Shown: in pieces, positions 1-64,000 of the stretch | Position numbering within the stretch: position 1 is the stretch's first letter | How the letters are laid out: every line of letters starts with the position of its first letter | Source of the DNA: Leptotrichia sp. oral taxon 221 | GTDB taxonomy: Bacteria > Fusobacteriota > Fusobacteriia > Fusobacteriales > Leptotrichiaceae | Reading direction: 5' to 3' | Length of the DNA stretch: 64,000 bases | Assembly: GCF_018128245.1 (NCBI RefSeq) | Contig: NZ_CP072378.1 | Location: forward strand, 1,974,191-2,038,190 | Made by a program: the position numbers and the translations under genes | The notes under the pieces: generated by a model | Databases searched by the model: none | Told to the model about the DNA's origin: nothing | The model's input: the letters and a program-made list of their open reading frames with translations, nothing else

Positions 1-1706
1 TGTTGGTCACTTCCTTCTAAATACAAATCAGCTGGTCTTGGCAAGTTTCTTGGTACTAAAACTCCTCTGTGAGAAACTCCTGAATCAAACCAAACATCCA
101 TGATACTTCTTTCTTTTCTAATTTCTATATCTTTTAAGTTTAATTTTTCCAATAATTCTTCACCGATAATTTCTTTAGCTTCATATTTCCACCAAATATC
201 AGTTCCTTCTTTTTTCACTAATTCGATAACTCTATCCATAATTTCAGAATCGTAAATCACTTCATTTGTTTCTTTGTTATAGAATAATGGAATTGGTACT
301 CCCCAAACTCTTTGTCTTGAAATTGTCCAATCTGGTCTTGTTTCAATCATCGCATTAATTCTATTTTTACCCCATTCAGGCACGAATTCTACTTTTTTCA
401 ACGCATCTAACGCATTTTGTCTGATGTCGCTTTCATCTACGCTAATGAACCATTGTTCAGTCGCTCTAAAAATAACTGGTTTTTTACTTCTCCAATCATG
501 TGGATAAGAGTGAACGAAAGTTGTGTGATACAACATATGTCCGCTTTCAGTTAAGTCTTCAACAATCGCTTTACTTGCTTTTGCATAGAACATTCCTTCA
601 TATTTTCCAGCTTCTTTAGTCATATGCCCTTTATCATCTACTGGCGACAAAATTCCAATGTTATATTTCAATGAATAATTATAGTCATCTGCCCCATGTC
701 CCGGTGCTGTATGAACTGCTCCTGTACCTGCATCTATTGTTACATAATCAGCATTCATTACTAACCCTTTTCTATCTAAGAACGGATGTTGATAATGAGT
801 GTATTCCAATTCTGTCCCTTTAAATTCTTTTAATAATTCATACGACAAGTCCAATGTTTTAAATACATCTTCAGCCAAGTCTTTTGCAACTACAAGATTA
901 CCTTTTTCAGTTTTATACAATCCGTAATCAAATTCAGGATGTAAGAATACTCCCAAGTTTGCTGGCAATGTCCAAGGTGTTGTTGTCCAAATTAAAATAC
1001 TTGCTTCATCCACACCTAATTTATCAGTCAAATCTTTTTCCCCTTCAAATTTTACATAAATTGAATGAGAAGTTACATCTTTATACTCAATTTCTGCTTC
1101 TGCAAGTGCAGTTTCAGTAGTTGGCGACCAGTATACTGGTTTTAACCCTTTATAAATATATCCATTTTCATAAATTTCTTTAAATACTTTTAATTGTTCT
1201 GCTTCAAATTCTGGTTTTAATGTGATATAAGGATTATCCCAATCTCCTAAAACTCCAAGTCTTACAAACTCTTTCTTTTGTTTTTCTACCCATTTCAAAG
1301 CATATTTTTTACATTCTTGTCTAATTTGAAGAGGAGTCATTGCTTTTGCTTTTTCTCCCAATTCTTCCATGATTTTCCATTCGATTGGAAGTCCGTGAGT
1401 ATCCCAACCTGGAATATATGGAGCATTATACCCTCTCAATCTTTTATACTTCAAAATTATATCTTTTAACACTTTATTCATCGCATGTCCAATATGAATA
1501 TCTCCATTTGCATACGGTGGTCCATCGTGTAAAATAAAGAACGGATGACCTTCTTTTAATGATTTTTCATAAATGCTAGATTTTGTCCAATCTCTTAAAG
1601 TCAATGGTTCTTTTTGTGCTAAATTAGCTTTCATTTTAAAACTTGTTTTTGGCAAATTCAGTGTTTTTGCATAATCTACCTTCTCAACATTTTGATTTTC
1701 TGACAT
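1..1706 (-). CDS. ileS: isoleucine--tRNA ligase, N-terminal part (runs off the window edge)
   Basis: Charges tRNA-Ile with isoleucine in the cytoplasm. About 568 codons are visible from the ATG at 1706 with no stop before the window edge, so the C-terminal part, including the KMSKS loop and anticodon-binding domain, lies outside. The protein starts [10 protein letters not shown]. It shows the class I signature HIGH at residues 71-74 (preceded by [10 protein letters not shown]), the downstream [10 protein letters not shown] segment, and editing-domain motifs [13 protein letters not shown] and [12 protein letters not shown] typical of IleRS. A good AGGAGG ribosome site lies 6-7 nt before the ATG. 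No T-box leader is visible in the roughly 120 nt leader. Identity is very secure. Confidence 0.97.
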
Positions 1707-1832
1707 TATTTCCTCCTATATTAATTGATACCTCTCTTAATTCAATCTAAATCATTCAAAATTTCAAATTTATTCATTTTTTAGCTCAATTTAAAAAGGT
1801 TCATTTTATTATCTTTTCTACATTATTTTTTT

Positions 1833-1861
1833 ATTATATCACGATTTTACTGTTTTTTAAA
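1833..1861 (-). promoter_or_regulatory. predicted sigma-70-like promoter of ileS
   Basis: On the minus strand a TTTAAA -35 (1856-1861) and a perfect TATAAT -10 (1833-1838) are 17 bp apart. This would give a leader of about 120 nt before ileS. No antiterminator or T-box core is seen in it. Confidence 0.55.
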
Positions 1862-1895
1862 TACGCTATTATTCTTTTTGTCGTTATAAAATAAT

Positions 1896-1944
1896 AAGGA
1901 GATACTAGAACCTTTCTCTTCAATTCTAATATTCTCCTTTTTTT
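1896..1944 (-). terminator. hairpin terminator after the lactate permease gene
   Basis: An inverted repeat AAGGAGA (1896-1902) / TCTCCTT (1933-1939), extended by TAGAA/TTCTA inside, lies about 45 nt beyond the lctP stop. On the minus strand it is followed by a T-rich run. The plus strand also ends in a T run, so it could act in both directions. Confidence 0.6.
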
Positions 1945-1987
1945 AATATTTATTCAATCTCAAAATTTATAAATTAAATAAAGTTGA

Positions 1988-3547
1988 TTATCCAAGCATT
2001 CCTGCTCCGATGAATGTTAAAATACCTAAAATAGCTGCATAAGCTATCGAATATTTAACAGTAAATTTAAGCATATCTCCTTCTTTACCCATTAATCCAA
2101 CTGTTGAAGCGGCAATTGCGATATTTTGTGGAGAAATCATTTTTCCTCCTGTTGCTCCACCTGTACCAGCGGCAATATATAATGCTTTCAATGCATCATG
2201 CGATCCTGCTATATTTACTTGAACTCCACCAAATAATAAGTTAGATGCCAAGTCACTTCCTGTTACGAATGTACCAATAGTTCCTAAGAATGGCGAAATA
2301 ACTGGGAATAATTTTCCTGTTGCAGCAAATCCTTTTGCTATACTTTCAATCATTCCACTATGTTTCATTACTACTGACAATGCTACAATTCCCATAATTA
2401 CTACAACTGAAGGCAATTTACTTAAAATTGTTTCTTTTAAAGTTTCAGCCATAACTTTTGGTTTTACTCCTTGAATAAATCCTGCAATTACTGTTGCAAC
2501 AAATAATGGTGCAGCTGGTGCTAAAATCCATTTGAATATTACACTTGGATTTCCTTTATCTTTAAACCAAGTTGCTTCATGTCCTAAAGCAAAATTGAAT
2601 TGAGTAGTTGTTGGTTCTAAAGCTTTATGAACAGCTTCTACAACTGGACTTGTTCCAATAATTAAGATTATCATTAAAATATATGGAACCCAAGCCATAA
2701 ATGCATCTTTTCCAGTAATAGCTTGACCTTTATTAGATTTTGCACTTTCATCTTCTTTAATAAAGATTTTAGTAGCAACTATCATTAAGATCATTGCAAA
2801 TAAACTTGATAAAATTGTTGGTAATTCTGCACCCATTGCTTTTGCAATAAATGGTTGTGTTAAGTAACCAATGATTGAAGCAATAACTACTGGTAAAATT
2901 CCTCTTCCAAATGCTGCGTTTTTTCCACCATCAATTTCTTTATTAGCCATTATTACTAAGATAAATGGTATAATACATGTTAATAATAATAATAATAATG
3001 ATGTGTAAAATGCTGTTTCTCCTGCATTCAAATGAAAGTTTGAAATCATTGTTGTTACAGGTAATCCAACTGTCCCAAACGCTGTTGGTGTTGAATTTGC
3101 AATTAAACAAATTAAAGCGGCATTCAAAGGATTAAATCCTAATGAAACCATGATTGCTGCTGGAATAGCAACTGCTGTTCCATATCCTGCAATACCTTCT
3201 ATAAATCCACCAAATCCCCAAGCTAATACTAACGCTTGAGCTCTTTTATCTGTCGAGATACTTCCTAACATTGATTTGATTGTTTCGATTTTACCAGTTT
3301 TTACTGATAAATCATAAGCAAATAATGCAGCAAATACTACGAAACCAATAGGCATCCATGCTGTCGCAAATCCTTCAATAATTGAAGCAATAACTCCTTG
3401 AACTGGCATTCTCCATCCCGGCATAACAAAATTTAAAATAATTGCCACTACTAAACTGGCATACGCACTAAACATTGCTGATTTCTTTAAGAATGTCAAC
3501 AATATCAAAAATACAACTATTGGCACTAATCCAACTAAAAATTCCAT
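1988..3547 (-). CDS. lctP: L-lactate permease (LctP family)
   Basis: An integral membrane proton-coupled lactate/glycolate uptake carrier of the LctP family. The 519 residues are nearly all hydrophobic helices (about 12-14). Family segments are visible: WGFGGFIEGIAGYGTAVAIP near residue 110, a GTVGLPVTT motif, and near the C-terminus GSDLASNLLFGGVQ followed by GTGGATGGKMISPQNIAIA. Length is close to the usual 520-560. It stands alone, with its own promoter upstream and a hairpin downstream, so it is probably a single-gene unit for import of lactate or related hydroxy-acids. Direction of transport and exact substrate are inferred from the family. Confidence 0.93.
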   Translation of the reverse strand: MEFLVGLVPIVVFLILLTFLKKSAMFSAYASLVVAIILNFVMPGWRMPVQGVIASIIEGFATAWMPIGFVVFAALFAYDLSVKTGKIETIKSMLGSISTDKRAQALVLAWGFGGFIEGIAGYGTAVAIPAAIMVSLGFNPLNAALICLIANSTPTAFGTVGLPVTTMISNFHLNAGETAFYTSLLLLLLTCIIPFILVIMANKEIDGGKNAAFGRGILPVVIASIIGYLTQPFIAKAMGAELPTILSSLFAMILMIVATKIFIKEDESAKSNKGQAITGKDAFMAWVPYILMIILIIGTSPVVEAVHKALEPTTTQFNFALGHEATWFKDKGNPSVIFKWILAPAAPLFVATVIAGFIQGVKPKVMAETLKETILSKLPSVVVIMGIVALSVVMKHSGMIESIAKGFAATGKLFPVISPFLGTIGTFVTGSDLASNLLFGGVQVNIAGSHDALKALYIAAGTGGATGGKMISPQNIAIAASTVGLMGKEGDMLKFTVKYSIAYAAILGILTFIGAGMLG

Positions 3548-3606
3548 TCCTGAACCTTCCTTCTTTCTTTATATTTTTTTAATAAACTAACACTTTGTAC
3601 CGTTAT

Positions 3607-3635
3607 ATATTATCAAATTTTTTTAAAAAGTACAA
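3607..3635 (-). promoter_or_regulatory. predicted promoter of lctP
   Basis: Minus-strand TTGTAC (3630-3635) and TAATAT (3607-3612) with 17 bp between them, about 60 bp upstream of the lctP start. No operator palindrome was noticed around it. Confidence 0.5.
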
Positions 3636-3697
3636 ATATTTTTTTCAAAAATTACCATTTTTATGATATTTTTCATATTTTTATACTTTCTAATTTT

Positions 3698-5866
3698 TTA
3701 TAACCCTTTTCTTGTAAGCCCAACTCTTCCTCTAACCTTATCTAACGAAAGAATTTTAACTTTTATAATTTGCCCAACTGATAACTCTTTTGTAGGATCA
3801 GCTACAAACTTATCTGATATTTCAGAGACATGAATTAAGGCATCACTTTTTAGCCCTATATCCACAAAAGCCCCAAATTTAGCAACATTTCTAACTGTTC
3901 CTTCTAAAACCATTCCTTCTTGCAAATCGTCCATATTTAAAATATCCGATCTCAATAATGGTTTTTCAAACTCATCTCTTGGGTCTCTTCTATCTTTTAG
4001 CAACGCTTCGTAAACATCTTTTGCAGTTTGTGGTCCAAAATCATTTTCTTTTATAATTTTGTCCAAATCCACTGTTTTCAATTTCTGTCTAACTTCATCC
4101 AAATTAGATTTTAAATCGTCAACCTTACAATTTGCTTCCTTCAAAATAGTTTCAGCGATATGATACGATTCTGGATGGATTATCGTATTATCCAAAGGAT
4201 TTTTACTATTAGGCACTACAACGAATCCTGCCATTTGTTCAAACGCCTTCGTTCCAAGCCCTTTTACCTTTTTCAATTCTTTTCTATCCTTAAAATCTCC
4301 ATTTTCATGTCTATAGTCTACAAGATTTTTTGCTACATTTTTCTTAATTCCTGAAACAAAACTAAGTAATGCCCAAGAAGCTGTATTAATATTGACTCCA
4401 ACATTATTTACAACATGCTCAATCGTTTGTTCCAATGTTTCATTCAATTTTTTTTGATTTACATCATGCTGATACATTCCAACTCCAATTGATTTTGGAT
4501 CAATTTTTACAAGCTCAGCCATCGGATCTTGAATTCTTCTAGCAATCGAAATCGCTCCTCTCGCCGTTACATCCAAATCAGGAAACTCCTCAATTGCAAT
4601 TTTTGAAGCTGAATAAACTGAAGCTCCTGCTTCACTTACAATCAAGTATGACACAGGTTTTGACGCCTCTTTTATGACATTTGCCACAAAACTTTCAGTT
4701 TCACGAGAAGCTGTCCCATTCCCAATTGCAATAATATCAACATCGTATTTTTTTATGTAATCCAATATTTTTTTCTTTGCCATTTCAAGCTGCTTTGGAT
4801 TATGCACTCCTTCAACCAAGAAAAGTACATCATTCACTTCATAAAATCCATCTTTATTGATAACAACCATTTTACAACCTGTTCTATACCCTGGATCTAA
4901 TCCCATCAAAGTTTTTTTACTTAATGGCGGCTGTAATAACAATTTTTCAAGATTTTCAGAAAAAATATTAATTGCTTCTTCTTCTGCTTTTTCCGTGTAT
5001 ATGTTTCTCACTTCATTCTTAATCGATGGATAAGCTAATCTATCTAGCGAATCTTTAATAATCTCTTTATAGAATTCCACCAAATTTTTGTTCCCAAACA
5101 AAGTTTTCAAAATGAAATTAACTACAAAATTCTCAGTTTTATCATCAATTTCAATATCTACTTTCAAGATTTTCTCTTTTTCTCCTCTGTTAATCGCTAA
5201 AATCCTGTTCGATGCTGATTTTGAAATGGGTTCTGAATATTCGTAATAGTCTTGATAAACTCCATTTTCATCATTTTCTTTGTTTTTCTCAACAACTTTT
5301 GAAGTCAAAATTCCAAATTTTGAAATTTTTTCTCTCAAAAATTCTCTAATTTTCACATTTTCTGAAATGTCTTGTGCAATTATTAAATGCACACCTTCAA
5401 TTGCCTTTTCAACCGTGTCAACTTCTTCATTCAAATACTTTTTAGCCTCTTCCTGAAGTGCTTCCATTGTTGTTTTTGGCAATAACGCAAATGTCGATAA
5501 AGGCTCCAATCCTTGCTCCTTCGCTACATCCGCTTTCGTTTTTTTCTTTTTCTTATATGGAAGGTACAAATCTTCTACTTCCTGTAATTTCTTTGCACTT
5601 TCGATACTCTTTTTCAGCTCATCAGTCAATTTTCCTTGCTCTTCAATCAACCTCAAAACTTCTTCTTTTCTCTTTTCCAAATTTCTGTAATAAGTTACTT
5701 TTTCTATTACATCTCTAATCTGTTCCTCATCCAAATTACCTGTAACTTCTTTTCTATAACGTGCAATAAATGGTACTGTTGCGCCTTCATCAAAAAGTTT
5801 CACAGTATTCTCGATTTGCGTCAGCTTAAATTGTAGCTCATCTGCCACACTACTTAAAATCTCCAC
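3698..5866 (-). CDS. tex: Tex-family RNA-binding transcription accessory protein
   Basis: Tex (YhgF) is a conserved cytoplasmic nucleic-acid-binding protein related to eukaryotic Spt6. At 722 residues it has the full Tex layout: an N-terminal helical Tex domain with the GNLDEEQIRDVIEKV segment, a YqgF/RNase H-like domain beginning MGLDPGYRTGCKMVVI (about residue 315), helix-hairpin-helix segments (SWALLSFVSGIKKNVAKNLV and the KVKGLG region), and a C-terminal S1 domain (LEGTVRNVAKFGAFVDIGL, about residues 650-720). The start is GTG with GGAGG six bases upstream, and a promoter lies 30 bp before it. The molecular role of Tex remains only partly known. Confidence 0.95.
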   Translation of the reverse strand: MEILSSVADELQFKLTQIENTVKLFDEGATVPFIARYRKEVTGNLDEEQIRDVIEKVTYYRNLEKRKEEVLRLIEEQGKLTDELKKSIESAKKLQEVEDLYLPYKKKKKTKADVAKEQGLEPLSTFALLPKTTMEALQEEAKKYLNEEVDTVEKAIEGVHLIIAQDISENVKIREFLREKISKFGILTSKVVEKNKENDENGVYQDYYEYSEPISKSASNRILAINRGEKEKILKVDIEIDDKTENFVVNFILKTLFGNKNLVEFYKEIIKDSLDRLAYPSIKNEVRNIYTEKAEEEAINIFSENLEKLLLQPPLSKKTLMGLDPGYRTGCKMVVINKDGFYEVNDVLFLVEGVHNPKQLEMAKKKILDYIKKYDVDIIAIGNGTASRETESFVANVIKEASKPVSYLIVSEAGASVYSASKIAIEEFPDLDVTARGAISIARRIQDPMAELVKIDPKSIGVGMYQHDVNQKKLNETLEQTIEHVVNNVGVNINTASWALLSFVSGIKKNVAKNLVDYRHENGDFKDRKELKKVKGLGTKAFEQMAGFVVVPNSKNPLDNTIIHPESYHIAETILKEANCKVDDLKSNLDEVRQKLKTVDLDKIIKENDFGPQTAKDVYEALLKDRRDPRDEFEKPLLRSDILNMDDLQEGMVLEGTVRNVAKFGAFVDIGLKSDALIHVSEISDKFVADPTKELSVGQIIKVKILSLDKVRGRVGLTRKGL

Positions 5867-5891
5867 CTTTTTCCTCCGCTTGCAGATTTAA

Positions 5892-5921
5892 ATTATACTC
5901 AATTAATCTAAAAATTTTCAA
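5892..5921 (-). promoter_or_regulatory. predicted promoter of tex
   Basis: Minus-strand TTGAAA (5916-5921), 18 bp spacer, TATAAT (5892-5897). The expected start of transcription is about 20 nt before the tex GTG codon. Confidence 0.6.
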
Positions 5922-6060
5922 TAACTAATGGTTAGTGAGTGATATTTTTAATTTAATTGACTACATTTTATAATTTTAATAACACACAACTATTATTTTA
6001 CCACAAATTATTGAAAATGACTAGTTTTTCTAAATAATTTTTTTAATTTTCTTTGAAATT

Positions 6061-7242
6061 CTATTTTTTCTTGCTAAACTCTTTCTCAAACGAACTCAAA
6101 TCCATATTTTTCAACACTCTCTCAAGTAAAAGTGGCAATTTTTCAGGATTACAAGCAAAACATGGAATTCCAAGTGAAGCGATTTTTCCAGACATTTGTG
6201 AATCATAATAAGGTTTTCCATCTCCAGATATTGCTAAAAGACAAACTACTATTACTCCCGAATCTTTCATTTCTTGTAATCTTCTTAGCATTTCACCACG
6301 ATTCCCACCTTCAATTAAATCAGAAATTAGAAAAAATATTGTTTTTTTCGGATTTTCGATATATTTTGTACAATATTTAATTGATTTATTGATATTTGTT
6401 CCACCACCTAGCTGAAATCCGTATAGTAAATCAACTGGATCATCTGATTTTTCTGTCAAATCTACAATTTCAGTATCAAAAGCTACCACACGTGTTTTCA
6501 GTGAAGCGATACTCGCTAAAATACACGCCATCACTGAAGAATAAATTACAGATTCTCCCATCGATCCACTTTGGTCAATATCCAAAATGACTGTAAATTT
6601 ACTTGTGGGGTTAATGCTTGCTCGCTCGAAAAAATAATAATGCTCTGGAACAATTTTTTTTAATTCCCTGTTGTAATTTTTTATCCCTCTTCGTATCGTT
6701 GTTTTAAAATCCAAAGATGACGCAGATGGAATTGGCGAGTGTTGTTTCTTGTTAAGTGCTGCTCTAACTGCTCTTCTAATATCACTTTCCAACAATTTAT
6801 TAATTTCCTCTACAATTTTTTTTATGAAATTTCTAACACTTTCTTTACTTTTTTGTGGGATTTGCTCTTTCAAAAGCATAATTGTTGAAGCAAGATTTAT
6901 ATTAGGCTCTACTTGATCCAATATTTCAGGCTCAAAAAGCAATTGTTTTAATCCACATCTTTCCATCGCATCCGTCTGAATAATTTTCACCAATTCTTTA
7001 TCAAACAAAGTTCTAACATCTCCGAGCCATCTACTAATTTGCGGATTAGACGGACCTCGCCCAGCAGAATCTCCACCCATAAATTGTCCTGTTGGATTAT
7101 AAATCGCATCCAACGCCTTATCCATCAACCAATCTTCCTCTGTAAAACTTGGAATAGCTTCTGAATCCATAGACGAAAATTCTTCTTCTGTATCTTTTCC
7201 AAGAATTAATCGCCAACGTTTTATATCTTCTTTATAGTCCAT
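6061..7242 (-). CDS. VWA-domain protein (YehP/CoxE-like) of a MoxR-SWIM operon
   Basis: A 393-residue cytoplasmic protein with a C-terminal von Willebrand A domain. The MIDAS metal site is complete: DIDQSGSMG at residues 221-229, the threonine in GGGTNI near 282, and an aspartate in LISDLIEGG near 310. The N-terminal 200 residues are helical and resemble the CoxE/YehP class that partners with MoxR ATPases. It is the last gene of five. A strong AAGGAGG precedes the ATG. By analogy with other MoxR-VWA pairs it probably serves as the adaptor or substrate-binding partner of the AAA+ protein encoded at 9616-10716. No specific substrate can be named. Confidence 0.85.
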   Translation of the reverse strand: MDYKEDIKRWRLILGKDTEEEFSSMDSEAIPSFTEEDWLMDKALDAIYNPTGQFMGGDSAGRGPSNPQISRWLGDVRTLFDKELVKIIQTDAMERCGLKQLLFEPEILDQVEPNINLASTIMLLKEQIPQKSKESVRNFIKKIVEEINKLLESDIRRAVRAALNKKQHSPIPSASSLDFKTTIRRGIKNYNRELKKIVPEHYYFFERASINPTSKFTVILDIDQSGSMGESVIYSSVMACILASIASLKTRVVAFDTEIVDLTEKSDDPVDLLYGFQLGGGTNINKSIKYCTKYIENPKKTIFFLISDLIEGGNRGEMLRRLQEMKDSGVIVVCLLAISGDGKPYYDSQMSGKIASLGIPCFACNPEKLPLLLERVLKNMDLSSFEKEFSKKK

Positions 7243-7321
7243 TTTTTCGCACCTCCTTAATATCTTATTTTTTTATCAATTACCTTATTTTTCAATTTTT
7301 CTTTCAAAAAATTATTTTCAA

Positions 7322-9601
7322 TCAAATATCATCAAAATCAAATTCTTCTAATCCTGCAATTATTTCTTTCTCATTTTCTCCCAGATCATCATTTATTACA
7401 GCACTTACATCATTTTTATTCAAGCCCCATATTTCTGCGATATTTTCGGCAATATCATGCTTTTCATTTGAAGTAAAGTCAGCAAAAGCTCTTCTTAAAA
7501 ATAATAATGCTCTTTTAAATTCTTCCTCGTCTAAGTTTGAAATATAGTTTTGGAGTTTTTCCCAAAGTCCAAGTCTTGCAATTAAGGTGTAATGATTTTT
7601 CATCGATAGACCTTCAAACCAAGTTGCCCCTAAATCTGCGGGAACTCCTTTTGATAATCTTTTTTCGACTTCTTTTCCAAGTACTTCATTATCAATTTTT
7701 CCAGCTTCTAGTAATATAGCCATTGCAAGTCCTGAAATTTTTGTATTTAAATCGTCTCTTTTTGAAATTTCTAAAAGAAGTGAATACCATCTTTCTCTAT
7801 CTAAAAAATCATGATTTTCAACTACAGTATGCATTATTATTATACTTTTAGCTAGTTCTACTGCTGCATTATTGTCGCAAAAAGACTCGCTTGGCAATAT
7901 TAAGCAAACTCTTAAAAAGAGTTGCTCAAGAATAGGAATCAGAACTTTTGTATCTAATTTTCTGATATCGCCATAACGAAGCATTAGTGATAAAGTCGAC
8001 ATCGTCTTGGCTATTTCGTCGATAGGGACGTCACCTGTTATAAAATTTTGTAATGCTTGAAACGCTTTTTCTAGTGCTTTTGGCATTCCGCAATAAAAGG
8101 CATCTTTCACTATTTCTGCCATTTCTGACAGTGTTTTTGCACCTTCTATTCTTTGCATCAATTCAAAAGCTGTTGCAAATTCAATTGTATCTCCTTTTAA
8201 GATCGTTTCCACAATTTCAATTTCTGTTTCTGGTTTCCATTGTAACATCCATTCTTCTGCCCAAGTTGTATTTTCTTGGCGATTCCCAATAAGTTTTGCA
8301 AACGAAATATTCAAAACTCTCAATTTATGAAAAAAGAATGAACGCTCCAAGTCCATAAATGCTAATTTTTCTGATTGAACCCTTAATTTTTCCCTCAAAT
8401 CTAATTTTATTTCTGTCGCTGTTAATGAACGATATTTTTCAAGTTTCAATTCCTTCAATAAATTATAAAAATCTGACTGTATTGACGTTTGAATAGCTTC
8501 CTTTGGAATACTTCCTATTTTTTTCCCAACTTCAACATTCGCCATTGCTAAAACTAGTTCTGAGTAGCTTCCGTGTGCCATACAAGTAATCGCTGCATCC
8601 TTTATATCCTTCAACGTCGGTATTTTCCCATCGTGCAAATTTGCCAATGAAGTTGCTAGATGGACTGCCTCTATAATTTGAGCTGACGATACCATATTTC
8701 CATTTTCCCTTTGATATTCTGCAATTTTACTTAAATACATATATGTCGCAAAAAGTGGGTCTCCTTTTTCTAAACCATTCCACAAAAATTCATAATACCC
8801 TGGTGCCTTATTTCCAGCTCCATAATTTGAATAAGTCGACAGTTTATAGTAAGAATAAGGCATTAACGTTTTTTTAGATTCTAATTTTGGTAATTTTTTG
8901 ATTTCCTTTTCAGTCAAAATCAATTTGCCACTTTCTATTCCTTCAACATGAAAAGCCCCAACAACCATAGCAATTTCATCTATTTTGTAGCCTTCTTTAC
9001 ACACATCAGAAACGACTTTACACATGTACGACTCTCTAATAATATTTTTCGCATCAGACACCGTATTTGATAAAGTCAACTCCCTCAAATGTTTCCCATA
9101 ATCTTTCGCTCCACTACGATATGCCTTATAATCAGAAGCCTGTTCCACTACTCTTTCCCAAAAGACTTCATCATCTGAATCTTCCGAATATTCATTAATT
9201 TTTCTATAAATGTAGGCATTCAAATTTTCCTCTGGATTCTCATCTAAATTTTTCTTTACACTTTCTATACCTAAAAAAATTGAAGATGGCAAATCGCAAA
9301 ATCTGCACTCTACTCCATTTTCCTTTGCCCATAAAATAGCTTGATATTCTGGAGAAAACTCTGCAAATGGATATACTATTGTCTGAATAGGCGCTTCTAA
9401 AGTGTAAGCCATTATAGCAATAGGCGGAATAATATTTTTTCCAGTAATTTCGCTAATAAGGTCATTAAAATCAGAAGGCCCTTCTATCAAAACGATTTTT
9501 GGCTGTATTTCATCTAAATAATTTTTCAAATAATGTGCTCCAGCTGGTGAAAAATGCCTAACTCCGAATATATTCGGTTTCCCTTCATTTTGTTTTTTCA
9601 T
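7322..9601 (-). CDS. DUF5682 family protein (YehM-like) of the MoxR-SWIM operon
   Basis: A 759-residue soluble protein with no membrane segments. Its N-terminus (NIFGVRHFSPAGAHYL, then KIVLIEGPSDFNDLI) has the GVRHHSPA-type motif I associate with the DUF5682/ChaN-like family found next to MoxR and VWA genes, followed by a long helical body. The motif VVGAFHVEGI near residue 220 is also typical. It lies 14 bp after the MoxR gene stop and about 80 bp before the VWA gene, clearly one operon. Family membership is recognised from pattern only; biochemical activity is unknown. Conserved His and Glu in the N-terminal part hint at a hydrolase-like site, but that is inference. Confidence 0.75.
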   Translation of the reverse strand: MKKQNEGKPNIFGVRHFSPAGAHYLKNYLDEIQPKIVLIEGPSDFNDLISEITGKNIIPPIAIMAYTLEAPIQTIVYPFAEFSPEYQAILWAKENGVECRFCDLPSSIFLGIESVKKNLDENPEENLNAYIYRKINEYSEDSDDEVFWERVVEQASDYKAYRSGAKDYGKHLRELTLSNTVSDAKNIIRESYMCKVVSDVCKEGYKIDEIAMVVGAFHVEGIESGKLILTEKEIKKLPKLESKKTLMPYSYYKLSTYSNYGAGNKAPGYYEFLWNGLEKGDPLFATYMYLSKIAEYQRENGNMVSSAQIIEAVHLATSLANLHDGKIPTLKDIKDAAITCMAHGSYSELVLAMANVEVGKKIGSIPKEAIQTSIQSDFYNLLKELKLEKYRSLTATEIKLDLREKLRVQSEKLAFMDLERSFFFHKLRVLNISFAKLIGNRQENTTWAEEWMLQWKPETEIEIVETILKGDTIEFATAFELMQRIEGAKTLSEMAEIVKDAFYCGMPKALEKAFQALQNFITGDVPIDEIAKTMSTLSLMLRYGDIRKLDTKVLIPILEQLFLRVCLILPSESFCDNNAAVELAKSIIIMHTVVENHDFLDRERWYSLLLEISKRDDLNTKISGLAMAILLEAGKIDNEVLGKEVEKRLSKGVPADLGATWFEGLSMKNHYTLIARLGLWEKLQNYISNLDEEEFKRALLFLRRAFADFTSNEKHDIAENIAEIWGLNKNDVSAVINDDLGENEKEIIAGLEEFDFDDI

Positions 9602-9615
9602 TTATTCCACCGCCT

Positions 9616-10716
9616 TTATTTAGTAGCTTTGTTAAGTGCCTTACATTCTTTATAAAGATCCAGCCATTCTGAACCTCGTTTTTTCATAATATTTTCCAAA
9701 TATTCTTCCCAAATTTGCCCATCTTTACTATCTTCTTTTACTACAGCTCCCTGCAATCCTGCCGCCAAGTCATAATCTGATATCTCTCCATCCCCAAAAC
9801 TTCCAGCCAACGCCATACTATTCGCTAAAAGTGAAATAGCTTCTGCAGTCGATAACACATTTGCAGTCGGCTTTATCTTTTGTCTTCCATCTAACGTAAC
9901 ACCTTGACGCAATTCTCTAAATACCGTACAAACTTTTTCAATAACTTCCTCTTCAGGCAATTTCGCATTTAAATCCAAATTTCCTGCAAGTTGCGTAACT
10001 CTACTTCTAACAATATCTATCTCTGCTTCAAGTGTATTCGGACTTGGTAACACCACAATATTAAAACGTCTCTTTAACGCTGCCGACATTTCATTAACTC
10101 CCTTATCACGAGTATTCGCAGTTGCAATAATAGAGAACCCTTTTTTAGCTGGAATTTCTACATTCAATTCAGGTACACTCATTCTTTTTTCTGACAACAA
10201 AGAAATCAACGCATCTTGCACTTCTGACACACAACGAGAAATTTCTTCTACTCTAGCAATCGCCCCATCTTCCATCGCTTTATAAATCGGACTTGGTATC
10301 AATGCATCTTTTGTAGGCCCTTCTGCAATCAACATCGCATAATTCCAAGAATATCTAATCTGCTCTTCAGTCGTTCCCGCTGTTCCTTGAATAACTCGTG
10401 TCGAATCTCCATTTATCGCCGCCGTCAAATGCTCTGACAACCAAGATTTCGCAGTCCCTGGCTCCCCAATCAGCAACAATGCCCTATCCGTAACCAAAGT
10501 CGAAATTGCAATCTCAACCAATCTTTTATTTCCAATATATTTAGGCGTTATCACTTTTCTTCCAGCTTTCCCTCCACAAATATATGTCAACACTGATTTA
10601 GGTGACATTTTCCATCCAGTAGGTATTGGATTTTTTTCCGCCTTAATTAACGCATCAATTTCATCTTGAAACATCTGTTCTGCTGTTAATCTTTGTAATT
10701 CTTCTTTTTTAGCCAT
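9616..10716 (-). CDS. MoxR-family AAA+ ATPase (YehL-like)
   Basis: A 366-residue AAA+ ATPase of the MoxR clade, thought to act as a chaperone-like remodeller. Walker A is GEPGTAKS at residues 84-91, Walker B ends in ARVEEIS around 154-160, and sensor 1 is the ATANTRDKG segment near residue 200 followed by the arginine-rich ALKRRFNIVVLP. The order of genes in the transcript is SWIM, helical-repeat, MoxR, DUF5682, VWA. The last three match the Escherichia coli yehL-yehM-yehP order, which supports a functional complex. ATG start with AAGGAG nine bases upstream. Substrate and role are unknown; stress protection or conflict-type functions have been suggested for such sets. Confidence 0.9.
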   Translation of the reverse strand: MAKKEELQRLTAEQMFQDEIDALIKAEKNPIPTGWKMSPKSVLTYICGGKAGRKVITPKYIGNKRLVEIAISTLVTDRALLLIGEPGTAKSWLSEHLTAAINGDSTRVIQGTAGTTEEQIRYSWNYAMLIAEGPTKDALIPSPIYKAMEDGAIARVEEISRCVSEVQDALISLLSEKRMSVPELNVEIPAKKGFSIIATANTRDKGVNEMSAALKRRFNIVVLPSPNTLEAEIDIVRSRVTQLAGNLDLNAKLPEEEVIEKVCTVFRELRQGVTLDGRQKIKPTANVLSTAEAISLLANSMALAGSFGDGEISDYDLAAGLQGAVVKEDSKDGQIWEEYLENIMKKRGSEWLDLYKECKALNKATK

Positions 10717-10762
10717 TTTTTACAACTCCTTCACTCTCATTCCACTATTGAATTTTTCGCTT

Positions 10763-11860
10763 TTAATTTTTTAAAATTTTTTCAATCTCATATTCATTAT
10801 ATCGATACAATTTTTTATATAATTTCACCATCTTATCTGTAAGTTTATTTTTAGTACACGAACATAATATTGAAATTTCTCTTTGAACATTATATTTTTC
10901 CTTTTTGTCAGACAAATCCCTATTTTTCAATCCTTCAACATATTCCTCAACATAATTTTCCAAATAATTCTTAACCCATTGCTGCTCTGTTCCCGCCATA
11001 TATTCCATATTTTCAAACGGTTTTTTTCTAAAAAATTTATCCCACTCTTTTTTGACTCTCTCATCATCCATATACGCAAGACTTTCAAAAACTTTATTCT
11101 TCAATTTCCCACGTTCTTTTTTCATTAAATCTAAAAGATAATCAACGTTATCCTGATCATATACCAAAGCTCCAATTGCAACTTCTTTCACTTCTTTTCC
11201 ACCATTTTCAACACAATATTTATAAAATTCATTTTCATCACCTTTACAAATATCCTCGATAATTTCCAATCGGGCAATCATTTCCTTTTTACCTTGAGGA
11301 TTAAATCCTTCTTTCAATAGCGGAACTATCTCTTTCCCCTGTTTCTTTAACATTTTAATCATTAAATCTATAATTCCAGAATAACTATCATTAAGTCCGT
11401 TTATCATAAATTTCTTCACTCTAAAATCATTCACTATTTCAGGATTATCCCATCGCAATGTCGAATCAATAACTCTAAAACGGCCACCACCAGTTCCTTT
11501 AAATGCAGCAATTAATTCGCTCAACTCACTGTAATGAAGTTCTTGATAAAAATTTTCTTTTCCAGCAGTCGTTTCTATTTTTTGCAAATTACCACCAGTA
11601 TAAGTTGTCGCTTGGGTACAAAGCACCGCATCAAGCAAAGCCAACAAATCTAAGAATAAATCACATTTATCTTCCTCATCGCCTTCAATCAATTTTTGCC
11701 CCATTTCATAAATTTGCTTAAATACTTTGGCAGCCGAAGCATACCCCTTCATTTGATCAATAGCTCTTTGCAAACGAAAATCATCTTTCACCAAATTTAT
11801 CCCAACAATCGAAACATTTTCAAGCCTATTTTTCAATTCATATAACGGTTCTAAATTCAT
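10763..11860 (-). CDS. helical-repeat protein of the MoxR-SWIM operon
   Basis: A 365-residue acidic, lysine-rich soluble protein I cannot place in a named family with certainty. The C-terminal half contains repeated two-helix units (for example the stretches beginning EVAIGALVYDQDNV and KVFESLAYMDDERV) that look like HEAT-type repeats, so a scaffold role is plausible. The N-terminal half has a long alpha-helical segment and a GGGRFRVID motif near residue 125. It is located between the SWIM gene (24 bp away) and the MoxR gene (46 bp away) and has a clear AGGAGA ribosome site, so it is a regular member of the operon. Function unknown. Confidence 0.7.
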   Translation of the reverse strand: MNLEPLYELKNRLENVSIVGINLVKDDFRLQRAIDQMKGYASAAKVFKQIYEMGQKLIEGDEEDKCDLFLDLLALLDAVLCTQATTYTGGNLQKIETTAGKENFYQELHYSELSELIAAFKGTGGGRFRVIDSTLRWDNPEIVNDFRVKKFMINGLNDSYSGIIDLMIKMLKKQGKEIVPLLKEGFNPQGKKEMIARLEIIEDICKGDENEFYKYCVENGGKEVKEVAIGALVYDQDNVDYLLDLMKKERGKLKNKVFESLAYMDDERVKKEWDKFFRKKPFENMEYMAGTEQQWVKNYLENYVEEYVEGLKNRDLSDKKEKYNVQREISILCSCTKNKLTDKMVKLYKKLYRYNEYEIEKILKN

Positions 11861-11884
11861 TTTTTCTCCTTCCTAAACTCCACT

Positions 11885-13324
11885 CTAAAATCCAAAACGA
11901 ATAATTTTATCATCAGTTATGATGCTTTGTGCTTGAGCATAAATATCTCTACCTTCATAAAATAATTTTACAAACATCACTTGATTTTCCAAACATTCAT
12001 TTGGCAAAAGTTCATAAAAATTTTCTGAAAATTCCTTGTTTTTCTTATCTCTAAGCTCTATCATCTTTTGATTTTTATCAATTAAAATATATTTTTTCTT
12101 ACCTTCTTCTTCAACAAACATAATTTTTTCAAATTCTAGTAATAAAGCCACTTCATTATTTGTCAAAATATTTTTTAATTCATTTTTAGCAATTTTTACA
12201 GCATGATCTATACTTTGAGCATGTTTTTTTATCTCTTTGTAACAAGAACTTTCAATTTTATCAAAACTAGCAACATCCCATCTTATTCTCTTATTAACTC
12301 CACCTGGATAAAAAGTTAATGTAGGCACCGTCAATAATGAAAAATTAGAATTTTCCTGCTTAATATATTTCATCGCCGAACGAGGTCTATAATTGGCAGT
12401 ATATGACACTTCCCCACTCTCTAAATCAATCCAGTATCCACAATCTGTAAAAATCTTACTAGCCTCATCATAATTCACTTCAAATGAAAGCTGCACCAAT
12501 CTCGCATTTTCCTTTTTTAACCCCAAATCATTCAACTGAGTTAACTTCCACACGCCTCCTAAATCCTCATACAACGTATTATCCGTCAATTCTGGATCAT
12601 TCTTTTCAAGTTGCTCATTCAAAAACTCTCTACCTTTTTTCTCAATCGCCCTCAACTTTTTCAAACATTCTAAAGCCGTCTGATAATGTCCCTTATCTTG
12701 ATCCTCTTTATACGCCTGAATTTCCAAAAGTAATCTTTGAAACAAAACTTGTGGTCCTGGCAAATAATAATCTCCCAATTGTTTTACAATATCTCGATAC
12801 TCTGTAATCGAAACACTCCCCATTGCAGAAAGTCCAACTTTCAATAATTGCGAACTTATTTTCTTTATCAAATCTAGCCCTTCAAGTTGCTTTTTAATTT
12901 TCTTTGTTCTAGCTGATTTAGATGCTTTTGAAGAAGTTTTTTTCTTAACTTCCTTTTCCTCATTCGCCCTTTTCGCCTTTAATTTTTCCTTTTTTTCTCT
13001 TTTCGCCAAAATATCTTCTGGTATTTCACACTCCTCAAATTTTTTCCCTTTCAATATCTCAAATAACAAAGCTAATCCATGCTTACAAGGAAATTGTCTA
13101 CTTGGACAAGTACATCGTGTAACAGGATTTTCTTCATCAATAAAATCCACTGAAACCGTATAATTCGATTTCCCACTTCCCTTACACTCGCCCATATACA
13201 AAGTATCGTCAACCGAACGCCATAATTTCAAAAATGCCCCTTTATCGCACAATTTTTTTGCATTTGAAATCGCCGAAGCATTCGGAGCCATAGCAAGAAT
13301 TCTACTCTCCTCTAATTTCTTCAC
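11885..13324 (-). CDS. SWIM zinc-finger protein, first gene of the MoxR-VWA operon
   Basis: A 479-residue protein with a SWIM zinc finger: C71-x-C73 ... C80-x-H82 (CTCPSRQFPCKH), predicted to bind nucleic acid or protein. It is followed by a lysine-rich, probably disordered linker (about 97-140) and a large C-terminal domain of about 330 residues that I do not recognise. I chose the GTG at 13324 because AGGAGG lies eight bases upstream; longer in-frame starts to 13363 have no ribosome site. It heads the five-gene operon behind an extended -10 promoter. In Escherichia coli the comparable SWIM protein is YehQ. The role is not established; it may target the MoxR/VWA machine. Confidence 0.82.
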   Translation of the reverse strand: MKKLEESRILAMAPNASAISNAKKLCDKGAFLKLWRSVDDTLYMGECKGSGKSNYTVSVDFIDEENPVTRCTCPSRQFPCKHGLALLFEILKGKKFEECEIPEDILAKREKKEKLKAKRANEEKEVKKKTSSKASKSARTKKIKKQLEGLDLIKKISSQLLKVGLSAMGSVSITEYRDIVKQLGDYYLPGPQVLFQRLLLEIQAYKEDQDKGHYQTALECLKKLRAIEKKGREFLNEQLEKNDPELTDNTLYEDLGGVWKLTQLNDLGLKKENARLVQLSFEVNYDEASKIFTDCGYWIDLESGEVSYTANYRPRSAMKYIKQENSNFSLLTVPTLTFYPGGVNKRIRWDVASFDKIESSCYKEIKKHAQSIDHAVKIAKNELKNILTNNEVALLLEFEKIMFVEEEGKKKYILIDKNQKMIELRDKKNKEFSENFYELLPNECLENQVMFVKLFYEGRDIYAQAQSIITDDKIIRFGF

Positions 13325-13434
13325 AATACAAACCTCCTTCTTTTTTATCCAAAATTCACTCAATTTTTCTAAATTTATCTAAACAAATAACACTAAAACA
13401 AATATTGAAAATTTAAGTAAAATAATTTTAATTT

Positions 13435-13443
13435 ATTATAACA
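13435..13443 (-). promoter_or_regulatory. extended -10 promoter of the SWIM-MoxR-VWA operon
   Basis: Minus-strand TGT followed by TATAAT (TATAAT at 13435-13440) forms an extended -10 element. No good -35 is present. It lies about 110 bp upstream of the chosen start of the SWIM gene. Confidence 0.5.
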
Positions 13444-13473
13444 CAATTCACCCTAAAAATATGAAAATATTTT

Positions 13474-13518
13474 TGCATAAAAAAAGTTCCCACTTTAATA
13501 ATAAAATGAGAACTTCTA
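13474..13518 (-). terminator. rho-independent terminator after rfbC
   Basis: On the minus strand a 14-bp stem beginning AAGTTCTCATTTTA pairs (with G-U pairs) with TAAAGTGGGAACTT across a TTAT loop, followed by seven T residues. It lies about 105 nt beyond the rfbC stop and ends the envelope-polysaccharide transcripts before the SWIM operon. Confidence 0.8.
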
Positions 13519-13530
13519 TACGAATATTAA

Positions 13531-13616
13531 GGGTGTAAAAAATTTTGTGTAAATAAAATAGCGAAGTACTTAATTTACTAGATTTTCTATTAGTTCACAC
13601 AAAATTCTAGACACTC
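13531..13616. repeat. 86-bp imperfect inverted-repeat element (MITE-like or insertion-sequence remnant)
   Basis: Two 24-bp ends, 13531-13554 and 13593-13616, are inverted copies matching at 17 of 24 positions by my count, sharing the core AATTTTGTGT. The interior is 38 bp and non-coding. The GGGTGT / GAGTGT termini and size fit a MITE or relic of an IS256-type element, though I see no target-site duplication. It lies between rfbC and its terminator, so it would be transcribed and could fold into a long hairpin. Confidence 0.5.
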
Positions 13617-13624
13617 TTGCAACA

Positions 13625-14236
13625 TTAATATTTTTCAAAATATTTCTTATTTCTATCAAAATTCTGATGTTTAGTATCCTTATCAGAAATTGTCAATTCA
13701 CTAGGATCAATCCCAAATTCCTCAAATTTCCAGTCAATCCCAATAGTTTCGTCATTCCACATAATTCCACTATCATATTCTGGCGAATACAAATCCGTAC
13801 ATTTGTACATAAATTCTGTATCATCTTCCAATGTCAAAAATCCATGTGCAAACCCTTCTGGCACATAAAACATAGTCTTATTAGCTTCTGTCAACAAAAC
13901 TCCATACCACTTACCAAAAGTTTCGCTATCTTTTCTCAAATCAACAGCAACATCGTAAACACTACCTTTTGCAACCCTAACAAGTTTCCCTTGAGTATTT
14001 TGAGTTTGAAAATGCAACCCTCTCAATACGCCTTTTTTCGATTTTGAATGATTATCTTGAACAAATTCCATCGTAAGTCCCAATTCCTCAAACGACTTTT
14101 TATTATATGTTTCCAAGAAAAATCCTCTTTCATCTCCAAAAACTTTTGGCTGAATTACTACTAAATCTTTTATTGGTGTTTTAATTACTTCAAAATTATT
14201 CATAATTTTCTTGTATGACATTATAACAAATGCCAT
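13625..14236 (-). CDS. rfbC: dTDP-4-dehydrorhamnose 3,5-epimerase
   Basis: Third step of dTDP-L-rhamnose synthesis: epimerises dTDP-4-keto-6-deoxyglucose at C3 and C5. The cupin-fold signature is intact: VIQPKVFGDERGFFLETYN, then FVQDNHSKSKKGVLRGLHFQ with the catalytic histidine, VDLRKDSETFGKW, and FYVPEGFAHGFLTLEDDTEF. At 203 residues it is slightly longer than the usual ~185-190, because I kept the ATG at 14236 where AAGGAGA is closely spaced; an internal ATG at 14203 (MNNFEVIKT) would give the canonical length and could be the true start. It follows rfbB by 120 bp. Confidence 0.95.
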   Translation of the reverse strand: MAFVIMSYKKIMNNFEVIKTPIKDLVVIQPKVFGDERGFFLETYNKKSFEELGLTMEFVQDNHSKSKKGVLRGLHFQTQNTQGKLVRVAKGSVYDVAVDLRKDSETFGKWYGVLLTEANKTMFYVPEGFAHGFLTLEDDTEFMYKCTDLYSPEYDSGIMWNDETIGIDWKFEEFGIDPSELTISDKDTKHQNFDRNKKYFEKY

Positions 14237-14356
14237 ATTCTCCTTTCTTTTTCATTTTTTTAATCTTTAATCCTTTTTATAGCAAAATCCTTCTTCTCAA
14301 TCTAAAATCAAAGAATTATAATTTATAAAAATTCAAAACTTTGTTATTCAATATCC

Positions 14357-15565
14357 CTATTTATTTCCATACATTTCATCATAGTATTTTTGATAATCTC
14401 CAGAAGCCACTTCATTTACCCATTCTTGATTTTCTAAATACCATTTTACTGTTTTTCTAATTCCTGTTTCAAAATCAGTTTCAGGATACCATCCCAATTC
14501 TCTCACAATTTTTGAAGGATCAATCGCATATCTCATATCGTGACCCAATCTATCTTGAACATAAGTTATCAAATCATAATTTACATTCGCCAAGTCAGTT
14601 TTCAACACCTTTTTGTATTCGTCATTCGCAGTAATTTCATCCTTCAAAATATCAATTACCAATTTTACAATATTAATATTTTGCTCTTCATTAAATCCAC
14701 CAATATTGTAAACTTCTCCCAATCTTCCGTTTCTCACAACCAAGTCAATTCCTTTACAGTGATCCTCAACATAAAGCCAATCTCTTACATTGTCACCTTT
14801 CCCATAAACAGGCAATTTCTTCCCTTCAAGCACGTTTTTTATCATCAAAGGAATCAATTTTTCTGGAAAATGGTACGGACCATAATTATTCGAACATCTT
14901 GTAATATTTATCGGCATTTTGTAAGTTTCTCCATATGCAATTACAATGTGGTCAGCTCCTGTTTTTGAAGCAGAATAAGGACTTCTAGGATCAAGCGGTG
15001 TCTTTTCTGTAAAAAATTTATCTCCATAAGTTTTCAAATTAGTTCTATTTTTTACAACCTTTTTCACTTCTTCATCTTCAATTACCAAATCAATCGCTGT
15101 TTCATAATCCTTAGACAAACTTCCATAAACCTCGTCAGTAGATACTTGCAAATATTTCACACCATCTTTGTAAATTGGATATCCATTTTCATCTTTTGAA
15201 ACAGTCCAAGCTTTTTTGGCATTTTCCAACAAATTCTGAGTTCCTAAAATATTTGTTTCCAAGAAAATTTGTGGATTTTCAATCGATCTATCAACATGCG
15301 ATTCCGCCGCAAAATTCACCACAAAATCAACATCATTTTCAGAAAAAACTCTCTCAATCTCTTTCCTATCCCTAATATCAACCTTCTCAAATTTTACTCT
15401 TTCATCCTTCAATTCCTCTTTAATCGTCCCCAAATTTCCCGCATAAGTCAATGCATCAACAACTACAACCTTTATATCTTCTTTCCCTTCATACTTTTTC
15501 AAAATATATTTCAAGAAGTTTGCACCAATAAACCCCGCTGCTCCTGTCACTAAATATGTTTTCAT
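14357..15565 (-). CDS. rfbB: dTDP-glucose 4,6-dehydratase
   Basis: Second step of dTDP-L-rhamnose synthesis, an NAD-dependent SDR enzyme. Visible features are the Rossmann motif TGAAGFIGANF at the N-terminus, NFAAESHVDRSI, VSTDEVYGSL with the catalytic Asp-Glu pair, and YSASK (Tyr-x3-Lys) near residue 195. At 402 residues it is about 50 longer than typical RfbB; the extra residues fall between about 135 and 190, around the substrate-binding region. AGGAGG precedes the ATG. It pairs with rfbC downstream, while rfbA and rfbD lie 8-25 kb away in the same polysaccharide region. Confidence 0.96.
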   Translation of the reverse strand: MKTYLVTGAAGFIGANFLKYILKKYEGKEDIKVVVVDALTYAGNLGTIKEELKDERVKFEKVDIRDRKEIERVFSENDVDFVVNFAAESHVDRSIENPQIFLETNILGTQNLLENAKKAWTVSKDENGYPIYKDGVKYLQVSTDEVYGSLSKDYETAIDLVIEDEEVKKVVKNRTNLKTYGDKFFTEKTPLDPRSPYSASKTGADHIVIAYGETYKMPINITRCSNNYGPYHFPEKLIPLMIKNVLEGKKLPVYGKGDNVRDWLYVEDHCKGIDLVVRNGRLGEVYNIGGFNEEQNINIVKLVIDILKDEITANDEYKKVLKTDLANVNYDLITYVQDRLGHDMRYAIDPSKIVRELGWYPETDFETGIRKTVKWYLENQEWVNEVASGDYQKYYDEMYGNK

Positions 15566-15736
15566 TTATTTCCCTCCTAAACAACTCATATTTTATAATT
15601 ATATCACTTTAAATTTAAACCTCAAAACTTATATTTTTTTCTTTCAAATACTAAAAATAGCATAAATATTAAATTAAAAAATTTATAATCTAATACTTAT
15701 GCTTAAAATATTTTAATATTCTAAATTTTAAATTTC

Positions 15737-16582
15737 TTATTTTTTATTTTCTTTAGAATATCTTCTTCTAGTTTCATCATTTTTAATTTTTCGCTCTTTA
15801 TCAAAAAACCATCCCCATTTATTAAAATACTTAATGGCAGATTCTATATGGTATATTAATAATTTCTTTGATCTATACGAACCTCTTCCATGTTTATGAG
15901 CTATCTCTGAAAAAGGATAATAAACAGTCTTGTATTTTTGTCCTATTCTTCGACATAAATCATAATCTTCCAGGTACATAAAATATCTTTCATCAAATCC
16001 ACCTACTTCTCTTAAAGCTGAAACCCTTGCAAAAATAAAACATCCTGAAAGTAAAGGAACTTCCATTATTTGATTAAAATCTGACCATCTCATTTCATAG
16101 TCATCATTCATTTTACCCATAATACTTTTAAATGGAAGAAAACGCCTAAAAATCAAATTCATTGGCGTTGGAAATAATTTGTTCTGATAACTAAAATTTC
16201 CATTTTCATCTGTAATCTTAGGCCCTATCTGTCCAATTTCCTCATGCTCTTTCATGTACTCGACAATTTTTTCAATTGTATTTTCTTTAAAATAAATATC
16301 TGCATTAATTGCTAAATGAAATTCAGATAATTTTGGATCGCCTGCCACTTTTTTAATAATTCGGTTATGTCCTTCTCCAAAACCTTTGTTCGCATTATTA
16401 AAAATATATTCTATTCTATCGTCATTTATTTTCTCAAAAAAACTTCTTAAAGCATCCGTCTCAGAATTATCTGAAATCCACAATTTAAAATTCAACTTTA
16501 TCTTTTGAAAACATTTTATTATTTTTTCTAAATCTGTTGTTGGAGTATTGTAAGTCACTATACTCGCTGTAAAATCATACAT
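15737..16582 (-). CDS. GT2 glycosyltransferase, rhamnosyltransferase (WbbL/RfbF)-like
   Basis: A cytoplasmic GT-A glycosyltransferase of 281 residues without membrane helices. It starts TASIVTYNTP, has NANKGFGEGHNR at about 65, INADI as the DxD-equivalent, and the family signature GGFDERYFMYLEDYDLCRR near residue 200. That combination is characteristic of rhamnosyltransferases such as WbbL. Being next to prs-like, galU and rfbB/rfbC genes, it probably transfers rhamnose from dTDP-rhamnose onto a lipid-linked glycan. Acceptor cannot be told from sequence. It begins 10 bp after the divergent PRPP synthetase gene. Confidence 0.85.
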   Translation of the reverse strand: MYDFTASIVTYNTPTTDLEKIIKCFQKIKLNFKLWISDNSETDALRSFFEKINDDRIEYIFNNANKGFGEGHNRIIKKVAGDPKLSEFHLAINADIYFKENTIEKIVEYMKEHEEIGQIGPKITDENGNFSYQNKLFPTPMNLIFRRFLPFKSIMGKMNDDYEMRWSDFNQIMEVPLLSGCFIFARVSALREVGGFDERYFMYLEDYDLCRRIGQKYKTVYYPFSEIAHKHGRGSYRSKKLLIYHIESAIKYFNKWGWFFDKERKIKNDETRRRYSKENKK

Positions 16583-16592
16583 AACTATACCT

Positions 16593-17561
16593 CTATTTTT
16601 TAAATAAGTTACTTACTTCTTTTCCAGTAACTATTCTTCTTAATACCTCTCCAAAAATTTCATTTGTTGACAAAATTGTTAATTTATCAAATTTTTTATC
16701 CTCTGACAATTCAATTGTATCTGTCACTATAATTTCTTTTATTGGAGATTTTTTCAATCTCTCAACAGCCGAATCAGAAAAAATCGCATGTGTCGCACAA
16801 CAGTAAATTTCAGTTGCTCCATTTTCCATCAATGCATCTGCAGCCATTTCTATCGTTTTTGCCGTATTTATCATATCATCAATTATAATAACTTTCTTTC
16901 CACGGACATCTCCAATTATATTTTCAATATCGTGCTCACCATTTTCATTTTTTCTTTTCTCAATTATTGCCAACGGTATTTCTAACCATTTTGCCAATTC
17001 TCTCGCTCTTTTTACTGAACCAATATCTGGTGCAACAACAACAGTATTCTCATCTTGCGAAAACCCTTTTTTCTCAAAATAATCTGCCAAAATAGGTAAT
17101 GCTTCCACATGATCTAACGGAATGTCAAAAAATCCTTGTACTTGCTTTCTATGTAATTCCATCGTAACAATTCTAGTCGCTCCAGCTGCTGACAATAAAT
17201 TTGCAATTAATTTTGAAGTAATAGGATCTCTCGGATCAGCTGTTCTATCTTGTCTAGCATACCCAAAATACGGAATTACAGCTATTATTTCCTTCGCTGA
17301 AGATCTTTTCAACGCATCGATAAATATCAACAACTCCATAATATTTTCATTCACATCACCAGAAGTCGATTGTATAACAAATGCCTTACTTCCTCTAATA
17401 CTTTCCAGCGATTTCGTAAAAATTTCCCCATCAGCAAACTTCTGAATCTTATTTTCTGATAATTCTACTCCCAAATATTCAACTATTTTTTTTGATAATT
17501 CCAAACTAGCTGAACCAGAAAATATATTAATCTCATCCTTATTAAATTTTCTAATTTCCAC
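16593..17561 (-). CDS. divergent ribose-phosphate pyrophosphokinase paralogue
   Basis: Belongs to the PRPP synthetase family (322 residues, GTG start with AAGGAGA upstream). The overall fold and many motifs are kept, such as VIPYFGYARQDR and APDIGSVKRARELA. However, positions that are nearly invariant in active enzymes have changed: the PRPP loop, normally DDM-V/I-DTAGT, reads DDMINTAKT at 228-236 (Asp to Asn, Gly to Lys), and the DLHA motif reads ELHR at 135-138. A second copy at 28668-29654 has the canonical residues. This copy may have reduced activity, or a regulatory role like eukaryotic PRPP-synthase-associated proteins; that is inference. Confidence 0.85.
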   Translation of the reverse strand: MEIRKFNKDEINIFSGSASLELSKKIVEYLGVELSENKIQKFADGEIFTKSLESIRGSKAFVIQSTSGDVNENIMELLIFIDALKRSSAKEIIAVIPYFGYARQDRTADPRDPITSKLIANLLSAAGATRIVTMELHRKQVQGFFDIPLDHVEALPILADYFEKKGFSQDENTVVVAPDIGSVKRARELAKWLEIPLAIIEKRKNENGEHDIENIIGDVRGKKVIIIDDMINTAKTIEMAADALMENGATEIYCCATHAIFSDSAVERLKKSPIKEIIVTDTIELSEDKKFDKLTILSTNEIFGEVLRRIVTGKEVSNLFKK

Positions 17562-17576
17562 TAAATTGTTCTCCTT

Positions 17577-18668
17577 CTATTTTTTCTTGTAAACTCTTAC
17601 ATAATCTACTTTCATTTCTGTAGGAAAATCCACATCTCCATCGCTTCCAGTTTTATTTTCTAATGCTACATTTATCATAATAAAATAAGGTTCTTTAAAT
17701 GGATTCTGCCCACCTTCTTTTTCCATTTGCTTCATTGTTCTTCTTTTGAAAACTCTACCGTTAAATAACCATTTAATTTCATCTGAATTCCATTCTATCG
17801 CATAAGTATTAAATTTAGTCAAATCCTCATTTTTTCTGATTTTTTCACTATTACCTGTAAACATTTTATAAGTATTATCTGCTTTTAAAACATGTGCAGT
17901 TCCTGTTACTTTTGTTAAATCTGAACCATAAATTTCAAAAATATCAATTTCACCTAAAGCTGGTCTCGAAGAATTTCTACTATCATAACTTTCTGGCCAC
18001 AACCAAAATGCAGGCCAAGTTCCCACACCTTTTGGCATAGCTGCTCTCATTTCAATTTTTCCTTCTTGCACAGAAAACTTCCCTTTAGTATGAACTGCTC
18101 CCGAACTATATAAAATCCTTCTTCGTTGCCCATTTATATCAACTGTTTTCCCATTCTCTTTTTTTACTTCTAAAATTAAATTTCCATCTTTTTCTTCAAC
18201 ATTCTCTTTCAAATAGTAGTGTTTTACTTTAAATCCTGATTGGTCAACCAAATTTCCATTTTCATCCAAATAATTCCCAGCACTCCATGGCAAATTGTTA
18301 TCTCCCCAGTAAGACCATTTTGATAAATCTAAACTATCTCCATTAAATTCGTCACTCCATACCAACTGCCAAGAATCTTTATCGTCTTTCTTGAAAATTT
18401 TACCTAATACTGTTTTCTTCTTCCCTTTTGAATTTTCATTATTAGTATTTGTTTCTTCTGTTTTATCTTTTACTTCATTTTCCGTTGTTATACTATTATT
18501 TGAATTTGAATTTACATTTGTATCTATATTTTCCTCTGATTTTTTCCCTTTTATTTTGTTTTCTATCTTCTCAACTACTCTTTTTACTTTACTTTTCTTT
18601 TTGGCCGCTAATCCTACACTATTTAAACTCAAAATACCGATTAACACTAATATACTTAATTTCTTCAT
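17577..18668 (-). CDS. secreted glycoside hydrolase family 16 enzyme
   Basis: A 363-residue exported protein. The first ~21 residues (MKKLSILVLIGILSLNSVGLA) form a signal peptide, followed by a Lys/Asn/Glu-rich linker to about residue 95, then a GH16 beta-jelly-roll domain. The catalytic motif ExDxxE is present as GEIDIFEIYG (E240, D242, E245), and WPAFWLWPES precedes it. GH16 members cleave beta-1,3(4)-glucans, galactans or similar polymers, or transglycosylate them. Lying between galU and prs within a polysaccharide biosynthesis region, it may trim or remodel the organism's own envelope glycan rather than feed on external glucan. Substrate unknown. Confidence 0.88.
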   Translation of the reverse strand: MKKLSILVLIGILSLNSVGLAAKKKSKVKRVVEKIENKIKGKKSEENIDTNVNSNSNNSITTENEVKDKTEETNTNNENSKGKKKTVLGKIFKKDDKDSWQLVWSDEFNGDSLDLSKWSYWGDNNLPWSAGNYLDENGNLVDQSGFKVKHYYLKENVEEKDGNLILEVKKENGKTVDINGQRRRILYSSGAVHTKGKFSVQEGKIEMRAAMPKGVGTWPAFWLWPESYDSRNSSRPALGEIDIFEIYGSDLTKVTGTAHVLKADNTYKMFTGNSEKIRKNEDLTKFNTYAIEWNSDEIKWLFNGRVFKRRTMKQMEKEGGQNPFKEPYFIMINVALENKTGSDGDVDFPTEMKVDYVRVYKKK

Positions 18669-18686
18669 TTAATTCCTTCCTTAAAC

Positions 18687-19595
18687 TCACTTTATTTTAT
18701 TTAATTTCTCCATCAATTCTTTCAAATATTCTTTCGCTCTGTCCTTCAATTCAGGATGTCTCAATCCAAACTCCACATTTGCCACAAACATTCCAAATTT
18801 ATCCCCTGTGTCATATCTAAATCCATCGTAATTATACGCATACAATTTCCCTTTATCATTCTTCATATCCAAAATTGCATCTGTCAACTGAATTTCTCCA
18901 CCTTTTCCAGGCTTCGTATTTTTCAAATATCCAAAAATTTCTGGTTCCAATACATATCTTCCCAATGCAGCTAATCTACTAGGTGCCTCTTCCAACGATG
19001 GTTTTTCCACAAAATTTTCTACTTCAACTGTTCTCTCATCAATTGTTTTCAAAGGCTTAACAATTCCATATTTATTAACATCTTTTTCAGCAACCTTTTG
19101 AACTCCCAAAATATTTCCACCATTCAATTCAACATATTTATCAATCAATTGTTTTGTAACAGGAGCCTCACCTTTACTCTCATCAGTATAAATAATGTCA
19201 TCCCCCAACACTACTACAAACGGTTCATCTCCAATAAACGCTTCTGCACAACCAATCGCATGTCCCAATCCTAACGGTTTCTTTTGTCTAACATAATAAA
19301 TATTCGCCAATTTTGAAATATCATCGACCACTTTCAAAAGCTCTAATTTCCCTTTTTCCTCCAACGTTTTTTCCAACTCAAACGAATAATCAAAATGATT
19401 TTCAATTGAACTCTTATTTCTCCCCGTAACAATAAGAATCTCCTCAATTCCAGAAGCAATCAGCTCTTCAACCAAATACTGCAATGCTGGTTTATCTACA
19501 ATAACTAACATTTCTTTAGGCTGGGCCTTTGTCGCTGGCAAGACTCTTGTTCCTAATCCTGCTGCAGGTATTACTGCTTTTCTTATTCTTTTCAT
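18687..19595 (-). CDS. galU: UTP--glucose-1-phosphate uridylyltransferase
   Basis: Makes UDP-glucose from UTP and glucose-1-phosphate, feeding galE and glf (UDP-galactose, then UDP-galactofuranose). The 302-residue protein begins MKRIRKAVIPAAGLGTRVLPATKA, the classical nucleotide-binding start of GalU. Further motifs are PKEMLVIVDKPALQYLVEE, LGLGHAIGCAE, VVLGDDI and the VEKP segment. I chose the ATG at 19595, which has AAGGAG seven bases upstream; an upstream ATG 14 codons earlier lacks one. It is the first gene after a good promoter and is followed within 20 bp by the GH16 gene. Confidence 0.96.
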   Translation of the reverse strand: MKRIRKAVIPAAGLGTRVLPATKAQPKEMLVIVDKPALQYLVEELIASGIEEILIVTGRNKSSIENHFDYSFELEKTLEEKGKLELLKVVDDISKLANIYYVRQKKPLGLGHAIGCAEAFIGDEPFVVVLGDDIIYTDESKGEAPVTKQLIDKYVELNGGNILGVQKVAEKDVNKYGIVKPLKTIDERTVEVENFVEKPSLEEAPSRLAALGRYVLEPEIFGYLKNTKPGKGGEIQLTDAILDMKNDKGKLYAYNYDGFRYDTGDKFGMFVANVEFGLRHPELKDRAKEYLKELMEKLNKIK

Positions 19596-19722
19596 AAATT
19601 TCTCCTTTTTCTTTTCTATATTTTTAAAATTTTTCAACTTTTTATGTATAATATTTTTTATTAGGAAAATCTCTTTTTTTATTATTTCTACTATTCCAAA
19701 ATTTTTTTAGAGATCCCTTTTA

Positions 19723-19750
19723 ATTGTACCATATTTTTAACTTTTTACAA
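19723..19750 (-). promoter_or_regulatory. predicted promoter of the galU-GH16-prs-GT2 unit
   Basis: Minus-strand TTGTAA (19745-19750), 16 bp spacer, TACAAT (19723-19728). It gives a leader of about 120 nt before galU and suggests galU, the GH16 gene, the divergent prs, GT2 and possibly rfbB-rfbC form one transcript. Confidence 0.55.
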
Positions 19751-19780
19751 ACAAAAATAGCTCAAAGAAGTAACAAAATT

Positions 19781-21454
19781 TTATAATTTTTCCCAATTTA
19801 AATCAACTTTTTTACCACAAAAAGCTATCCCGATACATAATATTTTTTCTACACCGTCATTTCGCATTTTTGTGTCATATTTTTTTTGTTTTATTTGCTT
19901 AATAGCCTCTTTCGTTGCTCCTTCTAAGTCTTTTTCTTCTGAAACTACTTTGAACTCAAATATATATCCTAATTTTATTTTATCTTTAGGAGTCAATGTC
20001 AAATCTGTTCTCCCAAAACCTCTCTCTATATTTGAATCTATCTCATACCAATCTTCTAAATACAAAATACTTCCTAAAATTAAATTATGATAAGGCTTTT
20101 CATTAATTTTATCTCCATCATGATAACTATAAAATAATAACATAATCTGTTGTAAATAATACTTGTACATGTCTATATTTCCATCTAATAATGCATTTAT
20201 CATTTGATTAAAGGTACTTTTATCACTAAAATTCTCATTAATAAATGAATCTTTAAAAAAAGACTGTACCTCATAATTTGGTATTTTTAGTTCATATTCT
20301 TTATTACTAATTTTTTTAGAAATCGTTAAATATCCACTAAATAACATTAACTGCCATATTTCTTGAGGATTTCTCAAATTTGACATATTTGAAGTCAAAT
20401 TTATTATTTTTGAAACTGATTTCCCTTCAAATATTTTTTTTAAATCTTCAAACATACTTATCTGTGAATTTTTAATTAATCTATTTATTGTATTATCATT
20501 CGAAGTATTTACCCAATATTCAACTAATTCTTCACTACTTAAATAATTTATTATACTCCAAGGATTATAAATATTACTTTCTCCAAATTTGTAACCATTA
20601 TACCATTTTTTTACTTTTTCCAATTCTTCTATTAATTTGTATTCTTTCAAACTTTTTTCCACTTCCTTTTCAGTAAGCCCGAAATAATTCGAATACTTTT
20701 TATCTAGGATTGTATAAACTATTAAGTTGTTCAAATCTGAAAAAATCCCTTCTCTAACAATTCTCAATATTCCTGTCAGTACCCCTTTTTCTAAATACTT
20801 ATTCCCCTTCAAGGCTGACCCATATAAAGTTCTAAAAAAATTTATTGCCTCTTCATAATAACTAAACTCATAAGCATATATTAATGGTGTATCATATTCA
20901 TCTATCAATATTATCGCTTTTTCCCCATAATATAAATACAAATATTCACTCAATTTTTCCAGTGCCAACGACCATATTGGTTCCTTTTTTCTTAGTAAAA
21001 TATCATTGTATTCTTCTTTTTTTATCTCATCCAATTTATCCAAAACATACCTATGTTCATAATACAAATCATAAATATTACTTTTTATCAACTCATAAGT
21101 CTCTTCCCAGTTCTTTTTCTTTATATCTTTAAATGATATGTAAATCACAGGATATTTCCCTTGCTCTCTTCTATACTCGCTTTTCGATATATACAATCCT
21201 TCAAACAAACTTTTATTCTCTTTACAATTTCTAACATCAAAAAAATACTTTAACATCGACATATTTAAACTTTTTCCAAATCTTCTTGGTCTCGTAAATA
21301 ATACTACTTCAAAATCATTTTCTAGTAACTCTTCAATCATTTTTGTCTTATCGAAATAATAGTAATTTTTTGTTATTAAAGTTTTAAAATCATCAATTCC
21401 TATTGGCATTGTTTTTTTATTCTTCATACTGTTCTCACTTTCTATCTCTATCAT
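19781..21454 (-). CDS. DUF1703-type AAA ATPase with PD-(D/E)XK nuclease domain (copy 2)
   Basis: A 557-residue protein of the AAA-ATPase-like (PF09820-type) plus C-terminal DUF1703 nuclease-like family. Visible are the start PIGIDDFKTLI followed by YYYFDKT, the modified P-loop FTRPRRFGKSLNMSMLKYF, the LIDEYDTPL Walker B-like segment, and near the C-terminus GRTDLTLTP with EFKVV, the Asp and Glu-x-Lys of a PD-(D/E)XK site. It overlaps the previous, related gene by 4 bp (ATGA), so translation is coupled; an internal ATG at 21427 (MKNKK) aligns better with the paralogue's start. Family function is unknown; expansions occur in Fusobacteria and Bacteroidetes. Confidence 0.87.
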   Translation of the reverse strand: MIEIESENSMKNKKTMPIGIDDFKTLITKNYYYFDKTKMIEELLENDFEVVLFTRPRRFGKSLNMSMLKYFFDVRNCKENKSLFEGLYISKSEYRREQGKYPVIYISFKDIKKKNWEETYELIKSNIYDLYYEHRYVLDKLDEIKKEEYNDILLRKKEPIWSLALEKLSEYLYLYYGEKAIILIDEYDTPLIYAYEFSYYEEAINFFRTLYGSALKGNKYLEKGVLTGILRIVREGIFSDLNNLIVYTILDKKYSNYFGLTEKEVEKSLKEYKLIEELEKVKKWYNGYKFGESNIYNPWSIINYLSSEELVEYWVNTSNDNTINRLIKNSQISMFEDLKKIFEGKSVSKIINLTSNMSNLRNPQEIWQLMLFSGYLTISKKISNKEYELKIPNYEVQSFFKDSFINENFSDKSTFNQMINALLDGNIDMYKYYLQQIMLLFYSYHDGDKINEKPYHNLILGSILYLEDWYEIDSNIERGFGRTDLTLTPKDKIKLGYIFEFKVVSEEKDLEGATKEAIKQIKQKKYDTKMRNDGVEKILCIGIAFCGKKVDLNWEKL

Positions 21455-23145
21455 TCCCTCTCAAACTTCATCTCAAACTCTTTTCCATAAAATGCAATCC
21501 CAATCTTTAAAACTTTCTCAATCCCAGCATTTCTTAGAACTGAAACATATTCTTTTTCTTCAATTTGTTTCAACGCAATCTCACACTCATTTTTAAGTTT
21601 TTCCCTAATTTGATCTTTATCTAATTTTTCAGTCACATTTACAATTTTTAATTCAAAAATAATGCCTTCTTTCCTTCTTAAAATATTTTTCGGTTTCAAC
21701 AATAAGTCATAGCGACCTTTCCCCGAAAAATTATTCGATGTGATTTCATACTCATTCTTCAATTTTAAAATTAATCCTAAAATTAAACCATGATAAAACT
21801 GTTCTTTATACGCTCCACTCACATCAAAAATTCCTACATTCTCCAACAAAATTTTATTCAACTCTAATTTGAATTTTTCAATATCTCCATTTTTTAACGC
21901 ATTGGTCATATACAGAAAAGTTTCATAACTCTCAAAATATATTTCAATAAACATTTCAGAAAACATTTTTAAAATTTCTTCATTCGGTATTTTTAAATGA
22001 ATTTCTTCTTCACTTTCATTATATCCTTCATTCAAAGTCAAATATCCGCTATGAAAAAACAAATTCCAAATATTTTTTTCAAAATTAGCCTCCAAATTCC
22101 CAAAAGTCATATTGTCATTAACTCTTTTTAGAATACTTTCTTTATTCAATAATTTTGAAAAATCATCAAAAATTTCATCTTTTAATTTCTGCAAATATAA
22201 TTTAATTAATCCATTCCCACTCGTATTCACCCAATAAGGTTTTAATTTTCCACGTTTTAAAAAATTAATAATCGACCATGGATTATACACCTTCATTTCT
22301 CCAAATAAATATCCATTATACCACTTCTGAACATCAATTAATTCATACTCCAAATCAAAATCTTTAAGGGAGTCCTCCACTTCATTTTCCATAATCCCAA
22401 AATACTCTGTAAATTCACTATCCAAAATCGTATGAACTTCCAAATTATTCAATCCTGAAAAAATATTCTCTTTCGCAACTCTCAAAATACCAGTCATAAC
22501 TCCCATTTCAAGATATTCATTATCCTTCAAAACCAATCCATAAAAACTTTTAAAAAAACTGATGGCTTTATCATAATATCCCTTAATATATGAGTCTATT
22601 ATTGGTTGATCATACTCATCTATCAACACTACTACTTTTTTCCCATAATATTCATACAAATATTGCACCAAATTCCTCAATGAACCTTCCCAATCTCCAT
22701 CGTCCTTTTCTAACCAAATATCCTCAAATTTCTGTAGTTCCCTTTTATCTAAACTATCCATTAAAAATTTATTCTCTGCATACATATTAGCAATTGTTGT
22801 TTTTATAGTTCTAAAACCTGTTTCCCAATTTTCTTTATCGTAATTCCTAAACGAAATTGAAATTACTGGATAATTCCCCTGTTCTCCAAAATATTCACTT
22901 TTAGAAACTTCCAAATTTTCAAATAACTTCCTATTTTCTTCTTTATTTCTAACATCAAAAAAATACTTCAACATCGACATATTCAATGTTTTCCCAAATC
23001 TTCTTGGACGAGTAAACAGCTTTACTTGTGCTCCATCTTCCAAAATATCTTCTATAAATCTCGTTTTATCAAAATAATAATAATTTTTTTCAATTATATC
23101 TTTGAAATTCGATATTCCAATCGGCAATTTTTTCTTCTTTTTCAT
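21451..23145 (-). CDS. DUF1703-type AAA ATPase with PD-(D/E)XK nuclease domain (copy 1)
   Basis: Paralogue of the next gene: 564 residues, same architecture. The start LPIGISNFKDII, YYYFDKT, P-loop FTRPRRFGKTLNMSMLKYF and VLIDEYDQPI are conserved, and the C-terminal nuclease-like site is GKGRYDLLLKP ... IIFELKIV. The two copies have diverged well beyond recent duplication by my reading. They sit between rfbD and galU in the polysaccharide region without any obvious link to sugar metabolism. The ATG lacks its own close ribosome site and overlaps the stop of a possible 15-codon leader ORF. Role could be nucleic-acid processing or defence; not established. Confidence 0.87.
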   Translation of the reverse strand: MKKKKKLPIGISNFKDIIEKNYYYFDKTRFIEDILEDGAQVKLFTRPRRFGKTLNMSMLKYFFDVRNKEENRKLFENLEVSKSEYFGEQGNYPVISISFRNYDKENWETGFRTIKTTIANMYAENKFLMDSLDKRELQKFEDIWLEKDDGDWEGSLRNLVQYLYEYYGKKVVVLIDEYDQPIIDSYIKGYYDKAISFFKSFYGLVLKDNEYLEMGVMTGILRVAKENIFSGLNNLEVHTILDSEFTEYFGIMENEVEDSLKDFDLEYELIDVQKWYNGYLFGEMKVYNPWSIINFLKRGKLKPYWVNTSGNGLIKLYLQKLKDEIFDDFSKLLNKESILKRVNDNMTFGNLEANFEKNIWNLFFHSGYLTLNEGYNESEEEIHLKIPNEEILKMFSEMFIEIYFESYETFLYMTNALKNGDIEKFKLELNKILLENVGIFDVSGAYKEQFYHGLILGLILKLKNEYEITSNNFSGKGRYDLLLKPKNILRRKEGIIFELKIVNVTEKLDKDQIREKLKNECEIALKQIEEKEYVSVLRNAGIEKVLKIGIAFYGKEFEMKFERE

Positions 23146-23189
23146 ATTTTCTTCATTTCCTTTCTAAAATTCCCTATTTCTTCTAACAT
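23142..23189 (-). CDS. possible 15-residue leader peptide upstream of the DUF1703 pair
   Basis: An ATG at 23189 with GAGGTGAA just upstream encodes MLEEIGNFRKEMKKI; its TGA overlaps the ATG of the downstream gene (ATGA), a layout suggesting translational coupling. Caution: a TATAAT at 23202-23207 would, if it is the promoter, start transcription inside the ribosome site, so either transcription enters from upstream or the ORF is accidental. Confidence 0.3.
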   Translation of the reverse strand: MLEEIGNFRKEMKKI

Positions 23190-23209
23190 ACGTTCACCTC
23201 TATTATACA

Positions 23210-23237
23210 AAAAAGACTAGAACAAATCTAGCCTTTC
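23210..23237 (-). terminator. hairpin terminator after rfbD
   Basis: Minus-strand stem AAAGGCTAGA / TCTAGTCTTT with a five-base loop followed by a T run, starting about 18 nt after the rfbD stop. A TATAAT-like element follows immediately (23202-23207). Confidence 0.7.
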
Positions 23238-23254
23238 TCAATAAAAATTCTATT

Positions 23255-24112
23255 TTACAATTCTCCATTTTCCTTCATTTCTTCAAGAAATCTATCAATT
23301 CCTGACTGCCATGTAGGAATTTTTTCTCCTAGCAACTTTTCTACCTTACTAGAATCCAATTTTGAATAAGCTGGTCGTTTTGCAGGAAGATTAAAATCAG
23401 CTGTTTTTGCCCTTCCTAACGTTCCTTTCCAACCAATTTTTTCTAAAACATACTTAGCTTGGTCATATTTACTCGCAATTCCATCATTTGTAATGTGACA
23501 CAATCCAAATTTTTCAGTTTGGATCAATTTCCATGAAAATTCAGCTAAATCCATCGAATAAGTTGGAACTGACATTTGATCATCCACAATATTCAACTCA
23601 TTTCGAGATTTGCTCCAATTTATAACTTGCTTATTAAAATTGTTATTAGCTATCCCAAATACCCATGAAGTCCGTATCACAAATGATCTATCATACGCCT
23701 CCAAAACGTCTTTTTCTCCTTGGGCCTTCGATTTTCCATACTCTGAAACACCATTCGTTTTATCATCTTCCATATAAGGAGAATTCTTCTCCCCATCAAA
23801 TACAAAATCTGTCGTATAAGTAACAAAAATCGCCCCAATCTTTTTAGAAAATTCAGCCAATTTCTTAGGTGCCTCAGCATTTAACAACCAAACCTTTTTA
23901 TCAGTTTCAGCTTTATCAACATCATTGTATGCTGCACAATTTATCACATGAGTAATTCCTTCATTTTCTTGAAAGAATCTGTTTAAATCTTCATCATTTG
24001 TAATGTTTAATTCTTTGTGATCTGTTGCAATGTATTCGATATTTTTTCTATCAAATATCTTTTTGAAATCGTGGCCTAATTGGCCATTTGAGCCTGTTAG
24101 TAGTATTTTCAT
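23255..24112 (-). CDS. rfbD: dTDP-4-dehydrorhamnose reductase
   Basis: Last step of dTDP-L-rhamnose synthesis, NAD(P)H-dependent reduction of the 4-keto group. The 285-residue SDR protein shows LLTGSNGQLGHDF at the N-terminus, VINCAAYNDVDKAE, the catalytic TYTTDFVFDG region and YGKSKAQGE (Tyr-x3-Lys), and the RTSWVFG segment, all diagnostic for RmlD. AGGAGA precedes the ATG. It follows galE by 29 bp, so the two are co-transcribed, and a hairpin terminator lies directly downstream. Confidence 0.96.
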   Translation of the reverse strand: MKILLTGSNGQLGHDFKKIFDRKNIEYIATDHKELNITNDEDLNRFFQENEGITHVINCAAYNDVDKAETDKKVWLLNAEAPKKLAEFSKKIGAIFVTYTTDFVFDGEKNSPYMEDDKTNGVSEYGKSKAQGEKDVLEAYDRSFVIRTSWVFGIANNNFNKQVINWSKSRNELNIVDDQMSVPTYSMDLAEFSWKLIQTEKFGLCHITNDGIASKYDQAKYVLEKIGWKGTLGRAKTADFNLPAKRPAYSKLDSSKVEKLLGEKIPTWQSGIDRFLEEMKENGEL

Positions 24113-24141
24113 CTTGAAAAATCTCCTAATTTATATTTAAT

Positions 24142-25122
24142 CTAGTATCTTCTATTATTTTCCCATTTCCAAGCTGAGTTAATAATTTCTTCTAATGAAT
24201 ATTCAGGCTCCCATCCTAATTCTTTCTTAGCCTTTTCACTATTAGCAACTAATACTGCTGGATCTCCTGCTCTTTTCTCTACAGTTTCTACTTTAAAGTC
24301 TTTTCCAGTTACTTCTTTTACTTTTTCAATAACTTCCTTAACCGAAAAACCTTCTCCACTTCCAAGATTGTAATTTAAACTTTTATTCTCTTTCAACATT
24401 TTTTCCATACCTAAAATATGTGCTTTTGCTAAATCATAAACATGAACAAAATCTCTTATGCAAGTACCATCTTTTGTTGGATAATCATCTCCAAATATTT
24501 TTATGCTCTCTCTTTTTCCACTAGCCGCCTGTAAAATTAATGGTATTAAATGAGTTTCCGGAATGTGACTTTCTCCAATTATTCCATCTTTATCACTTCC
24601 ACTAGCATTAAAATATCTCAAAACAACACTTTTTAAGCCATATGCCGTATCATAATCTTCAAGTATTTTTTCTACCATTAATTTACTCTTACCATATGGA
24701 TTAATCGGTAATTGTTGGTGAGTTTCGTCTATTTTATCTTTAACAGGTTCTCCAAAAGTTGCTGCTGTAGAACTAAAAATAAAGTTTTTAACTCCTGATT
24801 CAACCATTTGATCTAATAATTTTGTTACTTTAACAACATTATTTTCATAATATTTAGCTGGTTCCTGAACTGATTCCCCAACTTCAATAAATGCTGCAAA
24901 ATGCATAACTGCTGTAATATTTTCTTTTTCAAATACTTCTTTTAGTTTTTTTCTATCTCCCAAATCACCTTTTATAAATTTTACATTTAATATTTCAGCT
25001 ACATCTTTGTAACCTTTTGATAAATTATCATAAATTATTGGATTATATCCACTTTTTTTTAATAGATTTACTGTGTGAGAACCGATGTATCCTGCTCCTC
25101 CGATTACTAGTATATTTTTCAT
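24142..25122 (-). CDS. galE: UDP-glucose 4-epimerase
   Basis: Interconverts UDP-glucose and UDP-galactose; supplies UDP-galactopyranose to the Glf mutase encoded at 35148-36251. At 326 residues it is standard size. Motifs: VIGGAGYIGSHTV, MHFAAFIEVGESV, SSTAATFG, and catalytic YGKSK near residue 145, then RYFNASG. AAGGAAAGG ribosome site upstream. It heads the galE-rfbD pair; a decayed ATPase gene lies upstream and may have inserted into what was once a continuous sugar operon. Confidence 0.96.
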   Translation of the reverse strand: MKNILVIGGAGYIGSHTVNLLKKSGYNPIIYDNLSKGYKDVAEILNVKFIKGDLGDRKKLKEVFEKENITAVMHFAAFIEVGESVQEPAKYYENNVVKVTKLLDQMVESGVKNFIFSSTAATFGEPVKDKIDETHQQLPINPYGKSKLMVEKILEDYDTAYGLKSVVLRYFNASGSDKDGIIGESHIPETHLIPLILQAASGKRESIKIFGDDYPTKDGTCIRDFVHVYDLAKAHILGMEKMLKENKSLNYNLGSGEGFSVKEVIEKVKEVTGKDFKVETVEKRAGDPAVLVANSEKAKKELGWEPEYSLEEIINSAWKWENNRRY

Positions 25123-25216
25123 AAACCTTTCCTTTCTTTTTTGGTATTTTTTATTTAATAATTATCACAAAAAAACAACCAAAAATTACTGTGTCTATTT
25201 ACTGAATTTAAATTTT

Positions 25217-25931
25217 TTACCTTTTTTCATCTAATGATGCCCCCACTCTATAAAAAGCTCTCTTTATATCAGATTGTTTTGTCTCTTTATACAATTCCTC
25301 ATCCTGTTCTTGAATGATTAATTCCCTTAAATACATATCCCTCAAGTTATTACTTGGTTTTGCATACTTAAATTTTATATATCTGTTATTTGGATTTGTT
25401 GTAGAAAATACTATTTTCTTTTTATCAATTTTCTCAAGAATTCTTAGGTTATGAGAAGTAAATATTACTTGACCTTTTATCTCATTAGATAACACTTCCA
25501 GTATTTCTCCTAACAAATATTCAAAAATTCCCGAATCCAATTCATCTATTGCCAAACAGACTGAACGTTGATTATAGACTGCTATAAGTACTCCCAATAT
25601 TGAAACAATTCTTTTTATCCCTTCTGATTCATATCTTAATGAAATAGGTTTTCCTTCTCTTATAGAACGTAAATCTGCTATTATGTTTTTTATCCCATCA
25701 TTGCTTATTTCTTCTTTTTGCTTTTTCAATTAAAATTGATTTCAAAATAAATAATACATCTATAACTTTGTTTTTCCAGAACCATTTTGACCATAAATCC
25801 CTAAAATGCCTCCCAATTCTAACTTCAATATATTTTTTATATCTGAATTTAAAAAAACTTATTTTACCATTTTGAAAATTTTTCAAATTTTATATTCTTA
25901 TATCTAATATTTTTACAATTGTATTTTCCAT
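25217..25931 (-). pseudogene. decayed AAA ATP-binding protein (AAA_15/OLD-like), frameshifted with a central deletion
   Basis: Remnant of an ABC-type AAA ATPase like those of abortive-infection or phage-defence operons. Reading from the ATG at 25931, the protein begins MENTIVKILDIRI, then the frame must shift at least three times: the next pieces read KNFQNGKISF, then NILKLELGGILGIYGQNGSGKTKL (a proper Walker A), then after a stop the C-terminal half, intact from a TTG at 25729 for 170 residues, including AIDELDSG (Walker B) and VIFTSHNLRIL. The usual 200+ residues between Walker A and Walker B are missing. It is therefore broken and probably inactive. Confidence 0.75.
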
Positions 25932-26088
25932 TTTAGACCCCTATTTTTTATTTATAAATCAATTATATTATTAAAAAAAGATATTTTTTTTACGTTTTTT
26001 TATTTTAATTATTCGATTCATTAAGAAAAAAATACGACTAATATTCTTTCATAATTTTCATTGAATAGATGTTTATTTACCTCTTATC

Positions 26089-27171
26089 TCATACACTTGT
26101 TTTCAACTCTTTGTTCTTATTTTTATTTAACAATTTATACTTTAAATTTATTATATTTTTTTCAACAAAATAATAGAATAAAAATGATGTTATTAATAAT
26201 AATATAATGTAATACGATATATTTAACCCACTTAAAGGATTTTTAACTTTTAAATAATTCATTAATTCGACAAAACAAGGATGTATAAGATATATTGAAT
26301 AACTTAATTTCCCAAGAAAAGACACTTTTTCTAATGCTTTTGAAATAATTCCATTTTCATAAGCAAAGATAAATACTAAAATTCCTGCAAAAATAGGAAA
26401 AACATACTCATTTTCACCATTGTAATGCTTTGAATTATAAACTCTAATTATAAAATAAATTATTGTTATTTCTAATATTGTAAAAATTTTCCTTTTATTT
26501 TTAAACTCTATATTTTTAAATTTTTGATAAAGAATTGAACATAAAGTTCCAATACTGTAAGAAGCTAAAAGCCTTGAAATAATTATCGGAACATCAAAAT
26601 ATCGAAATATTTTAGCAGCTATAAAATTTGTTGAATAATGTCGTAATATTCCAATAGAAATTATATATGTCATAATAGAAATAAAAATTAATCCTTTATC
26701 AAATTTCTTTTTAAGAAAATAAACAAATGGAAAATAAATAGTTCCTATCCAATATTCTAATCCCAAAGCCCACGCTACTCCAATCATACCTCCAGTAACA
26801 TTTCCATTTAATCCTAAAATTTGTAACAAAAATAAATTTATTATCCATTCATATAAACTTATTTTTATATGTCCCATAAATTTAACAAAAATAATTTGAT
26901 AAATAGTAACTAATATCATATATGGTATTAACAACCTTATTGTTCTTCCAAAAAATAATTTATTAAGATATTCATCTACATTTAATTTTTGATCTTTTAA
27001 ATTTTGTGTTAATACAAAACCACTTAATACAAAAAAAAAGTCTACTGACAGCATAAAAGAACGTGGAATTACATCATGATTACCATTCCAAGTAAATAAA
27101 TGTCCTAATCCAACTAATAAAGCTGCCAAAAATCGGAAGCTTTCTAAAACTTTAAAATTTCTTTTTTTCAT
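26089..27171 (-). CDS. acyltransferase family 3 membrane protein
   Basis: A 360-residue integral membrane acyltransferase (AT3 family, like OafA or NodX), predicted to O-acetylate a surface sugar. Family motifs: LESFRFLAALLVGLGHLF near residue 10 with the key His, SVDFFFVLSGFVLT, and RTIRLLIPY. About ten hydrophobic helices follow. No extra SGNH domain is present. It is the last gene of a run of envelope genes (prs, AT3, GtrA, AT3), and with the second AT3 at 27636 suggests two acylation sites on the polysaccharide. Acceptor is inferred from context only. Confidence 0.85.
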   Translation of the reverse strand: MKKRNFKVLESFRFLAALLVGLGHLFTWNGNHDVIPRSFMLSVDFFFVLSGFVLTQNLKDQKLNVDEYLNKLFFGRTIRLLIPYMILVTIYQIIFVKFMGHIKISLYEWIINLFLLQILGLNGNVTGGMIGVAWALGLEYWIGTIYFPFVYFLKKKFDKGLIFISIMTYIISIGILRHYSTNFIAAKIFRYFDVPIIISRLLASYSIGTLCSILYQKFKNIEFKNKRKIFTILEITIIYFIIRVYNSKHYNGENEYVFPIFAGILVFIFAYENGIISKALEKVSFLGKLSYSIYLIHPCFVELMNYLKVKNPLSGLNISYYIILLLITSFLFYYFVEKNIINLKYKLLNKNKNKELKTSV

Positions 27172-27214
27172 AAAATTTACCTTTCCAATTTTTATAATAA
27201 TTTAATATTCAGAT

Positions 27215-27649
27215 TTATGTAAAAATAAAATGTTTTGAAAAAATATAATTTAATACTATAACTATAATATTCGATATTACTTTTACAAGCAATGAGAATA
27301 CTGACCTATTTTGGATTGAAATAAATCTATTTACAAAAAAGTCTATCCCCACTACAACAAAGATTTGATCAATAATCGCTGTTATACCTCTCGCTAATAT
27401 AAATTGAATAAATTCTTTTATAGCTTCTTTACCTTTATTTTCACTTTCAAAAACCCATATTCTATTAGTGAAATATTGAAATAATATACAAATAATATTA
27501 TCTAATACATTACCTAATCCTATTGACATTTTAAATACATTTATAAATAAATAAAATAATATAATATTTAATAATGTAACAGTTATTCCAAAAATAAGAT
27601 ATAACAATATTTCCTTATTTAATATTTTCTTTATATTAACTTTCAACAT
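27215..27649 (-). CDS. GtrA-family small membrane protein
   Basis: A 144-residue protein with four hydrophobic helices and the GtrA family pattern: FGITVTLLNIILFYLF near residue 20 and QYFTNRIWVFES near 60, then a basic loop and two C-terminal helices ending NYIFSKHFIF. GtrA members flip or otherwise handle polyprenyl-phosphate-linked sugars; a mycobacterial member (Rv3789) belongs to the arabinogalactan gene region. The ATG lies inside the end of the upstream AT3 gene (14-bp overlap), with AGAGG in that gene, so translation is coupled. It may act with the polyprenyl-phosphate ribose made by the UbiA protein. Confidence 0.85.
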   Translation of the reverse strand: MLKVNIKKILNKEILLYLIFGITVTLLNIILFYLFINVFKMSIGLGNVLDNIICILFQYFTNRIWVFESENKGKEAIKEFIQFILARGITAIIDQIFVVVGIDFFVNRFISIQNRSVFSLLVKVISNIIVIVLNYIFSKHFIFT

Positions 27650-28634
27650 TTAAATTACCTCTACTAATAATCTTATTAAATTGTTTTTCAACCCAAATAA
27701 AAAGATATCCTATAATTAAGGAAGCTATTATATTAATTATAAATGCAAATATCATTTTTAATTGCCAACTAAACTTTAAAAAAGGTAAAATATAAAATAA
27801 AATAGAAGCTCCTATTCCTTGACTCATATAAAAATATAAACTATTACACCCTACAAAACTCAAAATAGGAATTTTTAAATTTAAAAATGTTGATTTATGA
27901 AAAAAATGTAATATTAAAAATAATGATATCATTGAAGCTACTACATAAGGAATACCTACTGGGAATTTATAATCCTGTAAAACAATTTTTTTAGATAAAT
28001 AGATAGATAGATAAATCAATATAGATACTAGAGATAGAACTATATACAGATATTTATATTTTTTCATTGCTCCCAAATAACCTATCAAAATACAAGAAAT
28101 AAAAAATAAAATTGAATAATTAAAATTATAAAAATTAATTTCTATTTTTGTAAAATATGTAAATAAATAATAGAAAAAAATTAAAATAATAACTGTAAAT
28201 AACTTTTTAGGTGAATATTGTTTTATTAACATATAAGATACTAATAATGCTATTACATAAACAGGAACAAACCAATAACTTCCACTAACAACTGGAAATT
28301 TATCCAATACAGCATTATAAAAAAATAGTGCTGAAAAGAGATTATTTACATTAATATCCATAAATAAAATTTGATAAGCTAAAACTAATATAAAAAAACT
28401 AAAAATTAATTTTGTTACTTGTTTTATAGGGTTTATATTCTTTACCACAGACATTAACATTCCTGTCAATAAAAAAAATATCGGAACATCTATTAATAAA
28501 GATAAATTTCTCATATATTCTGGAACATATGAACTTCCACTCCAAAAAACCGTGTGTATAAATACTACAGAAATTGTTGCTAAACCTCTTATATTATCAA
28601 TATAATAATTTCTATTCTTTTTTTTATTTCCCAT
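27636..28634 (-). CDS. acyltransferase family 3 membrane protein (second copy)
   Basis: A 332-residue AT3-family membrane protein distinct from the one at 26089. Motifs: IDNIRGLATISVVFIHTVFW near residue 12 with the conserved Arg and His, and LLIDVPIFFLLTGML. About ten membrane helices; the C-terminus is basic and overlaps the GtrA gene start. Probably modifies the same surface glycan with acetyl or another acyl group. AAAGGA ribosome site. It begins 33 bp after the canonical prs gene. Confidence 0.83.
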   Translation of the reverse strand: MGNKKKNRNYYIDNIRGLATISVVFIHTVFWSGSSYVPEYMRNLSLLIDVPIFFLLTGMLMSVVKNINPIKQVTKLIFSFFILVLAYQILFMDINVNNLFSALFFYNAVLDKFPVVSGSYWFVPVYVIALLVSYMLIKQYSPKKLFTVIILIFFYYLFTYFTKIEINFYNFNYSILFFISCILIGYLGAMKKYKYLYIVLSLVSILIYLSIYLSKKIVLQDYKFPVGIPYVVASMISLFLILHFFHKSTFLNLKIPILSFVGCNSLYFYMSQGIGASILFYILPFLKFSWQLKMIFAFIINIIASLIIGYLFIWVEKQFNKIISRGNLNVES

Positions 28635-28667
28635 TTTTTATTTCCTTTCATCCCATTTATAATTATT

Positions 28668-29654
28668 TTATTCTATACTTTCTACTGGAATTTCAAATAA
28701 ATCACTTATTGCTTCACTTGTTGTTATTCTCTTAATCGTTTCAGCAAACATTTTACTCGTTGTTAAAACTCTCAATTTATCAAATTGTTGATCTTCTGAC
28801 AATTCAATTGTATCTGTTATTACAACTTCTGTAAATGCTGAATTTTTTAATCTTTCAATTGCTGGACCTGAAAATACTGCGTGAGTCGCACATCCATAAA
28901 CTTCTGTCGCACCTTTGTCTATCAATGCTTGAGCTGCGTTACAAATTGTTCCAGCTGTGTCGATCATATCATCTATCAAAATTGCTTTCTTACCTTTTAC
29001 ATCTCCAATTATGTTCATAACTTCTGACACATTCGCTTTTGCCCTTCTTTTATCAATTATTGCAAGTGGTGTATGCAACCAATTTGCCAATCCTCTAGCT
29101 CTTTTTACTCCTCCAACATCAGGTGATACTACAACTGTATCTTCTGGACTGAATCCGTATTTTATGAAGTGTTTTGCTAAAATTGGCAATGCTTCCATAT
29201 GATCTACTGGAATATCGAAGAATCCTTGAATTTGTCTTGCGTGTAAATCCATTGTTATTACTCTTGTCGCTCCTGCTACTGTCAATAAGTTTGCCACTAA
29301 TTTTGATGTAATTGGCTCTCTGGGACTTGCTTTTCTATCTTGCCTTGCATATCCATAATAAGGAATTACTGCTGTTATTTCTCTTGCTGAAGCTCTTCTC
29401 AACGCATCAATAAATATCAATAATTCCATTAAACTTTCATTTACTGGTTTTGAAGTTGATTGAATAATAAATACTTTACAACCTCTAACACTTTCATTCG
29501 ATTTTACAAAAGTTTCTCCGTCTGCAAATTTTACTATCTGATTTGAAGATAAATCTATTTCAAGGTACTCTGCTATTTTTTTTGCTAATTCTTTACTCGA
29601 TGACCCCGCAAAAATTCTTATTTTTTCTTTATCTTCTTTACTCAAAGCTACCAT
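28668..29654 (-). CDS. prs: ribose-phosphate pyrophosphokinase (canonical copy)
   Basis: Makes PRPP from ribose-5-phosphate and ATP. The 328-residue protein keeps all active-site motifs: GYARQDRK, MDLHARQIQGFFDIPVDH, SPDVGGVKRARGLA and the PRPP loop IDDMIDTAGT. It overlaps the HAD phosphatase gene by 7 bp and follows the UbiA gene, so PRPP synthesis is physically coupled to the enzyme predicted to use PRPP for polyprenyl-phosphoribose formation. It may also be the housekeeping enzyme; the other copy at 16593 has altered key residues. Confidence 0.95.
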   Translation of the reverse strand: MVALSKEDKEKIRIFAGSSSKELAKKIAEYLEIDLSSNQIVKFADGETFVKSNESVRGCKVFIIQSTSKPVNESLMELLIFIDALRRASAREITAVIPYYGYARQDRKASPREPITSKLVANLLTVAGATRVITMDLHARQIQGFFDIPVDHMEALPILAKHFIKYGFSPEDTVVVSPDVGGVKRARGLANWLHTPLAIIDKRRAKANVSEVMNIIGDVKGKKAILIDDMIDTAGTICNAAQALIDKGATEVYGCATHAVFSGPAIERLKNSAFTEVVITDTIELSEDQQFDKLRVLTTSKMFAETIKRITTSEAISDLFEIPVESIE

Positions 29655-30226
29655 TTTATTTGTTCCTTTCCATCAGTCCATTTTTCTATTTTTTCTCCTT
29701 TTACAATCCAAGCATTTTTAGAAATCAAAAACATTGGCGTATCAGAATAATGATCTGAATAAAAATTTTCTATTTCTCCATTTGGAAATTTTTTTTTAAA
29801 TCTTTTTACTTTTTCTTTACCATAACAATTTAAACTATTAAATCTCCCAGTTTCTTTATTAACTTTAGTTGCAATTAAATTAATTCCTAACTTATTAATT
29901 ATTGGACTCAATAACCATTCAGGAGAAGCAGAGATAACTACATCTTCTTTATTTTTCTGATTTAAATACCACTGTTTGATTTTTTTTTCATTTCTTAACC
30001 AAAATTCTTCTATTTCTTTATCAATATTTTTTATTCCTTTTAAAAAAGAAAAAAATTTTTCTTTATACTTTTCTTTTGTTACTTTTTTTAAATGATATAA
30101 AATCATATAAAAAACTTGCTTAGGAAAGTATCTTATTAATGTGAAATCCTTTTTTATCGAAAATAAATAAAAATCTATCGTGCTATCTCCATCATAAATA
30201 GTCTTATCAAAATCATATACATTCAT
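29648..30226 (-). CDS. HAD-superfamily phosphatase, probably acting on polyprenyl-phosphoryl phosphoribose
   Basis: A 192-residue HAD-IB-type phosphatase. Motif I is YDFDKTIYDGDST at the N-terminus (nucleophile Asp in DFDKT), motif II is ISASPEWL, motif III the lysine in YGKEKV, and motif IV SDHYSDTP. Three bases separate its ATG side from the upstream UbiA gene stop. In several bacteria an HAD-IB protein accompanies or is fused to the phosphoribosyl-polyprenol synthase, and removal of the 5-phosphate is the next step after that enzyme. Substrate assignment is therefore contextual; enzyme class is secure. Confidence 0.8.
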   Translation of the reverse strand: MNVYDFDKTIYDGDSTIDFYLFSIKKDFTLIRYFPKQVFYMILYHLKKVTKEKYKEKFFSFLKGIKNIDKEIEEFWLRNEKKIKQWYLNQKNKEDVVISASPEWLLSPIINKLGINLIATKVNKETGRFNSLNCYGKEKVKRFKKKFPNGEIENFYSDHYSDTPMFLISKNAWIVKGEKIEKWTDGKEQIKW

Positions 30227-30229
30227 CGT

Positions 30230-31123
30230 TTATCCTCCTATAAATAAACTTCTATAAAAAAGTATTATTGTTGATAATATATATAATATAACTAAACCTA
30301 TCAATATTTTATCAGACATTAAAACCTCTACTGGATCTCCATCACTTTCTCCTAATTCAATAGCATAACTGTATCTTAAAAAAATAACAATAACTAAGGG
30401 AACTGTCCAAACAAAAATATCACTTCCAACTATTTCTGTTGTTCTCGGATCAACAGTCCACAAAGAATAAAAAACCAATGTTAATGCCATAAAAATATTC
30501 ATATTTTTATCTAAAAATTCATAAGAATATTTTTTTAGGACTTCTCTTGTATTTTTATCACTCTTTATTTCTAATTCTCCACGTCTTTTACCAAATCCCA
30601 TATAAAATGAGAACGTTATCACAATTAAATATAACCAATAAGAAATTGGAACATTTACAATTGCACCACCATATAAAACTCTCAAAAGAAATCCTGAAGA
30701 TAATAATACTAAATCTAAGACTGGCTTATTTTTCAATCCTAAACTATATAATAAATTTATCAAATAATACATAACTAGATATAACGTTGATATTGTAAGT
30801 AATTTATGATCATTTCCATAATAATGAAAACAAAAAGATACCACAAATAAAAATATTGAAAAAACTATCGCATTTCTTTTTGAAATTTGACCAGAAGCTA
30901 TTGGTCTTTTACACTTTTTAGGATGCTGTCTATCTTTTTCAGCATCCATAGTATCATTTATTATATAAATTGTCGAAGAAAGAAAAGAAAATGCTAAAAT
31001 TGCCAAAAATACCGACAATAATTTATTAAAATCTGTAATTCCTTTTGAAAAAAATAACGGTACCAAAATTAATCCATTTTTCAAATAATGTTTCGGACGC
31101 ATTAATTTTATATAATTTTTCAT
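30230..31123 (-). CDS. UbiA-family 5-phosphoribosyl-1-diphosphate:polyprenyl-phosphate phosphoribosyltransferase
   Basis: A 297-residue UbiA-fold membrane enzyme. Rather than a menaquinone or haem UbiA, it has the DPPR-synthase signature: RPKHYLKN at the N-terminus, IINDTMDAEKDRQHPKKCKRPIASG (Asp-rich metal site followed by RPIASG) read in pieces near residues 55-80, and a second DPRTTEIVG. Those match Rv3806c-type proteins that attach phosphoribose from PRPP to polyprenyl phosphate. I chose the ATG at 31123, overlapping the GT-C stop by 4 bp, with GAAGGAG upstream. A gene for PRPP synthetase and one for an HAD phosphatase follow at once. Confidence 0.85.
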   Translation of the reverse strand: MKNYIKLMRPKHYLKNGLILVPLFFSKGITDFNKLLSVFLAILAFSFLSSTIYIINDTMDAEKDRQHPKKCKRPIASGQISKRNAIVFSIFLFVVSFCFHYYGNDHKLLTISTLYLVMYYLINLLYSLGLKNKPVLDLVLLSSGFLLRVLYGGAIVNVPISYWLYLIVITFSFYMGFGKRRGELEIKSDKNTREVLKKYSYEFLDKNMNIFMALTLVFYSLWTVDPRTTEIVGSDIFVWTVPLVIVIFLRYSYAIELGESDGDPVEVLMSDKILIGLVILYILSTIILFYRSLFIGG

Positions 31124-33315
31124 TCTATATTTTCTCCTTCTACTAACAATAAATTCTTTCCTTTTCTTAATCCTATTAAAATAATTATAATTCCAAGAGG
31201 TATCAACCATAAAGTATATTTCCAACTGGCTGGAAAATATTTTATTTCTAATGTTGCTTTATCTAATCCTTTTGGAACATTATCAAGCTTTATCAATCCC
31301 TTTTCGTTTGAAACGTTAATCTTTTTACCATTTATATAAGCTCTGTAACCTCTCCAATAAACTTTACTCATTATGATGTATCCATTTTGGGTTGATGAAA
31401 TCAAATATTTTTCTTTATTAGCTTTATCTTCTAATAAATTATTTGCTTTTATTCCTTCTGATAAATAAGAAATATTTCCTACTGTATTTGATTTATCTTT
31501 AACAAAATATATTGCATTGGGATTTTGTACATTTCTAGTTGAATATCCACAACCTTGAATTTTATTTTTCATATCATCATTCAATTGATCCTTAAATATT
31601 GCTATTGAACCAATATTTAATAAATCAAAATAACAAACATTACTATATTTATTTGATAATGCATTTACTGTTGATTCTTGATTAAAAATATGGTGTGCTG
31701 ATTCTGGATATCCTAATAACTCCATAATTTTCTTATTTCCAACAGGAGAGTATCCATTTATAGTTTTCATGTTAAAATATAGAAATTGACCGTAATGTAA
31801 ATCTTCCAAATTTTCCACAGGAGTCTTCCCATTCGTCAAAGATAATAAATACCCATTTTTTTGAAAACTATTTTCCAAATTAATATTAGGAGTTACTCCA
31901 TCTAGTGGCAAAATTCCATTTGTAGATTCTTGAATAAATAATATTAAAAACAACATGAATATTGTATACACTATAGAAGAAACTAATTTAAATTTACCTT
32001 CTTTCCAAACAGTATAAATATAAAATATAGTTAAGATAAGAAATACTAAATTAACTTGAAACATTTTAGCAAAATGTTCCTCGACTACAAAAAAAGACAA
32101 AAAAGCAGACACACATAAAGTCCCAATAAATATTTTAAATCTATATTTAGTAATTTTTAAATCATTTATACTTAAACTATACATCGAAAATATTATCAAT
32201 ATTTCACTGAAATAAGGTAAAAATCTAAACTGCCAACGAAGCGGTCCTAATTGAGTTGGAAGTTGAGAAGACATGAAAAATAATAGAATTAATATTCCTA
32301 AAAATTTTACATTTTCCCCTTTAAATATTTTTTTTATATCTTTAATAAAACAAATTAAAATCAATATATATATTGATGAGTATGCAATAGGAATTTTTAT
32401 TATCGAATAGCCACCAAATTTATTTATAAATGTATAGTAATTTGGGATAAATGTCATTAAAATAGAATTAAAACTAGGAGTTAAAAAATTACCATAATTC
32501 CCAAATCCATTAGGACGATCAATCAATTTTGAAGAAATAACATATTCTGAATAAATATTAATTCCTATCAAAAATATTCCCAAATGTATAAATAATAATA
32601 TCATTATTTTTTTATATTCTCTTTTAAAAAATAATTCTATTAAGTATACCGTTATTACAAAACCATATGATATTACTGAATGTGGCCATCCAGAAGCTAA
32701 TATACATAATACAGATATTACATTAAGAACCAAATACTTTATTTCAAATTTTTTTCTTAACAAAAAAATACTTGCTAATGCAGCAACAAACCAAACTTGA
32801 CCGGCTGCGCTATTCCACCAAGAAGCTAAATAAAAGTATAAAAAAATAGGATTTATACAAAATAAAAAAGCTACTACTACTTTATTTTTTATATTTAAAG
32901 CTTCTGATATTTTCTGTGCAAAAAATGCCATTAATACAAAATTAACAAATGCTACTAGTCTCGATATAGTTAAGAATGATTCTATTTTAACTGACAAAAT
33001 AGATAAAATAATATTTTGTGGCAAAAAAATCCCTCTATCTATATCAATCATCATATTTTGACCAATAAATGTATTTTTTATTATCAAAGGTATTTCCTTA
33101 TTTAACCACATTCGTCCCACCGCACGATAATACGGTAAATAGGAATTCTGTGCATCATCATAAAAAAAGAAACTTTTATCTGATAACGTACACACGAGAA
33201 CTATAAATAACGCTATTATTAATGAGTATAATAAATTTATTCCATTTCGTTTCCAAAAACTTTGTTTTGAAAAATTTTCTTGTTTAACTTTCATCATAAT
33301 AGTTTCATTAGTCAT
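31120..33315 (-). CDS. large polytopic membrane protein, YfhO/GT-C glycosyltransferase-like
   Basis: A 731-residue membrane protein with about 12-14 hydrophobic helices and a soluble C-terminal domain (residues ~480-690) ending in one more helix. The first loop contains FFYDDAQNSYLPYYRAVGR, resembling the acidic extracytoplasmic loop of GT-C glycosyltransferases, and the C-terminal MSKVYWRGYRAYINGKKI resembles the YfhO family. I used the ATG at 33315 (GGGGGA four bases upstream); it overlaps the galactofuranosyltransferase gene by 8 bp. It is a candidate to use the polyprenyl-phosphate pentose made by the next gene's product. Acceptor and donor are inferences. Confidence 0.7.
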   Translation of the reverse strand: MTNETIMMKVKQENFSKQSFWKRNGINLLYSLIIALFIVLVCTLSDKSFFFYDDAQNSYLPYYRAVGRMWLNKEIPLIIKNTFIGQNMMIDIDRGIFLPQNIILSILSVKIESFLTISRLVAFVNFVLMAFFAQKISEALNIKNKVVVAFLFCINPIFLYFYLASWWNSAAGQVWFVAALASIFLLRKKFEIKYLVLNVISVLCILASGWPHSVISYGFVITVYLIELFFKREYKKIMILLFIHLGIFLIGINIYSEYVISSKLIDRPNGFGNYGNFLTPSFNSILMTFIPNYYTFINKFGGYSIIKIPIAYSSIYILILICFIKDIKKIFKGENVKFLGILILLFFMSSQLPTQLGPLRWQFRFLPYFSEILIIFSMYSLSINDLKITKYRFKIFIGTLCVSAFLSFFVVEEHFAKMFQVNLVFLILTIFYIYTVWKEGKFKLVSSIVYTIFMLFLILFIQESTNGILPLDGVTPNINLENSFQKNGYLLSLTNGKTPVENLEDLHYGQFLYFNMKTINGYSPVGNKKIMELLGYPESAHHIFNQESTVNALSNKYSNVCYFDLLNIGSIAIFKDQLNDDMKNKIQGCGYSTRNVQNPNAIYFVKDKSNTVGNISYLSEGIKANNLLEDKANKEKYLISSTQNGYIIMSKVYWRGYRAYINGKKINVSNEKGLIKLDNVPKGLDKATLEIKYFPASWKYTLWLIPLGIIIILIGLRKGKNLLLVEGENIE

Positions 33316-35104
33316 TATTGTCCCCCGTTCTATTAAATTGTTTTTTCCAAAATTCTTCACTTGTAAATTCATTGTATGTTGCTCTGTAATCTTTTCTTAA
33401 TTTTCTATATTTAAGAGTTAATATTGTAATTGCCTTTAAATATCTAAATACACATTTAAAGAAAGTTCTCTTACTATGAGCCACTACATATCCTTTTTTA
33501 GTAGGTTGATGAATATAAAGTACTTTAGGATATCTATAAACTTCTTTCAATATACCACCAAATGATTTATTTTGTGCAACTATTCCTTTCTTAAAGAAAA
33601 TTTTAGGTAAAAGATGCCCATTCAATGTTATTCTTATTAAGAAATTTTTTAGTTTATCTTTAGGACCATTTGTCCCTTCTTCTCCTGTTACACTTGGATA
33701 CTGTTTAGCTTGTGATATGACTTCAAAAGGAACATCTATTACTTTCTCTTTATTGACTAAACTTAAAATTTCTGGTCTTCTTTTCATCATATCTACATTA
33801 TTTCTCCAGAAACTACTTCCTTTATTAACATCTTCTATTGCACAAACTGAAGCCAATGCTGTTTCATACTGATAAGTTAATAATTGTCTTAAAAGCATTC
33901 TAGCTGTTATTTTTAATGTAGGTATTAATCCATTATTAGGAACTAATCCATGAAAGTATTGCATAATATGATTTCTTGTATCTAAATAAAATGGTAATGG
34001 ACCATTTTTTAATGCAAAATCTTCTTGCCAAGAAGAAATACCGTTCATTGTAATTATTTTAAATTTATGAACTAATCCAAATCCTATATCATCTCCTCTT
34101 ACAAAGTATGGAAATGCATAATGTTTTACTTTATTTATAGGAAATGCAAAAAACCACCATCCAGCATAATCTATCGGTACTTCTTGTTCATTAATAAGTA
34201 AATCAACAACATGCCTCAAATCAAGTCCCAATTTGTTTGGTCTACAAATACCATCAAATCTAGCTCCATTTTCAAATTGTCTAAATGGCTCAATTTCCCT
34301 CAACATTGCTCCACCTATACATAGTTCTGGATCTTTAGCATATTCTAAAACATTAATTGTTCTTTTTAATCCTTCTACTTCACACGAAGCATCATCATCC
34401 ATAAATAAGCAATGAGTGAATTCACCTCTTTCTTTTAATTCCATTAATCCTCGAGTAAATCCACCAGATCCTCCTAAATTTTCATTTGGAACTATTGTTA
34501 TTCCTTCAGTTTGTGGTAAATTTTTACTATTATCTACTACGAAAATTGATACTTTATTTATAAAATCCTTATCTGTTAATAATTCTCTTTTTAATCTTGC
34601 CATTGCTGGAAGAACATATTGTTGTCTATTAAAATGTGTTATAGAAATTCCTAATGATATCTTATTTTTTATTTCCGTATTTGTAAAATATGAAAAATCA
34701 TATATTTCACTTTCATCAGATGCCTCTATAACAAATGCTAACATTCCATCTTCTAAGTCATCCCAAAAATCCAATGCTATATTTTTTTCTTCTATACTTT
34801 TACTTTCTAAATAATCTTCTTTTAAAATTTTCATACCATAATGTAATCGATGTAATATCCATGAGATTTTTATTTTCCCTTTATATTTTATATTAAAATT
34901 CAGATCTTCTATACAAGTATATTTTTTCCACTTCCCTATACTAACACTATTAAAATACGTGTCTGTGTGAACTTTTCCATTTTTTTCTAAATATATAATT
35001 GAATCACTCATGTTTATGATTGCAAAATTATTTAACCTAAAATATAAATCTTTTTCTGTACACATTCCTATTTTAGGAAATACACTTCTTTGTAACTTAT
35101 TCAT
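33308..35104 (-). CDS. GlfT2-like galactofuranosyltransferase (GT2)
   Basis: A 598-residue cytoplasmic-face glycosyltransferase resembling the mycobacterial galactofuran polymerase GlfT2. It has an N-terminal beta-rich domain (about 1-150), then a GT-A domain: ENLGGSGGFTRG, the metal motif FMDDDASCE, AGWWFFAFPI, FVRGDDIGFGL and a downstream WQEDF where GlfT2 has the catalytic Trp-His-Glu type segment, then a helical C-terminal part. The start at 35104 has GAAGGAG upstream. It lies directly after glf, which makes its donor UDP-galactofuranose. Polymerase versus single-sugar transferase cannot be told. Confidence 0.87.
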   Translation of the reverse strand: MNKLQRSVFPKIGMCTEKDLYFRLNNFAIINMSDSIIYLEKNGKVHTDTYFNSVSIGKWKKYTCIEDLNFNIKYKGKIKISWILHRLHYGMKILKEDYLESKSIEEKNIALDFWDDLEDGMLAFVIEASDESEIYDFSYFTNTEIKNKISLGISITHFNRQQYVLPAMARLKRELLTDKDFINKVSIFVVDNSKNLPQTEGITIVPNENLGGSGGFTRGLMELKERGEFTHCLFMDDDASCEVEGLKRTINVLEYAKDPELCIGGAMLREIEPFRQFENGARFDGICRPNKLGLDLRHVVDLLINEQEVPIDYAGWWFFAFPINKVKHYAFPYFVRGDDIGFGLVHKFKIITMNGISSWQEDFALKNGPLPFYLDTRNHIMQYFHGLVPNNGLIPTLKITARMLLRQLLTYQYETALASVCAIEDVNKGSSFWRNNVDMMKRRPEILSLVNKEKVIDVPFEVISQAKQYPSVTGEEGTNGPKDKLKNFLIRITLNGHLLPKIFFKKGIVAQNKSFGGILKEVYRYPKVLYIHQPTKKGYVVAHSKRTFFKCVFRYLKAITILTLKYRKLRKDYRATYNEFTSEEFWKKQFNRTGDNND

Positions 35105-35147
35105 AAAATTTTCTCCTTCAATTAATCGCATTAACTTTTATTTATTT

Positions 35148-36251
35148 TTATTTATTAAATTCTTCTTCCACCACTTCCAAAGCAACTTCAAACACATGGT
35201 GCATATCATAATATTTATAATTAGCTAATCTTCCACCAAATATTACATTTTTTTCTTGTTTTGCTAATTCTTGATATTTTTTAAATATTTCAGCATTTTT
35301 ATCGTTATTTACTGGGTAATAAGGTTCATCTCCTTGTTTCCATTCTGCTGGATATTCTCTAGTTATAACCGTTTTTGGTTGTTTTCCAAATTCAAAGTGC
35401 TTGTGTTCTATTATTCTTGTATAAGGTACTTCTCTTTCGTTATAATTTACTACTGCATTCCCTTGGTGATTTTCTTCATCTAATGTTTCGTGTTCAAATC
35501 TTAAACTTCTATATTCTAAAACACCAAATTTATAATCAAAATATTGATCTATCATACCTGTAAACACTACTTTATCAGCTTTAGACAATAATTCTTCTTT
35601 TTTTTCAAAGAAATCAACATTCAATTCTACATCAATTCCTTCTAACAACTTATCAAAGATTACATTATAACCACCTTCAGGAATTCCTTGATACTTATCA
35701 TTAAAATAATTATTATCATAAGTATATCTTACTGGTAATCTTTTAATAATAAATGCTGGTAATTCTGTTGTACTTCTTCCCCATTGTTTTTCAGTATAAC
35801 CTTTTATCAATTTTTCATAAATATCTTTTCCTACCAAAGAAATTGCTTGTTCTTCTAAGTTTTTAGGTTCTGTAATTCCAGATTCTTTTATTTGCTCATC
35901 AATTTTAGCTTTAGCTTCTGATGGAGTCACAACTCCCCATAATTTATTAAAAGTATTCATATTAAATGGTAAATTGTATATTTCACCTTTATAATTTGCT
36001 ATTGGTGAATTTATATAATTATTAAATGTACAAAATTGATTTACATAATCCCACACTTTTTTGTTACTTGTATGAAAAATATGTGCTCCATATTTGTGAA
36101 CATTTATTCCTTCAATATTTTCACAATACATATTTCCACCAACATGATCTCTTTTGTCAATCACTAAAACTTTTTTCCCTCTCTTATTTGCTTCATAAGC
36201 AAAAGTTGCTCCAAAAGGCCCTGCTCCTACTACTAAATAATCATATCTCAT
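35148..36251 (-). CDS. glf: UDP-galactopyranose mutase
   Basis: A flavoprotein that converts UDP-galactopyranose to UDP-galactofuranose. At 367 residues it is of normal size. It starts MRYDYLVVGAGPFGATFAYEA (FAD-binding), then HVGGNMYCE, INVHKYGAHIFHTSNKKVW, GYTEKQWGR, YTRIIEHKHFEF and near the end GGRLANYKYYDMHHV, all classic Glf motifs. Together with galE upstream in metabolism and the GlfT2-like enzyme downstream, it makes a galactofuranose-containing polymer near certain. A small hairpin lies just upstream in the wzt-glf gap. Confidence 0.97.
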   Translation of the reverse strand: MRYDYLVVGAGPFGATFAYEANKRGKKVLVIDKRDHVGGNMYCENIEGINVHKYGAHIFHTSNKKVWDYVNQFCTFNNYINSPIANYKGEIYNLPFNMNTFNKLWGVVTPSEAKAKIDEQIKESGITEPKNLEEQAISLVGKDIYEKLIKGYTEKQWGRSTTELPAFIIKRLPVRYTYDNNYFNDKYQGIPEGGYNVIFDKLLEGIDVELNVDFFEKKEELLSKADKVVFTGMIDQYFDYKFGVLEYRSLRFEHETLDEENHQGNAVVNYNEREVPYTRIIEHKHFEFGKQPKTVITREYPAEWKQGDEPYYPVNNDKNAEIFKKYQELAKQEKNVIFGGRLANYKYYDMHHVFEVALEVVEEEFNK

Positions 36252-36266
36252 CTCTACTTAAATTTC

Positions 36267-36281
36267 GTAGTTGAAAACTAC
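36267..36281. other. small hairpin in the wzt-glf intergenic gap
   Basis: GTAGTT / AACTAC with a three-base loop, about 16 bp upstream of the glf ATG. Could influence message stability or translation of glf; no T run, so not a terminator. Confidence 0.3.
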
Positions 36282-36329
36282 CACTACTACTTTTTCTCCT
36301 TTCTTAATTTTTATTTTATTATTTTTTAT

Positions 36330-37058
36330 CTAACTATTTTTATATGCCTCACAAACCTTCTCTGTATCTCCAACCATCTTTAATTTCCCTTTTTCTAGCC
36401 AAACAACTCTATCGCATAATTCCTCTACTTGTTCAATCGAATGTGATACAAACAATATACTCGTACCTTTGGACATCATTTCCTTTATTTTTTGTTCACA
36501 CTTTTCTTGAAAGTGAAAATCTCCTACTGCAAGAATTTCATCAGCTATTAATATATCTGGTCTAACTACTGTTGCTATTGCGAATCCTAACCTTGCATAC
36601 ATTCCTGAAGAAAAATTCTTTAATGGCGTATCCAAAAATTCTCCTAATTCTGAAAATTCCACTATTTCATCAAATTTTTCTTCCATGAATTTTTTATCAT
36701 ATCCTAACACAGCACCATTTAAGAATATATTTTCTCTTGCTGTTAATTCTGGATCAAATCCTGCTCCTAATTCTATTAAAGGTGCCACTTTCCCTGTGAC
36801 TTCTACACTTCCTATAGTTGGTTCCAGTACTCCCGCTACTACTTTCAATATCGTACTTTTCCCAGAACCATTAAAACCAACTATTCCTAATATTTCTCCC
36901 TTTTTTAAAGAAAAAGAAACATCTCTTAACGCCCAAAATTCTTTAAAAAATAGCTGCCGTTTTATTAATTTTATTATGTATTCTTTAAAAGAGTGAATTA
37001 TTTCTGAACTCATGTTAAACCTCATAGAAACGTTCTTCACTTTTACTATTTCTTCCAC
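36330..37058 (-). CDS. polysaccharide ABC exporter ATPase (Wzt/RfbE type)
   Basis: ATP-hydrolysing subunit of a polysaccharide or teichoic-acid-type exporter. Walker A is VGFNGSGKST, signature motif FSSGMYARLGFAIA, Walker B DILIADEILAVGD, all typical for the Wzt/TagH/RfbE subgroup. At 242 residues it has no C-terminal carbohydrate-recognition extension, so export would not depend on a specific end-capping sugar as with O8/O9a Wzt. GTG start with AGGAGG six bases upstream. It follows the permease gene by 10 bp; mycobacterial galactan export uses a similar pair (Rv3781/Rv3783). Confidence 0.93.
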   Translation of the reverse strand: MEEIVKVKNVSMRFNMSSEIIHSFKEYIIKLIKRQLFFKEFWALRDVSFSLKKGEILGIVGFNGSGKSTILKVVAGVLEPTIGSVEVTGKVAPLIELGAGFDPELTARENIFLNGAVLGYDKKFMEEKFDEIVEFSELGEFLDTPLKNFSSGMYARLGFAIATVVRPDILIADEILAVGDFHFQEKCEQKIKEMMSKGTSILFVSHSIEQVEELCDRVVWLEKGKLKMVGDTEKVCEAYKNS

Positions 37059-37068
37059 TATATTCCTC

Positions 37069-37833
37069 CTATATATGAAGTATAAATTTCTTTTTATTCA
37101 TATTAAACGTCACTACTCCAATAAAAAGTGCGATGATAATAATAAATATACAATTTAGATGCTCATCTAATGTCGGCATTTTCCCATAATATACCATATC
37201 TCTAAATAAATCAACAAAATAAACCATTGGATTTAAATCTATTAAAAACATATATTCTTTCGGAACTATTTCTTTTGGATAAAATAATGGCGTTAAATAA
37301 CTTATAGCTGTTAAGAGAACTCCGTATAAATGAAACATATCTCTAAAATAGACAGCTACAGATGCTAATAATAGCCCTACTCCAAGGCAAAAGAAAAGAA
37401 CATATATCACTGGTATTATTGAAAATAATACTGAGGTTTTTATAGGTGCTTTTGTTATAATTATTACTAAAATCAGTCCTGGTAATGATAATACAAAATT
37501 GACACAACTTGACAATACTTTAGCTATTGGGAAAATGTGTTTAGGAACATATACTTTTTTTATTAAAGAGGCATTTTCCAATATTGATCCCATTGCAGTA
37601 CCAGTTGCTTCTGAATAAAAATTGAATATCAACTGACCTGTCAATAAATATACAGGGAAATTTGCAATTGCAAATTTAAAGAAACTCGAAAACACCATCG
37701 CCATAATTAGCATTGTCAAAAAAGGATTTAACATACTCCATAGTATTCCTAGTACAGATCTCCTATATTTTTTCTTTATATCTCTTTTTACTAGCTCTAT
37801 TAAAAGTGCTCTATATTCAAATATTTCCTTCAT
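37069..37833 (-). CDS. polysaccharide ABC exporter permease (Wzm/RfbD type)
   Basis: Membrane subunit of the exporter, 254 residues with six hydrophobic helices of the ABC2 type. Family motifs: the N-terminal amphipathic ELVKRDIKKKYRRSVLGILW, NPFLTMLIMAMVFSSFFK, and ITPLFYPKEIVP-like YLTPLFYPKEIVP, with DLNPMVYFVDLFRD near the C-terminus. The ATG lies inside the DUF4422 gene end (17-bp overlap), so translation is coupled. It should move an undecaprenyl-linked glycan made by the neighbouring transferases across the inner membrane. Confidence 0.93.
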   Translation of the reverse strand: MKEIFEYRALLIELVKRDIKKKYRRSVLGILWSMLNPFLTMLIMAMVFSSFFKFAIANFPVYLLTGQLIFNFYSEATGTAMGSILENASLIKKVYVPKHIFPIAKVLSSCVNFVLSLPGLILVIIITKAPIKTSVLFSIIPVIYVLFFCLGVGLLLASVAVYFRDMFHLYGVLLTAISYLTPLFYPKEIVPKEYMFLIDLNPMVYFVDLFRDMVYYGKMPTLDEHLNCIFIIIIALFIGVVTFNMNKKKFILHI

Positions 37834-38677
37834 TTTTCTCCTTTCTATCTAAATAAAGTATAACTCCTTCTTTTACATTTATATTTTTTTTATCTTTCAA
37901 ATATTCTATAAATGGTAACATCATTCTTTCAGATAAAAACCCAAAAACTCTCATTTGATAAGGATCTGAAGGAATTTTTATCTTCTTCTCTAATTTAAAT
38001 AATACATCAAAAATAAATTCAGAATACTCAAAAAAATATTCTTTTTTCATAATAAATACATTTAAAGGATATATTTTATTCCCCTTTTTTATTCTTTTTT
38101 TATAATATGGATATATCTCTTCATGATCTTCTTTTATTATTTCCAACAATTTATCTAAATGCTCTACTATATGAGCCTTTTTATACTGTAAATACACACT
38201 TTTATTAAAAATCTCTTTTTTTGGTAAAATCACATCATATTTTTGCATTTCACTCGTAATATTTTTAGACAGCCTCTTTATTTTTTGCTCCATTAATTTT
38301 TCATCACTAATCTTTATTTGAAATAATTCTCTCATATCAAGCAAATTTATTATTGGTTTTAAATAAAAAAGTCTTGAAAAAATATACAATATCCTCTTTA
38401 ATCTGTATTCTAATTTATTTTCAAGAGAAATATATCGTCTATAGTGCATCATTCCATAAAAATTAGCATCTATATTTTTCCACATCCAATAAATACCTGT
38501 CAATTCACAAAAATTCTTATTTTCCCCTGAAATATTATCTCCCGAAGAATCTTTTAGATACTCCAAATTTTCTTTACTTTCTTTTGAACCAACATGAATT
38601 GGAACAATAACATCATCTTTGTAGCTAAAAAATTTTTTATGAAAAGCTACTCCTATAAATCCTTTTTTCTTTAGCAT
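37817..38677 (-). CDS. DUF4422 protein, probable glycosyltransferase
   Basis: A 286-residue cytoplasmic protein of the DUF4422 family found in capsule and exopolysaccharide clusters. Features: IGVAFHKKFF at the N-terminus, VPIHVGSKES, GDNISGENKNFCELTGIYWMWKN read in two pieces at about 45-70, and YGMMHYRRYI near 80, a highly conserved family segment. It begins 3 bp after the preceding GT2 gene stop. DUF4422 proteins are believed to be sugar transferases (a mannosyl- or galactosyltransferase role has been proposed for some); the specific linkage here is unknown. Confidence 0.82.
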   Translation of the reverse strand: MLKKKGFIGVAFHKKFFSYKDDVIVPIHVGSKESKENLEYLKDSSGDNISGENKNFCELTGIYWMWKNIDANFYGMMHYRRYISLENKLEYRLKRILYIFSRLFYLKPIINLLDMRELFQIKISDEKLMEQKIKRLSKNITSEMQKYDVILPKKEIFNKSVYLQYKKAHIVEHLDKLLEIIKEDHEEIYPYYKKRIKKGNKIYPLNVFIMKKEYFFEYSEFIFDVLFKLEKKIKIPSDPYQMRVFGFLSERMMLPFIEYLKDKKNINVKEGVILYLDRKEKNEGNI

Positions 38678-38680
38678 ATT

Positions 38681-39580
38681 TTATCCTTTTATTAATAACA
38701 CTAATCTTTTTAGTAATTTCATTTGAAAATACTTACTTAACCAAAATCTTTCCAATCTATTTTTGTTTCTATCTGTTACTTCCAAATATTTTTCAATATC
38801 ATTCAAATCTCTTTTTCTTAAACATTTTATATATTTTTCTTTTATTTCTTCAATCAATTTTCTATCTTCAACATAAAAATACTTTTTACTCATTATATTT
38901 TTTATTATACTTCTATTCGCTCCTATTTCATTTCTTTCATGTTGTCTATATTTTACCAAACTTTCATCTATAAAAACTCTTGTTCCTAAAAATTGCGAAA
39001 GCAAATGAAAATAACGATCATGCAAAGTGACATTTTTTAAAAACGGAAGACTTTCTTTTATCATTTTTTTATTTACCATAGAAGTTGATCCTTGTACGAT
39101 ATATTCAAAAAAATATATATTTGAATTAGTTTTTTTTGCTATTTTTGAATCAATAAATTCTTCTTTTATTATTTCTAACTTATCATCACAAACTAAAGAA
39201 TTACAATGTATCAACAATGGTTTTGATAATACTTTTTCATCCAGATCCCTTATTTTTTCAACAAATTTCTCTAATTTATTTTTTAGCCAAAAATCATCTT
39301 GATCTGAAAATAAAACAAACTCTTCCTTTGCATTAAAAAGTAATTCTTCAAAATTTTTTAAAAACCCTAAATTCCCTTTATCATCTCTCAAAATCTTTAT
39401 TCGCTCATCTTTTTTTTCATATTTATTCAAAATTGTTACTGTTTCATCTTTTGATCCATCATCTCTTATTATTAATTCCCAATTTTTATATGTTTGATTA
39501 ATAATTGAATCTAATTGTTCGCTTATATATTTTTCTCCATTATAAGAAGCTAAAAGTATACATAACTTAGGATTTTCCAA
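38681..39580 (-). CDS. GT2 glycosyltransferase, rhamnosyltransferase-like
   Basis: A 299-residue GT-A enzyme. It begins LCILLASYNGEKYISEQLDS and continues IIRDDGSKDET, with FLFSDQDDFW-like LFSDQDDFWLKNKL near residue 95 (metal-binding DQDD) and HDRYFHLLSQ near 200. These are hallmarks of the RfbG/WbbL-type GT2 subgroup of dTDP-rhamnose users. Start codon is TTG with AGGAGG eight bases upstream. It lies immediately after rfbA, so a rhamnose donor is reasonable. The short hydrophobic C-terminus is not a clear membrane anchor. Confidence 0.85.
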   Translation of the reverse strand: MENPKLCILLASYNGEKYISEQLDSIINQTYKNWELIIRDDGSKDETVTILNKYEKKDERIKILRDDKGNLGFLKNFEELLFNAKEEFVLFSDQDDFWLKNKLEKFVEKIRDLDEKVLSKPLLIHCNSLVCDDKLEIIKEEFIDSKIAKKTNSNIYFFEYIVQGSTSMVNKKMIKESLPFLKNVTLHDRYFHLLSQFLGTRVFIDESLVKYRQHERNEIGANRSIIKNIMSKKYFYVEDRKLIEEIKEKYIKCLRKRDLNDIEKYLEVTDRNKNRLERFWLSKYFQMKLLKRLVLLIKG

Positions 39581-39599
39581 AATTAAAACCTCCTAGATA

Positions 39600-40463
39600 T
39601 TATTTTAACAAATCCATCAAATATTTTCCATAATCTGTTTTAAGCATAGTATCTGCTATTTGTCTTAATTGAATTTCATTTATCCATTTCTTTCTATAAG
39701 CTATTTCTTCTATACATGCAATATAATAACCTTGTCTATTCTGTACAGTCTCTACATAATTAGCCGCTTGTAACAAAGATTCATGAGTTCCTGTATCAAG
39801 CCAGGTTATTCCTCTTCCAAGTTGTTTTACATTCAACTTACCTTCTTTTAAGTATTCCTCATTTATTGTAGTAATTTCTAACTCTCCTCTTGCTGAAGGT
39901 TTTATTGATTTAGATTTTTTAACTACAGTATTATCATAGAAATACAATCCTGGTATTGCATAATTTGATTTAGGATTTTCTGGCTTTTCTTCTAATGAAA
40001 TTGCTTTTCCATTCTTATCAAATTCTACTACTCCATATGCTCTTGGATCTTTTACAGGATATCCGAATACAACTGCTCCTTCTTTTAATTTTGCAGTCTC
40101 TTCTAATAATCCAGAAAAACCTGCTCCATAAAACACATTGTCTCCTAAAATTAAGCAAACATTGTCATCTCCTATAAATTCTTCACCAAGTATAAAGGCT
40201 TCTGCTAATCCATTTGGATATTTCTGTACCTTGTATTTCAACTTTATTCCCAATTGACTTCCATCACCTAACAATTCTTCAAACACTGGCAAATCTCTAG
40301 GAGTTGAAATAAGTAATATTTCTCTTATATTTGCTAACATCAATACCGATAAAGGATAATAAATCATAGGCTTATCATATATCGGCATAATTTGTTTTGA
40401 AATAGCTTTTGTTAAAGGATACAGCCTTGTTCCGCTTCCTCCTGCTAAAATAATTCCCTTCAT
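39600..40463 (-). CDS. rfbA: glucose-1-phosphate thymidylyltransferase
   Basis: First step of dTDP-L-rhamnose synthesis: makes dTDP-glucose. The 287-residue protein starts [18 protein letters not shown], followed by [47 protein letters not shown] and [18 protein letters not shown], all standard for RmlA of the long-known tetrameric type. Good AGAGGAG before the ATG. It is the promoter-proximal gene of the whole polysaccharide region; the other rml genes lie 15-26 kb downstream on the same strand. Confidence 0.97.
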
Positions 40464-40530
40464 AAAAACTCCTCTTAAGATTGAAAATGTTTTTAACCTC
40501 TACAAATAAATCTTTACTGATAACCAACAC

Positions 40531-40551
40531 AATATTGAAATCATCAATATT
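40531..40551. promoter_or_regulatory. perfect inverted repeat in the rfbA leader
   Basis: AATATTGA (40531-40538) and TCAATATT (40544-40551) are perfect inverted copies with five bases between them, downstream of both predicted rfbA promoters and about 70 bp before the gene. Could be an operator or a leader hairpin; it has no T run. Confidence 0.4.
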
Positions 40552-40592
40552 TTTATATCCTATATATAGCACATGTAATTTCTTTATTTTTA

Positions 40593-40621
40593 ATTATAAT
40601 CTTAAACAATAACAAATTCAA
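40593..40621 (-). promoter_or_regulatory. predicted rfbA promoter P2 (proximal)
   Basis: Minus-strand TTGAAT (40616-40621), 17 bp, TATAAT (40593-40598). One of two good promoters upstream of the polysaccharide cluster. Confidence 0.6.
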
Positions 40622-40643
40622 TACATTAAATATTATCAATATA

Positions 40644-40672
40644 ATTATACCACTTTTTATTTCTTTTTTCAA
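40644..40672 (-). promoter_or_regulatory. predicted rfbA promoter P1 (distal)
   Basis: Minus-strand TTGAAA (40667-40672), 17 bp, TATAAT (40644-40649). It would produce a leader of about 175 nt. The rest of the 40673-40880 gap is very AT-rich and holds no gene that I can see. Confidence 0.65.
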
Positions 40673-40743
40673 ATTTAAGATTTTTATGCTTTTGCCCCTT
40701 TTTATACTTTTTTCTTATCTTTTTTCAATAAAAAATTCAATTT

Positions 40744-40768
40744 TTTTTAAAAATAATATTTTTAAAAA
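40744..40768. repeat. AT-only palindrome between rfbA and the GmhB-like gene
   Basis: Two 12-bp arms (TTTTTAAAAATA / TATTTTTAAAAA) separated by one base. Given the base composition it may be chance, or it may help end the GmhB-like gene transcript. Confidence 0.3.
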
Positions 40769-40880
40769 ATGGCTAAAATTGTACTTTCTTATGGTTATCT
40801 TAGTTAATATTTTTTAAAATTATATTATTAAAAATAAAATATCTTTGAAATCAACTATATATTTTCTTAATATATCATTT

Positions 40881-41441
40881 TTATTTATTTCTTAATTTTT
40901 TTGCAAAACCTAAAATATTTTTGCATATTTCTGATTTTAAATCATTTTCCTTCAATTTTTCAATATTTTTCAATCCATATCCTGTTTCCACTAAAACTGT
41001 TTTAAATCCCAATTTATCAGCTGGTATCAGATCTGTCACTCTATCTCCAATCATATACGATTTTTCCACATCAATATTGAATTCCTTGATTGCTTTTAAA
41101 AAGTTCCCAGTATTCGGCTTTCGATATTCGCAATCCAGCTTGTATTTTCCAATTCCATCTGGATGATGTGGACAAAAATATGTTTTTTCTATCTTAATCC
41201 CATTTTTTAATAAATCTTTTTCAATAAAGTTCTGTAATTTAAAATAGTCATCCTCGCTATAATAACCTCTTGCAATCCCAGCTTGATTAGTTATTATTGC
41301 AAATTTATACCCCAAATCTCTCAATATTTTTAATCCTTCCAAGACTCCTGTTTCATACTCAAATTCATCGATTTTATATAAATATGACTTTTCAACATTA
41401 ATTACGCCATCTCTATCCAATAGTATAAACTTATTCTTCAT
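40881..41441 (-). CDS. GmhB-like HAD phosphatase (heptose-1,7-bisphosphate phosphatase family)
   Basis: A 186-residue HAD phosphatase of the histidinol-phosphate/heptose-bisphosphate group. Motif I is LLDRDGVIN at residues 7-15, motif II ITNQAGIARG, motif III region RKPNTG, motif IV IGDRVTDL. The zinc loop typical of GmhB is present but imperfect: C90, H92 and C104 are kept, while the fourth ligand (C-x-C) is replaced by Tyr106. GmhB removes the C7 phosphate in ADP-heptose synthesis for LPS core. No other heptose genes are in the window, so another phosphosugar is possible. AGAGAGG ribosome site. Confidence 0.82.
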   Translation of the reverse strand: MKNKFILLDRDGVINVEKSYLYKIDEFEYETGVLEGLKILRDLGYKFAIITNQAGIARGYYSEDDYFKLQNFIEKDLLKNGIKIEKTYFCPHHPDGIGKYKLDCEYRKPNTGNFLKAIKEFNIDVEKSYMIGDRVTDLIPADKLGFKTVLVETGYGLKNIEKLKENDLKSEICKNILGFAKKLRNK

Positions 41442-41498
41442 AAAAACCTCTCTAAAAAATCAAAATTCCCCTACGGGTTTTGGTATCTTGTGTTATTA

Positions 41499-41533
41499 AT
41501 TATAACAAAAAAGGCTGGAAGTTTCTAGCCTTT
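41499..41533 (-). promoter_or_regulatory. TATAAT element directly behind a terminator-like hairpin, upstream of the GmhB-like gene
   Basis: On the minus strand a hairpin AAAGGCTAGAA / TTCCAGCCTTT (41508-41533, two-base-loop core) runs into a T run and then TATAAT at 41499-41504. The TATAAT would start the GmhB-like transcript about 50 nt before its ATG. No minus-strand gene lies immediately upstream of the hairpin, so it may block antisense transcription or shape the promoter. Confidence 0.4.
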
Positions 41534-41652
41534 ATGCCAAATTTTATTTAAAATATTTAGTATCAAAATTTTTATAATTTTTAATTTTTTCTTTTTCCAA
41601 TAAAAATTAAATTTTATAACTATTTCAATTTTATAATTGCTCTATTTTGTGA

Positions 41653-41658
41653 TATAAT
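41653..41658 (+). promoter_or_regulatory. -10 element of the metN-like gene
   Basis: A perfect TATAAT 41 bp upstream of the ATG at 41699; the -35 is poor. No SAM riboswitch or T-box fits in the short leader. Confidence 0.4.
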
Positions 41659-41698
41659 ATCTCTATCTTCTAAAAGTAAAATTTAAAAAGGAGTTTTT

Positions 41699-42373
41699 AT
41701 GATAAATATTAATAATTTGAAAAAACGGCTGAATAGTTTTGATTTGGAAGTTGATTTGCACATAGAAAAAGGGGAGATTTTTGGGATAATTGGGAAATCT
41801 GGGAGTGGTAAGTCGACTTTATTGAGAATTATTCAAGGAATTGAAAAAGCTGATGCTGGGGAGATTTTTTTGGAAGAAAATACTGAAAGTTCTTATATTT
41901 TTCAAGAATTTAATTTGCTGTATAACAAAAATGTATTTGACAACGTTGCTTTGCCACTTATTTTGAAAAGGAAAAAGATTGATAGGAAGAAAATTGAGAA
42001 GACGCTTGATTTTGTTGGACTACTTGATAAGAAAAATTTTTTTATCTCGGAATTAAGTGGTGGAGAAAAACAGCGGGTTGCGATTGCTCGAGCTTTGGTT
42101 ACAAATCCAAATTTGCTTTTATGCGACGAGGTTACAGCTTCTTTGGATAAGTTTATTCAAAAAGAGATTCTCGAATTATTTTTGAAAATTAATCGTGATT
42201 ACGGGACTACAATTATTTTAGTTACTCATGAGCTTGATGTTGCTAAAAAGTTATGTAACCGTGTTTCTGTCATTGAGAAAGGGAAAATTTTGGATACTTT
42301 TGATGTGGTGAAAGATGATATCATCAACCATAAAAGTGAATATCTAGAATTTGTCAAAGAATTTTTGGGATAA
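41699..42373 (+). CDS. methionine-type ABC importer ATPase (short MetN)
   Basis: Energy-coupling subunit of an importer. Walker A GKSGSGKST near residue 32, signature SGGEKQRVAIARAL, Walker B LLLCDEVTASLD, and H-loop VTHE are all present. At 224 residues it ends right after the ATPase core, so the C-terminal NIL regulatory domain found in MetN of Escherichia coli (about 343 residues) is absent; the transporter should lack feedback inhibition by bound methionine. The partner permease and lipoprotein genes follow, 117 bp downstream. AAAAGGAG ribosome site. Substrate (methionine or a related amino acid) is inferred from the partners. Confidence 0.85.
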   Translation: MININNLKKRLNSFDLEVDLHIEKGEIFGIIGKSGSGKSTLLRIIQGIEKADAGEIFLEENTESSYIFQEFNLLYNKNVFDNVALPLILKRKKIDRKKIEKTLDFVGLLDKKNFFISELSGGEKQRVAIARALVTNPNLLLCDEVTASLDKFIQKEILELFLKINRDYGTTIILVTHELDVAKKLCNRVSVIEKGKILDTFDVVKDDIINHKSEYLEFVKEFLG

Positions 42374-42409
42374 TTTTTTAGATTATTTTCTTTAAAAAAA
42401 TAAATTTTA

Positions 42410-42447
42410 TTGGAATTTTTTTAGTACTCTGTATTATTTTGAGTACT
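42410..42447 (+). promoter_or_regulatory. promoter with palindromic operator between the ATPase and permease genes
   Basis: TTGGAA (42410-42415), 16 bp, TATTAT (42432-42437). A perfect 7-bp inverted repeat AGTACTC (42423-42429) / GAGTACT (42441-42447) flanks the -10, a good position for a repressor. The 117-bp gap would otherwise be unusually long within an importer operon. Confidence 0.5.
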
Positions 42448-42490
42448 TTAAGCACCATTTTATACTAAATGAAAGGAGTTTTTTGAAACA

Positions 42491-43144
42491 ATGAATTGGG
42501 AAATTTTAAATGCGTTGAAAGATACTTTAATTATGATTTTGATTCCTACTTTATTTGCTATTTTTTTTGGAATTCCTCTTGGTTCGTTGCTTTTTTTAAC
42601 GAATAAAGGGAGCATCAAGGAAAATATGCGGATTTATATTCCTGCAAATATTTATGTTAATGTTGTGAGGAGTTTTCCATTTCTAATATTGGTTGTTGTA
42701 TTAATGCCTGTTGCAAGATTGATTTTTGGGACGGCTTTTGGATTGATTCCTGCGAGCTTTCCAATATGTGTTGTAGCAGTTGCACTTTATGCAAGATTTG
42801 TAGAACAGTCTTTTTATGATGTGGATAAGGGGATTCTTGATGTGGCTCTTTCAATGAAAGCTACGTCATTTCAAATAGTTTGGCATTTTTTAATTGTCGA
42901 AGCAAGAAGTAGCTTAGTTCTTGGACTAACCTCGTCTATTATTAGTTTTATTTCATATTCGACAGTTATGGGGGTTGTTGGAGGTGGTGGAATTGGCGAT
43001 TATGCAATGAGATACGGTTACAATGAGTACAATTATGCTCTTGTATTCAAAATGGTTGCAATTATGATAATTATTGTCTTTTCCATTCAAATATTAGGCA
43101 ATTACATTGCAAAAAAATTAGATAAAAGAAGGAGAAATTACTAA
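42491..43144 (+). CDS. metI: methionine-type ABC importer permease (MetI family)
   Basis: A 217-residue inner-membrane permease with five hydrophobic helices. It carries the MetI pattern: ALKDTLIMILIPTLFAIFFG at the N-terminus, NVVRSFPFLILVVVLMP, and the EAA loop EARSSLVLGLTSSIISFISY (near 135-160), followed by VGGGGIGDYAMRYGYNEYN, a very typical MetI segment. Its stop overlaps the start of the lipoprotein gene by one base (TAATG). AAAGGAG precedes the ATG. With the lipoprotein it forms a complete importer of methionine or similar amino acids. Confidence 0.92.
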   Translation: MNWEILNALKDTLIMILIPTLFAIFFGIPLGSLLFLTNKGSIKENMRIYIPANIYVNVVRSFPFLILVVVLMPVARLIFGTAFGLIPASFPICVVAVALYARFVEQSFYDVDKGILDVALSMKATSFQIVWHFLIVEARSSLVLGLTSSIISFISYSTVMGVVGGGGIGDYAMRYGYNEYNYALVFKMVAIMIIIVFSIQILGNYIAKKLDKRRRNY

Positions 43145-43920
43145 TGTTAAAAAAATTATTTTTATTCGTTGGGCTAACAATTTTAGCCTTGAGTTGTGGA
43201 AAAAAAGAAACTATTAAGGTAGCTGCAGCTGGATATCCGATGGAGGAAATCGTAAAAATTGCGTCTGAAGATTTAAAGAAAGAAGGTTATGACACTAAAA
43301 TTACGCTTTTGACAGATTATGTCACTGCAAATGTTGGATTAGCTAATAAGGATTTTGATGCTAATTTCCATCAACATGTTCCTTTTATGGAAATTTTTAA
43401 TAAGAAAAACAATGCTCATCTTGTGAAAGTTGCTGCAATTTATGATGTTTATGTTGGTTTTTATTCAAAAAAATATAAAAGCAAAAATGAAATTCCAAAC
43501 GGTGCAAAAGTTGTTGTACCAAATGACCCAACAAATCAAGATAGAGCCTTGAGAATACTTGAAAAACAAGGATTAATCAAACTTAAACAAAAAAATGGAT
43601 TATACAACTTAAAAGATGTGGATAATTCTATTAAAAACTTAAAAATTACAGCTTTGCCTATTCCTTCTCTTGTACAAGCATACAAAGAAGCTGACCTTGT
43701 ATTCAACTGGCCTTCTCATATGCTAAAAATTGGAATTACGCCAAAAGATGCTCTTTTCTTAGAAGAAGGAACTAAAGGACGATATGCTATTGTTCTAGCT
43801 TCTAGAGAAGACAACAAAAACGACAAAAAAATACAAGCACTAGCAAAAGCAATGACTTCAGAAAAAGTAAAAAAATTCTTGAAAGAAAAATATTCAAAAG
43901 AAGGTTATCCTGTATTTTAA
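43144..43920 (+). CDS. metQ: substrate-binding lipoprotein (MetQ/NlpA family)
   Basis: A 258-residue exported lipoprotein. Signal peptide with lipobox LALSCGKKE (cysteine at residue 18), then a NlpA/MetQ-fold domain: VAAAGYPMEEIVKIA, LANKDFDANFHQHVPFMEIFN near residue 75 (a hallmark family segment), PNDPTNQDRALRILEKQGLI and the late VFNWPSHML segment. The family binds D/L-methionine and sometimes other amino acids. Translationally coupled to metI. No clear terminator follows. Confidence 0.93.
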   Translation: MLKKLFLFVGLTILALSCGKKETIKVAAAGYPMEEIVKIASEDLKKEGYDTKITLLTDYVTANVGLANKDFDANFHQHVPFMEIFNKKNNAHLVKVAAIYDVYVGFYSKKYKSKNEIPNGAKVVVPNDPTNQDRALRILEKQGLIKLKQKNGLYNLKDVDNSIKNLKITALPIPSLVQAYKEADLVFNWPSHMLKIGITPKDALFLEEGTKGRYAIVLASREDNKNDKKIQALAKAMTSEKVKKFLKEKYSKEGYPVF

Positions 43921-43978
43921 TATTTAAGAAGAAAAAAATAAGGTTTGAAAGTAGCGATTAATTTCTAATAAAAATTTA

Positions 43979-44006
43979 TTGACAATGTAAAAAATCAAGG
44001 TATACT
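43979..44006 (+). promoter_or_regulatory. promoter of the acid phosphatase gene
   Basis: A consensus TTGACA (43979-43984), 16 bp, TATACT (44001-44006), about 45 bp upstream of the ATG. Confidence 0.65.
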
Positions 44007-44049
44007 TCTATTACGAATAATATAAAATATAGAAAAGGATGGAATGTAA

Positions 44050-44787
44050 ATGAAAAAATTATTACTAGGTATTTTTTTAATTGCTGCTTTTGCATCATTT
44101 GCAACTGAAAATGATGTAACAACAAAACCAAATTTGTATTATCTAAAAAGCTCTGAAGTTGTAGATAGCTACAAATTATTACCACCTCCACCTGCAGTAG
44201 ATAGCATTGGATTTTTAAACGACAAAGCTATGTACGAAAAAGGTAAACTACAAAGAAATACTCCTAGAGGAAAAGTTGCATATGATGATGCAAAACTTGA
44301 AGGAACTGGACTTCCAAACGCTTTCTCAGAAGCATTCGGATACACTATTTCACCAAAAACAACACCAGAAATTTATAAATTAGTTACAAATCTTATTGAA
44401 GATGCTGGAGATTTAGCTACAAGATCTGCTAAAAAGACTTATATGAGAACTCGTCCATTTGCGTATTTCAAGGAATCTACATGTCGTCCAGAAGATGAAA
44501 AAACATTGTCTACAAATGGTTCTTATCCTTCAGGACATACATCTATTGGATGGGCAACTGCTTTAGTTTTAGCTGAAGTTAACCCTGCTAGACAACAAGA
44601 AATTATCCAAAGAGGATTCGATTTAGGACAAAGCCGTGTAATTTGTGGATATCACTGGCAAAGTGATGTTGATGCAGCTCGTATAGTTGCAAGTGCTGTT
44701 GTTGCTACATTACACACAAACCCTAATTTTAACGCTCAATTAGCAAAAGCAAAAGCTGAATTTGCAAAATTAAATATTTCAAAATAA
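44050..44787 (+). CDS. class A non-specific acid phosphatase (PAP2 family), periplasmic
   Basis: A 245-residue exported phosphatase. The first ~18 residues ([18 protein letters not shown]) are a signal peptide. The PAP2 catalytic pattern is complete: K-x6-RP (KKTYMRTRP), PSGH (GSYPSGHTS), and SR-x5-H-x3-D ([12 protein letters not shown]). The arrangement GYPSGH / RVICGYHW is that of PhoN/PhoC class A enzymes, which release phosphate from organic esters in the periplasm. Own promoter upstream; no partner genes. Narrow substrate choice cannot be predicted. Confidence 0.93.
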
Positions 44788-44815
44788 ATAAAAGATTTTA
44801 TTTTTTGTCATAATT

Positions 44816-44850
44816 TTGACATAACTAAATGTTATTATATCTCTGTTGAT
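44816..44850 (+). promoter_or_regulatory. possible promoter of the small basic protein gene
   Basis: A perfect TTGACA at 44816-44821 is followed by the AT-rich TTATTATATCTC region; spacing to the best -10 (ATATCT) is 15 bp, so the assignment is tentative. Confidence 0.4.
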
Positions 44851-44888
44851 AAAAAACAACAAAAATAGAAAAACGGAGATGATATAAT

Positions 44889-45101
44889 ATGAAAAATACA
44901 ATGAAAAAATTAATTTTAGCTTTAGGAATTTTAGGAGTTTCAGCTACATCATTTGCAGCTACTAGAAAACAACCACCTAGACCAAAAAGAAACATCGTAA
45001 AACATGAAAATAAAAAACCTACGAAAAGAACAGCACCTAAAGCTCCAAAAAAAGTTATAACTAAAAAAAATCGTGACATAAAACATGAACCAAGAAGATA
45101 A
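44889..45101 (+). CDS. small secreted, highly basic protein
   Basis: A 70-residue protein I do not recognise. The first ~23 residues (MKKLILALGILGVSATSFA preceded by MKNT) form a clear signal peptide with an SFA cleavage site. The mature 47 residues are made almost wholly of Lys, Arg, Pro, Thr and a few His, with no hydrophobic core, so it should be unfolded and strongly positive (about 20 basic residues). AACGGAG ribosome site, a strong terminator right after the stop, and no partner genes. It might bind LPS, DNA or anionic glycans outside the membrane; function unknown. Confidence 0.75.
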   Translation: MKNTMKKLILALGILGVSATSFAATRKQPPRPKRNIVKHENKKPTKRTAPKAPKKVITKKNRDIKHEPRR

Positions 45102-45111
45102 ATTATTATAA

Positions 45112-45152
45112 AAACCCTTGAGAATATTGATTCTCGAGGGTTTCCTTTTTCT
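45112..45152 (+). terminator. strong rho-independent terminator
   Basis: AAACCCTTGAGAA pairs with TTCTCGAGGGTTT across a six-base loop, followed by CCTTTTT. Ends the small basic protein gene; on the other strand it could also serve the lipoprotein gene that converges on it. Confidence 0.85.
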
Positions 45153-45184
45153 TTAATGATATTGAAGACTACGCAATTAATTAA

Positions 45185-45340
45185 TTATCTTCCACCACAA
45201 ACTGTTGCTGATCTATTATTTGCACAATAATTTCCATAATATGCTCCTGCTCCTGCTGCACCAGCTGCTGTGGCTAACAAGCATGAATTTAAGCTCAGAA
45301 GTGATAATATCATTAATATTAAAAATCTTACTTTTCTCAT
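45185..45340 (-). CDS. 51-residue small lipoprotein with glycine-zipper-like segment
   Basis: A short gene on the minus strand. It encodes MRKVRFLILMILSLLSLNSC followed by LLATAAGAAGAGAYYGNY and a short tail with two more cysteines. The hydrophobic signal ending LNSC is a lipobox, with Cys20 the lipid site; the small-residue run resembles glycine zippers of osmotically inducible lipoproteins. GAGAG lies eight bases before the ATG. It converges on the terminator at 45112-45152. Unrecognised family. Confidence 0.6.
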   Translation of the reverse strand: MRKVRFLILMILSLLSLNSCLLATAAGAAGAGAYYGNYCANNRSATVCGGR

Positions 45341-45429
45341 TTTTTCACTCTCTTTTCATCTCATAAATATAACTTAAATTGCAAAAATATTTTTTGCTTA
45401 ATTATTTTAACATATCGAGATTAAAGTTT

Positions 45430-46776
45430 CTAGTCTAACATCTTATATTTTTTTGATACATTCACAACTCGATTACTCAATAACAACAATGCAATTAGAT
45501 TTGGAATTACCATAAATCCATTAAACATATCAGCCATTTCCCAAACTAAATTAACTTTTTGCATTGAACCAATTACGATACATACCATTACTAAAACTCT
45601 ATAAATTAAAATTGCTTTTTTTCCGAATAAATATTTAATATTTGCTTCTCCAAAGAAATACCATCCGATAATTGTTGAAAATGCAAAGAAAAACAATGCT
45701 GCTGCAATAAATATTCCTCCAAAATTTCCTAACGCTCCTTCAAACGCTTTTTGTGTCAATGAAATTCCTGTAAAGTTTGATAAATCTTTTTGTGTTGTCA
45801 AAATTACAAGAGCTGATAATGTTAAAATTACAAAAGTATCGATAAATACTGTTACTATTGCAACGTGACCTTGTTCTTCAGGATTTTTTACTTTTGCTAC
45901 GGCATGTGCGTGCGGTGTTGACCCCATTCCTGCTTCATTTGAGAACAATCCTCTTGCAACTCCATATCTTACAGCTTTTTTTACACCTTGTCCTAAAAAA
46001 CCACCTAAAATCGCTTGAGTCGAAAATGCATTAACAAAAATTGCTTCAAACGCTTTTAAAATATTCATATAATTAATTCCGATAACAATTACAGAAGTTA
46101 AAATGTATAAAAATGCCATGATCGGTACTATTTTTTCTGTAACTGCTGCAATTCTTTTTACTCCTCCAAAAAATACAAATCCTGCTAAAACTGCTACCGC
46201 TACTCCAGTTATTACACGTGGAACATGGAATGAATTTTGGAATGCTTCACCAATTGAGTTAGATTGAACTGCATTTCCCATAAATCCTAATGCCAAAATA
46301 CATGAAATTGAGAAAAATATTGCCAATCCTTTTGCAAATTTATTTCCATTGAATAATTTTTCGATATAGTAAGATGGACCTCCTGTTACTTCTCCCTCTA
46401 CTTTTCTTTTAAATAATTGACTTAAAACAGCTTCTGAATAAATTGTTGCCATTCCAAAAAATGCACTTAGCCACATCCAAAATATTGCTCCTGGACCTCC
46501 AGAAATTACTGCTGTGGCCGCTCCTGCTAAATTCCCAGTTCCTACTTGAGCTGCAATCGCTGTTGCCAAAGCCTGAAACGATGACATTCCGTCTTCTCCA
46601 GCTTCTTCTCCATTCATATTAAACCCTTTAGTTAAATGCTGTACACCTTTTTTAAACTCTCTAACTTGGATAAATCTTAATCTAATCGTATAAAATAATC
46701 CTGTTCCTAATAGCAAAATGATTAAGATACTTCCCCAAAAAACTTCATTGATTTGTGAAATAATCGATTCTAACAT
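45430..46776 (-). CDS. sodium:alanine/glycine symporter (AGCS family)
   Basis: A 448-residue inner-membrane carrier with about ten helices. The AGCS signature is clear: QVGTGNLAGAATAVISGGPGA read in two pieces near residue 75, GGPSYYIEKLFNG near 135, and EAGMGSTPHAHAVAKV near 280. The family takes up alanine or glycine with sodium. A tandem glycine riboswitch with terminator lies directly upstream in the same transcript, so glycine is the likely substrate or the signal. AAAGGAGA ribosome site. Confidence 0.95.
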   Translation of the reverse strand: MLESIISQINEVFWGSILIILLLGTGLFYTIRLRFIQVREFKKGVQHLTKGFNMNGEEAGEDGMSSFQALATAIAAQVGTGNLAGAATAVISGGPGAIFWMWLSAFFGMATIYSEAVLSQLFKRKVEGEVTGGPSYYIEKLFNGNKFAKGLAIFFSISCILALGFMGNAVQSNSIGEAFQNSFHVPRVITGVAVAVLAGFVFFGGVKRIAAVTEKIVPIMAFLYILTSVIVIGINYMNILKAFEAIFVNAFSTQAILGGFLGQGVKKAVRYGVARGLFSNEAGMGSTPHAHAVAKVKNPEEQGHVAIVTVFIDTFVILTLSALVILTTQKDLSNFTGISLTQKAFEGALGNFGGIFIAAALFFFAFSTIIGWYFFGEANIKYLFGKKAILIYRVLVMVCIVIGSMQKVNLVWEMADMFNGFMVIPNLIALLLLSNRVVNVSKKYKMLD

Positions 46777-46963
46777 TTCTTCTCCTTTGTAATTTGATTT
46801 TTAGCCTTCTATTTTTGTAATTAGCTAATTTCTGTATTTTTATATTTTTTAATTTCTCGGAATGTTTATTTGGATTTGATTGAATTCTCTTTATTCCTGA
46901 ATTTCTTTTAGTTTTATGCTAAATTTTTAATGATTCTTTTGAAAAGAATTTATTTCTTTAAAT

Positions 46964-46991
46964 AAAAAAGGTCTTTAAAAATTAAGACCTC
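46964..46991 (-). terminator. expression-platform terminator of the glycine riboswitch
   Basis: Minus-strand AGGTCTTTAA-type stem: AGGTCTT pairs with AAGACCT across an A/T-rich loop, followed by six T residues. It lies just downstream of the second aptamer and 190 nt before the symporter gene, the usual place for a riboswitch-controlled terminator. Confidence 0.8.
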
Positions 46992-47021
46992 TGCAATAAA
47001 GAAATTCACGAAAAATGTAAT

Positions 47022-47192
47022 TTCTCTGTCCTTTTACCTGAGAGTTTAGGTTTACTAAAATTTAGTAAACTTTGCTCCTTCGGTGTTCCTTTGCTACGGA
47101 ATCTCTCCAGAGGTTCGTCCAATATGAGTCCTTTTACCTGAAAGAGTCACTTCTTCGGTGTTTTGCTATATTGCAAAATCTCTTCTCATATT
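47022..47192 (-). ncRNA. tandem glycine riboswitch (two aptamers)
   Basis: Two glycine aptamers in series on the minus strand: aptamer 1 about 47190-47124 (with ACACCGAAGAAG and CTTTCAGGTAAAAGGAC), aptamer 2 about 47120-47024 (CTCTGGAGAGA, ACACCGAAGGAGCAA and CTCTCAGGTAAAAGGACAGAG read as separate pieces). The repeated CACCGAAG and CAGG(T)AAAAGGAC are diagnostic for the gcvT class. A terminator follows at 46964-46991 and the sodium:alanine/glycine symporter gene after that. In uptake genes glycine binding usually reduces expression; direction here is not proven by sequence alone. Confidence 0.95.
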
Positions 47193-47265
47193 TTCATCCG
47201 ATTAATATTAATGAACTATTGTACTAACAAAAATATATTTTTTGCTACTTTCATAATTCTTTGAA

Positions 47266-47294
47266 ATTGTATCACTTTATTTTATAAAAGTCAA
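47266..47294 (-). promoter_or_regulatory. promoter of the glycine riboswitch-symporter transcript
   Basis: Minus-strand TTGACT (47289-47294), 17 bp, TACAAT (47266-47271), about 70 bp before the first aptamer. The -35 overlaps the stop codon of the histidine kinase gene. Confidence 0.65.
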
Positions 47295-48691
47295 TAGGAA
47301 AAAAGATTTTTAGGAACATACAAATTAACCTTAAATCCCCCATATTCACTATGTTTCATCTCAACTTGTCCATTATGGACATCCATAATTTGTTTTACAA
47401 TAAGAAGCCCTAAACCGTGCTGCTGTTCTGTCGTATTTTTGTCACAAACCATATAATGTGGCGTATTATTGAGCTTTTCTAGCTCTTCATCAGAAACTCC
47501 TATTCCATTATCTTCAACACAAATTATACAATTTTTTTCATCTTCTTTTACTGAAACATAAATTGTGCAACCATTTTCATTGTGATTAATACTATTTTGA
47601 ATTAAATTCGCCAAAGCTCGTTTTATCAGATTTTTGTCAACATTAACAAAGCAGGATACAAATTCATTTTTCGTCTTCCATTCTATCGGAAATTTCTCGT
47701 CAATATCCATATTCAAAAAATCAACAATTACTTGCCGAATGACTGCAACTGCATTTTCTTTTTTCTTCTCAAAAGGCTGCATATTGTATTCTAATTTTGA
47801 AGCAAGATTCAAATCATTTATTAGATTTTTTATACGCTCACTTTGTTTCAAAATAACAGAAAGTTTTTTTGCCATTTCTTCTGATAAATCTGAAGATGTT
47901 TTTAATTGACTTGCATAGCCCATTATCATTGACAATGGAGTACGAATGTCGTGGGAAACTCCTGCAATCCAGTTTGCTCGTGCCGTGTCTTTATTTCGCA
48001 GTTGTTCTCTTTGATTTTGCAAAATTTCAGAAGTTTTATTTATACTTTTTGCAAGTTCAGATAAAACGCCTTTTTCATCTATGTTTACTGGATTATCTTT
48101 TGGCAAATCCTGTATACCTTTTATTATTGGATTTACTGATTTTAAAAGTTTTGAATTTGAAAAAATGTAAATCAAAAATACAAAGAATATATTGGATAGT
48201 AAAAATATAAGAAAAAAATTAGGAACATTTTGAATTAAACGATAGTTCCAGGTAGCTGTGGAATATTTCCAGTAACTGTCTTTTGGATATCCTAATACAA
48301 GTAAATCATTTCTAATTTTTGTTGTAAAAACTGGATAGCCTTTTATGTAAGCGTGTGAAAATAGCGCTATATCGAATACCGAATATTCTTTTGGAATCTC
48401 ACCTGGCAAGTTTTCTGTTTGCCATATCACTTTTTTAGAATCATTTCCAATCACAATTGCCCAAATATTTTGCTTTTTCAAATTGGAAATTTCTTTATCT
48501 GGCAAAAAATATTTTCTGTCTTTAAATTTTATCATTTTCGCTATTTCAAAAGTTTTATCTGAAGGAGAATCATCTGTCGAATATTTGAAAAATATAAATT
48601 CAAACAAAAAAATATTTAAAAATAGAAGCAAAAATATGCTTAATATTATTGTTATTACAAAACGGCGTATAAGTTTTAATATATTTTTCAT
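47291..48691 (-). CDS. sensor histidine kinase of a two-component system
   Basis: A 466-residue membrane kinase. Helices at about 12-33 and 155-175 enclose an extracytoplasmic sensor of ~120 residues with no named motif. The phosphoacceptor is in WIAGVSHDIRTPLSMIMGYA, the N box in LANLIQNSINHNENG, the G boxes in EDNGIGVSDEE and HGLGLLIVKQI. All catalytic elements are intact. It starts one base after the response regulator stop. A candidate target is the small membrane protein gene on the opposite strand at 49589, whose promoter region carries direct repeats. Signal is unknown. Confidence 0.93.
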   Translation of the reverse strand: MKNILKLIRRFVITIILSIFLLLFLNIFLFEFIFFKYSTDDSPSDKTFEIAKMIKFKDRKYFLPDKEISNLKKQNIWAIVIGNDSKKVIWQTENLPGEIPKEYSVFDIALFSHAYIKGYPVFTTKIRNDLLVLGYPKDSYWKYSTATWNYRLIQNVPNFFLIFLLSNIFFVFLIYIFSNSKLLKSVNPIIKGIQDLPKDNPVNIDEKGVLSELAKSINKTSEILQNQREQLRNKDTARANWIAGVSHDIRTPLSMIMGYASQLKTSSDLSEEMAKKLSVILKQSERIKNLINDLNLASKLEYNMQPFEKKKENAVAVIRQVIVDFLNMDIDEKFPIEWKTKNEFVSCFVNVDKNLIKRALANLIQNSINHNENGCTIYVSVKEDEKNCIICVEDNGIGVSDEELEKLNNTPHYMVCDKNTTEQQHGLGLLIVKQIMDVHNGQVEMKHSEYGGFKVNLYVPKNLFSY

Positions 48692-48692
48692 G

Positions 48693-49397
48693 CTATTTTC
48701 CCTCCACGATTAATTTATAACCTAATCCTTTCATTGTTATGAGAGAAACTGGATGTGACGGCTCTTTCTCAATTTTTTCTCTAATCCGTCTAATATGTGT
48801 CATCAAAGAATTTGAGTAAACATAAGCATTTTCGCCCCAAATAGCTTCGCATAGCGAATCAATCGTTACAATTCGTCCAGCATCTCTGTATAAGGTTTTT
48901 AATAGTTCATATTCCTTTGCAGTTAAGGAAATTTTTTCCCCATCCTTTACAATTTCTCCCCGTGAAAAATCAATCTGACAGCCATTTAAGTTCACAATAA
49001 AATTCTCTTCCTTGTAAGTCCGTCGCAAAATTGCCGTAATCCTAAACAAAAGTTCTTTTGGCAAAAAAGGTTTTACAATATAATCGTCCGCTCCCAATCC
49101 AAATCCTTTAAACTTGTCTTCATCCTCCCCTCGTGCTGTTAAAAATAAAATCGGATAATTGCTGTCCTTTCTCAACTTTTCAAGCAACTCAAAACCATTC
49201 CCATCTGGAAGCATCACATCCAATATCACAAAATCAGGTTTCTTTTCTTCAACACATTTTAAAGCCTCTTTCACATTTCTAGCAGTCCTTGTATTTTCAT
49301 AACCTCCATCTTCCAAAATCGACACAACCATATTCAAAATTTCCTGCTCATCATCCACAATTAAAATACATTTATCTCTCAAATATTTTTCAACCAT
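48693..49397 (-). CDS. OmpR/PhoB-family response regulator
   Basis: A 234-residue DNA-binding regulator. The receiver domain starts ILIVDDEQEIL (acidic pair), with phosphoacceptor Asp in FVILDVMLPDGNG, the switch Thr in LFLTARGEDE and Lys in DYIVKPF. The C-terminal winged helix includes LTAKEYELLKTLYRDAGRIV, SLCEAIWGEN and THIRRIREKIE. I chose the ATG at 49397 with GGAGG nine bases upstream. The kinase gene follows immediately. Together they form a complete two-component system. Confidence 0.94.
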   Translation of the reverse strand: MVEKYLRDKCILIVDDEQEILNMVVSILEDGGYENTRTARNVKEALKCVEEKKPDFVILDVMLPDGNGFELLEKLRKDSNYPILFLTARGEDEDKFKGFGLGADDYIVKPFLPKELLFRITAILRRTYKEENFIVNLNGCQIDFSRGEIVKDGEKISLTAKEYELLKTLYRDAGRIVTIDSLCEAIWGENAYVYSNSLMTHIRRIREKIEKEPSHPVSLITMKGLGYKLIVEGK

Positions 49398-49435
49398 TTC
49401 CAACTTCCTCCAATTATCACTAAAATTCATAAATC

Positions 49436-49444
49436 ATTATATCA
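49436..49444 (-). promoter_or_regulatory. extended -10 promoter of the two-component operon
   Basis: Minus-strand TGA TATAAT (TATAAT at 49436-49441) about 40 bp before the response regulator ATG; the -35 is weak. Confidence 0.45.
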
Positions 49445-49479
49445 CAAAAATCACTCCCAACTTCCCAAATTTCCAAAAA

Positions 49480-49525
49480 GTAAGGTAAATGTAAAGTAGC
49501 AAAAATGTTGCCGTAAGGTTGATGT
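49480..49525. promoter_or_regulatory. direct repeats, candidate operator for the response regulator
   Basis: GTAAGGTAAATGT (49480-49492) and GTAAGGTTGATGT (49513-49525) match at 11 of 13 positions and start 33 bp apart, about three helical turns. OmpR-type regulators bind direct repeats. They lie between the divergent regulator operon and the small membrane protein gene. Confidence 0.45.
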
Positions 49526-49588
49526 GGTAACATATGAATATAGAAAAGGAAGAAACAAAATAAAAAAAATAATGAGAGGATGATTTCT

Positions 49589-49927
49589 ATGAACAATGAA
49601 GTAATCAAAAAAACAACTGAAAAAAGAGTTTTTCTTTCAGACAAGGAACAACATCAAAAAATTAGTAAAATTGCATTAATTATGAGTTTAATCCCAATTT
49701 TAAGCCAATTTATTGCATTTTTTAAAGTGCATTATACAGTGTCACATATATTTGCTATTGTAAATATTTTATGTATTTTATGCTCTTTCGTTCTATCTAT
49801 TTTATGTATCAAAAATCGAGAAAATCGAAATTTGATGAATATTTTTTCAATGATATTAAGTGGACTTTTTATGGTAATCATAGTTATAATTGCTTTTGCG
49901 GTTGTGGTTTATGCAGTAAAAGGATAG
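49589..49927 (+). CDS. small membrane protein divergent from the two-component system
   Basis: A 112-residue protein with three hydrophobic helices (about 28-48, 55-75, 85-108) and a charged N-terminal tail. No known family is recognised with confidence; the layout resembles DUF4190-type envelope proteins. I start at the second ATG (49589) because AGAGG is nine bases from it and too close to the first (49580). Being divergent from the kinase/regulator and preceded by direct repeats, it may be the output or an accessory sensor of that system. A strong terminator follows. Confidence 0.7.
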   Translation: MNNEVIKKTTEKRVFLSDKEQHQKISKIALIMSLIPILSQFIAFFKVHYTVSHIFAIVNILCILCSFVLSILCIKNRENRNLMNIFSMILSGLFMVIIVIIAFAVVVYAVKG

Positions 49928-49944
49928 AAAATTGATATTAAATC

Positions 49945-49987
49945 AAAAAGAGACTTTGTTCAATTAATAAACAGAGTCTCTTTTATG
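49945..49987 (+). terminator. rho-independent terminator
   Basis: AAAAGAGACTTTGTT pairs with AACAGAGTCTCTTTT across a nine-base loop (one mismatch), followed by a T run on either strand. It ends the small membrane protein gene and could also stop the leftward HRDC transcript. Confidence 0.8.
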
Positions 49988-50085
49988 CTATATTTGATAA
50001 TCTTTTTATTGGGTTTCTTATTAGTCTTATACTACTTTTTTATAAAAATTCAATACAGTACAAATACATTTTTTATTTTCCGCAT

Positions 50086-50580
50086 TCAACTTTTCATATC
50101 ATAAAAATTCTCCAAAATCAGCAAAAGCTCCTCCCCGTAATCTCTAACTTTCCGTTTCCCCATTCCCCTTATTTGCGAAAGTTCTTCAACAGTTTTAGGA
50201 TTTGCCTTTATTATGTCAACTAAAAGCTGATTTGAAGCAACGATGTAAGGTGGATATCCCAGCATTTGTGCTTCTCCAGCTCTCCATTCCTTCAAAATCT
50301 TATACAGTTCAGCTTCTTCCTCTGATAGATATTCTTCATGATTTTTGTTAACCTCTTTAATATATTTTCCATTTTGCAAAAAATTATTTTTCTCTAAATT
50401 TTTATCTATATTCTCCGCCTTTTCATATTCAACAAAAGCCGTCCAGTAATATTTCCCCTCAATTTTCACTAGCTCAGCCTGATACTTTACAATCTGGACA
50501 TTTCCTAATATCCTTTCCAGCTTCCCTTGCTCAAATTCTTCTTTCCTCTCATTAAATGGCAAAGTTACAATTTTTAACAC
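50086..50580 (-). CDS. HRDC-domain protein
   Basis: A 164-residue soluble protein. The C-terminal ~75 residues form an HRDC domain: ELYKILKEWRAGEAQMLGYP, PYIVASNQLLVDII and IRGMGKRKVRDYGEELL. Such domains bind single-stranded or structured nucleic acid in RecQ helicases and RNase D, but here no helicase part is present. The N-terminal half is a small alpha/beta region of unknown type. GTG start with GGGGG eight bases upstream. It lies 70 bp downstream of pheT and may be in the same transcript. Confidence 0.82.
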   Translation of the reverse strand: MLKIVTLPFNERKEEFEQGKLERILGNVQIVKYQAELVKIEGKYYWTAFVEYEKAENIDKNLEKNNFLQNGKYIKEVNKNHEEYLSEEEAELYKILKEWRAGEAQMLGYPPYIVASNQLLVDIIKANPKTVEELSQIRGMGKRKVRDYGEELLLILENFYDMKS

Positions 50581-50650
50581 CTCAATTTCCCCCTTTTTGT
50601 TTCATTTTTTTAATCCGATACTTAGCAATCTTAAAATTGAATTCTATCTT

Positions 50651-53050
50651 CTACTTTCTCAAAACCGCTCCATAATCTTTCTCAACTTTAGCCACGATTT
50701 TATTTGAAATATCAACAATTTCCTTTTCTTCAAGTGTTTTGTTTTTATCTCTCAAGATTACACTAATTGCCACACTCTTCATTCCTGGCAACACTCCTGC
50801 ACCTTGATAAATATCAAATAATTCCACTTTTTCAATCTTTTTATCAACTTTTTGAATAGTTTTTAAAACATCTCCAACTAAAATATCTTCTCTCATAACG
50901 AACGCAAAATCTCTTGGAACAGCTGGATATTTTACAATTCCTTGATATTTAATTTTCTTACCAATATATTTTTGAATCAAGTCAATGTTAAATTCTCCAA
51001 CTAAAACTGATGTTTTTCCTAAATCAAAGTTTTCCAATACGTCTGGATGAATTTCCCCAAAGCTTCCAATCAATTCACGACCAACAAATACGTCAACTGA
51101 ACGACCTGGATGGTATTGGCTTTGTTCAGAACGTTTTATCATATAATTATTGAATTTTAATTGTGTGAAAATTTCTTCCACAATTCCTTTTAAGTCATAA
51201 AAATCATAAGGAACTGGTTTTGGATTCCACAATGTCTTATTATTTTCTCCAGCCAAAATTATTCCCAATTTTACTTCTTCCTTCGCCAATTCTTCCGCTT
51301 TCACAAAAGTTCTACTAACTTCAAAAAATCTAATATTTGTAGCATTTCTATTCATATTTTCTTTAGCATTTTTTAACAAGCTATAAAGCAATGTTGGACG
51401 CAATGTTACAAAATCTTCTGTAATTGGTCTCAATAAATCAATTAAATTTTCTCTTTCAACGCTTGTGTATTTAATTTTTTCCATCGCATCTTTTGGTACA
51501 AAACTGTAATTAATAACTTCTTTAAGCCCAGCATTTGCCGCAATCAATTTCACTTGTGTAGAAAGTTTTGTTGTATCAATAACTGGTTTTTCACTAATAT
51601 CCAATTTTGGTAAAATATTTTCAATATTATCAAAACCATACATTCTAATAACTTCTTCAAAATAATCTTGCTCATTTTCCAAGTCGTCACGGTAAGTAGG
51701 TGCAGTCAATGTCAATGTTTCCCCATTATCTACAACCTCGATTTCAAGTCTAGTCAATATCCCAATAACTGTTTCACGTGGAATATTTTTCCCAACAAAA
51801 CGGTTCAATCTCTCAAAGTTTAATGTAGCTGTTTTTTTCTTGTATGGAACAGGATAATTGTCAACTACTCCTTCTAAAATTTCTCCACCTGCCACTTCTT
51901 GAATGATGTTTGCAAGTCTATTTATTACATTAATTGCATTTTCTTCATCGACTCTTCTTTCAAATCTGTATGAAGATTCACTAAATAATGTCAATCTTCT
52001 TGAAGTTTTTCTAACATTTTGTGAATTGAAGTTTGCCACTTCCAACAAAATATTTTTTGTATTTTCAGTAATTTCTGAATTTTGTCCACCCATTACTCCA
52101 CCAAGTGCAACGGCTTTCACACCATCAGAAATCACGATATCATCGCTATTCAATTCTCTTTCTTGCTCATCAAGCGTAACTAATTTTTCATTTTCATGTC
52201 CCGCTCTCACAACAATTTTTCCACCTTCAATTTTATCCAGATCAAAAGTATGATTTGGTTGATTCAATTCCATCATTATGAAATTTGAAGCATCTACAAT
52301 GTTGTTAATACTTCTAATTCCAATAGATTCCACTCTTTCTTTTAACCATTTTGGACTTTCTTTAACTGTAACATTTTTAATTATTCTAGCCACATATCTT
52401 TTCGCCAAATTACTGTCTTCAATTTCAACCGAAATATTATCAGCCGTTTTTTCAGAACTTTCTGAATTTATCACAAAACTTGGATATTTAACCTCTTTAT
52501 TGTAATAGGCTCCTAATTCTCTTGCAATCCCAATATGCGATAAACAATCAGGACGATTCGGAGTGATTTCCAATTCAAAAACTGTATCGTTAATTCCTAA
52601 ATACTCTTTCATAGGCACTCCAACAGGCGTATCTTCAGGCAAAATCATAATTCCATCCGAATCTTTCCCAATATTTAATTCTTCTTCAGAACATAACATT
52701 CCGTTCGATTCTACACCTCTAATTTTACCTTTTTTAATAACAAAATCTGGAGCTAATTTTGCTCCAACTTGTGCCAACACAACTTTGTCTCCAGCCTTAT
52801 GATTAGGCGCTCCACACACGATTTGCAAAATTTCTTTTCCATTATCAACTTTACAAATTGTCAAGTGGTCAGAATCAGGGTGCATTTCTTTTTCAATAAT
52901 TTGTGCCGTTACAACATTTTCTAAATTCTCCCCTAAAACCTCGATTTTTTCTACTTCCTGACCAATCATAGTCAAGGCATTTTCCATTTCATTTATTTCT
53001 ATTCCATCTAAATCTATATATTGCTTTAACCAGTTTAACGAAATTAGCAT
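50651..53050 (-). CDS. pheT: phenylalanine--tRNA ligase beta subunit
   Basis: Beta chain of PheRS (with pheS, 54113). 799 residues with the full set: an N-terminal MLISLNWLKQYIDLD, the EMAP/tRNA-binding domain (about 40-150, with NVVTAQIIEKEMHPDSDHL), B3/B4 editing domain, B5, and the C-terminal FDX-ACB domain (YPAVPRDFAFVM, then VELFDIYQGAGVLPGMKS). The ATG at 53050 gives the canonical N-terminus but lacks a nearby ribosome site; a TTG at 53068 also has none. A 15-codon ORF with a good ribosome site ends one base before the ATG. It is separated from pheS by a DUF1963 gene. Confidence 0.95.
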   Translation of the reverse strand: MLISLNWLKQYIDLDGIEINEMENALTMIGQEVEKIEVLGENLENVVTAQIIEKEMHPDSDHLTICKVDNGKEILQIVCGAPNHKAGDKVVLAQVGAKLAPDFVIKKGKIRGVESNGMLCSEEELNIGKDSDGIMILPEDTPVGVPMKEYLGINDTVFELEITPNRPDCLSHIGIARELGAYYNKEVKYPSFVINSESSEKTADNISVEIEDSNLAKRYVARIIKNVTVKESPKWLKERVESIGIRSINNIVDASNFIMMELNQPNHTFDLDKIEGGKIVVRAGHENEKLVTLDEQERELNSDDIVISDGVKAVALGGVMGGQNSEITENTKNILLEVANFNSQNVRKTSRRLTLFSESSYRFERRVDEENAINVINRLANIIQEVAGGEILEGVVDNYPVPYKKKTATLNFERLNRFVGKNIPRETVIGILTRLEIEVVDNGETLTLTAPTYRDDLENEQDYFEEVIRMYGFDNIENILPKLDISEKPVIDTTKLSTQVKLIAANAGLKEVINYSFVPKDAMEKIKYTSVERENLIDLLRPITEDFVTLRPTLLYSLLKNAKENMNRNATNIRFFEVSRTFVKAEELAKEEVKLGIILAGENNKTLWNPKPVPYDFYDLKGIVEEIFTQLKFNNYMIKRSEQSQYHPGRSVDVFVGRELIGSFGEIHPDVLENFDLGKTSVLVGEFNIDLIQKYIGKKIKYQGIVKYPAVPRDFAFVMREDILVGDVLKTIQKVDKKIEKVELFDIYQGAGVLPGMKSVAISVILRDKNKTLEEKEIVDISNKIVAKVEKDYGAVLRK

Positions 53051-53051
53051 T

Positions 53052-53099
53052 CTATTTTTGTATGACAAACCTATAAATTCTCAATTTATAGATTATCAC
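53052..53099 (-). CDS. possible 15-residue leader ORF before pheT
   Basis: GTG at 53099 preceded by AAAGGAGA, encoding MIIYKLRIYRFVIQK, with TAG ending one base before the pheT ATG. Reinitiation could explain why pheT has no ribosome site of its own. Only one Phe codon is present, so it is not a classical phenylalanine attenuator like pheM. Confidence 0.3.
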   Translation of the reverse strand: MIIYKLRIYRFVIQK

Positions 53100-53130
53100 A
53101 CTCTCCTTTCTTTAATTTATAAATTACGTC

Positions 53131-53152
53131 TTTTCCACAATAATGTGGATAA
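53131..53152. other. paired DnaA-box-like sites upstream of pheT
   Basis: TTTTCCACA (53131-53139) and TGTGGATAA (53144-53152) face each other with four bases between, forming a near palindrome. They are identical to the boxes that crowd the origin 9 kb away and the only such pair I saw in a gap outside it. Confidence 0.55.
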
Positions 53153-53162
53153 CTTTTTTTAT

Positions 53163-54026
53163 TTAATAACAATCCCAATTGTAGAGAATTTCTGTAAAGT
53201 CTTTGTTTTTCAACTTTTCACGATTTATGAAAAAATTTAATACTCCAGCATCTCCAATGCAAACTTTCCATTTTTTCGTATTTTCATCATATTCACTGTC
53301 CAATTGAAATAGTACCGTATCATATTTTTTATATTTTTCTTCAAATTCTCTCGGATCACTCTGTGTAAAAAATGCAAATCCATCACATTGTGAATGAGGT
53401 TCTTCTGAATATTCCATTTCAATATTCAATATTTTACGATAAAGCCAATCTTCTTGATGTCTCTCCAACTTTTTCTCTTTACAAAGTTTATCAAACACAC
53501 TATAAATTGCCTCTTCAAATCTTTCCTTCTCTGTTCGTAGCTCAAACTCTATTTTATAACTTTCATTATTGTTTGTAAGAAAACTTTCCTCATAATTATG
53601 CGGTTTATAAATGTTTTCAAGCTCTTTTTCATCATAAAATTCTTTAATCTCATCGTAATAAATCACACGAAAAGTATCTTGAACTGTCGGACTATCAAAA
53701 TCAAGTCCAAACATAGCATCATCGTCATCAAATACAAAAAACTGTAAAATTCCCTTTTGGGGAAAATCCTTAAGTCCCTTCAAATCCTCGCAATTAATCT
53801 GTGCAATCATCAGCATTTCTTCACCATTAGGTGCTTTTGGAAATTCTGCTCCTTTTGGAAGATATGGCAATCCCACAATTTTACTGTCTGTTATTTTCAA
53901 CTCATCTTCTACCAGCTTTATTTTTGCAAAAGTTTTAGTTGGTGAATTTTTTTCATAATCTTCACGAATTTCTTCGTAAAATTTTTGCACATACTCATCA
54001 TCAATTTTGATTTCTTTATCATCCAT
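53163..54026 (-). CDS. DUF1963 (YwqG-like) protein
   Basis: A 287-residue acidic soluble protein of the DUF1963/YwqG family, whose function is unknown. Family segments: SKIVGLPYLPKGAEFPKAPNG near residue 50, LMIAQINCEDLKGL, LQFFVFDDDDAMFGLDF near 100, SQCDGFAFFTQSDPRE near 215 and LFQLDSEYDE. I chose the ATG at 54026 with GGAG eight bases upstream. It is inserted between pheS and pheT, which are normally adjacent; it is probably a passenger and not part of the ligase. Confidence 0.85.
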   Translation of the reverse strand: MDDKEIKIDDEYVQKFYEEIREDYEKNSPTKTFAKIKLVEDELKITDSKIVGLPYLPKGAEFPKAPNGEEMLMIAQINCEDLKGLKDFPQKGILQFFVFDDDDAMFGLDFDSPTVQDTFRVIYYDEIKEFYDEKELENIYKPHNYEESFLTNNNESYKIEFELRTEKERFEEAIYSVFDKLCKEKKLERHQEDWLYRKILNIEMEYSEEPHSQCDGFAFFTQSDPREFEEKYKKYDTVLFQLDSEYDENTKKWKVCIGDAGVLNFFINREKLKNKDFTEILYNWDCY

Positions 54027-54112
54027 TTTTAACACTCCAATTGATTTTTTCTATTCTACATTCAAATAAATTTTCCATCAAAAATTTTAGCTAAAAATAC
54101 TATTATAAACTA

Positions 54113-55132
54113 TTAGAACTGATCCAAAAATCTCTCATCATTTTCAAAAAATGCTCTTAAGTCATCAATTCCATATTTTAACATCGTAATTCTTTCAAGT
54201 CCCAATCCAAATGCAAATCCTTGATATTTTTGTGGGTCAATTCCAACACCTGAAAGCACTTTTGGATTTACCATTCCACTTCCAAGAATTTCAAGCCATC
54301 CTGTCCCTTTACAAACTCTACATCCTTCACCTTTACAAACTCCACATTCTACGTCCATTTCTGCAGAAGGTTCTGTAAATGGGAAAAAGTGTGGTCTAAA
54401 TCTTACTCTTCTGTCTTCTCCAAATATTTTCTTTACAATATTTTCCAAAATCGCTTTAAAATTAGCAAAAGAAACATTTTCTCCAACCATAAGTCCTTCC
54501 ATTTGGTGAAACATTGGTGTATGCGATACATCGTAGTCTGGACGGTAAACTTTTCCAATCGAAATCATTCTAAATGGTGGTTTTCTGTCTTCCATGTATC
54601 TAATTTGCATTCCAGAAGTTTGCGTTCTCAATACAACTTCATTTTCTTTAATATAGAATGTATCAGTAATTTCCCTCGATGGATGTGTTTTTGGAATATT
54701 TAATGCATCAAAATTATATTTTACATACTCAACTTCAGGTCCATCAACAATGTCAAATCCCATAGAAGAAACAATATCTTTAATTTCCATAACTGTTTTA
54801 GTAAGTGGATGAAGCGATCCAACATTAGCTTTTCTTCCCGGCAAAGTCACATCTATTGTTTCATTTTTCAATCTTTCCTGTTTAGCAATTTCCTTCAAGC
54901 CAGTTGTAGTTTCATCAAATTTCGCCAACAACACATTTTTTATTTCATTCGTAGTTTTTCCAAACTCAGCTCTTTTCTCAGCAGCAATATTTCCCATTTC
55001 CTTCATTATCGCCGTAAATTCCCCTTTTTTCCCTAGGATTTTTACTCTCAATTCATTCAATTCCTCAAGATTTCCAACTTTATCAAGTTTTTCTAACACT
55101 TCTTCTCTCAAGTGTGCTAATTTTTCTAACAT
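54113..55132 (-). CDS. pheS: phenylalanine--tRNA ligase alpha subunit
   Basis: Catalytic alpha chain of PheRS, 339 residues. It has the N-terminal coiled-coil arm (about 1-90), GSLHPLTKTV, HPSREITDTFY, the class II motif 2 region IGKVYRPDYDVSHTPMFHQMEGL (in parts) and motif 3 FGLGLERITMLKYG near the end. A cysteine-rich loop CGVCKGEGCRVCKGTGW (about 265-285) is seen in many PheS of this type and may bind zinc. AGGAGG upstream; its own extended -10 promoter lies behind mnmG. Confidence 0.97.
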   Translation of the reverse strand: MLEKLAHLREEVLEKLDKVGNLEELNELRVKILGKKGEFTAIMKEMGNIAAEKRAEFGKTTNEIKNVLLAKFDETTTGLKEIAKQERLKNETIDVTLPGRKANVGSLHPLTKTVMEIKDIVSSMGFDIVDGPEVEYVKYNFDALNIPKTHPSREITDTFYIKENEVVLRTQTSGMQIRYMEDRKPPFRMISIGKVYRPDYDVSHTPMFHQMEGLMVGENVSFANFKAILENIVKKIFGEDRRVRFRPHFFPFTEPSAEMDVECGVCKGEGCRVCKGTGWLEILGSGMVNPKVLSGVGIDPQKYQGFAFGLGLERITMLKYGIDDLRAFFENDERFLDQF

Positions 55133-55195
55133 TTTTCCTCCTATTTATTTTACTTTCTTTATCTAATAAAAACTTTATCAAATCTAAATCATTTT

Positions 55196-55204
55196 ATTAT
55201 AACA
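55196..55204 (-). promoter_or_regulatory. extended -10 promoter of pheS
   Basis: Minus-strand TGT TATAAT (TATAAT at 55196-55201), about 65 bp before the pheS ATG and only a few bases beyond the mnmG stop. Confidence 0.5.
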
Positions 55205-55208
55205 CAAA

Positions 55209-57089
55209 TTATTTTAATAAAGCAATTAACAACGCAATATCGTTATAAGTCACTCCACTTATTCTGCTCGCTTGACCTATTGTTCTTGGCTTTCCATAAA
55301 CAAGTCCCGAAATAGCGATATTACTCAATCCTTGTACTTTTTCATAATCAAAATCTTCTGGAATAATCATTTCTTCCAATTTTTTAAATTTCTCAATTTG
55401 TGCTTTTTCACGCTCAATAAAAACCCTATATTTTGCTTCAATTTCAACTTGCTCTTTCGCCAACGAATCTAATTCAACCGTTTCCACAAATTCCGACAAA
55501 TTATCATAGTTTATCTCTTTTCTCGCCAAAAATTCAAATGCCGAAACTGGATTATTCGCCCCCGTTTTCACAAATTCCTCATTATTTTTCTCTGCATACT
55601 CTTTCCCAAGCAAAAATAATTTCTCATTTGTTTCCTTCGTTGGATAAACCGTAATTCCCTTCAATCTCTCAATCTCTTTATCCATTTCTTTTTTCGCATT
55701 TTCAAGCTCATTCAATTTCTCTTCACTCAAAAGCCCAATTTCTTTAGCTTTATCGAATAATCTAATAAAAATATTGTCTTGTCTTAATGTTAATCTGTAC
55801 TCCGCTCTTGAAGGCAACACTCTATAAGGCTCTGGCGTCTTTTTATTAATAATATCATCAATCAAAACTCCAATGTAACCTTCACTTCTATCAATCACAA
55901 TTTGCTCTTTCCCTAATATTTTTCTAGCAGCATTCACACCTGCGATAAATCCTTGACAAGCCGCTTCCTCATATCCACTTGTTCCATTAATCGTACCAGC
56001 CGTATAAATTCCTTTAATCACTTTAGATTCCAAAGTCAAATTTAATTGATGAGCAGGAATAAAATTATATTCTATCGCATATCCATGTCTCACAATCTTT
56101 GCATTTTCAAGTCCAGTTATCGTTTTTAACATCGCTTCCTGTGCAAATGGCGGCATCGCAGTCGTAAACCCGTTAATATACACTTCATCCGATTCAACTG
56201 ATTCTTGCTCCAAGAAAATTTGATGATTTGTCTTTTCAGGAAAATTCATTATTTTTCTGTCAAGCGACGGACAATGTCGAGGACCTTTTGTACTAACAAT
56301 CCCAGTAACAATCGGTGAATATTGCAACATCTCCTTACCAACTCTTATCGTTTCTTCAGTCGTAAATGTCAACCAAGTCGGCAATGTCTGATTATACTCT
56401 TTTTTCGTTTCATATGAAAAATATCTAGGATTTTTTTCACCTTTTAATTCCTCCATTTTTGAGAAATCTATTGAATTTTTAGCAATTCTCGGAGGTGTTG
56501 CTGTTTGGTATCTATCTATCTCAAATCCCAATTCTTCTAATCTATCCGATAATTTGTCACTTGCTGGTTCTCCTTGACGTCCTGCCGAATATTTCACATC
56601 CCCAATTATATACTGCCCTTTCAAAAAAGTTCCAGTACACAAAATAACCGCTTTTGCTCCGTATTTTACTCCTAAATTATCTTCTATCCCTTTTATCTCA
56701 CCATTTTCCACGATTAAATCGCTCACAATTCCTTGAACAATTTCTAAATTTTCTTGATGCTCAACGATTTCTCTCATTTTAATTCTATACCAATATTTAT
56801 CAGCCTGTGCCCTAGTTATTCTCGACGCCAGACCTTTCGTATGATTCAAATTCTTCAATTGCAAGTTATATCTGTCAATATGCCTAGCCATTTCTCCGCC
56901 TAACATTCCCAATTCTGAAACCAAATGGCTTTTCCCTGGTCCTCCAACTGAAGGATTACAAGACATCATTGCAATACTATCTAAATATATCGTAAACAAC
57001 GCTGTTTTCAAGCCTTGACGAGCTGAAGCTAAAGCTGCCTCTACTCCTGCATGTCCTCCTCCAACTACTATCACATCATAATTTTTCAT
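55209..57089 (-). CDS. mnmG: tRNA uridine 5-carboxymethylaminomethyl modification enzyme
   Basis: MnmG (GidA) works with MnmE to modify wobble U34 of several tRNAs. The 626-residue flavoprotein begins VIVVGGGHAGVEAALASARQG (FAD), followed by MMSCNPSVGGPGKSHLVSE-like segment near residue 45, GTFLKGQYIIGDVKYSAGR near 150, NGTSGYEEAACQGFIAGVNA near 365 and the C-terminal helical domain ending NIAISGLVYGKPRTIGQASR with SGVTYNDIALL. Complete and typical. Genes upstream of it on the same strand run back to recF and dnaA, an origin-linked neighbourhood seen in many bacteria. Confidence 0.97.
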   Translation of the reverse strand: MKNYDVIVVGGGHAGVEAALASARQGLKTALFTIYLDSIAMMSCNPSVGGPGKSHLVSELGMLGGEMARHIDRYNLQLKNLNHTKGLASRITRAQADKYWYRIKMREIVEHQENLEIVQGIVSDLIVENGEIKGIEDNLGVKYGAKAVILCTGTFLKGQYIIGDVKYSAGRQGEPASDKLSDRLEELGFEIDRYQTATPPRIAKNSIDFSKMEELKGEKNPRYFSYETKKEYNQTLPTWLTFTTEETIRVGKEMLQYSPIVTGIVSTKGPRHCPSLDRKIMNFPEKTNHQIFLEQESVESDEVYINGFTTAMPPFAQEAMLKTITGLENAKIVRHGYAIEYNFIPAHQLNLTLESKVIKGIYTAGTINGTSGYEEAACQGFIAGVNAARKILGKEQIVIDRSEGYIGVLIDDIINKKTPEPYRVLPSRAEYRLTLRQDNIFIRLFDKAKEIGLLSEEKLNELENAKKEMDKEIERLKGITVYPTKETNEKLFLLGKEYAEKNNEEFVKTGANNPVSAFEFLARKEINYDNLSEFVETVELDSLAKEQVEIEAKYRVFIEREKAQIEKFKKLEEMIIPEDFDYEKVQGLSNIAISGLVYGKPRTIGQASRISGVTYNDIALLIALLK

Positions 57090-57125
57090 TTTTTCTATTT
57101 TTCCTCACTTTCTTTGAGAATCCTC

Positions 57126-57932
57126 TTATTTTTTCAACATTCTTCTAAACGGTCTCGTGCTATCTTTTATAAACACTCTAAATTTATGTTTCTTAATAAA
57201 ATGATACAATTTTTTAAAAACTTCCTCTTCTGTGTATCTCGTACAAAATTCCGAATACGCCTTTGAAAATTTCCTTGCAAAAACTTCTTCTTCCATCATT
57301 TTAGAAACATTTTCCATTCGTGTCGTCAAACTTAATTTCGTATTAAAACTCATTCTATTCAAATCTACCAAATAAAACTCATATTTATCTCCATCTTTTT
57401 TTATCAAGACATTCCCTGGCGAATAATCATCAAATTTTACACCACTTTCATGCAATTTTACTGTGAATTTTGCAAATTGCCTAATCACTTCATCTCTATA
57501 AGGCATCTGTTTTTCCATTTCCTCGTCTGAAAGTCCAAAATCATTCCACAAAACTTCCCGACAAGTAAAATCATATTTCAATTCTTCGCTCAAATAAAAA
57601 CTTCTTTTATCTTCACCAAAATCATCAAAATACGCAATCGGTTCTGGTGTCTGTATCCCTAATTCAAGCAATTTATTCCCATACTCATAGGATCTTCTAG
57701 CCTTAGAACCTTTCCCATATTTATAAATCAATTGCGAAAAAAATCCTTTTTTCTTAAATTTTTTTACATTTACTTCTTTTTCTTCGCCATTATTCTTAAT
57801 CTTTATCCTCTTTATCTCATTTCTTCCTGGCTCGACAACATAACTTCCCAATTTATCAAAATTTTTCAACATTTCAATCAAAACATTTTTATCATAATTT
57901 TTATTTATTTCGTAATTTTTATTTTTTTTCAT
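57126..57932 (-). CDS. InaA/LPS-kinase-like (KdkA/RfaP family) protein
   Basis: A 268-residue protein-kinase-fold protein similar to lipopolysaccharide kinases that phosphorylate Kdo or heptose of the LPS core. Visible: KKFKKKGFFSQLIYKYGKGSKARRSYEYG (nucleotide-binding region, with basic residues), LELGIQTPEPIAYFD, and the catalytic loop HESGVKFDDYSPGNVLI near 165, in which the usual HxD is FDD, followed by EFYLVDLNRM carrying the metal-binding Asp. Its ATG abuts the TPR gene stop. AAGGAG ribosome site. Substrate is inferred from the family; LPS core phosphorylation is the best guess. Confidence 0.78.
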   Translation of the reverse strand: MKKNKNYEINKNYDKNVLIEMLKNFDKLGSYVVEPGRNEIKRIKIKNNGEEKEVNVKKFKKKGFFSQLIYKYGKGSKARRSYEYGNKLLELGIQTPEPIAYFDDFGEDKRSFYLSEELKYDFTCREVLWNDFGLSDEEMEKQMPYRDEVIRQFAKFTVKLHESGVKFDDYSPGNVLIKKDGDKYEFYLVDLNRMSFNTKLSLTTRMENVSKMMEEEVFARKFSKAYSEFCTRYTEEEVFKKLYHFIKKHKFRVFIKDSTRPFRRMLKK

Positions 57933-59048
57933 TTAACTCCTTCGCTTTCCTTCAAAAAGCACATCTGCTATACTCGTTTCTTCATCTTGTTCTAACTGTA
58001 AATTATTTTCTTTCTCTTTTTCCATCGTTTCTTTTTTTCTTTTTTCTTCCATCTTTTTCAAACGACCATACTTTCTCTTCAAAGACATTATTCTATTTCT
58101 AGTAGCCTTTATTTTTTCAACATCATCTGTGTAGTTACTCGCTTTATAAATATAGTCCAATGCCTCATCATATTTATGTTGCAATTCCATAACATACGCA
58201 TAATTAAAGTACCCTCTTGGATTTTCTGGAGACAACATAATCAATTTTTCGCAAACTCTTTCAGCTCTTTTAAAGTCCTTTATTTCCAATGAAAAACGAC
58301 CTTCTATATCCAAATATTTTTTTCTTCCATCACTTGAATTTTTATAATTTACTATTAATAATTCAATTTCATCGTATCTCTTTTCAGATATTAGCAAACT
58401 ATAAAAATTTTCAAAAATATAATCTGGAGTATCTTCATAATTTATCGAGATATTGTAATAATGAATTGCTTCATCTATTTTTCCAGCTCTTGCCATTACA
58501 TCTCCCATTCGCATGTAAAGATAATACTCCTCAACATTGTTGCCTTCTGCTTTTACCCTATCTTCATATATTTCTAAAGCTCCTTTATAATCTCCCATTT
58601 CAGCCAAGTACTCAGCTTTTGCCATATATCCTTCTGACTTTTCTGGCTCAAGTTTTATCGCTTCATCAATTGTTTCCAACGCCTTTTTCCAAAAATTTAA
58701 TTCAGTATAACAAATTCCCAAATTTAACAAAACATGATAATTTTTCTCTATTTCAAGAAATTCTTTATAATAAAAACTTGCTTTTTTATTTTTTCCAATT
58801 GATTGATACAAAAGACCCATAGAAAATATAACGTCTAGATTTTTATCGAATTTTTCGTAGGCTTCCTCACAATATTCCATTGCCAGCTCATAATTTTCCA
58901 TTCTTAAATAAATTCTTATCAACATTAAAAATGCTTCTAAATTATATCTATCTATCTCTAAAATCGTTTCTAAATAAATCACTGCATCCTTTATTTTTTC
59001 ATCTTGAACCGCTTTCCAAGCCTCTTCCAATAACTCTTCTACATTCAT
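57933..59048 (-). CDS. TPR-repeat protein
   Basis: A 371-residue cytoplasmic protein of tandem 34-residue tetratricopeptide repeats, at least eight: clear copies start near DAVIYLETILEIDRYNLEAF, ELAMEYCEEAYEKFDKNLDV, KASFYYKEFLEIEKNYHVLL, KALETIDEAIKLEPEKSEGY and EAIHYYNISINYEDTPDYIF. The C-terminus is a charged coiled coil rich in Lys and Glu. I used the ATG at 59048 with GAAAGG upstream rather than an earlier one. It lies directly before the LPS-kinase-like gene (no gap). Likely a protein-protein scaffold; partner unknown. Confidence 0.85.
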   Translation of the reverse strand: MNVEELLEEAWKAVQDEKIKDAVIYLETILEIDRYNLEAFLMLIRIYLRMENYELAMEYCEEAYEKFDKNLDVIFSMGLLYQSIGKNKKASFYYKEFLEIEKNYHVLLNLGICYTELNFWKKALETIDEAIKLEPEKSEGYMAKAEYLAEMGDYKGALEIYEDRVKAEGNNVEEYYLYMRMGDVMARAGKIDEAIHYYNISINYEDTPDYIFENFYSLLISEKRYDEIELLIVNYKNSSDGRKKYLDIEGRFSLEIKDFKRAERVCEKLIMLSPENPRGYFNYAYVMELQHKYDEALDYIYKASNYTDDVEKIKATRNRIMSLKRKYGRLKKMEEKRKKETMEKEKENNLQLEQDEETSIADVLFEGKRRS

Positions 59049-59108
59049 TATAATTTTACCTTTCTTGTATTTATTTATCCCTTTTTCAACACTTTTCACA
59101 TATCTTAC

Positions 59109-59137
59109 ATTATACAAAAAAATATATTATAAGTCTA
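59109..59137 (-). promoter_or_regulatory. predicted promoter of the TPR-kinase-mnmG genes
   Basis: Minus-strand TAGACT (59132-59137), 17 bp, TATAAT (59109-59114), about 60 bp before the chosen TPR start. Confidence 0.5.
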
Positions 59138-59144
59138 TTTTTAT

Positions 59145-60188
59145 TTATTTCCCAAAATCTTTTCTCTTAAAACTTAATTCTTTATTCAAACGCTTCAAAA
59201 CTTTTTTTTGCTCAATAGCCAAAACATCTTTATCATCTGAACCAATTTTGTAATAAACATAATTTTTTATAAAATCTGAAATTGCCTTTCTTGCCTCTAA
59301 TTTTATCTCATATTTATAATCTTCACTACACTTTATCTCCTCATCCTTCTCCAAACAAAAATAAAGCATATCCTCATACACTTCCTGTGCCAACTTGTCC
59401 CTAACCCTATAATACGTCGAAGCATCTAGATTTGTAATCTTTATAGCCCTTTTTTCACTAACAAATGGCTCCCGTTGTATCAATCTTACCATTTTTCGAA
59501 ATTTATCTTCCTCTTTTTTCCCATAACATTCGTAACATATTCTTTCATTCTTATAAGGCAAAAATATTTTTCCACATTCTTCACATTGCTGATACCCATT
59601 TGCCAACAAATATTTATCTTTTTTTCTTCGATTTATGGCAATTTCTTCCAACTTCTGAGCATACTCCACATATTTCATTTTACCAAGACTCTCATAAATC
59701 TCTTCCAATTCCTCGTCAGTCAAACTAATATCTTCCCATCTAACCTTTTCCATCTTTTTCAAATTCTCTTCAAAATCTTTTTTCTTAAATCTTTTCGGAA
59801 TCTGATTAACTGGAACATCTCCTCTTATTTCATCATTTTCAATTAACTCATCTAACAATCCTCTATGAATCTTGTAATTTAGCTTTCTCAAATCAATGCT
59901 CTCAATCGCTTCCATCCCCAAAAATTTATTCGTCTTTTCTTTTATAACATTCAAATACGTGCTCATCATATGATAAAGTGTCGTATCATTCGTATTTATC
60001 TGCAAAACTTTTTTAAATAAATTTTTCGGATTAGATTTTTCTGCAAGAGGTTTTCCCACAATTTTTTCCCAATTTTTCTTAATTTTCCACAATAAATATT
60101 TTTCATTCCTAAATATAAACGATTTCGCTTCATACGAATTTTTAACCAAACTTTTTAAATTTTGTACTTTTTTTGATTGCTCACTCAT
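59145..60188 (-). CDS. DUF721/DciA-like protein with a zinc-finger C-terminal extension
   Basis: A 347-residue protein whose first ~110 residues match the DUF721 (DciA) pattern: LKSLVKNSY, LLWKIKKNWEKIVGKPLAEKS, and LQINTNDTTLYHMMSTYLNVI. DciA is the ancestral loader of the DnaB replicative helicase. Typical DciA is about 150-190 residues; this one has a long extension containing a four-cysteine zinc ribbon, CEECGKIFLPYKNERICYEC (about 220-240), and a helical C-terminus. It overlaps recF by 8 bp. DUF721 beside dnaA/recF is also seen in Actinobacteria, which supports a replication role. Confidence 0.72.
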   Translation of the reverse strand: MSEQSKKVQNLKSLVKNSYEAKSFIFRNEKYLLWKIKKNWEKIVGKPLAEKSNPKNLFKKVLQINTNDTTLYHMMSTYLNVIKEKTNKFLGMEAIESIDLRKLNYKIHRGLLDELIENDEIRGDVPVNQIPKRFKKKDFEENLKKMEKVRWEDISLTDEELEEIYESLGKMKYVEYAQKLEEIAINRRKKDKYLLANGYQQCEECGKIFLPYKNERICYECYGKKEEDKFRKMVRLIQREPFVSEKRAIKITNLDASTYYRVRDKLAQEVYEDMLYFCLEKDEEIKCSEDYKYEIKLEARKAISDFIKNYVYYKIGSDDKDVLAIEQKKVLKRLNKELSFKRKDFGK

Positions 60189-61272
60189 CCAAAATCACAT
60201 CCCCTCCATCTACAATTATTTTTTTCCCTGAAATTTTCAAATCTTCAGTTGAAGTCATAAAACACTGTATTTTCTTATTACGAAAGTACTCCAAAATACT
60301 ATTTTTCCTAATCTCATCAAAATACGATGCAATATCATCCATCAAAAAAATCGGATATTCATTTTTTTCCTTCAATAAAATATCAATCTCTGACACCTTC
60401 AATGAGAAAATTATTGATTTCTTTTCCCCTTGTGACGAAAACGATTTTGCATTTTTCCCATTTAATTCAAATACAAAATCATCTTTTTGTGGACCAATCA
60501 AACTATATCCTTGTAGTTTCTCTCTTTCCACCTTCCTTTTACACAATCTTTCAAATATTTCCGTCAATTCTTCCTTCGTCTTTTTTTCAACCTCTCCCAA
60601 AAAACAATCATACTTCAATTTTAATTCTGATTTTTCATCAAATAATTTTCGATAATTCAAATTTAACAAAATTGACAATTTTTTTATAAATTCTCGTCTG
60701 TGGATAATTATTTTTACCCCTTCTTCTATAAATCTTTCATTATAAATTTTATAAATTTCTTCTCCTGTCTCTTTCGCCTTTATCATTTTATTCCGTATTC
60801 TCAATATTTTCTCAAAATTAACAATCGCTTCCAAATAATCTCTTCTCGCCTGTGAAATTTCATAATTAAAAAATCCTCTCCGAACCCCTGGATTTCCCAT
60901 AATTATCTCAATATCCTCAGGAATAAACGAAATTATATTTAATTTTCCCACATATTCAATATATTTATCTTTATTTCTATTGATATAAAACGTCTTTTTG
61001 TCCTCATTCAAATCAATCGCCAATGAATTTTCATCTCCGTTTTTGTCAATATATTTTCCAAATACAATAATTCTATTCGTATTATATTTCAACATTTCCT
61101 TTATCTTTTTCGTCCTAAAACTTTTCCCCGTAGCCAAAAAATGAACAGCTTCAATCAACGATGTTTTCCCCTGTCCATTCTTTCCGTATATTAAATTAAA
61201 ATACCTATCCAGCTCAATTCTCTTGTCATTCAAACAACGAAAATTATTAAAATTTATCTGACTCAAATACAT
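60181..61272 (-). CDS. recF: DNA replication and repair protein RecF
   Basis: ATPase that helps load RecA at single-strand gaps. 363 residues. Walker A is IYGKNGQGKTSLIEAV near residue 30, preceded by INFNNFRCL; the ABC-type signature is SFSSQGEKKSIIFSLK near 290; Walker B is FLMDDIASYFDE near 320. All normal for RecF. A perfect TGTGGATAA (60699-60707) lies inside the gene. It overlaps the DciA-like gene and follows the S4-domain gene by about 57 bp. Confidence 0.96.
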   Translation of the reverse strand: MYLSQINFNNFRCLNDKRIELDRYFNLIYGKNGQGKTSLIEAVHFLATGKSFRTKKIKEMLKYNTNRIIVFGKYIDKNGDENSLAIDLNEDKKTFYINRNKDKYIEYVGKLNIISFIPEDIEIIMGNPGVRRGFFNYEISQARRDYLEAIVNFEKILRIRNKMIKAKETGEEIYKIYNERFIEEGVKIIIHRREFIKKLSILLNLNYRKLFDEKSELKLKYDCFLGEVEKKTKEELTEIFERLCKRKVEREKLQGYSLIGPQKDDFVFELNGKNAKSFSSQGEKKSIIFSLKVSEIDILLKEKNEYPIFLMDDIASYFDEIRKNSILEYFRNKKIQCFMTSTEDLKISGKKIIVDGGDVILDE

Positions 61273-61329
61273 TTTTTCCTCTTTTTATAGTTAAAATTTT
61301 TTTTCTTTCAACAATATTTTTAAAACTGC

Positions 61330-61569
61330 CTATTTTTGCACCTTAACCGTGATTTTTTCACCATTAAATTCAACAATATCTCCCTCATGGATTTTTTTTC
61401 CACGTCTCAATTCAACTTCTCCGTTAACCTTCACATCTCCATTCAATATAAACATTTTTGCTTCCGAACCACTTCCTGTCAAATTTGTCCACTTCAACAA
61501 TTGATCCAATTTTATAAAATCTGTTTTAATCTCCACTATTTCTACGTTTTCAGCTATTTTTTTATCCAT
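61330..61569 (-). CDS. yaaA: S4-domain RNA-binding protein (YaaA/RlbA type)
   Basis: A 79-residue protein carrying a single S4 domain: FIKLDQLLKWTNLTGSGSEA, KMFILNGDVKVNGEVELRRGKKI and VEFNGEKITV. Small S4 proteins of this type sit between dnaN or dnaA and recF in many Firmicutes (B. subtilis YaaA). The ATG at 61569 has GGAG six bases before it. It is the first gene after the downstream DnaA-box field. dnaN is not in this window. Confidence 0.88.
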   Translation of the reverse strand: MDKKIAENVEIVEIKTDFIKLDQLLKWTNLTGSGSEAKMFILNGDVKVNGEVELRRGKKIHEGDIVEFNGEKITVKVQK

Positions 61570-61634
61570 TTTTCTCTCCAATCTCTTATTTCAATTATAT
61601 ATTTTATTAATGTTTAATTTTTTAAAATTTCCAC

Positions 61635-62181
61635 TGTGGAAAACTCTAATTAAAAGTTTTCCACATCTTTTCCACAATTCTCCTCAAATCCTTTATTTAT
61701 CTAGCTTCTAATTTCCACATCTTTTCCACATTCATATGTGGATAACTTTTTAACTAATGTGGATAACTTGAGTTTCCCACATTAAAAATTAAATTTTATA
61801 AATTTTTTATTAATATATATTTAACTATTTTTAACAATCCACATTTTGTGGAAAACTTATGTGGATAACTATGTGGAAAACTATTCAAAATATATTTTTT
61901 CCACATTTATATTTTACTAAATTTCATTTTTATTAATATTTATCATATTTTCAAGGATTGTTAGTTCATATATCAAATGTGGAAAACTTTCCACATTTTG
62001 TGGATAACTTTTTAAAGTTTTCCACAATCAATTTTGTTTTCTTATATTTTTAATTTTAAATTAATGATATTTTTATCATTTTTTTATGATTTTTTTTTCC
62101 ACATTCTCTTCATAGAAAATGTGGAAAACTTCTTTTAAATCCCTCATACTTTTCCACAAAGTTTTCCACATCTTTTCCACA
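61635..62181. other. replication origin, downstream DnaA-box field (between dnaA and yaaA)
   Basis: A non-coding stretch packed with DnaA-box-like sites in both orientations. By hand I count fourteen TTTTCCACA (for example 61657, 61668, 61722, 61897, 62018, 62150, 62162, 62173; reverse at 61635, 61847, 61872, 61978, 62120) and four TTATCCACA as TGTGGATAA at 61737, 61758, 61860 and 61999, plus one-mismatch copies. A/T-only runs at about 61791-61840 and 62041-62095 are candidate unwinding segments. With the second field upstream of dnaA this makes a two-part origin. Confidence 0.85.
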
Positions 62182-62200
62182 TTATTGTTAATAACTTTAT

Positions 62201-63547
62201 CTATCTGAATATCTTTCGTCTTAATGTCTCTATTTCTTTTCTGAAAGCCATGTCTTCATTGACTTTTGCCTCAATTTTTCTTATGCTGCTAATCACTGTA
62301 CTATGATCTTTCCCACCAAGTAATCCACCAATTGCGGTCAGACTTAATCCTAATTTGTCATTATTTTTCAGCAAATACATCGTAATTTGCCTTGTATCCA
62401 CAATTTTTCTTAGTCTCTTTTTAGATTTCATATCTGCTACACTGACATTATATTCTGTAGATATCATTTCTATTACTTTCTTCGCACTAACCTTTGACTC
62501 TTCACGTTTTGCATTATTGGAAATCATTTCTTGAACTTGTTCTAATGTTATTTTCTCATTTAATAATTTTGATCTAGCATTTAAATGTGTCAAAATGCCT
62601 TCTAGCTCCCTTACATTCGTATGTACAGAATCTGATATATACTCAAGTATGCTATCACTTATTTCGATTTCTTGTGTTTGAGCAATATTTCTTAAAATCA
62701 TCATTCTCGTTTCAAATCCAGGTTGCTGAATTTCAACTGACAACCCTGATAAAAACCTTGATTCCAGCCTCTTTGATAAATTTTTAATTTCTTTTGGGTA
62801 TCTGTCACTTATCATTATTATTTGTTTTCCCAACTCTTGAAGCTTATTAAAAGTGTGGAAAAACTCTTCCTCAACAGTTCCTTCTCCTCTTCCAAAAACT
62901 TTTTCAAAAAATTGAATATCATCTAAAAGCAACACATCCAAAGCTCTAAATTTATCCCTAAAATGTTGTATTCTCCCTTCTTGAAGCACTTTAAAAAACT
63001 CATTTGAAAATTCTTCAGAAGTTGAATAATACACTCTTTTATTTGGATTTCTTTCTAAAATAGCATTTCCAACAGCTTGCATTAAATGGGTTTTCCCCAA
63101 TCCTGATCCACCATAAATAAATAACGGATTATACACAGGCGTAGGATTTTCCACAACTGCCAAACATGCGTTAAAAGCTAATTTACTATTTTCTCCAACA
63201 ACAAAATTATCCAATCTATTTTTAGCATTTAAGCCTGTTCTAATTTTTTCTCTAGGTACTTCGACTTTATGATGATAAACGACTTCTTGTGGAATAATCT
63301 CTTTTTTTACAACAAATTCCACCTTTATCTCTTCATCAAACATAAGTTCAAGATACTCTTCAAATTGTTCTTTATACTTTTCCACATTTTGTCTTACTAA
63401 ATTTGATTTACAAGTTAAAACTAACTTATTATTAGACAAATCCGTTGCCTCAACATTCTTAAAGAAAGTGTTAAACTCCATTTCATCTACTTTCTTTTTA
63501 AACATTTTTTGAATTTTTTCCCACGATTTTGAGGCTGTCATTTCCAT
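62201..63547 (-). CDS. dnaA: chromosomal replication initiator protein
   Basis: Initiates replication by binding DnaA boxes and opening the origin. 448 residues in the standard four-domain form: domain I (1-80), short linker, AAA+ domain with Walker A YGGSGLGKTHLMQAVGNA near 142, Walker B DVLLLDDIQFF, sensor 1 MISDRYPKEI, and the C-terminal helix-turn-helix with GGKDHSTVISSIRKIE. GGGAG precedes the ATG. It is flanked by DnaA-box fields on both sides and preceded by a promoter next to boxes, so it is probably autoregulated. Confidence 0.98.
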   Translation of the reverse strand: MEMTASKSWEKIQKMFKKKVDEMEFNTFFKNVEATDLSNNKLVLTCKSNLVRQNVEKYKEQFEEYLELMFDEEIKVEFVVKKEIIPQEVVYHHKVEVPREKIRTGLNAKNRLDNFVVGENSKLAFNACLAVVENPTPVYNPLFIYGGSGLGKTHLMQAVGNAILERNPNKRVYYSTSEEFSNEFFKVLQEGRIQHFRDKFRALDVLLLDDIQFFEKVFGRGEGTVEEEFFHTFNKLQELGKQIIMISDRYPKEIKNLSKRLESRFLSGLSVEIQQPGFETRMMILRNIAQTQEIEISDSILEYISDSVHTNVRELEGILTHLNARSKLLNEKITLEQVQEMISNNAKREESKVSAKKVIEMISTEYNVSVADMKSKKRLRKIVDTRQITMYLLKNNDKLGLSLTAIGGLLGGKDHSTVISSIRKIEAKVNEDMAFRKEIETLRRKIFR

Positions 63548-63584
63548 ATTAACAACTCCCTTTTTTTATTTTCTTTCCAAATTA

Positions 63585-63613
63585 AATATAACATAAAAAA
63601 TATAAATAATCAA
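63585..63613 (-). promoter_or_regulatory. dnaA promoter with neighbouring DnaA boxes
   Basis: Minus-strand TTGATT (63608-63613), 17 bp, TATATT (63585-63590) with an extended TGT. The nearest box (TTTTCCACA at 63629-63637) is 16 bp upstream of the -35, consistent with autoregulation. Confidence 0.6.
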
Positions 63614-63628
63614 TAAACTTACAAAAAG

Positions 63629-63960
63629 TTTTCCACATTTTTATTTACTCTTAATTACTGAATAAATAAGGGTTCTAGAAGTTTTCCACATTTTTTAATA
63701 CTTTTCCACATACATTTTGAAGAGCCTATTTATCAATATTCCCACAGGTTATCCACATTTTTTCCACATTCCCACAATTAGTGTGGAAAACTATGTGGGA
63801 AACTTTGTGGAAAAAAGTTTTCCACAATTTAGGCAAAAGTTTTCCACATTTAAAAAGTTGGCAAACCCTTGTCAATTCTACATTCCCACATTTCCACATT
63901 CTATAATAATAATATATATACTAATATAAATAAATTATATTATAATAATATTGTGGAAAA
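63629..63960. other. replication origin, upstream DnaA-box field with AT-rich unwinding candidate
   Basis: Second box field. I count nine TTTTCCACA in either orientation (63629, 63682, 63702, 63760, 63818, 63840; reverse 63782, 63806, 63952), one TTATCCACA at 63749-63757, and several near matches such as TTCCCACA. From 63901 to 63950 the sequence is nearly pure A/T (TATAATAATAATATATATAC and similar), a good DNA-unwinding element candidate directly beside the boxes. No gene is seen from 63548 to the window end. Confidence 0.82.
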
Positions 63961-64000
63961 CTCTTTTTCTGTTTTTTGTTTACTTTAATTTTTAAAATTA

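Follow-up and report, generated by a model that had tools for sequence, protein, structure and literature searches.

Gene content of the locus

The window, the 64,000-nucleotide stretch of the Leptotrichia sp. oral taxon 221 genome analyzed here, carries a tightly packed minus-strand gene run (40463-26089) that extends from rmlA to the second of two acyltransferase genes. The genes of the run are listed below in their order on this strand, followed by galE and the other rhamnose genes of the window.

39600..40463, minus: rmlA, glucose-1-phosphate thymidylyltransferase (dTDP-rhamnose); TIGR01207, 479.7 bits, over cut-off
38681..39580, minus: GT2 glycosyltransferase, possible linker (rhamnosyl?) transferase; PF00535, 7.7e-28
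37817..38677, minus: DUF4422/GT111 UDP-Galf transferase, probable primer; PF14393, 2.2e-63; PDB WbbM 6u4b, 2.3e-24
37069..37833, minus: Wzm, ABC exporter permease; PF01061, 5.2e-19
36330..37058, minus: Wzt, ABC ATPase, 242 aa; PF00005, 1.1e-22
35148..36251, minus: glf, UDP-galactopyranose mutase; TIGR00031, 432.7 bits, over cut-off
33308..35104, minus: GlfT2-like GT2 galactofuranosyltransferase, probable galactan synthase; PDB 4fix, 2.6e-17
31120..33315, minus: GT-C-like membrane protein, predicted periplasmic pentofuranosyltransferase; topology by hydropathy only
30230..31123, minus: UbiA-family polyprenyl-phosphate phosphoribosyltransferase (PPPRS), predicted; NF008977, 8j8j
29648..30226, minus: HAD-IB phosphatase, predicted phosphoribose 5-phosphatase; PF12710, 2.1e-17; TIGR01488, over cut-off
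28668..29654, minus: PRPP synthetase; NF002320, 486.3 bits, over cut-off
27636..28634, minus: acyltransferase 3 family, possible glycan O-acylation; PF01757, 1.6e-16
27215..27649, minus: GtrA-family protein, predicted flippase of lipid-linked pentose; PF04138, 1.1e-18
26089..27171, minus: acyltransferase 3 family, second; PF01757, 1.1e-23
24142..25122, minus: galE, UDP-glucose 4-epimerase; TIGR01179, 455.7 bits, over cut-off
23255..24112, minus: rmlD; TIGR01214, 269.8 bits, over cut-off
14357..15565, minus: rmlB; TIGR01181, 440.8 bits, over cut-off
13625..14236, minus: rmlC; PF00908, 4.6e-75

From the GlfT2-like gene to the PRPP synthetase gene the gaps are -8, -4, +3 and -7; since the genes overlap or almost touch, a single operon is predicted. 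A scan for promoters and terminators performed no better than on shuffled sequences (149 compared to a mean of 137.0, sd 11.7, and 1 compared to 2.6). The genes named in a previous sequence-only reading of this region lie where it had placed them, and profile searches support their families except for that of the GT-C-like protein. Its assignment of rhamnose-donor genes to positions 27215..40463 holds for rmlA, whereas rmlC (13625), rmlB (14357) and rmlD (23255) are located outside. The DUF4422 transferase and the two acyltransferases, which it had not named, are also part of the run. Counting against the pathway proposed below, no initiating transferase was found within the run. The genome has a single PF02397 enzyme, which is encoded in a different locus, and the loci of genomes G073, G079 and G080 each begin with an initiating transferase.

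Backbone synthesis and export genes

The protein at 33308-35104, previously suspected to be related to GlfT2, matches GlfT2 in the PDB (4fix, 2.6e-17) and retains the DDD, GWW and DD motifs, with a score of 24.8 bits to Pfam Glft2_N that lies below the cut-off of 26.1. The position of the metal-binding GlfT2 His396 is occupied by Gln in the proteins of the window, G073 and G079. Together with the GT111 enzyme and the UDP-galactopyranose mutase (UGM), this GT2 appears to make up a Kingella-type gene set within a single run.

The exporter had been described as a Wzm/Wzt pair without a carbohydrate-binding tail. In line with this, the 242-aa Wzt has an ABC domain, and no Wzt_C was found in it by Pfam scan; the Wzt of G080 has such a tail. 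The best NCBIfam model for Wzm is the galactan exporter NF050109 (82.6 bits, far below the cut-off of 380), and Wzt scores 212.7 and 211.1 bits against teichoic-acid and galactan exporter models, respectively, each below cut-off. The genome encodes LpxC, and a gene for a WaaL-like ligase adjoins a heptosyltransferase gene.

A predicted phosphoribose donor module

Three DPPR synthase models give the UbiA protein 158-219 bits, the best NCBIfam model being NF008977 (219.5 bits, just below the cut-off of 234). Its best PDB match is the M. tuberculosis DPPR synthase 8j8j with an E-value of 1.4e-35, or 1.4e-77 with a profile of 50 relatives, compared to 1.1e-5 and 3.9e-15 for the best other PDB prenyltransferase. 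The Asp-rich motif residues N56, D57, D60 and D64 are retained in the alignment, from which locus L079 was left out because of a stop codon at the end of its range; the motif is required in Citrobacter ORF15 (PMC11127046). The alternative that the protein is a prenyltransferase of the quinone, haem or archaeal-lipid type, with no role in glycan synthesis, draws on weak matches to the models for cyoE (42.1 bits), ubiA (40.2 bits) and GGGP-synthase (44 bits) and on a score of 70.4 bits for an unspecified prenyltransferase. However, the DPPR synthase models and the PDB ranking place DPPR synthase far ahead, and the gene is paired with those of a phosphatase and a PRPP synthetase, which leaves this alternative barely conceivable. 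Thus, the sequence-only reading was right to call the protein DPPR-synthase-type and, judged by these rankings, the UbiA is of the phosphoribosyl type and not a quinone enzyme. The outcome which that reading had named as its own refutation, a closest match to quinone or haem prenyltransferases, did not occur at the sequence level.

The adjacent HAD phosphatase had no match in the PDB search; its motif residues are retained in 20 of 21 aligned sequences. The PRPP synthetase gene shares 97.7% DNA identity over 987 bp with the glmU-linked prs, and the copies differ at 21 synonymous and 4 non-synonymous positions. By this comparison, the gene of the run is a recent duplicate of the housekeeping prs.

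To place the UbiA among its relatives, a tree was built from 86 proteins (the best 80 of at least 568 relatives plus six others), and 80 genome loci were gathered via one N-terminal peptide pattern; the tree omits L001 and L002 (repeats) and L004 (no UbiA), and L061 is represented by the longer of two UbiA ORFs. The window protein falls within a set of 32 rows (SH-aLRT 98). Counts of neighboring genes (DprE1, HAD, GtrA and prs) cover the flanks only, some of them short: within this scope the same HAD type (E<1e-20) lies no more than 5 kb from UbiA in 21 of the 32 and is missing in 11, compared to none of the other 54 loci, 11 of which have weaker HAD matches, and DprE1 occurs in 0/32 flanks of the window set but in 13/54 of the others. 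Large and small membrane proteins are encoded within 6 kb of UbiA in 24/32 and 9/32 cases, respectively, according to a crude TM count that cannot separate GT-C from flippase or polymerase and with several contigs cut. UbiA and HAD are also paired elsewhere. On a Lactococcus EPS plasmid they are accompanied by GtrA and a membrane protein, and in G080, in a different ABC-type glycan locus, by prs and GtrA. A prs near UbiA in L075 was considered as a third dedicated copy and rejected, as its neighbors look like housekeeping genes (ispE, spoVG and rplY, named by eye).

The sequence-only reading had likened the gene set to arabinogalactan synthesis. A true mycobacterial-type arabinogalactan on peptidoglycan would fit the joint presence of a GlfT2-like protein, glf and a DPPR-synthase-type UbiA, as on Rhodococcus ruber pmega_4 (glf - glycosyltransferase - PAP2 - DPPR synthase), where glf, a GlfT2 relative and a DPPR synthase family gene likewise adjoin. 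In the strict sense, however, the likeness does not hold. Profile searches gave no ALO/DprE1 match in the genome or in any of 33 family genomes, and the sole FAD_binding_4 protein of the genome is MurB. In contrast to pmega_4, the run has a HAD enzyme in place of PAP2 and a GT111 enzyme, LpxC is present, and there is no WecA because the only PF00953 protein of the genome is MraY. The mycobacterial arabinogalactan linker is initiated by WecA. These differences make arabinogalactan very improbable; what stands as a prediction is a galactofuran-type polymer with a pentofuranose branch derived from polyprenyl-phospho-ribose.

The same system might still carry another sugar, if an unrecognised epimerase converted polyprenyl-P-ribose to the arabinofuranose or xylofuranose form. 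Versions with Araf and Xylf exist, via DprE1/E2 or one SDR (PMC11127046), and the SDR enzymes galE, rmlB and rmlD are present here. Each of these scores over cut-off for its own family, though, and G073, a genome without this UbiA, has a 97% identical galE. Taken with the missing ALO match in the genome and the 33 family genomes and with MurB as the only FAD_binding_4 protein, this renders a different pentose quite unlikely compared to the ribose that we favor.

Membrane proteins of the module and its exchange between genomes

Hydropathy predicts about 11 TM segments for the GT-C-like protein and a 231-aa soluble stretch ahead of the last one. The label GT-C-like draws on this topology and on distant relatives; neither Pfam nor PDB searches gave a match. 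A relative in G073 is 54% identical, and a Rhodococcus protein adjoining GtrA aligns with 22% identity over 633 columns (hhalign 98.5%, E 3.8e-15); D53 and D54 after TM1 are retained in 3/3 aligned relatives. Comparisons with the membrane proteins of G080 and the Lactococcus plasmid detected no relation (BLASTP best E 0.36 and 0.25; hhalign 0.7% and 1.1%), and a viral scan with the GT-C pair pattern returned 143 pattern matches with no relative among them. An identification as YfhO was rejected as too weak, since the hhalign alignment to YfhO of G079 spans only 76 C-terminal residues at 24.7% probability.

A small multi-TM flippase-type gene, GtrA (PF04138), accompanies the UbiA-HAD set, and its product is 71% identical to GtrA of G079, whose locus lacks UbiA. 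Because these relatives sit in G073 and G079, both without this UbiA, neither the GT-C nor GtrA is tied to a pentose, and GtrA could be a leftover of an earlier module.

The run and the loci of G073 and G079 share a core with identities of 89/93% for Wzm, 93/95% for Wzt, 97/98% for glf and 66/61% for the GlfT2-like protein (G073/G079), the latter being an open 607-aa ORF in G073. The module site behind this core differs: the window has the GT-C, UbiA-HAD-prs and GtrA, G073 has a GT-C with GtrA and a GT2, and G079 has YfhO, a GT2, a TM-anchored GT2 and GtrA, so that small GT2 genes stand in G073 and G079 instead of UbiA, HAD and prs. Where the window has a short AAA_21 gene, G079 has an AAA gene, but the two showed no detectable relation (E 5.1).

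The lipid-linked pentose might instead be destined for another acceptor, such as a second glycan, lipid A-core or protein. A PF02397 transferase with a GT2, plus a Wzy_C protein, is encoded near 1.46-1.48 Mb, and a UbiA route of Pseudomonas is proposed to serve pilin (PMC11127046). Yet the genes for GT-C, UbiA, HAD and prs overlap one another and the galactofuran synthase gene, and in the two related genomes the same core is likewise followed, at this position, by a module of the branching type, so that we regard another acceptor as unlikely.

Proposed pathway

We consider it reasonably probable that the product of the run is an ABC-transporter-dependent galactofuran, either an O-antigen or a comparable surface glycan, which acquires ribofuranose side groups once it has been exported. 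Gene content, homologies, motif residues, gene overlaps, the lack of a DprE1 match and the exchange of modules between genomes are what the sequences show; every activity, sugar and linkage, the acceptor and the attachment to LPS are what we infer from them. The GT2 would elongate a cytoplasmic lipid-linked primer, perhaps by rhamnose, and the DUF4422/GT111 enzyme would add the first Galf. The GlfT2-like synthase would then build poly-Galf using UDP-Galf from GalE and Glf, and Wzm/Wzt would export the chain. For the branch, the run's own PRPP synthetase would supply PRPP, UbiA would transfer ribose-5-phosphate from it to polyprenyl phosphate, and the HAD enzyme would strip the 5-phosphate to yield polyprenyl-P-ribofuranose, the sugar presumably staying ribose because there is no known epimerase. 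GtrA would flip this donor. In the periplasm, and ahead of ligation to lipid A-core, the GT-C would then attach Ribf to the exported chain, in alpha configuration if the enzyme is inverting, as in Citrobacter.

More tentatively, the surface galactofurans of these bacteria may be diversified through the exchange of whole donor cassettes behind one conserved core, with the same GT-C family (54%) and GtrA type (71%) serving GT2-made lipid-linked sugars in some strains and lipid-linked ribofuranose (captured UbiA-HAD plus copied prs) in another, giving a galactofuranose/ribofuranose polymer convergent with arabinogalactan. The pathway proposed here would carry the pentofuranose route published in 2024 into Fusobacteriota and onto a galactofuran backbone, make GtrA a candidate flippase for polyprenyl-P-pentose, and bring in a membrane transferase that belongs to none of the named families. 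The captured prs suggests that PRPP supply may limit the route. Natural comparisons for donor choice, with differing donor genes, are the window versus G073 (GT-C 54%) and versus G079 (GtrA 71%).

Comparison with known systems

The combination of parts looks new, and its pathway type has been known since 2024: PMC11127046 describes a three-component system in the O antigens of Citrobacter youngae O1/O2 (ORF15, PPPRS-PRP; ORF14, flippase; ORF12, GT136), with ribofuranose in O1, which has no epimerase. The view that such a combination is unfamiliar in Gram-negatives is thus outdated for the phosphoribose branch. In common with Citrobacter, the run combines a UbiA phosphoribosyltransferase and a HAD phosphatase with a predicted small flippase, a GT-C-like membrane protein and a backbone exported by an ABC transporter. 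In contrast to Citrobacter, the HAD enzyme has a gene of its own, a GtrA-family protein stands in for the ORF14 flippase, the run includes a copy of prs, and the predicted backbone is a galactofuran; compared to the described layout of ORF12, the TM trails the soluble domain of a protein of no known family. In the part of the literature covered we found no GtrA as flippase for such a route, GT-C of this kind, copied housekeeping prs within a cassette or donor-module swap of this kind. The Leptotrichia and Fusobacterium glycan literature, covered mostly outside subscription journals and in part, yielded nothing on such a system; the Fusobacterium nucleatum O-antigen has its own literature (e.g., PMC8048906 and PMC12648312).

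The backbone genes resemble the LPS galactan set of Kingella kingae, where pamABC was demonstrated to produce an LPS-borne homopolymer of Galf (PMC12269835): DUF4422/GT111, glf and a GlfT2-like GT2 match by gene type. Here, the run additionally encodes Wzm and Wzt together with a module for branching, and the text seen of that paper names neither pentofuranose branching genes nor "Wzm". The run is similar to CsbB-GtcA-YfhO (GtrA/GT2/GT-C, PMC8035078) in that a GtrA flippase is paired with a large membrane glycosyltransferase whose acceptor is an exported polymer, and G073 and G079 carry GT2-based modules at the same site. In contrast to that system, the GT2 polyprenyl-phosphate-sugar synthase appears to be replaced by UbiA, HAD and prs.

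Organization of the gene run

The window (G000:C1:1974191-2038190) comes from a 2.08-Mb genome of two contigs and low G+C content (29.2%). Its minus strand carries a gene run which is predicted to direct synthesis of a galactofuran with a ribofuranose branch. The branch would be attached by a three-component system acting in the periplasm; the activities, as well as the sugar, its linkage and its acceptor, are those we infer from sequence. The gene set was correctly observed in the sequence-only reading.

Glycan genes of the window
40463 to 26089, minus strand, first half: rmlA, GT2, DUF4422, wzm, wzt, glf, GlfT2-like gene (33308-35104)
40463 to 26089, minus strand, second half: 731-aa membrane protein (31120-33315; called GT-C-like from topology and distant relatives), UbiA (30230-31123), HAD (29648-30226), PRPP synthetase (prs, 28668-29654), acyltransferase, gtrA (27215-27649), acyltransferase
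After the second acyltransferase: galE, then rmlD
14357: rmlB
13625: rmlC

From the GlfT2-like gene through prs the intergenic gaps are −8, −4, +3 and −7 bases, which speaks for a single translationally coupled unit. No initiating transferase was found in the run; a PF02397 enzyme starts the loci of two related genomes sharing the galactofuran core (G073, G079) and of G080, a genome of another genus in the family, and the window genome has one at another site. That PF02397 transferase and a GT2, plus a Wzy_C protein, at 1.46–1.48 Mb (L099, L102) probably represent a second glycan locus of this genome.

The window also holds a short AAA_21 gene among the glycan genes (25217-25729), with an unrelated-looking AAA gene at the same place in G079; consecutive genes for a DUF5682 protein, a MoxR-type AAA protein, a protein that matches no Pfam family and a SWIM-domain protein (7322-13363); and two tandem AAA-ATPase_like/PDDEXK_9 proteins (19781-23145), flanked by a nucleotidyltransferase gene and rmlD. 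Because dnaA, RecF/SMC-type and DciA-type genes lie at 59145-63547, the window probably ends near the replication origin.

A predicted galactofuran backbone

The DUF4422 protein matches WbbM (GT111, 6u4b) at 2.3e-24, and the DDD, GWW and DD motifs are conserved in the GlfT2-like protein. The position aligned with GlfT2 His396, which we take to be a metal ligand, is Gln in the window, G073, G079 and Leisingera, Gly in Acetobacter and His in Saccharopolyspora. Of 72,556 plasmid records, 27 carry GlfT2-like genes; glf and ABC genes lie near the gene in one Leisingera plasmid examined, and none were found within 10 kb of it in one Acetobacter plasmid. The same combination of DUF4422, glf and GlfT2-like genes is needed for the LPS galactofuran of Kingella kingae, according to PMC12269835.

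The UbiA protein resembles DPPR synthase

The top NCBIfam model for the UbiA protein is decaprenyl-phosphate phosphoribosyltransferase (219.5 bits, cut-off 234). Three DPPR synthase models score 158–219 bits, compared to about 42 bits or less for the cyoE and ubiA models and 70 for one unspecified prenyltransferase model. In PDB searches, M. tuberculosis DPPR synthase ranked best both for the single sequence (1.4e-35; next other enzyme 1.1e-5) and for a profile built from 50 relatives (1.4e-77 versus 3.9e-15). On these sequence-based rankings the protein is not closest to quinone or haem enzymes, an outcome that the sequence-only reading had named as its refutation. Residues N56, D57, D60 and D64, conserved in 85 or 86 of 86 aligned proteins, correspond to the Asp-rich motif of Citrobacter ORF15, whose importance is documented in PMC11127046. 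An unannotated 6.6-kb “Bacteriophage sp.” record (L107) encodes a 33.5%-identical UbiA protein.

Ribose is the expected sugar

PF04030, the ALO domain of DprE1, had no match in the window genome or in 33 genomes of the family, G080 included; among controls, 3 of 14 genomes matched, two of these over the cut-off. The sole FAD_binding_4 protein of the window genome is MurB, and the SDRs encoded in this region are assigned by their scores to galE, rmlB and rmlD.

We placed the UbiA protein in a quick IQ-TREE tree (SH-aLRT support, no bootstrap) of 86 proteins: the 80 top-ranking relatives out of at least 568 that share one peptide pattern, the window and G080 proteins and four plasmid-collection loci. 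It falls in a set of 32 (SH-aLRT 98), 27 of them labelled Bacillota. Within 5 kb of UbiA, 21 of the 32 have the same HAD type, with motif residues conserved in 20 of these 21, and DprE1 occurs in none of the sequence flanks examined. Among the other 54, this HAD type is absent, a weaker HAD match accompanies 11 and DprE1 13. Together with the missing ALO match and the lone MurB, this makes polyprenyl-P-ribofuranose the expected product, as in C. youngae O1. An unrelated epimerase encoded elsewhere in the genome could conceivably still change the sugar. With ribofuranose expected and no route to arabinose seen, the term “arabinogalactan-like” used in the sequence-only reading should be replaced.

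Comparable gene orders occur elsewhere. The EPS locus of Lactococcus cremoris plasmid pF27D (L005, 12596-15715) encodes a membrane protein, a DPPR-synthase-type UbiA, HAD and GtrA in a row, with relatives of the membrane protein in UbiA loci L015, L020 and L029. A contig labelled Filifactor alocis MAG (L018, 66-9675) carries Wzm, Wzt, three large genes, GtrA, UbiA and HAD consecutively and ends soon after.

Exchange of modules among relatives

Among 98 genomes of the phylum, the GlfT2-like gene is present in three (window, G073, G079), the GT-C-like gene in two (window, G073) and the window-type UbiA in two (window, G080). The galactofuran core has identical gene order in its three genomes, and all three loci terminate in galE and rmlD.

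Genes following the galactofuran core
Window, core to galE: GT-C-like, UbiA, HAD, prs, acyltransferase, GtrA, acyltransferase
G073, core to galE: GT-C-like (54%), GtrA (31%), GT2 of 239 aa, further genes
G079, core onward: YfhO (PF09586, 536 bits), 242-aa GT2, oxidoreductase, additional genes; then 302-aa GT2 carrying two TMs at its C terminus, GtrA (71% to window GtrA)

Thus, the UbiA cassette occupies the place held by GT2 genes in the relatives, and the GT-C-like and GtrA types also occur in loci without UbiA, which means that neither is specific for pentose. The 239- and 242-aa GT2 proteins have no TM by hydropathy, and their weak best hits, all below cut-off, include polyprenyl-phosphate-sugar synthases; the 302-aa protein has a GtrB-like layout.

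No Pfam or PDB match was found for the GT-C-like protein. Rhodococcus ruber pmega_1 encodes a full-length distant relative (hhalign 98.5%; 22% over 633 columns), and there, too, a gtrA gene follows. This arrangement is the strongest indication that the membrane protein is the transferase of a GtrA-type system. The window GtrA itself could be a leftover, as its type is shared with loci lacking UbiA.

A probably captured PRPP synthetase gene

Of three prs genes in the window genome, the operon copy is 97.7% identical to the glmU-adjacent one over 987 bp of DNA. Across 326 codons the two differ at 21 synonymous and 4 non-synonymous sites, so the operon gene is a recent copy, subject either to constraint or to gene conversion. 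In G080, UbiA-HAD-prs belongs to another ABC-type glycan locus (PF02397 transferase, Wzt_C-bearing Wzt, GtrA). Its cassette prs shares 96% protein identity with the window operon copy, compared to 85% for the other G080 prs, which suggests that the UbiA-HAD cassette travelled between genera together with prs. Only 3 of the 86 loci have prs within 3 kb of UbiA: window, G080 and L075, where the neighbourhood looks like a housekeeping context. The third, divergent prs (16593-17561; 64% to the operon copy) lies beside a GH16 protein, and copies at 64–67% are also present in G066, G073, G075 and G077.

Relation to known systems

For the three-component pentofuranose pathway, the portions of the literature searched mention neither GtrA as flippase nor the window GT-C-like protein, a captured prs, a galactofuran core or donor-cassette exchange. 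YfhO/GtrA systems have been reviewed, and the GtrA protein CflA is said to serve several C55-P-sugars (PMC8035078). The mechanism class of the window system is already published: PMC11127046 describes the three-component pathway as established in Citrobacter O antigens and proposes that it is widespread.
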